Assembly: GCA_913063495.1 (NCBI GenBank)
Contig: CAJXXT010000032.1
Span: forward strand, 1 to 36,689
DNA: 36,689 nt
Direction of reading: 5' to 3'
Origin: an uncultured Gammaproteobacteria bacterium
GTDB lineage: Bacteria; Pseudomonadota; Gammaproteobacteria; Pseudomonadales; Ketobacteraceae
Shown: piece after piece, positions 1-36,689 of the stretch
How positions within the stretch are numbered: the first letter of the stretch is position 1
Layout of the letters: each line of letters starts with the position of its first letter
Program-made: the position numbers and the translations under genes
The notes under the pieces: generated by a model
Told to the model about the DNA's origin: nothing
Seen by the model: only the letters and a program-made list of their open reading frames with translations
Databases searched by the model: none

Positions 1-2
1 AA

Positions 3-695
3 CCATTTATGGGAACATCAGAATTTGAGCGCGGCGACTTTACATCAACGTTCAGAGACTTATACGGTATAAATAGCTCCATCAGCACTGGCGGGTTAAC
101 TGTCAGAATTGCAATCATGGAATATGAGTATTCTATTGGCCCCTGGCCGCTAAGTGATGCTCATGCTCAACTCATTCAAGACTTACAAGCGGCTGGTTTT
201 TCTGAGCTTCAAGAATATGGCAACCCAAATGGCCGAACAAGCACATTCCTTGCAGCGGGAGCTAGTTGGTATAACAATGTATGGGGCTTTCAATCAGAAT
301 GGGTAAGGCGAGACAATGCTACATCCGGCCCCGATGTTGATGGATACTACATAACAACAAGTTACCAGCAGGGTTCATGGCAGCCACATATCACATTTGC
401 TTCAAGAAAAGTAACCAATAGTCAGAACCGCTTCCATAGCGATAGAGCTATATTGGCTGCAGATCATCCCGAGTTAGAAGCATTTTTAGTAGGGTTAACC
501 AATGCAGTCGTCGGAATCGAAGACAACTCTAGCGAATCAATAACAGTAGGCATAAATTACTCATTCAGCGACGCCATGATTGGAAAATTGGAGTTCAACG
601 AGATCAGGAACAAACACTCCACCGGTCTTTTTGAATTTGCCACAAAACATGACAAAAACTACATCGCTAGTTTTGTCATTGACCTAATATTTTAA
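3..695 (+). CDS. Porin-like outer-membrane barrel, 5'-truncated by the window edge
   Basis: The reading frame is open to the left edge, with Pro and Phe codons before the first ATG at 9, so the visible 231 codons are the C-terminal part of a longer gene. The sequence alternates polar and aromatic residues in strand-like segments and ends in Phe (VIDLIF), the usual terminal residue of barrels inserted by the BAM complex. It is probably a porin-type or substrate-specific channel in the outer membrane; the substrate cannot be read. The next gene starts 15 bp downstream behind a strong GAGGAGG site and encodes a small phosphate-binding-like protein, so the two are probably co-transcribed, as in porin plus PBP-like pairs of marine gammaproteobacteria. 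The barrel reading is fairly safe; the family is unknown. Confidence 0.6.
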   Translation, partial: PFMGTSEFERGDFTSTFRDLYGINSSISTGGLTVRIAIMEYEYSIGPWPLSDAHAQLIQDLQAAGFSELQEYGNPNGRTSTFLAAGASWYNNVWGFQSEWVRRDNATSGPDVDGYYITTSYQQGSWQPHITFASRKVTNSQNRFHSDRAILAADHPELEAFLVGLTNAVVGIEDNSSESITVGINYSFSDAMIGKLEFNEIRNKHSTGLFEFATKHDKNYIASFVIDLIF

Positions 696-710
696 TCGAG
701 GAGGCGTATC

Positions 711-1169
711 ATGAAATCAAAAATAGTAAAAATATTCATTGGCACCTTGATTGCTCAGATTCTATTCACTTCGGTACCGTCTCACTCTTACGCAAGAGAT
801 ACACTGTACATAATAACCAATGCAAAAAACCCAACACAATCACTATCAAAACAAGATGTTCAAAATATTTTTCTTGGAAAAATACGATCATTTCCAAATG
901 GCATCCCAGCCAAACCCGTCAACCTGTCAAAAGGTTCGGCATCAAGAAAAGCGTTCATGAAAAAAATACTTAAAAAAGATGAACGTAGCTGGCGATCACA
1001 TTGGGCAAGGTTATTATTTACGGGAAAAGGAAAACCACCAAAAGAATACCAAGAACCTCAAGACATTGTTGACCTTGTAGAAAAAAAACAACAAGCTATT
1101 GGGTATTTAATCGGGAACATTGAGGAAAACGCTAATATTACCGTGTTACTAAAAATTCATTTACCGTAA
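711..1169 (+). CDS. Small periplasmic PstS-like (PBP-like) protein
   Basis: 152 residues with an N-terminal signal peptide (hydrophobic stretch at about 8-27, probable cleavage near SYARD). The mature part resembles one lobe of phosphate ABC transporter substrate-binding proteins: a first strand (LYIITNAKNP), then DVQNIFLGKIRSFPNG and KPVNLSKGSASRKAF, the pattern of the short stand-alone PBP-like family found in many gammaproteobacteria. It is far shorter than PstS (about 320 residues or more), and no permease or ATPase genes are adjacent, so a transporter role is doubtful; a sensing or ligand-handling role beside the upstream porin is possible. The start ATG follows a GAGGAGG ribosome binding site. 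The gene converges on mmsB with about 70 bp between the stop codons. Confidence 0.65.
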   Translation: MKSKIVKIFIGTLIAQILFTSVPSHSYARDTLYIITNAKNPTQSLSKQDVQNIFLGKIRSFPNGIPAKPVNLSKGSASRKAFMKKILKKDERSWRSHWARLLFTGKGKPPKEYQEPQDIVDLVEKKQQAIGYLIGNIEENANITVLLKIHLP

Positions 1170-1180
1170 AGCCTAAGCAC

Positions 1181-1225
1181 CTTGTTCATCACCAGGCATA
1201 ACTCAAGAGCCAGGCAATGAACAAG
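1181..1225. repeat. 9-bp inverted repeat between convergent genes
   Basis: CTTGTTCAT at 1181-1189 is exactly reversed as ATGAACAAG at 1217-1225, with a 27-bp loop that holds the direct repeat CCAGGC twice. It sits between the stop codons of the convergent PBP-like and mmsB genes. There is no T-run on either side, so it is not a canonical intrinsic terminator, but it could weakly stop or stabilise both transcripts. Confidence 0.35.
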
Positions 1226-1238
1226 AACCCCAAATTTC

Positions 1239-2126
1239 TCAGCCTTCTTTAAACATATTCTGAATACTAGAGAAATCCAAGGTTCCACTTCCCTTTCGCC
1301 CATGCATTCCATACAAACTTTTGGCAAGGTTCCCCATCGGTGTAGCAGACTTACTGTGTAAAGCTGCCTCCATAGCCAAACCAAGGTCTTTGTTCATTAA
1401 ATTAACCTGGAACCCACCTTGATAATCATTCGAAGCAGGCACACCCTCCATAACGCCGGGGTAAGGGTTGTACAACTCTAACGACCAATTCCTACCTGAA
1501 CTTTGCAACATAATCTCAGATAACACAGTGGGATCAAGCCCATTATCAACCCCAAGCTGCAATGCCTCAGCAGTTCCAATCATATGTATCGCCAACAACA
1601 TATTATTACATATCTTAGCGGCCTGTCCCGCGCCATTGGCACCAGCATGAAACACGTTTTTACCCATATTTGACAGTACTGGTTTTGCTTTTTCAAACGC
1701 AGCGTCCGTACCACCAACAATAAACGTTAACGTCCCTGCTACCGCTCCACCAACACCGCCAGATACCGGTGCATCTATCGCCGCAATACCTTTTGCTTCT
1801 GCTGCCGCCGCCAGATTACGTGAATTTTCGGGTGCAACCGTAGAGCAATCGATTACCAAGGTGTTTTGAGCAATAACATCAAGCAAAGCAGTATCATGAA
1901 TATAAAGATCCTCCATGATTTTTCCCGATGGCAACATGGATACGATAACATCAGCGCCCACAACCACATCACTTGCCGCGTTAGCTTTTTCTGCACCGGC
2001 CTCAGCAACAACATCAAGCAGCGCATCAGATAAGTCATAAGCGATGACACGATGCCCTGCTTTCACTAAATTAATTGCCATGGGGCCACCCATGTTACCT
2101 ACACCGATAAATCCGATTGTTGCCAT
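1239..2126 (-). CDS. mmsB: 3-hydroxyisobutyrate dehydrogenase
   Basis: NAD-dependent oxidation of 3-hydroxyisobutyrate to methylmalonate semialdehyde, in the cytoplasm, in valine degradation. The 295 residues are normal for the family. The N-terminal Rossmann motif GFIGVGNMGG (5-14) binds NAD; DAPVSGGVGGA (118-128) is the substrate-binding signature; Lys171 in GQAAKICNN is the expected catalytic lysine. The start ATG is preceded by AAAGGAA. This is the last gene of the five-gene valine operon, 49 bp after the hydrolase that makes its substrate, and it converges on the PBP-like gene. Related beta-hydroxyacid dehydrogenases (tartronate semialdehyde reductase) share these motifs, but the neighbours settle the assignment. 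Confidence 0.93.
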   Translation of the reverse strand: MATIGFIGVGNMGGPMAINLVKAGHRVIAYDLSDALLDVVAEAGAEKANAASDVVVGADVIVSMLPSGKIMEDLYIHDTALLDVIAQNTLVIDCSTVAPENSRNLAAAAEAKGIAAIDAPVSGGVGGAVAGTLTFIVGGTDAAFEKAKPVLSNMGKNVFHAGANGAGQAAKICNNMLLAIHMIGTAEALQLGVDNGLDPTVLSEIMLQSSGRNWSLELYNPYPGVMEGVPASNDYQGGFQVNLMNKDLGLAMEAALHSKSATPMGNLAKSLYGMHGRKGSGTLDFSSIQNMFKEG

Positions 2127-2175
2127 TGTTATATTCCTTTCTATTTGTATTTAATAGTTAACCATTGCTCAACTG

Positions 2176-3339
2176 CTACAAATTACCCAAAGGGTTCTCA
2201 CCCTCACCCCAAGGAGCAGTAAAGTGTGTATCAATCCACTCTTGAGATACATCACCAACAGAACTGTGCTGCCATTTTGGAGCACCGTCTTTGTCCACTA
2301 ACAACGCTCGCACACCTTCAGGAAAATCTGGGTGCTTACTGCACTGTAACGACACAATCAGCTCCATTTGGAATACTGCTTCTAACGATAGCTTTTTTCC
2401 TCGACGCAACTGCTCATAAACAATATGCGCTGTCATCGGGCAACCGTTAGCCAAGCTTTTTTGGGCGCGTTGCATCCATTTGTCATCCGAGTCAAACGTC
2501 ATAACGTTATCAGCAATTTCAGACAATGTATCACCGTCGGTTAATTGATTAATCACATCAAAATGTGGTCTCACCGATGATTCTGGCAATACAGAAAGAT
2601 CTTCAAACCGACGAAGCACTGAAGAAACAACACCAAAATGTGTATCCCCAGCCCCACTCCAGTCTGCGGCTAACAATCCTTCAATCACATTCGACTTTTT
2701 ATCATGAGTAACAAATCGATCAGCCAACCCTACAAACAATGCATCTGCTGCATTGATATTTGCTCCCGTCAGCCCAAGAAAAAGCCCAGTTCTACCCGGC
2801 GTGTGATTTAGAAACCAAGTGCTCCCAACATCTGGATATAAACCAATGCTTATTTCCGGCATCGCCAATCGTGATTTTTCGGTTACCACACGATGACTTG
2901 CACCAGACATCAGCCCAATTCCACCACCCATAACAATACCGTGTCCCCAAACAATAAAGGGTTTACTGTATTGATGAATTAAATAATCTAAACGGTATTC
3001 GTGTTCAAAAAAATCCTCCGCGTATTGATTCGGTTTATCCGCCCCGCACTCGACCATCGTGTCATATAAGCGGCGAATATCACCGCCGGCACAAAATGCT
3101 TTTTCACCCGCACCTTGTAATATTACACAAGTAATTGACGCATCTTCCTGCCAAGCCTCTAGCTGAGGACGTAACAAGGCCACCATTTCAACACTGAGGG
3201 AATTTAACGATCGCTCAGAATTTAACGTCGCTACACCAATTTTTTTCCCGTCAGCTGTACCTAATACGGCAAAAAGGACAACATCGCTCTCTGCCGCACT
3301 CTCTGCCGCACTCTCTGCCTTAGCCTCAACATCACTCAT
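2176..3339 (-). CDS. 3-hydroxyisobutyryl-CoA hydrolase
   Basis: Crotonase-fold thioesterase releasing 3-hydroxyisobutyrate from its CoA ester in valine degradation. Evidence is the oxyanion-hole region GHGIVMGGGIGLMSG and the signature MPEISIGLYPDVGSTW, whose Glu and Asp match the catalytic pair of HIBCH enzymes; the length of 387 residues is also HIBCH-like, well above simple hydratases. The start is taken as ATG 3339, which overlaps the TGA of the upstream hydratase by 4 nt (ATGA); an in-frame GTG 12 bp earlier is less likely. The N-terminus carries a short Ala-Glu-Ser repeat (AESAAESAAES) encoded by 12-bp direct repeats, probably a dispensable disordered tail. Confidence 0.92.
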   Translation of the reverse strand: MSDVEAKAESAAESAAESDVVLFAVLGTADGKKIGVATLNSERSLNSLSVEMVALLRPQLEAWQEDASITCVILQGAGEKAFCAGGDIRRLYDTMVECGADKPNQYAEDFFEHEYRLDYLIHQYSKPFIVWGHGIVMGGGIGLMSGASHRVVTEKSRLAMPEISIGLYPDVGSTWFLNHTPGRTGLFLGLTGANINAADALFVGLADRFVTHDKKSNVIEGLLAADWSGAGDTHFGVVSSVLRRFEDLSVLPESSVRPHFDVINQLTDGDTLSEIADNVMTFDSDDKWMQRAQKSLANGCPMTAHIVYEQLRRGKKLSLEAVFQMELIVSLQCSKHPDFPEGVRALLVDKDGAPKWQHSSVGDVSQEWIDTHFTAPWGEGENPLGNL

Positions 3340-4112
3340 TGATTTTTCCACACAGGTTTACGCTTCTCAAGAAATGCGTTCACACCTTCCGCCTGATCTT
3401 CAGTATCAAATAAGTTAACAAACTCTTCCCGCTCAGCAGGCAGCGCTTGGCGCATTGGATTGTCACGAGCCGCCATAATCAGCGATTTACAAACTCTCAC
3501 TGAACTAGGGCTTTGATTAGCAACTTGCTTTGCTAATTCCAACGCACGAGTCAGTGACTCCCCTTTAGCAACCACCTCTTCTACCAAACCAATCTCAAGC
3601 GCTTTAGGAGCCTTAACTTGCTCTCCGCACAAAATCATTTTTTTCGCCCAACCCTCACCCACTAACCAGGTCAAGTTCTGCGTACCACCCGCACACGGAA
3701 GCAGGCCAACTTTTGCCTCTGGCAATGCCAATACGGCTTGCTCTTCCGCAATACGAATATCGCAAGATAATGTGCACTCAAGACCACCACCCATTGCATA
3801 ACCGTTAATCGCCGCAATAGACACCCCGGTATAATCGCTTAACGCTTCAAATGCTGCACCAAAAACCCGAGACATAGTACTTGCAACAGCAATGTCGCCA
3901 TCTGCAAACAATGTTAAATCTGCACCAGCTGAAAAGAACTTCTCTCCTTGTCCGGTAATCACCAAGCTATAGTTATTTTTATCAGCATTTAAATCCTGAA
4001 TGGTTTGCTTCAGGTCAGTTAAGCTCTGCTCTGTCCAGGTATTTGCGGGGGGATTATTAATCGTTAAAACCGCAATAGACCCTTGTTTTTCTACTTGAAT
4101 TAATTCACTCAT
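3336..4112 (-). CDS. Enoyl-CoA hydratase (probable methacrylyl-CoA hydratase)
   Basis: 258-residue crotonase-family protein expected to hydrate methacrylyl-CoA to 3-hydroxyisobutyryl-CoA in the cytoplasm. The oxyanion-hole motif [11 protein letters not shown] and the two catalytic glutamates of hydratases are present, one in GGGLECT and one in [10 protein letters not shown], which separates it from the hydrolase encoded next door. Its ATG overlaps the TGA of the acyl-CoA dehydrogenase by 4 nt, and its own stop overlaps the start of the hydrolase, so the three are translationally coupled. The substrate is inferred from the operon; many short-chain enoyl-CoA hydratases look the same. Confidence 0.88.
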
Positions 4113-5269
4113 CTAATAATCTCCGTGGCACCATCGATTAATAATCGTCGTGCAATAATATGTTTCATAACTTCATTAGTACCTTCAAGAATTTGATGCA
4201 CTCGTGCATCTCGCATATATCGCTCAAGCGGGTACTCACGCATATAACCATAACCACCATGAATTTGCAGCGCCTCGTTACAAACAGTAAAACCTGTATC
4301 TGTTGCAAAACGTTTCGCCATTGCACAGTAAGTCGTCGCATCAGGTGTATTACCATCTAATTTGTAAGCGGCTAACCGCACCATTTGCCGTGCAGCCACA
4401 AGCTCTGTTGCCATGTCTGCCAATTTAAATTGTAACGCCTGAAAGCTTGCTATAGGTTTGCCAAATTGGTGTCGCTCGTTCATATAAGCTTGTGAAGCAT
4501 CCAGTGCCGCCTGCGCTGCACCAAGCGAACAGGTCGCTATATTAATTCGACCGCCATCCAAGCCCTTCATAGCGAAGATAAAGCCCTGACCCTCTTCTCC
4601 GACTCGGTTATCAACCGGAACTTTTACATCGTCAAACGTAATGGTTCGTGTTGGCTGGCAATTCCACCCCATTTTCTCTTCTTTTCGACCAAATGAAACA
4701 CCAGGAGTATCACTGGGCACAACAATACAACTAATGCCTTTGGCTCCAGCGCTTCCCGTTCTTACCATCACAACTAACAATTCTGTGGAACCGGCACCAG
4801 AGATAAAACACTTACTACCGTTCAAGATATATTGATCACCATCTCGCCGAGCGCTAGTGCTAAGGGAGGCTGCATCAGAGCCCGCATTCGGTTCTGTTAG
4901 ACAATAGGACGCCAACAACTCCCCTGAGGTGAGTTTTGCCCCCCACTGCTGTTTGATATAATCATTACCAAAAGACGTGACCATCCATGTACACATATTA
5001 TGAATGGTGATGTATGCCGCTGTTGCAGTACAACCGTAGGCCAATTCTTCAAAAATAATATGTGAATCCAACCGGCTTAACCCTAAACCACCGGCATCCT
5101 CTGGTGCGTACAAACCACAAAAGCCCAACGCCCCGGCTTTGCGAATAACATCAATGGGAAATTCACCATCACGATCCCAATTAGCAGCATGAGGGGCCAG
5201 CTCATTACGAGCAAATGCTCTTGCCATTTCTTGATAGGCCTGCTGGTCTTCGCTTAAATCAAAATCCAT
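4109..5269 (-). CDS. Isobutyryl-CoA dehydrogenase (acyl-CoA dehydrogenase family)
   Basis: FAD-dependent dehydrogenase expected to convert isobutyryl-CoA to methacrylyl-CoA, passing electrons to electron-transfer flavoprotein. The 386 residues are typical. Signatures seen: [13 protein letters not shown] (acyl-CoA dehydrogenase motif 1), [19 protein letters not shown], and the C-terminal [18 protein letters not shown] in which Glu362 is the expected catalytic base, as in MCAD and isobutyryl-CoA dehydrogenase. GGAGACATGA lies just before the start ATG. It follows mmsA after a 71-bp gap containing a strong hairpin and overlaps the hydratase by 4 nt. A 2-methylbutyryl-CoA specificity cannot be excluded, but the operon favours isobutyryl-CoA. 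Confidence 0.9.
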
Positions 5270-5310
5270 TCATGTCTCCGAATCAATAAAATCGTGTACC
5301 GTCTAGACTC

Positions 5311-5330
5311 AGACCGGGATACCCCGGTCT
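5311..5330. promoter_or_regulatory. Strong hairpin between mmsA and the acyl-CoA dehydrogenase
   Basis: AGACCGGG and CCCGGTCT form a perfect 8-bp GC-rich stem with a 4-base loop (ATAC), 10 bp after the mmsA stop codon in the direction of transcription. No T-run follows, so it is more likely an mRNA-stability or partial-attenuation element that sets mmsA output apart from the downstream genes. A second palindrome GTCTAGAC (5301-5308) adjoins it and could compete for pairing with the AGAC arm. Confidence 0.5.
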
Positions 5331-5340
5331 GTATCGATTA

Positions 5341-6861
5341 TTATTTTAAGTCGATAGTCATATTTAAAGCGGAAGGGATATCACTATCAAACCAACGAGC
5401 GGTAATCGTCTTGGTTTCTGTAAAGAAACGGATTGCCTGCTTACCATAAGCATGGTGATCGCCATAAAACGACTTTTTCCACCCAGTGAATGAGAAGAAA
5501 GGCAATGGCACAGGAATCGGAACGTTAATACCCACCTGCCCTACTTCAATTTCATGCTGGAAACGACGAGCCGCAGCACCACTCGCCGTGAAGATTGACG
5601 TACCGTTGCCATAAGGGCTGTCGTTAATTATCGCGATTGCCTCTTCCAACGTATCTGCCTTCACTATACACAATACCGGCCCAAACACTTCCTCACGGTA
5701 AATACTCATTTCTGATGTAACATCAGTGAATACCGTTGGCCCAACCCAGTTACCATCAGGGAAACCTTCAACGGTACAATCACTACCGTCAAGCAAACAA
5801 GTCGCTCCGTCTTCTTTACCCTGCTGAATCAATCCCAGTACACGCTCTTTTGCTTGTGGGCTGATTAATGGGCCATAGGCCGCATCTTTATCATCCCATG
5901 CACCCGGACGAATTCCTGCAATGGCATTTTTAATATCCTCTTCCCATTCTTGAGCGGCACCCACCAAAACCGCAACACTAATGGCCATACAACGCTGGCC
6001 CGCGGCACCACAAGAGGCTCCGACAAGGCTGTTTACTACTTGATTTTTTTGCGCATCTGGCATTACTACCATGTGGTTTTTAGCGCCCGCGAAAGACTGA
6101 ACGCGCTTTAGATTATCGGTACCTGTTTTGTAGATATACTGACCTACCGCTACAGAACCAACAAAGGAAATTGTTTTAATGTCTTCATGAGTTAGTAAAA
6201 AGTCCACCTGTTCTTTACGACCGTGAACCACTTGCAAAACACCTTCAGGTAATCCCGCCTCGATTAACAACTCAGCAAGTCGTGTCGGTGTGTTGGGACA
6301 TTGCTCAGAGGGTTTTAAAATAAAGGTGTTACCGCAGGCTATTGCCAATGGAAACATCCACAAAGGAATCATGGCAGGAAAATTAAAAGGAGTAATACCC
6401 GCACACACACCTAGCGGCTGGGTATAAGAATAGGTATCTATCGCTCTGGCAACATTTTCTACCGTTTCACCCATCATCATCGATGAAATATTACAAGCAT
6501 GTTCAGCAACTTCAATACCTCGCCACACATCACCTTTGGCGTCGTCAAAGGTTTTGCCTGTCTCTTGAGCCAAGATAGTTGCCAACTCATCATGGTGCTC
6601 TTTTAGTAACGCTTGGTATTGCAACATAACACGAGCACGAACTGGTACAGGTGTGTCTTTCCATGTGGTAAATGCTGTTTTTGCTGACTCTAACGCACGA
6701 TTCATTTCATCCATCGTCGTACAAGGCGTTTCACAAATAACTTCTTGGGTTGCAGGGTTCGTAACAGCAATCCATTCATCACTCTGGCTAACCTCAAACT
6801 TACCGGCAACCAATTGTTTAACTTTATTGTTTTCCGGCTGGCTGTTTTCTGACTGACTCAT
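5341..6861 (-). CDS. mmsA: CoA-acylating methylmalonate-semialdehyde dehydrogenase
   Basis: NAD- and CoA-dependent enzyme converting methylmalonate semialdehyde to propionyl-CoA and CO2, the last step of distal valine degradation. Aldehyde dehydrogenase fold: [15 protein letters not shown] and [10 protein letters not shown] (cofactor region), [12 protein letters not shown], and the MMSDH-type active site [12 protein letters not shown] with Cys291 (numbered from the chosen start). The frame extends upstream to a TTG, but ATG 6861 has GAGGAAG at good spacing and is preferred, giving 506 residues, the usual length. It is the first gene of the operon and is divergent from an AraC-type regulator, as in the Pseudomonas mmsR-mmsAB locus. 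Confidence 0.93.
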
Positions 6862-6980
6862 ATCCTGCTTCCTCGTGATTGTCCCCAAATTTACAGGGGG
6901 GTATTTTCATAAAGCGGCTAAATTAAACGGCTTCAAGATGCTATAAGTGACATTTCAACACAAAAACCAAGAATAGAACA

Positions 6981-7009
6981 TTGACGAAATTGCGCAATAT
7001 GTGGATTAT
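6981..7009 (+). promoter_or_regulatory. Candidate promoter of the AraC-type regulator, with ATTGCGCAAT palindrome
   Basis: TTGACG (6981-6986) and GATTAT (7004-7009) are separated by 17 bp, and the perfect 10-bp palindrome ATTGCGCAAT (6989-6998) lies between them. Transcription would begin near 7016, so the upstream GTG at 7001 could not be the start codon and ATG 7043 is favoured. The palindrome is a plausible operator within the divergent mmsA/mmsR control region. Confidence 0.4.
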
Positions 7010-7042
7010 ATTGCTATCACACAACCACATTTGAGTATAACA

Positions 7043-7957
7043 ATGCTTATCTCATCAGAATGGCCCCTAAGCAACAAAGGCATTCGTTTTTTTGTTCCTC
7101 AATTTGCGATATCCAAACTAGAACAACACCCAATTACAGAGGCCCTGTATGTATTAGCCCTCGGCTATTACCCCAATGCCAAACAACATAAAATGTCTCG
7201 CGAAACCCACGAAGATCAGCTCATCATGTACTGCACCGATGGTGAAGGGACGCTTACGACACACAAACAAACCTATCAGGTAAAAAAAGGGGATCTGATG
7301 ATTTTGCCAAAATCCATGCCCCATCAATACGATGCAAGCCCTGCTAACCCTTGGAGCATTTATTGGGTACATTTTGATGGTCACGCCAGCGCTGAATACC
7401 TTAGACACATAGAAACCCCAACATTTAACGCATTGGATGGCGGCGTACTGTCAATTGGCTTGCACCCACGCATAGTAACGGATTTCGAAAGCCTACTTTC
7501 TATTAGACAAACCGGTTACAGCTTAAATTCCTTTATCTATGCATCTAACGTACTCGGACAGCTCCTCACCTATATTGCCCTATTGGCACCCAAAACATCA
7601 GCAGACAGTAGTCACAAAATTGATTTGGACGCCATTCACGTATTTATGGAAGAACGTCTTAACGAGGAGCTGAGTTTAGAAACTATCGCAAGCTTTGCCA
7701 GCTTATCTAAATTCCACTTCTCAAAACGTTATAAAGCCCTAACAGGTTATTCACCCGTTCAACACTTTATTCATATGAAAATGGAAAAAGCCTGCTATTT
7801 GCTAGATATAACCGATGATCAAATTACGAATATTAGCTACCAGCTAGGATATGAGGACACGCAATACTTCTCTCGTGTATTTAAACGTGTTGTAGGATTG
7901 TCGCCTAGAGATTACCGAAAGCTTAACGGCCCTTACAGGCTTTCACCAAAAAAATAA
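7043..7957 (+). CDS. mmsR: AraC-family regulator of the valine operon
   Basis: 304 residues from ATG 7043. An N-terminal cupin-like sensor half (HEDQLIMYCTDGEGTL, KKGDLMILPKSMPHQY) is followed by a C-terminal double helix-turn-helix, LSLETIASFASLSKFHFSKRY and the AraC signature YQLGYEDTQYFSRVFKRVVGLSPRDYR. It probably activates the divergent valine genes in response to a pathway intermediate, by analogy with Pseudomonas mmsR; the symbol rests on that arrangement. An in-frame GTG at 7001 would add 14 residues, but it lies inside the candidate promoter and has no ribosome binding site. The gene converges on ung. Confidence 0.82.
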   Translation: MLISSEWPLSNKGIRFFVPQFAISKLEQHPITEALYVLALGYYPNAKQHKMSRETHEDQLIMYCTDGEGTLTTHKQTYQVKKGDLMILPKSMPHQYDASPANPWSIYWVHFDGHASAEYLRHIETPTFNALDGGVLSIGLHPRIVTDFESLLSIRQTGYSLNSFIYASNVLGQLLTYIALLAPKTSADSSHKIDLDAIHVFMEERLNEELSLETIASFASLSKFHFSKRYKALTGYSPVQHFIHMKMEKACYLLDITDDQITNISYQLGYEDTQYFSRVFKRVVGLSPRDYRKLNGPYRLSPKK

Positions 7958-8054
7958 AAGGGCAACTATTCAGCTGATCTCCAAGACCGCCCTGAATTGG
8001 ATATTTGCAAGATTCAGAAGTCCGCTGGATTCGTAACTACCTTACACGGTGACC

Positions 8055-8747
8055 TTACTCTGGCAGCGCCCAATCAATTGGCTTTTTGCCTTTAGACGCC
8101 AGGTAAGCATTTGTCTCACTAAAATGCCCACAACCTAAGAACCCTCGGTGAGCAGACAGCGGTGATGGGTGGACTGAGCGTAATACCTTGTGTTTCTCTT
8201 GATCAATAAATTGGCCTTTTTTATGGGCATAACTACCCCACAACAAAAAGACAACACTCTCTTGTTCATCATTGATTTTTTGAATCACACTATCGGTAAA
8301 CTTCTCCCACCCCTTCTTTTGATGCGCGCCTGCCGTTGCCTGCTCAACAGTAAGTACACTATTGAGTAGCAATACGCCTTGTTTCGCCCAAGAGGTTAAA
8401 CAACCATGACTCGGTATATCCAAATCTAAATCACGATGTAATTCTTTGAAAATATTCTTTAGCGAAGGTGGCGGTTTAACACCTTCAGGTACCGAAAAAC
8501 ACAAGCCATGAGCTTGGCCTGGCCCGTGATAAGGGTCTTGCCCTAAAATCACGACTTTTACATCACCAAAAGGTGTAAAGTTAAATGCGTTAAAGTACTC
8601 ATCGCCAGGAGGGTAAATAACTTTTCCGGCTTCTTTTTGCTGCAATAAAAACGCTCGTAATTGCACCATATAATCTAAATCAAATTCTGTAGACAGCTGT
8701 TTTTTCCAGCTAGACTCCAACGTAAAACGTTCAGCTGCCTCACTCAT
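8055..8747 (-). CDS. ung: Uracil-DNA glycosylase, family 1
   Basis: Removes uracil from DNA as the first step of base excision repair. 230 residues, the family length. All signature motifs are present: the water-activating motif GQDPYHG with Asp71, the uracil-binding [10 protein letters not shown], and the DNA-intercalation loop [11 protein letters not shown] with His193. The start ATG lies 6 bp beyond the stop of the TetR-family gene, so the two are probably co-transcribed; a functional link between them is not obvious. It converges on mmsR. Confidence 0.97.
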
Positions 8748-8753
8748 TCTGAT

Positions 8754-9431
8754 CTAAACCTGAACTAAAAATGTATGAAATATACGCTTTAACATACGTT
8801 TAGCACGATCCGCATCAAACTCTTCAGCTGGACACTGCAAACCTTCTTGCTCTAAACGGAAAATCGTGGCCATTAATAACTCCGCAACGATATCAGGCTC
8901 ATCAATCCCCATCTTTTCACATAACAGGTGCATGTCATTCACAAGATAACCATAATAATGCTGGGCCATATCACGAAGGCGTGGGTCACGTAGCGATTCG
9001 TGCATAAACGCCTGTTCGGCAAGCAAATGGTCTCGTTTATCCGTTAACTCATGTTGGATGAAGGCTACCAATAGGGTTGCCAGCGCTTCAACCAATTGGT
9101 TTCTTATAGGCCCCGCATCAGGGACTTTACCGCCATTAGCCTGAATAAAAGCTTCCACTTCAGTATAAATCGGCGTTACCACATCACTCATTGCTTTTTC
9201 AGCGAATAGCGTAAATGTATCAGTAATTAAATCTGATATGTCTTTGAAATAATAGGTTGTGGCAGATAGAGGCACTTCCGCTTCTTTTGCCACCGCTCTG
9301 TGACGAACGCCACGAACACCCTCTTTAACAACAAGTCTTAATGCAGCTTCTAAAATAGCCTTTCGACGCTGTTCACTTCTTGTACGACTGGCTTTTCGCC
9401 CTTGATAACTTACATTTACACCATCAGACAT
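8754..9431 (-). CDS. TetR-family transcriptional regulator
   Basis: 225 residues with a typical N-terminal TetR helix-turn-helix: RRKAILEAALRLVVKEG, then VRHRAVAKEAEVPLSATTYYFK ending in the YYFKD motif (about 20-66), and a helical ligand-binding part behind it. The N-terminus is basic (QGRKASRTRSEQRRK). The ligand and targets are unknown. It leads into ung with 6 bp between them. The roughly 310-bp region upstream contains a near-perfect 32-bp palindrome at 9662-9693 that might be a binding site for this or another regulator. Confidence 0.88.
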   Translation of the reverse strand: MSDGVNVSYQGRKASRTRSEQRRKAILEAALRLVVKEGVRGVRHRAVAKEAEVPLSATTYYFKDISDLITDTFTLFAEKAMSDVVTPIYTEVEAFIQANGGKVPDAGPIRNQLVEALATLLVAFIQHELTDKRDHLLAEQAFMHESLRDPRLRDMAQHYYGYLVNDMHLLCEKMGIDEPDIVAELLMATIFRLEQEGLQCPAEEFDADRAKRMLKRIFHTFLVQV

Positions 9432-9661
9432 AATAACAATTCACTACCGGAAACAGTGGGTTCTAGTTGGGCTAATCATACGCTAAATAGTCAGAAAATA
9501 CAGTGAGATGACTGGATGAATAGTCATCGCCTCATACCTTGAAATTAATTTAATCGTCGCTAACAACTGATTGATCAATAAAACCAGTATAGATGCATTG
9601 CCAGGATTTACGGGAATTGTATTTTGCAACGCTATTGCGTTTTCGAAGACTAAGGCGCGCC

Positions 9662-9693
9662 TTGAAAAGCTTGATTAATATCAAGTTTTTCAA
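9662..9693. promoter_or_regulatory. 32-bp near-perfect palindrome in the gap upstream of the TetR gene
   Basis: TTGAAAAGCTTGAT and ATCAAGTTTTTCAA are mirror arms around a central TA/AT; the only unpaired positions are one G/A pair and the centre. It lies 230 bp upstream of the TetR start and 52 bp before a possible small plus-strand ORF. A TATACT hexamer (9707-9712) follows on the plus strand. The symmetry and length fit a dimeric regulator's operator better than a terminator. Nothing else is recognised in the 9432-9744 gap. Confidence 0.5.
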
Positions 9694-9744
9694 AACTATC
9701 GCGCCCTATACTAGGTATACAGTGTAAACAACCGAGAAACTACA

Positions 9745-9888
9745 ATGCAATTCTTTGCCATAACGATGCTACTTGTATTCGCCAACATTTCATTCGTCGA
9801 CGTAAGCACCAAGCCGCAACTATCTTCTCCTCCGATAGAAAGCACTGCAACCCCCTCAATAATTATTGAATCTGTTAACCCGAGATAA
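9745..9888 (+). CDS. Possible small secreted peptide (47 residues)
   Basis: ATG at 9745 opens 47 codons ending in TAA. The first 16 residues (MQFFAITMLLVFANIS) are hydrophobic and signal-like, followed by a Ser/Thr/Pro-rich tail (PQLSSPPIESTATPS). Upstream are a weak GAG-containing site (ACCGAGAAAC) and a TATACT hexamer 33 bp before the start. Its last 14 bp overlap the end of the convergent RND gene. No family was recognised; it may be a real small exported peptide or chance, and only the upstream promoter-like elements favour it. Confidence 0.3.
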   Translation: MQFFAITMLLVFANISFVDVSTKPQLSSPPIESTATPSIIIESVNPR

Positions 9889-12316
9889 CCTCTCCCTGGA
9901 TTAACACTTCAGGTTGATCTGTTAAGGAGTGGCGCTCTTGTCGTCTTTTATCTTTCCTTCCATCAATAAACAGTAACAACGGCACAAAGAAGAAAAAGTT
10001 TACCGCCAATGCAATGGTTACGGTAATCGCCGTTAACATACCCATGCTTGAATTTGGGTAATAATGCGATGTCGCCATCATGCCAAAATTTGCGGCCAAT
10101 ACCATTGTTGTTGCAATTAATGCCAACCCTACGGTTTTAAACGCATACCGTGTGGCTTCAATACTGGTTAAGTTATTCTCTCGTCTAGCTCGGATATATT
10201 TGCTTAAAAAGTGAACGGTATTATCAATCACAATACCCAGTGTCATACAGGCAACAATACTTACCGCTATACCAATTTGCCCTTTCCATAACCCCCATAT
10301 TCCAAACGAAATCATCGCAGGGAATATATTGGGAAAGATACTCAACAAACCATATTTAAAGGAGCGTAATGCAACAATTAATAATAACGATACCACAACC
10401 AGCGCCAACCCAGTTCCAACCAGCATTCCTTTGATATTGTGGTAAGACAACTCCCCTAACAACAAATCAAAACCAACACCTTGTGTTTCCATTTTTTCAG
10501 GTAAATTTTGAGCTATCCAATTTCTCGCAGATCGCTCAAAGGCAATAATTTCATTTGAGGATACCGTTGCCAGCAATACATCCACCCTTACTGCCGAACG
10601 ATCTATATCCATTTGATTCTCTAACCCCAAACCAAAAGGCAAAGACATCTGAAACATTAATGCATACTGAGAAATCAACTCTCGTTGCTCTGGTACCTGA
10701 TAATAGCGAGCGTCACCACCGTTCATATCTCGATTTAACCGTTTAATCGTGTCGGAGAATGTAGAGACAAACATCACATTATCTTGCTCTCTCGCCCAAC
10801 CAGAAAATTGATCAAGCCCCCGCATATAATCAGGCTCCATAATGCCCCGAACCTCACCGGACGGAAAAGCAAATTGAATGCGATGATGTCCTGTGAGCTC
10901 ATCAACCATAAACTGCGTAGCATTCCTTACCTCAAAGGACTCATCAAAATATTCAAACCACACATCATTAAATTCATTTTTCAAACTGCATACCGACAAC
11001 AAAGAAAACACCAACGTTGCAACAATAAATACTGGCTTACGTCGATCTATAACAAAGCCTGCAAATTGATTCATAAACCGGTCGCGCCAAAGAACATTTT
11101 CACCTGAACGCTTGTTCATACCAGGTTGCTTCGATTTCTGTTTCACTTTGAGTTGCGGTAGCACCATAATCATTGCTGGCAAAAAAACTATCGATAAAAA
11201 CCAAGCTGCCATTACACCTATAGATACCAAATTCCCCATATCAGCAAATGGAGGTGACTCTGAATTATTCAAAAATAAGAAACCCACAGCAGTCGTCACA
11301 CTGGTGAGAAATACTGGCTGCATATTAATACGTAAACTTTCCAACATAGCTTCACGCTTTTCTTGCCCTTCACTGATTTGATGCTGAAAAGTCAACAATA
11401 AGTGAATACTATCCGCCACCGCTAACGTCAAAATAATTGCCGGTGCACCACCCATCACCGGCGTAATTTCAACCCCCAGCCAAGTAACAATACCTAACCC
11501 AATGACATTCGACAACGCAATGACAAAATACGTTAAGACTACCGATGCGATACTTCGCAACATAATATAAAGGCAAATCAGCACCGCGATCGTGCTGTAT
11601 ATCGACGTTATGCTTAACGCATCTTCTGTCGCTTTTTTAGAGGCATCCTTAAAAGCAACATGCCCTGACAGCATAAATTCTACGTCAGGATAACGCGCTC
11701 TAAAATCATCTCGCACTGATCTCGCGTACTCCATAATCATTGGTGCATCACGACCACCTTCATTATCAGCGAGCACCGACACATTAACTGAGGCTACATG
11801 CCCGCGAGTGGAAATGACGTTCTCCACAAGATAAGGCTCATTAAGCGCTATCTGTTTAATCTTATCCAATTGTTTATCGGATAAACTGAGGGGCTCATCG
11901 ACCAAATCTATAACATCTAAGTCATCACCATTAACCTCGGTATGCTGAAAATTCACTAACGAGTCAACGCGAAGTGTTTTAGGCAACGTCCAGGCTTTAT
12001 TGGTCAACTCTTGAAGCATGACCAGGTTTTTACGCGTAAAGACATTGTCATTTTTCGGATGAACGATAAAAACCACATTATCGTCTTTGGTAAAGCGCTG
12101 CTCCAATGCAATTAGGCGCTGCATTCCTTCATTATCCGGCCCAAACAACACCCGGGGATCATTATTTAGCTCAGCAAATCGCAAGCCATAGCCCGATGTG
12201 CCAACAACAAGAAGGGTGAACATGATGCAAACCCAGGGATGATCGACAATAAACCGTTGAATATAGTGAACAAACCCAGATGGTTCTACGCTATCAACCT
12301 GAGATTTCTTATTCAT
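9875..12316 (-). CDS. MMPL/RND-superfamily exporter
   Basis: 813-residue inner-membrane protein with two homologous halves, each a transmembrane helix, a large periplasmic domain, then a cluster of helices. The proton-relay positions typical of the MMPL branch are seen as Asp in LTLAVADSIHLLLTF (first half) and in TLGIVIDNTVHFLSKY (second half). It has no outer-membrane channel or adaptor neighbour, unlike drug-efflux RND systems; such stand-alone proteins usually handle lipids, hopanoids or other hydrophobic compounds, but the substrate here is unknown. It lies 148 bp downstream of a MalT-like regulator on the same strand, which may control it. The start ATG has an AGAGATAAAAGG-type leader. 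Confidence 0.85.
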   Translation of the reverse strand: MNKKSQVDSVEPSGFVHYIQRFIVDHPWVCIMFTLLVVGTSGYGLRFAELNNDPRVLFGPDNEGMQRLIALEQRFTKDDNVVFIVHPKNDNVFTRKNLVMLQELTNKAWTLPKTLRVDSLVNFQHTEVNGDDLDVIDLVDEPLSLSDKQLDKIKQIALNEPYLVENVISTRGHVASVNVSVLADNEGGRDAPMIMEYARSVRDDFRARYPDVEFMLSGHVAFKDASKKATEDALSITSIYSTIAVLICLYIMLRSIASVVLTYFVIALSNVIGLGIVTWLGVEITPVMGGAPAIILTLAVADSIHLLLTFQHQISEGQEKREAMLESLRINMQPVFLTSVTTAVGFLFLNNSESPPFADMGNLVSIGVMAAWFLSIVFLPAMIMVLPQLKVKQKSKQPGMNKRSGENVLWRDRFMNQFAGFVIDRRKPVFIVATLVFSLLSVCSLKNEFNDVWFEYFDESFEVRNATQFMVDELTGHHRIQFAFPSGEVRGIMEPDYMRGLDQFSGWAREQDNVMFVSTFSDTIKRLNRDMNGGDARYYQVPEQRELISQYALMFQMSLPFGLGLENQMDIDRSAVRVDVLLATVSSNEIIAFERSARNWIAQNLPEKMETQGVGFDLLLGELSYHNIKGMLVGTGLALVVVSLLLIVALRSFKYGLLSIFPNIFPAMISFGIWGLWKGQIGIAVSIVACMTLGIVIDNTVHFLSKYIRARRENNLTSIEATRYAFKTVGLALIATTMVLAANFGMMATSHYYPNSSMGMLTAITVTIALAVNFFFFVPLLLFIDGRKDKRRQERHSLTDQPEVLIQGEVISG

Positions 12317-12464
12317 GCCTTTTATCTCTATTTTATTAATATCTTCCTATTGTGCTCAAATAAAGATAAAAATCGCATAATCAAAAAGGGTTATTTTAAG
12401 CGCTAATCTGCAATTAACACCAGAAAAGCCTCCTGATATGCCTCTTAGAATAAGGGAGTCTCTA

Positions 12465-15173
12465 TTAATCTGTGAATACCCCCACATCCAGAGCTTTAGA
12501 TACCGCCTGAGTACGGCTCTTTACCATGAGTTTCTCATACAGATTTCGTATATGTACTTTTGCTGTGTTTGCAGAGATAGATAGCCGGTCTGCGATTTCA
12601 GCATTCTTCAAACCTTGCTTGATCAACCACAAAATCTCTATTTCCCTTGATGTTAAACTTTCTTTTACTTTGCTATTCTCATGATGTAAGGCTTGCTTAT
12701 CAGCGCCTCCTGACTGAAGCGAGAACTGCTTTTCAAGGTAACCACGGTATGCTAACAAGGGAGCACTTAACCCTCGTAAGTTTAACAATAAAGGCCCAAT
12801 AACAACCCAATCATCTAAAAATACCCGGCAATACCCTGCGCGTTCACCAATAACAATAGCTTTCAACAAAAAGCGACGAGCGCTCGAAGAATCCTGCTGC
12901 CTTTCACTCATCAATACACTCAGTATTAACGCTCTAATTGAACTTAACATCCTTCCATTCCGCTCACTGTCTTCCAAAATAAACGTAAGTAACTGCCTAG
13001 CTTGCTCAAGTTTATCTTGTAATATTAAGGCTCGAATCAACAAAAAACGCTCTTCTTCGCTTCGATAGTAGGTAATCTCCTGCAATCGAGACTGTTCCTC
13101 ATCAGCCCATTTTGTTAATGCCTCATATTTACCCTGACAAAATGCTAGCTTTGCCAAAAACATACTAATTGGAGGGGATATAAAGGACCAAAAACTTAAA
13201 TGGTCTGCAAAATCATCCTGAGCAGCACGTAATAACTGATCAGCTTCAGAATAACGTCTTGCCCCCATCAACGCATTGGCATACGTAATATCGGTTAATG
13301 CTTTTTGCCCTGGCATGGCTGCAGAGCCCGTATGGTTTCTCAAGTTACCCCAGCATTCAGCAACCTTTTCAAACTGGTTTATTTCACGATACATATCCAG
13401 TTTACAAATATCCGACCAACCGATAGCCAAACCAGGGTCTGGCCCAATGGAATCAACCCACCGATGAAACTCCGCAAAACATTCAAATGACCCACTCACA
13501 TCACCACCGTAATAACGAGCCATGCCTAGTGTTTGCGCCAGACTTAGCGCTATAAATTGATTATTCTCACGTTTTGCTTTGCTTAAAATTGCCGGTGCGT
13601 ATTTGATGATATTGGTCATATCACCTCTGACAAAATAATCAATCACTACACCTAGCTGAACCCCTAAGTCTTCATTTTGATGCGAGCTTTGAATAAGTGA
13701 TTCGTGATCGGCAATTAGCCGCCTCGCGCCCTGAGGGTCTCCAGAAATATGCGCCAACTGAGTACGGTATACCGCTACATGACTCAGTAACTGCTTGCGC
13801 TCATCATCCGACAATACAACCCGCCCTTCATCAAGCAGCTCTTCAATACGATCTAAATACTCCGCAGCGGGGGTAATGTTATTGCTGCGAAATAACGACC
13901 AAGCCTTTATCAGCAACAACTTAGGTCTATTTTGCAATTCATCTTCTGGCAGTCTATCCAACAAAGACTCGGACAACGCATCTTCACTGCCCAACACCCT
14001 GCCATAACTAATACTTTCCACCAGCTCGGATGCACGAGACCATTGCTCTGCGGCAAGATAGTGCTCAATAGCCTCCTCTTTGTGCCCTATTGCTTCAAAA
14101 GCAATAGCAGCCTTTGCATGTAACTGGTGTCGCCCCGTTATGGTTTTCTTATCAAACTGTGATAACAAAGCCTCACGAAATAACTCATGAAAACGATACC
14201 AGTCAGCTTCTCCATGGAGGGACTGGATAAATAAATTCTTATCTTTAAGCTGTTCGATAATCTCACCGCTATTTTTAATCGAGAAAATACGGTCTAACAG
14301 CTCTGTCGAAAAACATGCTAACGGTGATGTATCAATAACAAAATCACGAACTTCTTGATCGAGACCAGAAATAACCTCATCAAATAGGTAGCGTATCACC
14401 TCTTCATCCAAATCGGTCAACGCTCGGGTTAAAACACTATCTTCCTTTGCCATTGGCAAATCACGCTGCATTGACAACACCGCTAGCTGAACCGCTGCCG
14501 CCCAACCTTCTGTTCTTTTCTGCAGCACAAATATACTGTCTTCGCTCACGGTACCCGATAAACGTTGCTTCAAAAACAACGCTGTTTCTTCAGCAATAAA
14601 TGCCAACTCAACACTAGTAACTTCAATCAATTGACCTCGAACTTTTCGCCGTTCGATAAATAACGGTGGCTGAGTTCGACTGGCAAGAACAACATGAATA
14701 GATAAAGGTAAATTATCAAACAAATACGCCATTGATTCATGTATCGATACATTGTGAATGACATGATAATCATCCAATACCAGAACCAATGGCTCCGATA
14801 GTCTACCACTCCCCCACATCAACAATTCATTGAGCAGCATTTCCACCAACTGGTCGATATGCGCAGGAGATAAATCTAATAACATCGCTTGAGACTTTGG
14901 GGCTATATGCTCATCACTTCGCTGAATAGCACCGACTAAATATCGCCAAAACCGCAGCACATCATTATCCCGAGCATCTAGGGACAACCAAACCGGCGGC
15001 AATTCACACGCAGCTAACCATTGAATAATTAAGGTGGTTTTACCGTACCCTGGAGGAGCCTGTAGCAAACTGATATGCCCAGGTTCTGGACTACCCAGCC
15101 GAGAAAACAGCCGCTGCCGAAGCATCAGCTGGGATGGAATAATAGGCACTAAAAACTTGGTTTCTAACAACAT
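12465..15173 (-). CDS. Large MalT-like (LAL) LuxR-family transcriptional regulator
   Basis: 902 residues: N-terminal STAND-type ATPase with Walker A APPGYGKTT (39-47) and Walker B LVLVLDDYH (Asp134, Asp135), a long helical repeat middle region of TPR type (about 380-820), and a C-terminal LuxR helix-turn-helix LTSREIEILWLIKQGLKNAE, then ISANTAKVHIRNLYEKL (about 835-895). This is the MalT/AlkS architecture: an inducer- and ATP-dependent activator. The ligand is unknown; the RND exporter gene downstream is a likely target. An AlkS-like role in hydrophobic-compound metabolism is possible given that neighbour, but no alkane genes are present. The ATG start has only a weak ribosome binding site. 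Confidence 0.88.
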   Translation of the reverse strand: MLLETKFLVPIIPSQLMLRQRLFSRLGSPEPGHISLLQAPPGYGKTTLIIQWLAACELPPVWLSLDARDNDVLRFWRYLVGAIQRSDEHIAPKSQAMLLDLSPAHIDQLVEMLLNELLMWGSGRLSEPLVLVLDDYHVIHNVSIHESMAYLFDNLPLSIHVVLASRTQPPLFIERRKVRGQLIEVTSVELAFIAEETALFLKQRLSGTVSEDSIFVLQKRTEGWAAAVQLAVLSMQRDLPMAKEDSVLTRALTDLDEEVIRYLFDEVISGLDQEVRDFVIDTSPLACFSTELLDRIFSIKNSGEIIEQLKDKNLFIQSLHGEADWYRFHELFREALLSQFDKKTITGRHQLHAKAAIAFEAIGHKEEAIEHYLAAEQWSRASELVESISYGRVLGSEDALSESLLDRLPEDELQNRPKLLLIKAWSLFRSNNITPAAEYLDRIEELLDEGRVVLSDDERKQLLSHVAVYRTQLAHISGDPQGARRLIADHESLIQSSHQNEDLGVQLGVVIDYFVRGDMTNIIKYAPAILSKAKRENNQFIALSLAQTLGMARYYGGDVSGSFECFAEFHRWVDSIGPDPGLAIGWSDICKLDMYREINQFEKVAECWGNLRNHTGSAAMPGQKALTDITYANALMGARRYSEADQLLRAAQDDFADHLSFWSFISPPISMFLAKLAFCQGKYEALTKWADEEQSRLQEITYYRSEEERFLLIRALILQDKLEQARQLLTFILEDSERNGRMLSSIRALILSVLMSERQQDSSSARRFLLKAIVIGERAGYCRVFLDDWVVIGPLLLNLRGLSAPLLAYRGYLEKQFSLQSGGADKQALHHENSKVKESLTSREIEILWLIKQGLKNAEIADRLSISANTAKVHIRNLYEKLMVKSRTQAVSKALDVGVFTD

Positions 15174-15244
15174 AATGAGTGTGTTTTTCTTTTTGTATAG
15201 AAATCAGATCCTACAGTGTCCTATGTTAACGGTTTTTGATCAAT

Positions 15245-15643
15245 CTAATCCTTATTCTCATCATAAATAGGTATCTGCCCCGTTCGCTCAAACCAGTCAA
15301 CTTTGGAGCCATAAAAAATATGGTAATCTGGAGTGTGGTTAATGGGGGTCGTTAACGTCCCCAAGCGTAACCGCACCACCTCAGGCATGTCCATTCGCTG
15401 ACTAAATATAGGACTACCGCAGTTTTCACAAAAAACTCGACGCTTTTCTTTGCTAGCAAAGTACGATTTTAGTGTTGTCTCTCCCGTCAAAAATCGTAGT
15501 TTAGCAATCTCAATCGGGGCATTTGTCACAAACGGTGTACCTTGTGCTTGCCGACACTGACTGCAATGACAAATGGCAGTCTCCGTTATCTCCCCATCAT
15601 ATTCATAGGTCACATCACCACACAAACAACGTCCTTCTAACAT
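15245..15643 (-). CDS. GFA-family zinc-binding protein
   Basis: 132 residues of the GFA/Mss4-like fold. The zinc ligands are visible as CLCG near the N-terminus (C6, C8), CHCSQC (C25-C30) and CENC (about 72-75), the standard spacing of the family originally described from glutathione-dependent formaldehyde-activating enzyme. Most members lack that activity and their role is unknown. The start ATG is preceded by a strong AAAGGAG that lies right at the stop of the AraC-type gene upstream (16 bp between genes), so the two form an operon. Confidence 0.85.
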   Translation of the reverse strand: MLEGRCLCGDVTYEYDGEITETAICHCSQCRQAQGTPFVTNAPIEIAKLRFLTGETTLKSYFASKEKRRVFCENCGSPIFSQRMDMPEVVRLRLGTLTTPINHTPDYHIFYGSKVDWFERTGQIPIYDENKD

Positions 15644-15659
15644 TTTACTACTCCTTTAA

Positions 15660-16694
15660 TTAACTTGATCTAACACTACCTGGCGAACTCCCTGTCCAGC
15701 GCTTGTATGCTGCATTAAAAGCCGTTAGTTGCTGATATCCCAGCAACATAGATATTTCTAACAAAGACAAGGTTGTTTCACGCAAATAATAAGCCGCCCG
15801 TTCTTGCCGTACTGTATCAACAATAGCCTGGTAAGTCGTGCTCTCTTCTTGTAAGCGTCTACGTAATGTTCTCTCACTAACATTCATCCGTGACGCTAAT
15901 GCTTTCTGGCTAGGTTCTCCGCGGGGTAACTGTTTAAGAATATTACTTGCCACCTGAGAGGATACTGAACAATCATCTATTGCAGAAGCCAATTCATCCG
16001 CCTCTTTCGCCATTACTCGATGAACAAAAGGGTCTGATTTCAAAATGGGCAATGCTAATAAATCTGCATCAAATCGAATACTTGCAATACTTTGTTCAAA
16101 CAACAAATCAGATCCGAACACCTCATGCCAAGCTGCCATGCACGCAGGGGGGCGATGAGAAAAGCACACCGCCATTTTCAACTCGTCACGACCAGTTAGC
16201 CGTTTACCCAAAGTTACCCATACGGCTAGAAATAGATCTTCCAAGATTGCTAAGTATTGGCCGCTTTTTAATGACCAGCGCACATCAACAACACCGTCTA
16301 ACAATACAATTTCAGTACATCCCCGAGTCATCACTAATGTTTCGTATTTGGGGATTAACTGCAATGCCTCAAACAATGTATTGCAACTTGCCGCAGCATA
16401 TCCAAGCGCGTTAAAGCTTGAAACCGCTAATTCTCCACCAAGACGTACGCCAGCTGCTTCATCCCCCATCACCTTTTCAATAGCCGTCAGCAAGGCAATA
16501 AAACCTTCCCTCTCCACTCGTGATGTAGGCGCGTCATAAAGTGCTTCACCAATCCCTAATTCATCCAAAATAGACGCTATAACACGCTCATCCACCCCTG
16601 ACGCCTGCGCAGCAGTGATCACACCCGTCACCAAGGATGCTGCCACTGTATCTCGTGGCATTAGTGTATTTTTGTTCTTTTGGCCTACAGGCAT
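15660..16694 (-). CDS. AraC-family regulator with arabinose-binding-type N-terminal domain
   Basis: About 344 residues. The C-terminal AraC helix-turn-helix is clear: SQKALASRMNVSERTLRRRL then LSLLEISMLLGYQQLTAFNA and YKRWTGSSPG. The long N-terminal part (about 20-200: GGELAVSSFNALGYAAASCNTLFEAL and so on) matches the Arabinose_bd type of OruR/GbdR-like regulators, common in lipid-degrading gammaproteobacteria. The start is uncertain: GTG 16709 (with GAG nearby), ATG 16694 (used here) or ATG 16661 are all in frame. It is divergent from the membrane protein at 16779 and followed by the GFA gene. The target genes are not evident. Confidence 0.85.
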   Translation of the reverse strand: MPVGQKNKNTLMPRDTVAASLVTGVITAAQASGVDERVIASILDELGIGEALYDAPTSRVEREGFIALLTAIEKVMGDEAAGVRLGGELAVSSFNALGYAAASCNTLFEALQLIPKYETLVMTRGCTEIVLLDGVVDVRWSLKSGQYLAILEDLFLAVWVTLGKRLTGRDELKMAVCFSHRPPACMAAWHEVFGSDLLFEQSIASIRFDADLLALPILKSDPFVHRVMAKEADELASAIDDCSVSSQVASNILKQLPRGEPSQKALASRMNVSERTLRRRLQEESTTYQAIVDTVRQERAAYYLRETTLSLLEISMLLGYQQLTAFNAAYKRWTGSSPGSVRSS

Positions 16695-16778
16695 AAGTAA
16701 TTGGCCCACCTTCGCTCACACACTTTATCGTTAGCCAATTATCCTAAGCCCTTATTATTGAATTACAAGAGAAGAACG

Positions 16779-17414
16779 ATGATTACTGAATCCGCTTTAC
16801 AAGCCCAATCTATTCTACGCGACAGCAGCCATTTCTCTTGGTATGTCATACCAATGCTTATCATTGTACTTTATATCTATTTTCAAGAGGCAGACAAAGG
16901 TAATTGGAGCCGAATACTAGCCGCTTTGGCTTTTTGGGGAATGGACTGGTTTAACGAAATTTGGAATAGCCTGATATTCCATTTTTCAGATTTTGCACCG
17001 ATGTGGGCCGCTCCAGGGGGGGACACTGCGTACCTGATTCTTATTGGACTCAATATAGAAATCTGCTTCATGTTTGCAATCACCGGAATCGCTGCAACAT
17101 TAGCAATCCCAACCGATAAACATGCAAAAATATTCGGCATCAACAACCGGCTTGTATTTGCATCTGCCATGTCAGCCTGTTCTGTAGCCGTGGAAGTTGT
17201 ATTAAACAGTATCGGTGCCCTCACCTGGGACTGGTCATTTTGGAATGCTGAGTACCCCTATCCAATTTTCCTATTTGGCTATATGACATTTTACCTTGTC
17301 TGTTATTGGGTATTTGATATGGAATCAAGAAAGAAACAAATCACTGTTGTTAGCAGTATCTTTATATTCGATATCATTGGCTTAGGTGTATTCGGCTCGC
17401 TAGGTTGGTTGTAA
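16779..17414 (+). CDS. Uncharacterised multi-pass membrane protein
   Basis: 211 residues with about six hydrophobic helices (roughly 20-38, 46-66, 87-110, 126-146, 160-178, 188-208). It is unusually rich in Trp and aromatic residues near the membrane faces, with charged or polar residues inside helix-adjacent segments (FWGMDWFNEIWNSLIF; SVAVEVVLNSIGALTWDW) that look conserved and functional. I do not recognise the family. The start is ATG 16779 because AGAGAAG lies 4 bp upstream; the open frame continues back to 16701 without a site. It is divergent from the AraC-type regulator, which may control it, and converges on the 17443 gene. Confidence 0.75.
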   Translation: MITESALQAQSILRDSSHFSWYVIPMLIIVLYIYFQEADKGNWSRILAALAFWGMDWFNEIWNSLIFHFSDFAPMWAAPGGDTAYLILIGLNIEICFMFAITGIAATLAIPTDKHAKIFGINNRLVFASAMSACSVAVEVVLNSIGALTWDWSFWNAEYPYPIFLFGYMTFYLVCYWVFDMESRKKQITVVSSIFIFDIIGLGVFGSLGWL

Positions 17415-17442
17415 CCTTGAATGAGAAGGCATTGTAGAGTGC

Positions 17443-18216
17443 TCAGTTCTTCTTGGTGTCATGGGGGATCGCAGGCATTAGAGGAACAAGCGTTGCACTA
17501 AGCTGATTCGCCAAACCTAAAACAACGTGTCGTACAATGTGATGCTCTGCATTATCCAACGGGAGCTCCGAAACAATTGCTTGGGGTGCAATGGAAATTT
17601 CTAGAGAAAGCGGCGTGTTATTGTTTGTAGCTGTAGGCTTAAGAATAGCGAATTCGACAGCAACATTCTCACCAAAACCGTAAGTACCGCGGACTTCAAA
17701 GGGGTACTCGGCTACTTTACTTACTGTATCCGGGCTAGCTGTACCCGGGCTAGAGCTAGCCCCTGAAAAGTAAAGACTGTAATCTGAGCGTTGATGATGT
17801 GCAAAAGTGACGTTGATTGCGCAATAATTACCATAGGGAATATCAAGCTCCCCGATATTCCAGTCGGTTGCTTGCAATAAATTTATTTTCCGGTGAACCG
17901 ACAGTTGGGTGGGCTCAGTGAATGCAACACCGTGATTTGCATAAGCACTGGAAATAAACCAATCCAACCAGTTCCCTGGTGGAGTTTCCGCCTGTTTTGA
18001 GTATTTCTGACAGGGGAATAACTCTAGGCTAAACAAGGACAGATAGGCTTCGTTGATTATAATCGATTGTTTAGAATGAGAGATAACGTTCGCAATGGCA
18101 GGCACCCGCAAGCGAACGTTAACTTTTCGAGACTCCTCCCCGTGACCAAAACAAGTCTGATTGCTACACACCAATGCAGCAATCAAAAGAATCTTTGTTA
18201 TGAGTACCTGCCACAT
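17443..18216 (-). CDS. Periplasmic protein of unknown function, partner of the ASST-YHYH lipoprotein
   Basis: 257 residues from ATG 18216, which lies 1 bp after the stop of the upstream gene (TAATATG), so translation is probably coupled. An N-terminal signal peptide (WQVLITKILLIAALVC) ends before a GHGEE sequence. The mature protein seems to be all beta, with HGVAFTEPTQLSV, LDIPYGNYCAINVTFAHH and EHHIVRHVVLG. The repeated histidines and two or three cysteines suggest metal binding, but this is inference. The frame stays open 33 codons further upstream inside the neighbouring gene; that extension would place the signal peptide internally and is rejected. The family was not recognised. Confidence 0.7.
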   Translation of the reverse strand: MWQVLITKILLIAALVCSNQTCFGHGEESRKVNVRLRVPAIANVISHSKQSIIINEAYLSLFSLELFPCQKYSKQAETPPGNWLDWFISSAYANHGVAFTEPTQLSVHRKINLLQATDWNIGELDIPYGNYCAINVTFAHHQRSDYSLYFSGASSSPGTASPDTVSKVAEYPFEVRGTYGFGENVAVEFAILKPTATNNNTPLSLEISIAPQAIVSELPLDNAEHHIVRHVVLGLANQLSATLVPLMPAIPHDTKKN

Positions 18217-18217
18217 A

Positions 18218-20509
18218 TTATGGTCTAACCAACCGGTTATTGTCACTGAGTAAATGTGTTGGGCCACGGTAACAGGCAAGATAATAGGGCCAGCCATCCG
18301 TTGCATAATAGGCATAACTACCGTCAGGACGAATCATACCATTACATTGATCTAGCGGACTCAGTGCTGCTTCATAGCTGTGAAAATCCCAAGCATTTTC
18401 ATTCGCATAATCCCCGGTTCCAATATAACGATAACTACTTTCAACTTTAAACGTTTCGGAGCAAGTAATATCGCTACATTCCCATGGAGAAAGAATGGGA
18501 AATCCATCAAGGGCATAACCGACAACAACGTTGGGTGTACTGGCGGGTAATAATGATTCTGCCCCACCTAACGTTGGCCACTCAAAAAAACAGTTGGCGC
18601 GTTGGTGAAAATGGTAGTCTCGAGTATGTCCACCGCAATAATTTAATAATCCGTCGGTGACAGGGTTGGCATAATTATCTGCTGCATTTTCGTTGGGGCC
18701 AAAAATCTGAATACCTGTAACGGTGATGGCAATAGGACCTAAAAGAGGAATAGCGACCTGTTCATCGGTTAACGTTGGGTTACGTGGCAATGTCCAATTA
18801 TAATCGACCGCAATAGGAGCTGCAGCTCCTGGCCCTAGATTAACCCAATCAAAATTAGTCGCGCCATTGCTGTTGACAAAAAGCGTGGAGGGATCACAAG
18901 TGACACTTAACGTAGGCGCTAACTCTGAGCCGAATATATCTGCATTAGTAGTGCCGTTAAGGTCATAATCAATATAATTGTCGCGATTATTGGTATCGAC
19001 AAAATCGGTGGCTTCTGAGCAATTCGCAATGTCAATTAGATCACTGATCGGTGTTTCGTTATCCGTAGGGGAGTCACCACTAGGGCGCACTGAGGTTAAC
19101 AGAACGTCACTCCATGCGATTCGCTCTGCACGAAAAACTGAAATCCCGGGAATGCGAATTTCCCACACCGTTTCTGCTGATGCATCGGAGGTGACTTCAA
19201 TAATATGCGTATCATTGTTACTGCCAGGACCGCCAGAATTAATCAATACGTTAGCGTTGGAAAGCTCATCAACATCACCAAGTGACTGAGTGTACTTAGG
19301 AGCAATGGCTTCCCAGCGCTGTTCAGCAGTCATATCGTTAGTATTAATAGTGAATCGAACGGCCCTACTATTATAAAGGTTTCCAGCAAGCGCTGCCTCG
19401 TTTCGATTATCATAAAGTAGAAATTCGCCAACGCTGGTGATTGTAGGGGCGTGCTGAGAAGCCATCCAGCTACCATTGGTTAAGGTGAAAAACTTGTCTT
19501 GTAAATTATCCGCTGCCCCCTCACTGCTTCCCATAATCCACACAATCTCCCCAGTAGTATGGTCAATATTGATAACCCAGCTCTGGGAGCGACTGGACAA
19601 CAGAATGCTATCATCATGGGAAAGGTGATAAATAGCATTCGAGTGAGTCCAATCGAGGGCACCATTACTCTCGCGGGTGGATAAGGGGCCAGGGAACCGG
19701 GCTGTATCCAAATGATCAAAGGTAGACCATTCCCAAACAGTATTGCCTTCAGAGTCCACTTCAACAATGCCATCCCCTTTTAACAACTGCCCGTTCACCG
19801 ATTCGGTTTGGTAAACCAATGCCATGACATTACCATTATCCAAAAGAATTGCATCGTGGTGATAAGCCGGTAATGGATAACTGACAATGACCTCTCCAGT
19901 GATGTCAACAATGCGAGCTTCTCGTGTGAGTAATAACAGCAAATAACCATTATCTAAGACTCTAATAACAGGAGAAGCAGACATAGGAATGTTATCCCCC
20001 TGTAAATACCAGACGATATAACCTTCCTCATCTATGCCAAAAAACCGAGAAGAATCCCCAGCGTCAGCCTCTGCAAAAAATGTGATTCCCCCCATGCTTT
20101 TTTCATTTTTTGAAAGTAACTCCAGGGTAGGAGCGTCAGCGGGTAATGCACCTGAGGTGAATTTTTGTGGCTCGCTTTCGGTGGTTATTCCATTTTCATC
20201 GGTGACTAATGCAATGAAGGTATATTCAGTTTCTGCACGCAGACCAACAACGACAAAGTCATGCATAGTATCATTAAGGCTACGTGCCGTTTGGTGGGCA
20301 TCAATGTTGTCCGCGTCAAACTGAATCACCACGGTCGCGTTGCTATCGGTAGTAACGGAGACTCGCGACATCAATGTATTTTCATCATGAGCCGTTAGCG
20401 TCATGATGTGTGGAATTGGAGTAACATCTTCTCCCTGACATGCAGAAAGAAAAATGCAAAGCATCAGCAGGATAAGTCTTATAAATTGTACGGAATAAGG
20501 TAAAAACAA
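18218..20509 (-). CDS. Lipoprotein with arylsulfotransferase-like propeller and C-terminal YHYH domain
   Basis: 763 residues starting at TTG 20509, which has AAGGAG at ideal spacing; the frame extends to another TTG at 20539 that lacks a site. The N-terminus is a lipoprotein signal with lipobox LSAC (Cys24). Next come a fibronectin-III-like strand region (about 35-120) and a propeller domain resembling bacterial arylsulfate sulfotransferase (about 150-470), with histidines in DWTHSN (His289) and SQHAPT (His353) at places where ASST enzymes have conserved catalytic histidines. The C-terminal third (about 530-763) is a YHYH-type domain with CGGHTRDYHFHQ (HxH-like at 632-635) and VVGYALDGFPI. 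Whether it transfers sulfate or is structural is unknown. Confidence 0.75.
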   Translation of the reverse strand: MFLPYSVQFIRLILLMLCIFLSACQGEDVTPIPHIMTLTAHDENTLMSRVSVTTDSNATVVIQFDADNIDAHQTARSLNDTMHDFVVVGLRAETEYTFIALVTDENGITTESEPQKFTSGALPADAPTLELLSKNEKSMGGITFFAEADAGDSSRFFGIDEEGYIVWYLQGDNIPMSASPVIRVLDNGYLLLLLTREARIVDITGEVIVSYPLPAYHHDAILLDNGNVMALVYQTESVNGQLLKGDGIVEVDSEGNTVWEWSTFDHLDTARFPGPLSTRESNGALDWTHSNAIYHLSHDDSILLSSRSQSWVINIDHTTGEIVWIMGSSEGAADNLQDKFFTLTNGSWMASQHAPTITSVGEFLLYDNRNEAALAGNLYNSRAVRFTINTNDMTAEQRWEAIAPKYTQSLGDVDELSNANVLINSGGPGSNNDTHIIEVTSDASAETVWEIRIPGISVFRAERIAWSDVLLTSVRPSGDSPTDNETPISDLIDIANCSEATDFVDTNNRDNYIDYDLNGTTNADIFGSELAPTLSVTCDPSTLFVNSNGATNFDWVNLGPGAAAPIAVDYNWTLPRNPTLTDEQVAIPLLGPIAITVTGIQIFGPNENAADNYANPVTDGLLNYCGGHTRDYHFHQRANCFFEWPTLGGAESLLPASTPNVVVGYALDGFPILSPWECSDITCSETFKVESSYRYIGTGDYANENAWDFHSYEAALSPLDQCNGMIRPDGSYAYYATDGWPYYLACYRGPTHLLSDNNRLVRP

Positions 20510-20658
20510 AATACTCTCCTTTATTAGTGTTAATACCAATAAACGTACGAGTTATATATTCGTTGACAACAAATAAAGAATTTTTTGATAATTGATTTTT
20601 GAAGGGAGTGGAGTTAGGCCGGCGGGTTATTTTGGTCAGACAATTATTTACAATACTG

Positions 20659-20696
20659 AGGTGCTAACTATTTTGATGTCACCATAGTTAGCACCT
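20659..20696. promoter_or_regulatory. 12-bp perfect inverted repeat upstream of the ASST-YHYH gene
   Basis: AGGTGCTAACTA (20659-20670) is mirrored by TAGTTAGCACCT (20685-20696) around a 14-bp loop. It lies between the ndh stop (20734) and the lipoprotein start (20509). No T-run follows in either direction, so it could be an operator for the lipoprotein operon, or a hairpin ending or stabilising the ndh transcript. The rest of the 224-bp gap shows only an AT-rich stretch (TATAAC near 20550) that might hold the promoter. Confidence 0.45.
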
Positions 20697-20733
20697 GCCC
20701 AGAAGCGTATAAAGGACAAATTCTAGCGAGTGC

Positions 20734-22044
20734 TTAATGTAGTTTTAACCTAGGTCGGATAAAATGGTTAATCTTATCCGATAAAGCCACAAGCAACGTT
20801 TTAAACCAACCATGGATCGCCAACTGGTGCATCCGGTACAAAGAAACATACGCTAAACGTGCAATACGACCTTCCACACTCAAACTGCCCGTTGAAAGCC
20901 CCCCCATCAACCGTCCAAATGCGGTGAAATCACTCAAAGAAACCAAAGAACCATAATCACTATATTTAAAGTCAACAAGAGGTTTTCCTGAATGAAGGTT
21001 ACAAAGATTTTTTGCCACCAAACTTGCCATCTGATGAGCTGACTGAGCTCTTGGTGGTACCCAGCGCACCTCGCCATCGGCCCCCATCATTTCACAACCA
21101 GCACAATCACCCAAAGCGAATATTGCGGTATCACCCTTCACTTGTAATGTAGAATCCACAAGCAATTGATTTGCACGATTGGTTTCAAGCCCACCAAAAC
21201 CACGCAGAAATTCTGGGGCTTTTACACCCGCGGCCCATACAATAAGATCAGCCTCAAAGCGTGTTCCGTCTTTTGTGATAAGCGCGCCTTTTTCCGCACA
21301 AGTAATCATCGTAGAAAGATTCACGTTAACCCCAAGCACTTCCAGCTCCGTATAAACCGCCGAGGAAATCCGTTCACTTAGCGCAGGCAACAAACAAGGG
21401 CCAGCCTCTATCAGTGAAACTTGTAAATGCTCTGGTCTAACATTGTGCAAGCCATAAGTAGCAAACAACTGTCGCGCTTTAAATAACTCGGCTGAAAGCT
21501 CAACTCCTGTCGCACCACCACCGACAATAACCACATGCAATTTACGTTCAACATGGGTTTTTGCCAAGTCTCGATTCAACCGAATAAATTGATTAACCAA
21601 ACGACGTTGAAATGTTTTTGCCTGAGATATACTATCCAAGAAAATACAATTTTCTGCTACGCCCTCAATGCCAAAGTCATTAGATACACTACCAATAGCC
21701 AATACTAAATAATCATATGGTTCTTCGCGCTGAGGTAAAATCTCTTCGCCATTCTCGTCAAATAACGCGGCTAGCTTAATGACTTTCTTATCACGATCAA
21801 CGCCACACAACGTACCAACTTTAAACGTAAATCCGTTGTAATGGGCATGCGCGCGATACCCCACGGCATCCGCTTCTGCATCCAATGAGCCTGACGCCAC
21901 CTCATGCAATAACGGCTTCCAAATATGGGTATGATTGCGGTCAAACAACAGCACTTCTGCTTTATCTTTGCGCCCCAACTTTTTACCTAATGATGTTGCT
22001 AGCTCTAAGCCACCCGCACCGCCTCCAACAATTACAATTTTCAT
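20734..22044 (-). CDS. ndh: Type II NADH dehydrogenase (NDH-2)
   Basis: Single-subunit, non-pumping NADH:quinone oxidoreductase on the inner face of the cytoplasmic membrane. 436 residues, normal for the family. FAD-binding IVGGGAGGLELATSLG (5-20) and NADH-binding HVVIVGGGATGVELSAEL (about 170-187) are both complete. LIVWAAGVKAPEFL and IFALGDCAG (FAD contact) are typical of Ndh, and the C-terminus ends in amphipathic helices suited to membrane attachment. The start ATG has AGGG upstream. A strong inverted repeat lies 24 bp before the start codon. The gene stands alone between the lipoprotein operon and the electron-transfer cluster. Sulfide:quinone reductases are relatives, but the needed cysteines are not evident. 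Confidence 0.92.
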   Translation of the reverse strand: MKIVIVGGGAGGLELATSLGKKLGRKDKAEVLLFDRNHTHIWKPLLHEVASGSLDAEADAVGYRAHAHYNGFTFKVGTLCGVDRDKKVIKLAALFDENGEEILPQREEPYDYLVLAIGSVSNDFGIEGVAENCIFLDSISQAKTFQRRLVNQFIRLNRDLAKTHVERKLHVVIVGGGATGVELSAELFKARQLFATYGLHNVRPEHLQVSLIEAGPCLLPALSERISSAVYTELEVLGVNVNLSTMITCAEKGALITKDGTRFEADLIVWAAGVKAPEFLRGFGGLETNRANQLLVDSTLQVKGDTAIFALGDCAGCEMMGADGEVRWVPPRAQSAHQMASLVAKNLCNLHSGKPLVDFKYSDYGSLVSLSDFTAFGRLMGGLSTGSLSVEGRIARLAYVSLYRMHQLAIHGWFKTLLVALSDKINHFIRPRLKLH

Positions 22045-22067
22045 TTTAATGCCCTATACAAGTAAGA

Positions 22068-22112
22068 TTCCTTTGTATCCCATTGATAAAACATCATTGA
22101 GATACAAAGGAA
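22068..22112. promoter_or_regulatory. 20-bp inverted repeat in the ndh leader
   Basis: The arms TTCCTTTGTATCCCATTGAT (22068-22087) and ATCATTGAGATACAAAGGAA (22093-22112) pair at 18 of 20 positions with a 5-base loop. In the ndh direction the element ends 24 bp before the ATG. A TTGCAT...TATCTC pair with 17-bp spacing overlaps its upstream arm, so it may be an operator lying on the promoter, or an RNA hairpin in the leader. It has no T-run, so it is not a standard terminator. Confidence 0.55.
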
Positions 22113-22212
22113 TTTCACCTAATGCAAATAGATATAAGGCACCAACATAGACTCGGCCTATTTAAGCTGGCAACTATAACAAAATCAGCCGCCTCCGTTA
22201 ATACTTATATCT

Positions 22213-23124
22213 TTATAAACCATACGTTAGCGTCAGCGAATAACTATTAAGATCAGCATCCCCAAACGCCCCCTGAGTCATATTTACATCCACACTCCAA
22301 TGAGTATCTATATCATAAATAATATAAAACCCTATCAACCCGCCGCTATCGCCAGTCGTCGCTGTTCCATTTCCACCTCCGCCGGTACCTCCCCCGCCAT
22401 TAGGTGGCGGTGGAGGTGGCGAAACACCAACATTCTCATCATCAGAGCCCCCCGATACCTGATCATACCAATCCAGACTTACACCTGCGAAAACACCTGA
22501 GGTATCGGATAAATAAAAGTAGTAATCAGTGTTTAATTTTATATTTACGTACCGAAAATCGCTGCTCTCTGAAAGATGCATCTTCGGGTCACCCAATTCA
22601 GCATCAACGTCTTTTTTATCATCCTGTACACCGAACAATACAGTATGCGCCCACAACCCAACTTCCCACTGATAACTTACATCAACATGAGTGACTGCGG
22701 ACTTAATCTCGGCACTCGTAAAAAACTCTTGATTTTTACCATGAACGATTTCAATTTCATCTTCAATTTTTTGGTAAGATGCAAAAAACCCCCAATTGCC
22801 AAAGGAATAACCAGCGCCTACTCTTCTTAGGGATGAGGTAATCTCAGAATTACCAGAATCAACCAAGTCGATATCATCGGACCACCGTCCTACCCCAAAC
22901 TGAAAAAAAGTAGATTCTCCAATATCTACCTCTCCTCCAATGGCTCCCCCAGCTAGACGATAATCCAACTTTATTTTGTCAACCTCTGTAACGTATTCAT
23001 AACTATCTACACCCATGTATAAATTACTGGCATAAATATAGGAAGAACAAAAAGAGGATATCAATACACAACAAGGAATCGCCAGCAGGTGCTTTTGTCT
23101 AAAATTGCGTTTAATAATAACCAT
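22213..23124 (-). CDS. Outer-membrane beta-barrel-like protein with Pro/Gly loop
   Basis: 303 residues from ATG 23124 (GGAG 7 bp upstream; the GTG just before it is in frame but less likely). Signal peptide with cleavage probably after IYA. The mature protein alternates hydrophobic and polar residues in about ten strands and ends in LNSYSLTLTYGL, a barrel-like finish. Between late strands is a low-complexity run of six prolines, then Gly-rich residues (NGGGGTGGGGNGT), most likely an extracellular loop. No family was recognised. It is the last gene of the electron-transfer cluster, 67 bp after the FecR-domain gene; a role in that cluster is inferred only from position. Confidence 0.65.
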   Translation of the reverse strand: MVIIKRNFRQKHLLAIPCCVLISSFCSSYIYASNLYMGVDSYEYVTEVDKIKLDYRLAGGAIGGEVDIGESTFFQFGVGRWSDDIDLVDSGNSEITSSLRRVGAGYSFGNWGFFASYQKIEDEIEIVHGKNQEFFTSAEIKSAVTHVDVSYQWEVGLWAHTVLFGVQDDKKDVDAELGDPKMHLSESSDFRYVNIKLNTDYYFYLSDTSGVFAGVSLDWYDQVSGGSDDENVGVSPPPPPPNGGGGTGGGGNGTATTGDSGGLIGFYIIYDIDTHWSVDVNMTQGAFGDADLNSYSLTLTYGL

Positions 23125-23191
23125 CACCTATCTCCATTTCAGTAATTTTCGAATACAATAACTATTCAAATAATAAATAGTCCAACGTAAA

Positions 23192-24115
23192 TTATCGCCT
23201 ATTTCTTCGAGGCCTATCGATACTTGGTGTCGTTCTCCGAGTTCTAGAATTTGGCCTTGAATGCCGAGACTCTGGCCTTTCACCTTCTTTTACCTGGCCC
23301 TCTTCATGACCCGTTCCCTCACCTTCATCCAACGTCAGTTTCTTCAAAAAAGTTCTAATCTTATCTTTTCCCATCTTCCCATCAAACAATACAAAACAAG
23401 GCACCTGATCAATAACATCACAACGCTGAGTTTGTGTATTGAAAATATTTGATGAACCTTTCTCCACCACAACGCTTCCTTCACAGCTATCTGAAGTAAC
23501 CTGCCCCTGGTATACCGATACAACTTCCGAATTCTCAAGCATTGGCTTTTGATATTTCTTGCATTGCTTTACTTTCTCACGCTCATTCTCACAACGTTCT
23601 CCATCACAGATCCTTACAACCCATTCAGCTCTTCCAGCATGAAGATTGCCGCTAGGAGTGACCAGTGTAAATCGCTCATGAGTCTTCGAGGCGATGGTTC
23701 CTGACGTTATTCTTACCCCGCCACGTACTATTTTCAGATCGATATCACCTGCATCCATTGTGATAGGAAAAGAAACTATATGAAACTCGGTTTCCGGTCT
23801 CAATACAACCCGTGTTAAATCATAGAAGTTAACGGTTAGCCAACCTCCTTTGCCAGTAACAAGCTTATCGCCAGAATAGATTGGTTGTTGAATGTGTAAT
23901 TTTCTCGTTTCACCGTCAAGGCCGGTGGCACTAACCTCACCAACGACCCTAACAATCGATGCAACTGATTTTTCTTTTGCAATCACATCCTCTGAAGCAA
24001 CAAAAACACACACCCATAACAAACACATTAAGGTGATGGGTGAACTAGAAACAAACAAATTCGAAATAAACGAAGTCTGAAAAAACGAAGCCTGCATAAA
24101 GTCACGTCGAATCAT
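23192..24115 (-). CDS. FecR-domain periplasmic protein
   Basis: 307 residues. Its ATG overlaps the TAA of the ten-heme cytochrome by 1 nt (TAATG), so it is translationally coupled. A signal or anchor segment (about 28-43, PITLMCLLWVCVFVA) leads into a FecR-type domain of beta strands (about 50-170): VGEVSATGLDGETRKL, YSGDKLVTGKGGWLTVNF, VVLRPETEFHIV, VRGGVRITSGTIA. Several cysteines follow (CDGERCENEREKVKQC) that may form disulfides. The C-terminus is Arg/Pro-rich. This is the stand-alone, sigma-factor-free kind of FecR protein, not an iron-dicitrate anti-sigma factor; neither FecI nor a TonB receptor is nearby. Its function is unknown. Confidence 0.75.
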   Translation of the reverse strand: MIRRDFMQASFFQTSFISNLFVSSSPITLMCLLWVCVFVASEDVIAKEKSVASIVRVVGEVSATGLDGETRKLHIQQPIYSGDKLVTGKGGWLTVNFYDLTRVVLRPETEFHIVSFPITMDAGDIDLKIVRGGVRITSGTIASKTHERFTLVTPSGNLHAGRAEWVVRICDGERCENEREKVKQCKKYQKPMLENSEVVSVYQGQVTSDSCEGSVVVEKGSSNIFNTQTQRCDVIDQVPCFVLFDGKMGKDKIRTFLKKLTLDEGEGTGHEEGQVKEGERPESRHSRPNSRTRRTTPSIDRPRRNRR

Positions 24116-26436
24116 TATGGTGACTCCGTGGAAAATTCATCGGCTATTTTATCAGCAGATTGACCTTGTCGTTCTGCATGATACTGGTGACAGGTGAGAC
24201 AGTTAGAGGGGGCTCTACCCTGTTGATGGCATTGTGTACAGGTAGATCGAGTCATCGACAAAAAACTTGTTTCGACCATGTTTTTTGCAACCTTACTATC
24301 CAATTTATCCTCTGAATTCTGCGTGTCCTCTGGTAGACCTTCGTTTAATATATGACAGCTCGCACAACCATCATCCGTCATCAAACTAAAATGTGATACA
24401 TGAGAGAACCGATTAAAATCGGTTGTAATGTCATCAGGCCTAAAACTCTGCCAACGCACATCTGGACTTTTATGATCATTATCAACTGTGGTTAAAGAAT
24501 GGCATTTTATACAACCTCCAACCGATTCCTCATCACTTAGCGATTCAAATATTTCATTATGAATAACCTTTTCACTACCAAAAGTCACCTCCAACCATGT
24601 TGCGAGAAACGGATCAGCATGATCAATAGGACGATACCGAATATTACTCCCCTCCCGGTACCACCCGCCGCTCGTGGCCCAATCCTCACTGTTTTTTGCA
24701 TTGATATCTAATGTCTTTTCGCTAACTGCAATATAGTCGACTTCTTCATCCTCATCATCTTCTGAAACATCATCTTCGTCATCACCACTCAAGATATCTT
24801 CATCTTCAAAATCTTCCTCCAAAATATCGTTATCTAAGATATCGCTTTCGTCTTCATCTAAGATACTTTCATCTAAGATACTTTCATCTAACAAATCTTC
24901 ACCCAAAATATCATCACTGGCATTTCCCCCAAGCTCTGAAAGCACTTCAGTTTCAGTCGTGATTCCCGCTATAGGATCAATTGGTTCTTTGTAGTCAAAT
25001 GTATCCGACGCATCAGATTTTGGTATCAACCTGTTATTTTTTCGAAACCCAGAAACCTCGTCTGCCAAGTGAGGAAACCATTCTTTCTGATTATTAATGA
25101 GAGTGTCCCTAGGCAATGAAGATATTAACCGATTTAATGTTGGTTGATCCAAGGTGTAGTTAAAAGCAATCGCAAGGCGCTTATATAACACAGCAGCCCC
25201 ACCACTTTGAATATCATAAAAAAGTTCCTTAATATTCCAAGCGAGACGAGCGACCATAGCAATATCGTGTGTACTTGCCTCACTCAAGTCATATAAAACA
25301 ACATCGCCAGGTAATACAGCAGAGCTCCCCCTCGAAGACTCTGCTCGCCCAGGTAACCCTTGAGTACTACCACTAGAATCATATTGAAGTAACAATTTCA
25401 TAATAGGAGTAACATCACCTTCCGCCCATTCCGGCCAGTCTCCAATCGAGAATCCTGCCGCTGTAATTGCAGCAACATCCAGCTCTGGAATAACAAGCAC
25501 AGCCAAGCCCTTAGCGCTCCCCCTACTCCGTCCTAACAATTGATCCAAATGACAGCCACCGCACGTGTCCTCAAAATTATTGGATAACATCCACTCCCCT
25601 GTTTGATCGGATTCATGACATTGCTTACAGCCTTCCGGGGCGATTTCAATATATTCGTCGTCGTAAAAATAGTTATCTAGATGTGCCCCGTGATTGAATT
25701 TTATTTGCGTAGCCTTATCGTTCGGATAATTACTATATTCCGGGTGCGACTCTTCAATGACATCAAACTTTTTTTCGTGACATGTATGGCAACGTCGGGC
25801 ATCAAAATTATTAATAGCATGAAACTTTCCTTTATGCTCCCGGTGACAAGAAGAACAGCTAGTAGATTCCTTGGTAGGCATACGGACCTTATTTAATTGA
25901 CTTGCCAAATCAACTTTCCAACTTACATTCACTGAAGCTGATTTTTCATGAATAATTACATCATAATCAATAGTGGAAAAGTTCTTATAATGCGTTGAAT
26001 GTGCCTCAAAAGCATTTTTTCCTAATTCATGACAAGCTAGACACTGCTGATCGTCATTGTTACTGTTTAACGTCAATGCCTTCTGTAACCAGTGATAAAT
26101 AGGTTCTCCCGCAGCAGTATGGCAATCCTGGCAACCCGCCACCTCACCATGACTGAGACTTAACGCACCCGGTGAAAGCATCGGTAACAAATTTTTTGCA
26201 GAAAAGACAATAATTAGCCCTCCAACAAATATCGATAGCAAGCCAATAGCAGCAATACGTTTTTTAGATCGAACAGATCTAATCGGTACACAAGGCTCAT
26301 CGACGCAAGTGCATCTCCCTTTTTTATCTGGCCCCTGTTCACACTCATTACACTCTCTTCCACACACCCAAGATTGATTTGGTCGTACATAGGGGCTCTT
26401 TCTATGACCAAATTCTTGAATTGGGGTATCCTTCAT
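24115..26436 (-). CDS. Membrane-anchored ten-heme cytochrome c with acidic linker
   Basis: 773 residues with ten CXXCH sites: 102-106, 132-136, 194-198, 216-220, 270-274, 292-296, 642-646, 691-695, 733-737 and 746-750. One transmembrane helix (about 61-80) puts the hemes in the periplasm. The cytoplasmic N-terminus holds six cysteines (C25, C29, C32, C42, C44, C49, with GPDKKGRC), a knuckle seen ahead of hemes in some uncharacterised cytochromes and possibly a metal site. Six hemes and four hemes are separated by about 345 residues, including an acidic run (about 508-566) with repeats like LLDES and ILDES. The ATG overlaps the cytochrome b stop by 4 nt (ATGA). It probably takes electrons from or gives them to the cytochrome b. 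Confidence 0.88.
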   Translation of the reverse strand: MKDTPIQEFGHRKSPYVRPNQSWVCGRECNECEQGPDKKGRCTCVDEPCVPIRSVRSKKRIAAIGLLSIFVGGLIIVFSAKNLLPMLSPGALSLSHGEVAGCQDCHTAAGEPIYHWLQKALTLNSNNDDQQCLACHELGKNAFEAHSTHYKNFSTIDYDVIIHEKSASVNVSWKVDLASQLNKVRMPTKESTSCSSCHREHKGKFHAINNFDARRCHTCHEKKFDVIEESHPEYSNYPNDKATQIKFNHGAHLDNYFYDDEYIEIAPEGCKQCHESDQTGEWMLSNNFEDTCGGCHLDQLLGRSRGSAKGLAVLVIPELDVAAITAAGFSIGDWPEWAEGDVTPIMKLLLQYDSSGSTQGLPGRAESSRGSSAVLPGDVVLYDLSEASTHDIAMVARLAWNIKELFYDIQSGGAAVLYKRLAIAFNYTLDQPTLNRLISSLPRDTLINNQKEWFPHLADEVSGFRKNNRLIPKSDASDTFDYKEPIDPIAGITTETEVLSELGGNASDDILGEDLLDESILDESILDEDESDILDNDILEEDFEDEDILSGDDEDDVSEDDEDEEVDYIAVSEKTLDINAKNSEDWATSGGWYREGSNIRYRPIDHADPFLATWLEVTFGSEKVIHNEIFESLSDEESVGGCIKCHSLTTVDNDHKSPDVRWQSFRPDDITTDFNRFSHVSHFSLMTDDGCASCHILNEGLPEDTQNSEDKLDSKVAKNMVETSFLSMTRSTCTQCHQQGRAPSNCLTCHQYHAERQGQSADKIADEFSTESP

Positions 26437-27251
26437 GCAGCGCCCCTAAAGGCATACACCAATACGATATGCAAAATGGTCACCAAAATAAGAATCAACG
26501 CCATAGGAAAATGTAACACTCCCCAGTACTTCAAAACACATTGAATTGCAAAATGGGTATCCAACAAGTTCTTTTTATGTAACATATTATCCAACTCTAA
26601 CGCGTATTCTGCCTCCTTTTTATTTAGGTAACGCAATTGTTTTCCCAAGCCATCTTTTACACGTAGAAACCCATAGTTTGACCCTAATAAATGTGTAAAG
26701 AAAAAATGGTGTCGATCAAAAAAACTGGCTAAATTTGAAAAGTAATAATCCGACAGCGTCGTTGAGCCGGAATCCTCTACGGATTCTACAATTATCGCTT
26801 CAACATCACGGCGAAGCTTCGTTAAATGCTGAGGAATTCGTTCGAAAATAATTTCTTCATCTAAGTAAGAAAGCCTACGAGCAAAAACTCTATTAATAAA
26901 CACACCAAGAACGCCACTAGACATAACAACCAGGTAAAAAACAGTAATCGTAGTTTCAACAATCCCATCAGGAAACGTATATTCAATATGTTTCAGATAA
27001 ACAAGAAATAGAAAAAAACCGCTATAATAATGCCATTGTGCCCACTGAGAACCTGAACCAAGGACAATAACCGCCAATTTCTTTTTTGCATAAAAAGACA
27101 CCAGTATGGTCATCAAAAGCACCATAAACCAACCGGAGTAATACTGTTGTACCTGAATAGACAAATCAATTATTTCAAAAGCGGTGATAGCAACAAAACC
27201 ACAAATCAATACCGCAATAGTATTTCGAATACGGCGATAACCAAAATTCAT
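26433..27251 (-). CDS. Membrane cytochrome b with two H-x13-H pairs
   Basis: 272-residue inner-membrane protein. Helices lie at about 10-30, 38-56, 75-92, 100-120 and 243-267. Two helices carry histidines spaced as in di-heme cytochromes b: His74-x13-His88 (HYYSGFFLFLVYLKH) and His247-x13-His261 (HFPMALILILVTILH). These four could bind two hemes b spanning the membrane. A long soluble insert (about 125-232) rich in charged residues and with His181/His182 separates the pairs, which is unusual. The ATG follows the stop of the iron-sulfur gene with no gap, and the stop overlaps the ten-heme gene. The arrangement suggests a quinone-interacting membrane subunit linking the [4Fe-4S] protein and the ten-heme cytochrome. 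Heme binding is inferred, and the exact family was not identified. Confidence 0.72.
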   Translation of the reverse strand: MNFGYRRIRNTIAVLICGFVAITAFEIIDLSIQVQQYYSGWFMVLLMTILVSFYAKKKLAVIVLGSGSQWAQWHYYSGFFLFLVYLKHIEYTFPDGIVETTITVFYLVVMSSGVLGVFINRVFARRLSYLDEEIIFERIPQHLTKLRRDVEAIIVESVEDSGSTTLSDYYFSNLASFFDRHHFFFTHLLGSNYGFLRVKDGLGKQLRYLNKKEAEYALELDNMLHKKNLLDTHFAIQCVLKYWGVLHFPMALILILVTILHIVLVYAFRGAA

Positions 27252-28973
27252 TTAACGATCAACCCAGTGAGATAAACTTGATATATCTTTAAGGTCGATG
27301 CGAGTTAACGCATCATGAGAACAGGCCCTCTCACATGCTGGCTTTCCGGTTGTTTCAGCACAGAGATCACATTTACTCGCTTTAACAATGGCTTTCCCAT
27401 TGGCATCACGATACACCTTACCCGTTTCATCTCTAATTTCCACCATTCGAATATTATCATAAGGGCAGTTGTTCGCGCAGGTAGAACACCCTATACAGGT
27501 ATTATCATTAATTTTTACCACGCCATCCGGTGATCTATGAATCGCACCAGTAGGGCATCCAATCATGCACACAGGGTCTTCACAGTGCATGCAGGCATTG
27601 GCAATCATATAGCGTTCAAAACTTTTACCATGACGATTAAAGCGAGGGTTATTATCATGCGCATCAGCACAAGCTGTCACGCAATCATCACAGCGGACAC
27701 ATCGCTCCAAATCAATCACCATCGATTTGGAGCCATTAATAAGTCGATTTTCAACCAAAAACTCTGTTAACTTTCTGTCAATGGGCTTGGCCTTTGACTG
27801 CTTGTTAATAGATTGATTATCCTTTAACGCATCCTGTAGGGATTGTTTAACCCCCTTCGAAGCACTTTCACTAAATATATTTATTTCCAACCACGCTGTC
27901 GGTATCCTTATAACATCAGTATACCCCAACGCCCGAAAGCTACAATTCAGGGCAGTGCCTTTACCCTTCTTCCAAGATTCATAGACTTCTTCCAACCCAA
28001 ACATGTCACCACGACTTAAATACCCCATCGTGTAATGTCCAAAATTGATATACCGACTAATTCTGCCAAAACCGTTTTGCACCAAAAGCAAACCATCGGG
28101 ATAATCCCCTTCCTGTGCTATCACAGGTTCCGATTGAATGATTTTATTGTAGTCCTCCTCTGTTTTTGCCAGTTTACTTATCGATTGAAACCCCTTCTGC
28201 CATTCGAATTCACCATGCACTTCAAATAACGCTAATGCCGCCAACTCATGTATTTTATTTGCAGGAAGCTTGGAAAACAGTGGCAAAGAAAGCAAATGAT
28301 AATAAAGCCCTCTCTCCCGATATAAATGATCAATATATTCCCTAAACCCGCGCTCTCTCTTTCTAATATCCCGCAAACCCTGCCATCGTATTTCCAACAG
28401 CTCCACGTTGCCCAAAGCAACGACGGTATTCCTCATTTCACTACGACCTAACACAGCTGATTCACCAAAAATATCTCCCGTAACCAATCGAGAAATAGTT
28501 GGATCCTCATTGTCTATTGTATCTGGTATGCGATCAATTTCCAGGAAAGCTAGTTGGTCATTTTTTGGAATCGCGGTAACACCCCGCCGTACTTCGGGTA
28601 AATGACTCCTACGTAACCAGCTCCACAATACATTGAGAGTTGAAGGGATTTTGTACGTTGTAGGCTTTAAAAAACTAAGAGCACTGTCCAAAGGAGACAG
28701 CATAGCCACCTCACCTGACAGTAACAGAAATGCTGAATTGACATATTCCCCAGATCTAATAACAACCTGGTTTTTATCGAATGTTCGAATCCTGCAATCA
28801 TTACGAATTATTTCCGTTAATTTTAGAGTACTCGGAAAGTTATTGCGATTCATCGAACAAAAATGCGGCGCAGACAATACCCTTACAACACTTTTAGCAC
28901 TCATAGTACTATCAAAAGGCTGATCCCATCGCTTTGGTCTATCTATTACACTGCTATGTAAACTATCGTTCAC
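27252..28973 (-). CDS. Two cyclic-nucleotide-binding-like domains fused to a four-cluster [4Fe-4S] electron-transfer domain
   Basis: 573 residues from GTG 28973 (13 bp after the upstream stop). The frame runs further up inside the neighbour, but only this start keeps the segment DRPKRWDQPF that opens similar proteins; ATG 28904 is the alternative. Two CNBD-like regions follow: about 60-200 (VIRSGEYVNSAFLLLSGEVA, TGDIFGESAVLG) and about 275-365 (AQEGDYPDGLLLVQNGFGRI, GDMFGLEEVY). The C-terminal part is DmsB-like, with sixteen cysteines for four [4Fe-4S] clusters: C425-C435, C461-C473, C493-C503 and C535-C551. It is soluble and cytoplasmic by sequence, probably docking on the cytochrome b. Whether it binds cAMP or is a structural relic is unknown; the first domain carries a long insert. 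Confidence 0.85.
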   Translation of the reverse strand: MNDSLHSSVIDRPKRWDQPFDSTMSAKSVVRVLSAPHFCSMNRNNFPSTLKLTEIIRNDCRIRTFDKNQVVIRSGEYVNSAFLLLSGEVAMLSPLDSALSFLKPTTYKIPSTLNVLWSWLRRSHLPEVRRGVTAIPKNDQLAFLEIDRIPDTIDNEDPTISRLVTGDIFGESAVLGRSEMRNTVVALGNVELLEIRWQGLRDIRKRERGFREYIDHLYRERGLYYHLLSLPLFSKLPANKIHELAALALFEVHGEFEWQKGFQSISKLAKTEEDYNKIIQSEPVIAQEGDYPDGLLLVQNGFGRISRYINFGHYTMGYLSRGDMFGLEEVYESWKKGKGTALNCSFRALGYTDVIRIPTAWLEINIFSESASKGVKQSLQDALKDNQSINKQSKAKPIDRKLTEFLVENRLINGSKSMVIDLERCVRCDDCVTACADAHDNNPRFNRHGKSFERYMIANACMHCEDPVCMIGCPTGAIHRSPDGVVKINDNTCIGCSTCANNCPYDNIRMVEIRDETGKVYRDANGKAIVKASKCDLCAETTGKPACERACSHDALTRIDLKDISSLSHWVDR

Positions 28974-28986
28974 AATAAGTTTTCCA

Positions 28987-29997
28987 TTACCCTCCAAACA
29001 CCTTCCCCTTGTATTTATCTGGCGATGGCAAGGCACCATCCACACCAGAAAACCCACTCCCATCATATTTATCTGCAAAGGTTGATGCTTGTTTTGATAT
29101 TTTTTCTGCCGCACTTTCCAGCGCCGACTCATTATTGAGGGTTATTTTGACTTTCAAAGCAATACCAATAATGTTGGTTAGCTGTTCATTGTCGACGGTT
29201 TTATCAATTTTCTTCAAAAAAGCTAATGCTCGCTTCGCTCTCTTAGCCATTGCTAGTGCATACTTATCTTTTATTGTTGCCTTTGCTACTCCACGCAAGG
29301 CATATTCAAGATCTAACATTTTTCCAACGATATAAAACATTCGTCGCCGGTTCATGCTCGCCTCTGTATTATCATCGCTATACCAAAGATTATGCCTTAC
29401 TTCACCTTGGGACCAGCGAATCAACTCAAACTTGCTACCGGCAGTATGCCCACCCACATTAACCAACTTTTCATTGGGAACGGTATGACAGCTGTAACAG
29501 TTTTCAGCGAGTGAATAAAGATTATTGGGTCGTATCATTCCTGCAGCATCTGACTCTTTATATCTCTTCACTTTATGTTCAGGTACTTCATTTTCTGCTT
29601 TTATATCTTTACCCCCAAAATCGCTATGCACATCAATCCATTCTGATCCTGCGCTATGACATGATTCACAGGATATCCCAGCAATAGGTTTTTCTTTACC
29701 CTTCTTAGTTGCTACCGTGAAATGACACGTCAAACAATCACTTTCAGACTTAATACGCTTTATACCCATCTTATCCGCAATCTCTCGAGCTTCATCACTA
29801 CGAGGCATTTCAGAAAACGTTTTAGAATGATGTGTTTGTTTCCAGGCTTTAACCGTTTCTTTATGGCACTCACCACATGCATCAACGCCTTTCACTTTAT
29901 CGGGATCGAGGCGAAGATCACTAGCTTGCAACACCGATGAAAAACAAAGCATACCTAGAATAACCAACCATCTACTTATAAAATATTTACTCAACAT
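28987..29997 (-). CDS. Four-heme cytochrome c, c554-like
   Basis: 336 residues from ATG 29997, which follows GAGAGGG; the frame opens earlier at a TTG without a site. Signal peptide (SRWLVILGMLCFSSVLQAS), then four CXXCH sites at 41-45, 88-92, 110-114 and 167-171. The opening DACGECHKETVKAWKQTHHS and the later CLTCH and CESCHSAG are like cytochrome c554-type periplasmic electron carriers, though the C-terminal half (about 200-336) is helical and heme-free. It is a soluble periplasmic carrier by sequence. The gene sits between the reductase (38 bp gap) and the iron-sulfur gene. No hydroxylamine oxidoreductase is present, so the name is by fold only. Confidence 0.85.
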   Translation of the reverse strand: MLSKYFISRWLVILGMLCFSSVLQASDLRLDPDKVKGVDACGECHKETVKAWKQTHHSKTFSEMPRSDEAREIADKMGIKRIKSESDCLTCHFTVATKKGKEKPIAGISCESCHSAGSEWIDVHSDFGGKDIKAENEVPEHKVKRYKESDAAGMIRPNNLYSLAENCYSCHTVPNEKLVNVGGHTAGSKFELIRWSQGEVRHNLWYSDDNTEASMNRRRMFYIVGKMLDLEYALRGVAKATIKDKYALAMAKRAKRALAFLKKIDKTVDNEQLTNIIGIALKVKITLNNESALESAAEKISKQASTFADKYDGSGFSGVDGALPSPDKYKGKVFGG

Positions 29998-30035
29998 AAA
30001 ACCCTCTCTACTTTCCAATTTATATACTGATAATA

Positions 30036-31292
30036 TTATGCATTAAGTCGTAATTTAGTCTTGGGAACTGCAATACAGGTTAGGCAAGAACCTTTCTCAA
30101 CATCCGAGTCTGGGTCTTCGATATAGCTAACTTCACCTTCAATCACCGCTGTCAAACATGTTCCACAACTACCTGCTCTGCACCCACTTTCAATTTGAAT
30201 ACCTGCCGCTTCTGCTGCCTCAAGTAACGTGCCAGAAGCAGAGGACCACATAATAGTTTTGTCTGACAAACCAAATGTCACGGGTATTGTCGTTTCCGAT
30301 TTTTCCGGTAGTACTTCTGGTTTTGCGACACCTCGATTAATGCCCGCAGGCCCAAAAGATTCAAAGTGAACCCTTGCCTCACTAACACCGTGTACATGTA
30401 GTCCAGACACCATTGAATCCATCATTGCCCCTGGGCCACAGATGTAAAAATCAGCGGCTAATGGCGCCCCTAACTGAAAAATGGATTCACAAGATATATG
30501 GCCATGGTTACCTGACCCTGGTGCTCGCACTCCAAATGTTCCTGGGGCACTAAAGAAATGATGAAGGTGAAAACCATTGTGTTTAATGCTCATTTGCTTT
30601 AGATGATCGGACATAATCAACTGCTCGATATTTTTCACACCATAAAAAAGCCAAACTTCTCGTTTACTACCTATCTGATCCAAAGTGTTAATCATTGATA
30701 ACATCGGTGTTACTCCAACGCCGCCAGCCACCAATACTATAGGGGTCTTTTCTGTTATATCTAACCAGAACTTTCCTGTCGGAGCCTTAACATCCAATAT
30801 ATCTCCTTCTTCCAATGCTTGATGAAAATAACATGACGCAATGCCATCAATGGCCTCTGGATCCGACGCAGGGGCGATCTGTTTCCTTATTGATACTCTA
30901 TAATGCTCCCTTTGATCACCACTATCAGATAATGAATAACACCGAACCACAGGTTTGCTGATACCAGGAATTTTTAGTCTAAACGTAAGATATTGACCCG
31001 GGTTAAATCGAGGCAATTTTTTCCCATCATGAGGAACAAGATAAAATGATTTAATATGCGAACTTTCATTTACAACTGACTTGATTCTAAATTTTCGCCA
31101 ACCTGACCACGCCCACTCAGCATCGTTCTTTTTTGTGTTTTGGGCGACGACATTGTCAATCTTTTTTTTCAAAAGAACTTTTTCTAAACTAAAAATATAA
31201 CGTGTTCTGCGAACACGAACAATCTGCTCATAACTGAAAACCACGAGTTGAATGACAACTAACGCAAGAATAATAAGACCTAAGTAATACAT
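30036..31292 (-). CDS. Membrane-anchored flavin/[2Fe-2S] NAD(P)H reductase
   Basis: 418 residues. An N-terminal helix (about 3-21) anchors it; the rest is probably cytoplasmic. FAD binding is seen in RCYSLSD (118-124), NAD(P) binding in VLVAGGVGVTPMLSM (186-200) and FYICGPGAMMDSM (282-294), and a C-terminal plant-type [2Fe-2S] domain has C371, C376, C379 and C406 (ESGCRAGSCGTC...SCLTC). This is the order of HCR, VanB and other reductases with a C-terminal ferredoxin domain. AAGGGGGAAAG precedes the ATG, and the gap to the barrel gene is only 15 bp. It could pass electrons from NAD(P)H to the cytochrome b or [4Fe-4S] protein, or run in reverse; direction is unknown. Confidence 0.88.
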   Translation of the reverse strand: MYYLGLIILALVVIQLVVFSYEQIVRVRRTRYIFSLEKVLLKKKIDNVVAQNTKKNDAEWAWSGWRKFRIKSVVNESSHIKSFYLVPHDGKKLPRFNPGQYLTFRLKIPGISKPVVRCYSLSDSGDQREHYRVSIRKQIAPASDPEAIDGIASCYFHQALEEGDILDVKAPTGKFWLDITEKTPIVLVAGGVGVTPMLSMINTLDQIGSKREVWLFYGVKNIEQLIMSDHLKQMSIKHNGFHLHHFFSAPGTFGVRAPGSGNHGHISCESIFQLGAPLAADFYICGPGAMMDSMVSGLHVHGVSEARVHFESFGPAGINRGVAKPEVLPEKSETTIPVTFGLSDKTIMWSSASGTLLEAAEAAGIQIESGCRAGSCGTCLTAVIEGEVSYIEDPDSDVEKGSCLTCIAVPKTKLRLNA

Positions 31293-31307
31293 ACTTTCCC
31301 CCTTGCG

Positions 31308-32753
31308 TTAAAGCTTTATCTGTAACTCAATGCGTGTGCCGTATTCAGCCTTAGCTTCATCTTCAAGCCATGTACTATAGGCATCTAACTGCACAAAAGC
31401 ACGTCGCCCGATTGCTTGTTGAAAGCGCAAAGCGACTCCTTGTTCATTTTTAAAATGTATACGATGTTCTAGCCTGCCACCTACCTCAACAACAATCTGG
31501 CGTCGTGGGCCAAAAAAACGTTGGTAACCTAACGTAAAACCGGAAGTTTTTTGGGCACTATTGCTTATAGGCGCTGGAAGCGAACCAATGCCTTGAGCCG
31601 CAAACAATATACCTGCCCGCCCGAGGGGCCCACCCTCCAAAGGCCCTCTTGCAGCCGAAGTGAAGTTATCAATACCGATAAATCCATTGACATAAACATT
31701 ATTATGACTGCGCGACGGAACCCATGATACTTCCACAAACAATAACACACCATTATCAGACTGCTCTGTTACCGCGGAGGTCGCCTGAGAAATAGCTACA
31801 CGAAAAGCCGTATTTATTTTCCCAATCCGTTGAATTGCCTCACCACCAAAATTCAGAACATCACCAGCCTCATCTCCATCGACATAAACAACATCTACAT
31901 TGTAAGTACTTCTGGCAGAATCAAGCTGATTAAACCAAGCTACCAATTTGCTGTTATCGATATCTTCATTGGTATGCCTATCAATATCATCAATACCGAC
32001 AAAAATAGTAGACCTCCAATTAATCAGCCAAGGATAAGCAGAGAAACGCATATTATTCTTACTTAACCCTATCCCATCCATCGAATCATTGATTAAAAAA
32101 CCATCCATAAACAACATTTGCTGTCGACCGATACTAAAACCTATATCATTTTTTGTACTATCAAAGTAATCGATATTTGGAAATAATTCGGCAAAGTCTC
32201 CTTCGAAAAATAGCGTATCAATTTTGGCATTGGTTTCAGTGTTATTCTCTTCCAATGAATCAGGTTCATATATCTTCCCATAAAACTCACCTTTATCACG
32301 ATCATGCAAGGGGGTTAATCCCAGAAGAATACGTTCGGTTCCTGTTAATTGTAAATTGGCAAACAAATCCAGCCGATTCACCCACTCAGCAACCTCTCCT
32401 CCGGCACCTTCTGAAGGGCGATAACGCTGGTAAGCAGTTCTAAAATTGCCATACACCCAAAGTGCAGGGCTCCACACCGCACCAGTAGGAAGAACAAAAC
32501 CAGGCTCAATATTTCCTGTACCAAGAAACGATGCTCCCAATTCAACAATCGGTGGCGTTCGGGCAGGTAAATCACCATCGGAAAGATATTTATCCCCATC
32601 GCGAGGTAACGTGGGGTACGCATCACCATAACTTACTGAGCTTAGGCATGTAGCAGTAATAAAAAAAATCCACAAGAAAGCCATTCGTTTTACTTTATGC
32701 TTTATAACTGTATATTTTAGAACTGTATTTTTTAGAACTACATTACGTTTCAA
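31308..32753 (-). CDS. Outer-membrane beta-barrel (porin-like) of the electron-transfer operon
   Basis: About 481 residues. The start is placed at TTG 32753 because AGGAGGG lies 7 bp before it; TTG 32756 and ATG 32684 are alternatives. The N-terminus is long and basic and contains three imperfect five-residue repeats (VLKNT, VLKYT, VIKHK), then a signal peptide (MAFLWIFFITATCLSSVSYG). The mature part is made of amphipathic strands with paired Tyr/Trp girdle residues and ends in GTRIELQIKL, consistent with an outer-membrane barrel. It lacks the CXXC of MtrB and any heme site. Its place directly after the five-heme cytochrome suggests a porin-cytochrome pair, but this is inference. Confidence 0.68.
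   Translation of the reverse strand: MKRNVVLKNTVLKYTVIKHKVKRMAFLWIFFITATCLSSVSYGDAYPTLPRDGDKYLSDGDLPARTPPIVELGASFLGTGNIEPGFVLPTGAVWSPALWVYGNFRTAYQRYRPSEGAGGEVAEWVNRLDLFANLQLTGTERILLGLTPLHDRDKGEFYGKIYEPDSLEENNTETNAKIDTLFFEGDFAELFPNIDYFDSTKNDIGFSIGRQQMLFMDGFLINDSMDGIGLSKNNMRFSAYPWLINWRSTIFVGIDDIDRHTNEDIDNSKLVAWFNQLDSARSTYNVDVVYVDGDEAGDVLNFGGEAIQRIGKINTAFRVAISQATSAVTEQSDNGVLLFVEVSWVPSRSHNNVYVNGFIGIDNFTSAARGPLEGGPLGRAGILFAAQGIGSLPAPISNSAQKTSGFTLGYQRFFGPRRQIVVEVGGRLEHRIHFKNEQGVALRFQQAIGRRAFVQLDAYSTWLEDEAKAEYGTRIELQIKL
32694..32738. repeat. Three 15-bp tandem repeats in the 5' end of the barrel gene
   Basis: On the minus strand the units are GTTCTAAAAAATACA, GTTCTAAAATATACA and GTTATAAAGCATAAA, placed head to tail. 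They encode the VLKNT, VLKYT and VIKHK repeats ahead of the signal peptide. The unit is in frame, so copy-number change would lengthen or shorten the N-region without breaking the gene. Confidence 0.75.
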
Positions 32754-32771
32754 CAAACCACCCTCCTACTT

Positions 32772-32813
32772 TTAGCACCTAATGTTAGTACCTAATGTTT
32801 AGTACCTACATTT
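32772..32813. repeat. Three 13-14-bp tandem repeats in the gap before the barrel gene
   Basis: TAGCACCTAATGT, TAGTACCTAATGTT and TAGTACCTACATTT lie head to tail just after the five-heme cytochrome stop and before the ribosome binding site of the barrel gene. Their role is unknown; they may be a regulator site or a replication-slippage product, and they change the distance between two co-transcribed genes. Confidence 0.7.
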
Positions 32814-32821
32814 CCCAGCGC

Positions 32822-34813
32822 TTAACGAAGTTCGATAAACTCGACTTTTTCCCAAATAATTTGATGTCCTTTCACAAGCTTATCAGCGATGTTCTTAGCA
32901 GACATCCCATAATCAAATCCAACACCAGAAATCTCTTTCACCAAATTTACCGGTACTGCTGCTGACTTTAATTTGTACGTCAACACTATATTTTTCTTTC
33001 CTTGCAATTGCTTTTCACTAACTTCATAGCGAGCAATACGACTTGCTAATGGCGGTAATGTTTTTCGGTGTTTTCTTGCTCCACCCGGCTGCCCCGTTAA
33101 CATTAAAGATCGGGTAAAAGGCCGAACAAATGGAAGTACATCAACAGACACATTAACTGCAATTATTTGTTCCCGCTCGCCACCGCGTACATTGCGCGTT
33201 AGGAATTTTGACTGTAATGAAAACAGGTAAGAATCCAGTTCAAAATCAGCATCATGCACATAACTAGAATGACTGTCTTTCAAATCACCATTTGGATCCA
33301 AATGTCCGGATTCAAACAACATATCACCATTACGGCTAGTGACACTGATTTCTAACCACACTAAACGCTCAGCATCAAACCCTGTTGGGGCATTGTGTCC
33401 GTCAGTCCCATTGCTCACTTCAATGTCAAATACCAATCCATTTTTATTATGTTCTACAATATTGACATCACTCATTTTGTAACCGTTACGTAAAACTTCT
33501 AACCGTTTAAATTCGGCCCAATCCAACAACAATTGCTGCTCATCAATAATGGCCCTAGCATCATATCGATCATCGATGGATCGCCAACGGTCAGGAAACA
33601 CATACGCCTGATTTACCTGATCCTCAAAACCATCAGTCCCCCAACCTTCGTCAACATTAAAGTCCAACCATTCCTGCAACGTTGCCATCTCTGCTGCTTT
33701 TGAGTTATGTGGAAAAATCCCTGGATGAACAACAGAATAATCAGGGCCTGCGAAAAAATGATTGGTTATTTTTCTATCACTTGTTGCCACACCACCAACC
33801 ATTGCAGCAGGCCCCGTGGCATAACCCGACACTACCCCTTGAACCAATCCCATATGGCAATCTTGGCAGCTTTCTCCGCGAGCAGCAGCAGGGGAATTTT
33901 TATATTCAGAAAATGCCTCCTCCAAACGAAAACCATTAAACAAATTCACGTCATGACAAGACCCACAGAATTGCGATGTTTTTAGCTGGGGAAAATGTCC
34001 AATTTCAGTATGAATTTTTCTCCCAGATTCATCTGGATTCGTAACTACCCGATATTGGTGCCTATTCTCCAGCACTCTTTCTAATTCTTTACCTCCTGTA
34101 GGGCCATACACCTTCGTCAACAAGCCCCCTTCTTCCAATGCAATTCGCCCAGACACTTTCCCGTACGCTTGATTCACACGGTGACAAACAACACAAGTAA
34201 TACCTTCTCTAGAGGTTGGGTGTCGCTCTAAGTTTGATGCATAGGTGGATTCCCCAAAATTCATACCGACCTGATTATGGCAACGGATACAAAAATCACC
34301 ATTTGTTCCGTTGGTTAACTCATTGATTTTATTTTGCATCGCCATATAAATAGGGCTTAATTGTGCATAAGCATGCTGCGATACCGACCACTCTTTATAG
34401 TGTTGTTCATGACAGACTTTACAGGTATTTGCGGACGGGTAACGGCTCTCTGCAAAAAGTTCCAAATGTGCTTTCCCAGCCGTATCATTCTTACTCGATG
34501 CTATTTCAGGATTAGAACCATCGACACTCGGATCATCATCATCCTCTGACAAATCATTTAGCTCATCACCCGTCAGATCATCAGACAAACTGTCAGACTC
34601 TTCTAACAACGATTCCTCCAACAACGACTCATCCAGTAAATCATCACCAAGCAATTCATCATCAGCCACTAACAAATCATCTGCGTAACTGAAAGAGACA
34701 AGACTAAACATAGGTAGCGATGAAGATTCGCCAACAGCGGTCATTAGGCCTAAGAATAAAAAAGCAAAAAGAAAAGTCTGCAGTGGTCGAATGTAATGAG
34801 ATGTTAGTTTCAT
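32822..34813 (-). CDS. Five-heme cytochrome c with N-terminal acidic repeat and C-terminal beta domain
   Basis: 663 residues. The signal peptide cleaves near FSYA-DD (about 44-45). An acidic tract (about 45-95) carries the repeats LLDES, LLEES, LLEES. Five CXXCH sites follow at 131-135, 175-179, 207-211, 283-287 and 316-320, in a c554-like arrangement (CKVCHEQHYKEWSVSQHAY). Residues about 450-650 form a beta-rich, heme-free domain with the motif NGTDGHNAPTG. It is periplasmic or exported; no lipobox was found. It is the first gene of the nine-gene operon. There is no clear ribosome binding site: a small hairpin sits directly before the ATG. I infer an electron carrier or terminal reductase, but no known substrate site was recognised. 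Confidence 0.85.
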   Translation of the reverse strand: MKLTSHYIRPLQTFLFAFLFLGLMTAVGESSSLPMFSLVSFSYADDLLVADDELLGDDLLDESLLEESLLEESDSLSDDLTGDELNDLSEDDDDPSVDGSNPEIASSKNDTAGKAHLELFAESRYPSANTCKVCHEQHYKEWSVSQHAYAQLSPIYMAMQNKINELTNGTNGDFCIRCHNQVGMNFGESTYASNLERHPTSREGITCVVCHRVNQAYGKVSGRIALEEGGLLTKVYGPTGGKELERVLENRHQYRVVTNPDESGRKIHTEIGHFPQLKTSQFCGSCHDVNLFNGFRLEEAFSEYKNSPAAARGESCQDCHMGLVQGVVSGYATGPAAMVGGVATSDRKITNHFFAGPDYSVVHPGIFPHNSKAAEMATLQEWLDFNVDEGWGTDGFEDQVNQAYVFPDRWRSIDDRYDARAIIDEQQLLLDWAEFKRLEVLRNGYKMSDVNIVEHNKNGLVFDIEVSNGTDGHNAPTGFDAERLVWLEISVTSRNGDMLFESGHLDPNGDLKDSHSSYVHDADFELDSYLFSLQSKFLTRNVRGGEREQIIAVNVSVDVLPFVRPFTRSLMLTGQPGGARKHRKTLPPLASRIARYEVSEKQLQGKKNIVLTYKLKSAAVPVNLVKEISGVGFDYGMSAKNIADKLVKGHQIIWEKVEFIELR

Positions 34814-34828
34814 ACGAGTGGTTACTCG
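34814..34828 (-). promoter_or_regulatory. Small hairpin directly before the start codon of the cytochrome operon
   Basis: CGAGT and ACTCG pair around a 4-base loop and end one base before the ATG of the five-heme cytochrome, where a ribosome binding site would be expected. No good Shine-Dalgarno sequence is seen. It may limit translation initiation of the first gene. Confidence 0.3.
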
Positions 34829-34921
34829 ATTGGGGCGATACTTATATTTAACCTTAATTTAATTCGACGATAAATCAATTGGGTGAACGGAATATCCTTA
34901 TTCTTTTCATAGTTTACAGAA

Positions 34922-34944
34922 TCGTTAGAAACACCTTCTAACGA
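34922..34944. promoter_or_regulatory. 9-bp perfect dyad upstream of the cytochrome operon
   Basis: TCGTTAGAA (34922-34930) and TTCTAACGA (34936-34944) are exact mirror arms with a 5-bp spacer, 109 bp upstream of the first gene of the electron-transfer operon. No T-run follows on either strand. The 23-bp size and position fit an operator for a dimeric regulator. The 34814-35188 gap (375 bp) contains no other gene; an AT-rich stretch with TATAAG near 34850 may be the -10 region. Confidence 0.5.
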
Positions 34945-35118
34945 CCAATTTAAGCCTAATTACTCCCTAATGCTTTGAATTAATTATCTATTCTTAGTCA
35001 CGCATTACATCACACCCCCGTACCCGCAGAATAGAAGAGGCTAACATCATTAGTCCAGCACTATTTGACCGGTTCAATATCCATCAAAATACAACTAAAA
35101 ATAATGCCCGCAATGCAA

Positions 35119-35150
35119 GGTTATGCTACACGTCACGTGACAGCATAACC
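35119..35150 (-). terminator. Possible terminator or operator after the MAPEG gene
   Basis: GGTTATGCT (35119-35127) and AGCATAACC (35142-35150) form a perfect 9-bp stem; the 14-bp loop contains a second palindrome, GTCACGTGAC (35132-35141). It lies 39 bp beyond the MAPEG stop codon. No strong T-run follows, so termination is weak or the site binds a regulator. It also lies upstream of the cytochrome operon. Confidence 0.4.
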
Positions 35151-35188
35151 CACTTATACACATTAACATCTGATTCCAATGTTAAAAC

Positions 35189-35638
35189 TTATAGTGAAAT
35201 TGACATCAGATTGGCGGCAAGAACACCACTCATAATAATTAACGTCACTACACCAACAATAAAAACCCTAAACCGTGCAGGAACATAATTGGACCCCGTA
35301 TGGATGTAGGCATGAATCAAGCGACTAATCACATACACCCAGGCCAGTACCAATACCGTCATACTCACTGTTTGTGTCGCTATAAAAGCGAAGACCAACG
35401 CATAAAATAGAATCGGGGTTTGGAATTGATTTTGAATATTATTCGATACTTTAAGCACCTCATCAGGCCATGCGCTATTATCCAACGCGGCTTTTTTTCT
35501 ATCAACTAGGCCCGCTTTTACCGCCGCAGCTTTTCTTGCCCCCATCACAATAAACACACTGAGGGTTAACGTCACCTGAACCAATACTGGCCATAAGGCC
35601 AGAGCCGCATTCATTTGTTCGTTCATCTCTCCACTCAT
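35189..35638 (-). CDS. MAPEG-family membrane protein
   Basis: About 149 residues with four transmembrane helices, the size and topology of the MAPEG family (membrane-associated proteins in eicosanoid and glutathione metabolism). The first helix is WPVLVQVTLTLSVFIVMG, followed by a basic loop with R/K residues and the conserved-looking segment NNIQNQFQTPILFYALVFAF, the MAPEG pattern of Asn and Gln around NQFE-like residues. The bacterial role is mostly unknown; many are called inner-membrane proteins. ATG 35638 has GAGG at better spacing (9 bp) than ATG 35644 (3 bp). It follows the MipA-family gene by 64 bp on the same strand. Confidence 0.8.
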   Translation of the reverse strand: MSGEMNEQMNAALALWPVLVQVTLTLSVFIVMGARKAAAVKAGLVDRKKAALDNSAWPDEVLKVSNNIQNQFQTPILFYALVFAFIATQTVSMTVLVLAWVYVISRLIHAYIHTGSNYVPARFRVFIVGVVTLIIMSGVLAANLMSISL

Positions 35639-35702
35639 TATCATTATCCTCTTTTATTAGTCGTTTTTTATTGATGTCTTTAAAAAGTCTATAAATCATT
35701 CA

Positions 35703-36593
35703 CTAAAAGCTTGATTTCACACGCACAGTATCCGATGACTGCGCCATACGCCAATGTATCGCCAATCCGATTGCGAGATAATCTTTTGACTTCACCAGCG
35801 GGCTATCCTCATTCGCAGCCCCATGTAAATCAACATATCGAACAAAACCACCTATCGACAGCTGATTAAACTTACGCCGTAAAGACATAGACAACTTTAA
35901 TCCAGTATAACCAGACTTAGCATGATATTCCTCCCGCCCAACCTGGACAAACTCTTGTTCCACATCGTAATAATATTCATGATAACGCCGATCAGCAAAC
36001 ATCGGCCCTACTGATACCCATTGCTTCCAATGAGAATCGCCTCCTGAATAAACAACACTGGGGTTACTGGTCCAACCGCTATGAGTGATATCAAAACCAT
36101 CAAAAGTTAAGCCTGCTCTTATTGGAAAGTCTAATTTCCAACGATGGTACTTATCACTGCTTTGATAAAATAAATACTGTAATGTTGGGCCAATTTCTAA
36201 CATTGGATCCAAGTCATCCATGCCTTCTCGCGTATGATTGTCCTCACTATTTACTGGTAGCGAAGCATTTAAACTAATGTTCAGCCTCAAATTCTCCCGT
36301 TGAAATAACTTGCCTCGTAAACCTTCCCGGTCGGCCTGCACATATTCACTACGATAAATAAAAAAAGGATAGGCAAAACCATAACGCCCGGACTCATCCG
36401 CCCCAAGGTAATGCGACATACTCAACCCAGCGGCACCCACACCCGCCTCCCAAACAGGCAATTCTTTTGCTACTACAGAACTTGCTAGTACAGAATTAGC
36501 AACGGCAGATACAAACGCAACAACACAAGCAAACCAACATACCGCCACACACTTACGACAAAAAGAGAAAAACTCTCGAAACACTTTAATCAT
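35703..36593 (-). CDS. MipA/OmpV-family outer-membrane protein
   Basis: About 296 residues. A signal peptide with hydrophobic stretch WFACVVAFVSAVANSVLAS is followed by WEAGVGAAGLSMSHYLGAD and YGFAYPFFIYRSEYVQADREGLRGKLF, the typical opening of MipA/OmpV scaffolding barrels, with the conserved barrel to the C-terminus (YLAIGLAIHWRMAQ). The substrate is unknown; family members have been linked to murein enzyme scaffolding and to outer-membrane responses. ATG 36593 has GGGGAA 7 bp upstream and is preferred to ATG 36608. It is transcribed just after a terminator for a gene to the right, so it has its own promoter, and MAPEG follows it. Confidence 0.82.
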   Translation of the reverse strand: MIKVFREFFSFCRKCVAVCWFACVVAFVSAVANSVLASSVVAKELPVWEAGVGAAGLSMSHYLGADESGRYGFAYPFFIYRSEYVQADREGLRGKLFQRENLRLNISLNASLPVNSEDNHTREGMDDLDPMLEIGPTLQYLFYQSSDKYHRWKLDFPIRAGLTFDGFDITHSGWTSNPSVVYSGGDSHWKQWVSVGPMFADRRYHEYYYDVEQEFVQVGREEYHAKSGYTGLKLSMSLRRKFNQLSIGGFVRYVDLHGAANEDSPLVKSKDYLAIGLAIHWRMAQSSDTVRVKSSF

Positions 36594-36636
36594 TAAACGA
36601 TTCCCCATTCATTTTCTGGCTGATTATATCACAGGC

Positions 36637-36671
36637 AAAAAAAAGACCGGCTAGCTCACAACTAACCGGTC
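36637..36671 (-). terminator. Intrinsic terminator for a minus-strand gene entering from the right
   Basis: On the minus strand GACCGGTTAG and CTAGCCGGTC form a 10-bp stem with one wobble-type mismatch and a loop of about 7 bases, followed at once by eight T residues (A-run at 36637-36644 on the plus strand). This is a classic rho-independent terminator read leftward, so a gene beyond the right edge is transcribed on the minus strand and stops before the MipA-family gene. Confidence 0.8.
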
Positions 36672-36689
36672 AAGAGGTCACACAGAAGT

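Follow-up and report, generated by a model that had tools for sequence, protein, structure and literature searches.

The locus considered here raises the question of whether a compact set of nine electron-transfer genes belongs to a known system and, if so, in which direction it carries electrons. The genes lie in a stretch of 36,689 nucleotides (the window) from an uncultured gammaproteobacterium of the Ketobacteraceae (GCA_913063495.1, contig CAJXXT010000032.1). As in a preliminary description of this DNA, which had given gaps of 68 bp or less with overlaps or contacts of 4, 1 and 0 nt, the ORF list of the window places all nine on the minus strand (Table 1). In transcription order, the intergenic distances are 65, 15, 17, 13, 0, −4, −1 and 64 bp, i.e., between −4 and 65 bp, if the CNBD gene is taken to begin with the GTG at 28973; the longest ORF of this gene begins at 29132, within the tetrahaem gene, and a homologue (L024) aligns from the GTG. 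Predicted promoters (48 vs. 39.3 ± 6.4 in shuffles) and terminators (8 vs. 11.1 ± 3.8) are near shuffle levels and therefore do not delimit a transcript unit. Seven of the nine genes form a conserved core, to which the FecR gene and the last gene have been added locally.

Table 1. Genes of the cluster in order of transcription, with the evidence for each assignment.
Feature	Coordinates	Strand	Evidence
Pentahaem c-type cytochrome (penta5)	32822..34813	-	5 CXXCH, 5ze8 profile match, PF13435
Outer-membrane beta-barrel (PCC4 'porin'), predicted	31308..32756	-	AF2 model + Foldseek/VIA fold matches
NAD(P)H reductase, FAD + NAD + C-terminal [2Fe–2S]	30036..31292	-	PF00970, PF00175, PF00111
Tetrahaem cytochrome c554-like	28987..30018	-	4 CXXCH, 1bvb profile match
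CNBD + [4Fe–4S] dicluster protein, GTG start	27252..28973	-	PF00027, PF13247
Membrane cytochrome b (PCC4 inner-membrane protein)	26433..27251	-	two WX3HX13H, SGXXG, hydropathy
Decahaem cytochrome	24115..26436	-	10 CXXCH, homologue alignment
FecR-domain protein, local addition to core	23192..24115	-	PF04773
Possible small outer-membrane protein, local addition to core	22213..23127	-	ORF; near-clade homologues

Seven genes, i.e., those for the pentahaem cytochrome, the porin, the FAD/[2Fe–2S] reductase, the tetrahaem cytochrome, the CNBD-[4Fe–4S] protein, the cytochrome b and the decahaem cytochrome, fit PCC4 Subgroup II, a putative porin–cytochrome cluster, as described in the text of He et al. 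2017 (PMC5566968). In agreement with that description, the window has three multihaem cytochromes (4, 5 and 10 haem sites); a porin gene, recognised from a barrel model and compared with the PCC4 porins by their description; an inner-membrane protein with the exact SGXXG and two WX3HX13H motifs; a PF13247 Fe–S gene just upstream of the latter (gap 0); and, upstream of the gene for the tetrahaem protein and 17 bp from it on the same strand, a redox gene, which by description corresponds to the FAD/[2Fe–2S] reductase. As in Subgroup II, none of the genes was recognised as coding for an extracellular cytochrome. The match of seven genes therefore indicates that the set is real and common to distant bacteria, and the window set is a further member of the already described PCC4 kind. 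We note several differences from the published account: the window has two extra genes (FecR and the last one), the words 'cyclic nucleotide' are absent from the main text of PMC5566968, acidic repeats and a Cys-rich stretch, both present in the window, are not part of the description used here, and the window porin is matched here, through a model, to the OprD/AlgE fold. The preliminary description had recognised no MtrB-like, NrfA, Hao, OTR or molybdoenzyme gene; PCC4 Subgroup II does match the set, although PCC4 itself is only predicted. Its name dates from 2017 and was given on the basis of genomes of iron oxidisers (PMC5566968). No functional test of it was found in the open literature searched, where a single later paper mentions PCC4 together with cytochromes, as a passing citation. 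The text of PMC10734462 treats PCC3 and contains neither 'PCC4' nor 'cyclic nucleotide'.

Parts of this inventory recur in other systems. The Geobacter extHIJKLMNOPQS cluster, as reported in PMC5877670, combines a porin (ExtI), 5-, 10- and 4-haem cytochromes, a b-type cytochrome and an Fe–S protein, but has a Rieske protein instead of the CNBD-[4Fe–4S] protein, an extra 12-haem protein and Sec in ExtKL. ExtKL (NF040886) is the top NCBIfam match of the pentahaem cytochrome, at 35 bits vs. a cut-off of 250. With MtrAB, MtoAB and PioAB, the window shares the idea of a multihaem cytochrome and a porin, whereas its barrel model resembles OprD-type channels; the pentahaem protein scores 33.6 bits against the DmsE/MtrA-type family TIGR03508 (cut-off 192.2), and the decahaem protein gives no match to this family at E 0.01. 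He et al. pointed out that the HX13H pairs recall the NOX/ferric-reductase domain (PF01794) (PMC5566968), and the NAD(P)H–FAD reductase within the same cluster may serve to extend this working analogy. However, the window cluster has Fe–S and multihaem extensions, and the likeness is one of motif, the PF01794 profile matches being weak.

The numbers of CXXCH motifs given earlier, 5, 4 and 10 for the pentahaem, tetrahaem and decahaem proteins, were confirmed and are far above the maxima of 1, 1 and 2, respectively, in composition shuffles (20,000 per protein). All 10 Cys residues of the pentahaem protein lie inside these motifs; the protein also has a signal peptide (by eye), an acidic Asp/Leu repeat near the N-terminus and a C-terminal 'DGHNxPTGF' region. 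Its profile matches T. tepidum c552 (5ze8) with a whole-sequence E of 5.7e-15, and the five haem motifs align in one stretch; the C-terminal PTG region aligns as well, at 5.0 bits, which alone is not significant. PF13435 is above the Pfam cut-off, and c554/MtrC-like multihaem matches were found in Pfam among the locus proteins. The profile matches to MccSep (E 0.0039) and MccA (E 0.01) are both weak. In the weak MccSep alignment, the Sec position corresponds to a nearly invariant Phe, and MccSep chemistry is therefore probably not common to the pentahaem protein. The AF2 model (pLDDT 46) is too poor for a fold search or for judging an open haem. In the literature, c552-like pentahaem cytochromes have been grouped with ExtKL (PMC11976967), and ExtKL is involved in selenite reduction according to preliminary work mentioned in PMC5877670. 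Because of the c552 homology, this grouping and the selenite link, the pentahaem cytochrome may be a terminal oxidoreductase, and the earlier statement that the cluster has no visible catalytic subunit goes too far. The tetrahaem protein matches N. europaea c554 (1bvb; profile E 5.8e-15). The decahaem protein, in which 6 Cys residues precede the first haem motif, has a Cys-rich stretch followed by a hydrophobic helix, together with an acidic linker; among solved structures, it gave weak multihaem matches only (best 4qo5, E 2.8e-05). As a separate observation, the genome as a whole holds at least 647 CXXCH sites vs. 308 for the reversed pattern.

For the porin, the first of two barrels proposed previously, an AF2 model (pLDDT 71) supports the assignment. 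Its fold matches (Foldseek/VIA) are OprD/Occ/AlgE/MOMP barrels, the best among those listed being OpdQ (Z 27.3, rmsd 2.8, 316 aligned residues), with AlgE at Z 23–25 and the OprD/Occ/AlgE range at Z 23–27; MtrB-type barrels are absent among the fold matches listed. The likeness is of fold only, because identity in the matched rows is 6–12%, and the sequence finds no relatives among solved structures. The porin is modelled as an OprD/AlgE-like solute-channel barrel, a shape that does not point to a wide sheath around a cytochrome.

The classes previously assigned to the flavin/[2Fe–2S] reductase, the CNBD-[4Fe–4S] protein and the FecR protein have Pfam support, with PF04773 of FecR at 24.8 bits (cut-off 24); the cytochrome b and both presumed barrels are without a Pfam match, and PHROGs gave no useful matches for the locus. 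The four histidines attributed to the cytochrome b (H74/H88/H247/H261) are found in 15/15 aligned homologues, where W70/H74/H88, S112/G113/G116 and W243/H247/H261 are invariant; 5 of the 20 genomes with the core are outside this alignment. A hydropathy scan yields four segments, the first His-pair stretch falling under the scan threshold, compared with five TM helices in the PCC4 description, with motifs on TM3, TM4 and TM5. No credible match to this protein was found among solved structures. PF01794 matches 4/15 members (best E 0.0063), fewer than DUF4405 (9/15) and Ni_hydr_CYTB (7/15), both also weak; the hhalign probability for PF01794 is 3.2%, obtained with a badly built partner alignment that includes several ORFs from the wrong frame. 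In the reductase, C371/C376/C379/C406 are invariant in 12/12 aligned sequences, and a hydropathy count alone marks an N-terminal hydrophobic segment. The CNBD protein is over the cut-off for PF00027 and reaches 34.7 bits for PF13247 (cut-off 26.2). Its cassette retains FGE and reads EMRNT/EMTNT in the window and two homologues (L024, L026), vs. a PRxAT-like form in several distant homologues, at what is presumably the phosphate-binding Arg site of cNMP binding. Gating of electron flow by the CNBD via cAMP was considered and dropped for the window's clade because this cassette is changed there.

A gene-neighbourhood search, suggested in the preliminary description, located the core in 20 genomes, titled as Gamma- or Alphaproteobacteria, Planctomycetes, Acidobacteria and Verrucomicrobia; left out of these counts are a Dehalococcoidia locus (L040), where the ferredoxin part alone matched and the neighbours differ, and two partial ferredoxin-part matches (G010, G053). 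A decahaem-type gene lies downstream of the CNBD gene in 20/20, some being cut by contig ends (in G001 the contig ends inside it), and of the 18 loci for which the sequence upstream of the CNBD gene is available, 17 have the tetrahaem gene immediately before it. In 16/20 genomes the genes for pentahaem cytochrome and porin are adjacent; the porin profile matches 18/20, and in two of these the match lies outside the core locus. Two Acidobacteria have the pentahaem and porin genes as a pair of their own, away from the core, and one planctomycete has a second, divergent pair. Among the genomes found, FecR and the last gene have homologues, as far as seen, only close to the window's genus. In a congener, no more than 261 bp separate the two regions that flank the block in the window; the block itself is present elsewhere in that genome, and the nine genes stay together at these two different places within the genus. 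The flanks of the window's block have no repeat >10 bp in common that would mark an insertion, and the CNBD gene has no match at 1e-30 in 72,556 plasmids. The gene linkage exceeds chance. Among distant rows, distances are uncorrelated for CNBD/porin (r −0.32, 7 rows), reductase/porin (r −0.35) and reductase/pentahaem (r −0.25; 6 rows each), and weakly correlated for CNBD/pentahaem (r 0.40, 8 rows); the uncorrelated distances suggest that parts of the cluster may be separable. CcmE was found in 13/20 hosts, including the window's, and not in 7/20, among them one at 96% completeness (G003).

On balance, we regard it as reasonably probable that this PCC4 Subgroup II cluster forms a path from NADH to the outer membrane with net outward flow. 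The gene content, the signatures, their conservation and the relocation of the block as a whole are observed, whereas we infer the protein locations, each electron step, the flow direction and the acceptor from the domains. NADH would reduce the FAD/[2Fe–2S] reductase, which would pass electrons to the two b haems of the cytochrome b, directly or via the CNBD-[4Fe–4S] protein; the cytochrome b may also exchange electrons with quinone. From there, electrons would move to the decahaem, the c554-like tetrahaem and finally the outer-membrane pair of pentahaem and porin, so that reductant would be unloaded to an acceptor in the periplasm, at the outer membrane or outside it. The earlier proposal of a path linking NAD(P)H or ferredoxin, quinones, periplasm and outer membrane was a fair one and is close to the published PCC4 model. 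In the window's host, where RuBisCO was not found (genome 84.5% complete), net flow is most likely outward.

Several results count against this path: no extracellular cytochrome was recognised, the porin model looks like a solute channel, distances between some parts are uncorrelated, and CcmE was not found in 7/20 hosts. He et al. found PCC4 in Fe(II)-oxidising Zetaproteobacteria and drew the flow inward (PMC5566968). In their model, the porin–cytochrome unit would oxidise an extracellular donor such as Fe(II) or Mn(II) and electrons would enter the quinone pool, perhaps partly reaching NAD+; PCC4 was described first in four Zetaproteobacteria and a Hyphomicrobium from a pyrite-oxidising enrichment and then in drinking-water-filter genomes, and Oceanospirillum beijerinckii DSM 7166 is also named among its hosts (PMC5566968). 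However, an NAD(P)H reductase lies inside the cluster, and RuBisCO was found in only 2/20 hosts, one match having two internal stops, a count from incomplete bins that covers the RuBisCO route alone and has no background rate. Several hosts, moreover, carry bin names that we take to belong to seawater or sewage series. The OprD/AlgE-like porin model, the c552 kinship and the RuBisCO count weaken the reading as an Fe(II)-oxidising autotroph, and we consider inward flow unlikely. That the genes are chance neighbours or two unrelated operons is very improbable: the outer pair stands apart from the core in two Acidobacteria and some distances are uncorrelated, but the same gene set recurs in 20 genomes in largely conserved order, and within the genus the nine-gene block is intact at two sites.

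It is quite possible, if short of probable, that the OprD-like channel admits an oxyanion or small solute which the pentahaem cytochrome reduces in the periplasm, a scheme that would make the last step more specific and is compatible with outward flow. The fold matches of the porin and the c552 homology of the pentahaem are consistent with it (the MccSep and MccA matches being weak), as are the separate pentahaem–porin pairs and the similar parts of the Geobacter ext cluster, where loss of extI lowered selenite/tellurite reduction and not Fe(III)-citrate reduction (PMC5877670). However, a common barrel fold shows no function, the Sec of MccSep aligns, weakly, with Phe, and the authors of the ExtI paper left ExtI as either a channel or a cytochrome anchor (PMC5877670). 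More tentatively, and with some doubt on our part, PCC4 might be a modular respiratory system rather than a porin–cytochrome wire. Its inner unit (NADH reductase, CNBD-[4Fe–4S] protein, di-haem b, decahaem) would be a NOX-like exporter of electrons across the membrane, in split and extended form, joined to an interchangeable outer pair that acts on a soluble periplasmic substrate, i.e., an OprD-like solute channel and a c552/ExtKL-type pentahaem oxidoreductase, the same pair also being found alone.

Returning to the favoured outward path, the block probably builds an electron path across the bacterial envelope. The Acidobacteria and Verrucomicrobia titles extend the host groups listed in the text of He et al., and the porin fold model, the pentahaem kinship to c552, the rarity of RuBisCO among the hosts and the occurrence of all nine genes at two places within one genus are new here. 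Together with the published iron-oxidation model there is now a concrete alternative, in which a solute channel would serve a periplasmic oxidoreductase, and simple mutants could separate the two.

All nine minus-strand ORFs that the preliminary description placed at 22213-34813 were confirmed at those coordinates, and the intergenic gaps of 65, 15, 17, 13, 0, -4, -1 and 64 bp are as tight as it had claimed. Its CXXCH counts of 5, 4 and 10 are exact, shuffles (20,000 per protein) giving maxima of 1, 1 and 2, and its domain labels agree with domain searches wherever a domain exists; Pfam gave no match for the cytochrome b or for either putative barrel. However, its premise that the gene set has no match fails, since the set belongs to a published and apparently untested kind, the porin-cytochrome cluster PCC4. 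As the accessible part of He et al. 2017 (PMC5566968) describes it, PCC4 combines a porin with periplasmic cytochromes that carry 4, 5 and 10 haem sites and with an inner-membrane protein of five TM helices, in which TM4 bears SGXXG and TM3 and TM5 bear WX3HX13H. In Subgroup II a PF13247 Fe-S gene is added upstream of the gene for that protein, and a redox gene lies upstream of the tetrahaem gene; its hosts (Zeta-, Gamma- and other Alphaproteobacteria, Planctomycetes) are, in that text, mostly marine. Every gene feature in this description recurs in the window's cluster, except for the five TM helices, which the hydropathy scan by itself does not prove. Besides PMC5566968, the open literature searched pairs "PCC4" with "cytochromes" only in a 2026 metagenome paper citing it, and among the matches listed, which mostly lie outside subscription papers, no functional test of PCC4 was found.

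Gene-neighbourhood searches revealed a core, the first seven genes, common to 20 genomes, drawn from a 57-genome search, a species scan and a class sample. In the first, the CNBD protein was matched in 6 of 57 genomes (own and relatives): the own genome, the congeners G002 and G003, G047 from another family of the same order (39% identity), and G010 and G053, which were excluded as partial matches to the ferredoxin part. The pattern-based scan of 84,980 species yielded at least 17 loci, of which 16 were kept (L024 and L026 being G002 and G003) and L040 was excluded. The class sample gave a CNBD match at 1e-60 in 3/369 genomes, the own genome among them, adding G210 and G410. Titles of the host records name Gammaproteobacteria, Rhodospirillaceae, Planctomycetes, Acidobacteria/Holophagae and Verrucomicrobiales, although individual assignments may be wrong because nearly all records are metagenome bins.

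Gene order is largely kept. Downstream of CNBD, 20/20 genomes have a decahaem-type gene (some truncated by a contig end; nine motifs in G410), and in 19 a separate cytochrome b gene stands between the two; locus L036 has instead an 858-aa ORF, which may be a fusion of cytochrome b and decahaem. Of the 18 loci whose sequence extends upstream of CNBD, 17 have the tetrahaem gene immediately before it; the exception, L025, has it at the opposite end of the cluster. The porin profile matches 18/20 genomes and the pentahaem adjoins the porin in 16/20, the pair being a separate locus in two Acidobacteria. FecR and the last gene stay with the core in the near clade and L025 and were undetected at the other loci examined. 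Two further observations concern host genomes: a Planctomycetaceae bin has, apart from its core, another and divergent pairing of pentahaem and barrel (L088, G427 C321, 970-3654), and beside the core of G210, on the opposite strand (L066:15621-19463), lies a 1280-aa ORF with ten CXXCH.

Within the genus, the block relocates as a unit. In G000 (the own genome) and G002, NDH-2-like and MAPEG genes flank it, while blastn with the window's flanks placed the same two genes only 261 bp apart in G003, where all nine genes sit elsewhere (L026) among different neighbours. In G001, which the CNBD search missed, the contig ends within the decahaem gene and the last two genes adjoin NDH-2. Thus 4/5 genomes of the genus have the block in whole or in part; neither CNBD nor an NDH-2-like gene was found in G004 (87% complete). 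In the window the block's edges fall within the interval between the flanking genes (22045 to 35188), and no flank repeats >10 bp were seen. Set against the block-free site of G003, the window's edges show no obvious insertion signature. GC content is flat over the window (0.40-0.46). Outside the block, an Arylsulfotransferase-type domain (PF05935) is fused to a YHYH domain (PF14240) at 18218-20539 (minus), and two ORFs lack a Pfam match (17443-18315, minus; 16701-17414, plus), the latter resembling, by eye, a multi-pass membrane protein.

Coordinates of repeats, block flanks and the block-free site
Feature	Position	Strand	Basis or further occurrence
Acidic Asp/Leu repeats	window 24118-26436 and 32825-34813	minus	also L024, L025, L026, L027, L032, L033
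NDH-2-like FAD oxidoreductase, flank	window 20734-22044		domain search
MAPEG and MipA genes, other flank	window 35189-36608		domain search
G003 block-free site (C46), NDH-2-like	L094:3783-5093		
G003 block-free site, interval between flanks	L094:5093-5355		
G003 block-free site, MAPEG-like	L094:5355-5774		
G003 block-free site, MipA-like	L094:5790-6626		

Across loci, the seven proteins all correlate in their identity distances (r 0.59-0.96), in good part owing to the near clade. When L024, L025 and L026 are left out (6 to 11 rows per comparison), CNBD, cytochrome b and decahaem still correlate at r 0.76-0.86 (0/2000 permutations each) and pentahaem-porin at 0.93 (56/2000), CNBD-pentahaem is weak (0.40), and CNBD-porin (-0.32), reductase-porin (-0.35), reductase-pentahaem (-0.25) and decahaem-porin (0.15) are uncorrelated. 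The pentahaem co-varies with cytochrome b (0.65, 8/2000), decahaem (0.65, 17/2000) and tetrahaem (0.73, 3/2000), which counts against a clean split into sub-units. Parts of the cluster may thus have recombined, on a small sample. The CNBD tree, with good support on 5/11 inner branches, gives no verdict on transfer between phyla.

In the porin model (pLDDT 71), 20 strand segments follow from residue 98 onward, and its fold matches OprD/Occ/AlgE/MOMP barrels (OpdQ: Z 27.3, rmsd 2.8, 316 residues), which is a fold of the solute-channel type. The pentahaem profile best matches T. tepidum c552 (5ze8, 5.7e-15), with weak matches to MccSep (0.0039), which the names suggest to be an ExtKL-like protein, and MccA (0.01); in the weak MccSep alignment, the Sec aligns with a nearly invariant Phe. 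The tetrahaem profile matches Nitrosomonas c554 (5.8e-15) and has part of that core in common with the pentahaem (hhalign 94.7%, 85 columns). All four [2Fe-2S] cysteines of the reductase are kept (12/12). In this clade the CNBD cassette keeps FGE and lacks Arg at the canonical position. Before the first haem motif, 14/15 decahaems have a Cys-rich stretch (5-12 Cys, L020 = 0, counts taking in any over-long ORF start), which may bind metal or a cluster. Acidic Asp/Leu repeats of the DDLL/DDEIL type, which may bind metal or serve as a flexible linker, occur in near-clade decahaem and pentahaem, the L027 pentahaem and the decahaem of two Acidobacteria. In the window's decahaem the Cys-rich stretch, at the N-terminus (26250-26436, minus), has a C..GP...G.C pattern and precedes a hydrophobic helix.

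Judged from domains, the most economical path would run from NADH through the FAD/[2Fe-2S] reductase and CNBD-[4Fe-4S] to two b haems, and thence through decahaem and tetrahaem to the pentahaem-porin. Outward flow is somewhat probable, because an NAD(P)H reductase is part of the cluster and because RuBisCO, as a raw count and as the one carbon-fixation route covered, was matched in just 2/20 hosts, one match with two stops, the own genome giving none, among incomplete bins. The 2026 metagenome paper (PMC13264449), in its accessible part, likewise takes most of its bins with a PCC to be heterotrophs, possibly exporting electrons. He et al. proposed the reverse, from an extracellular donor to quinone, and the Zetaproteobacterial hosts in the portion available (PMC5566968) speak against outward flow. 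CcmE, a maturation gene, was detected in 13/20 hosts, the own genome among them, and not in G003 (96% complete, cluster present). A last step on a soluble periplasmic substrate, which overlaps with outward flow, is a tentative possibility, and both the solute-channel type of fold and the relation to c552-like cytochromes would allow it. Geobacter without the porin ExtI reduces less selenite and tellurite, its reduction of Fe(III)-citrate not being lowered, as far as the accessible text reports (PMC5877670), and the cable-bacteria authors, in the part available, place ExtKL in a pentahaem family structurally like c552 (PMC11976967). Overall, the cluster is real and conserved, moves as a block within the genus, and is a member of a published and apparently untested kind.
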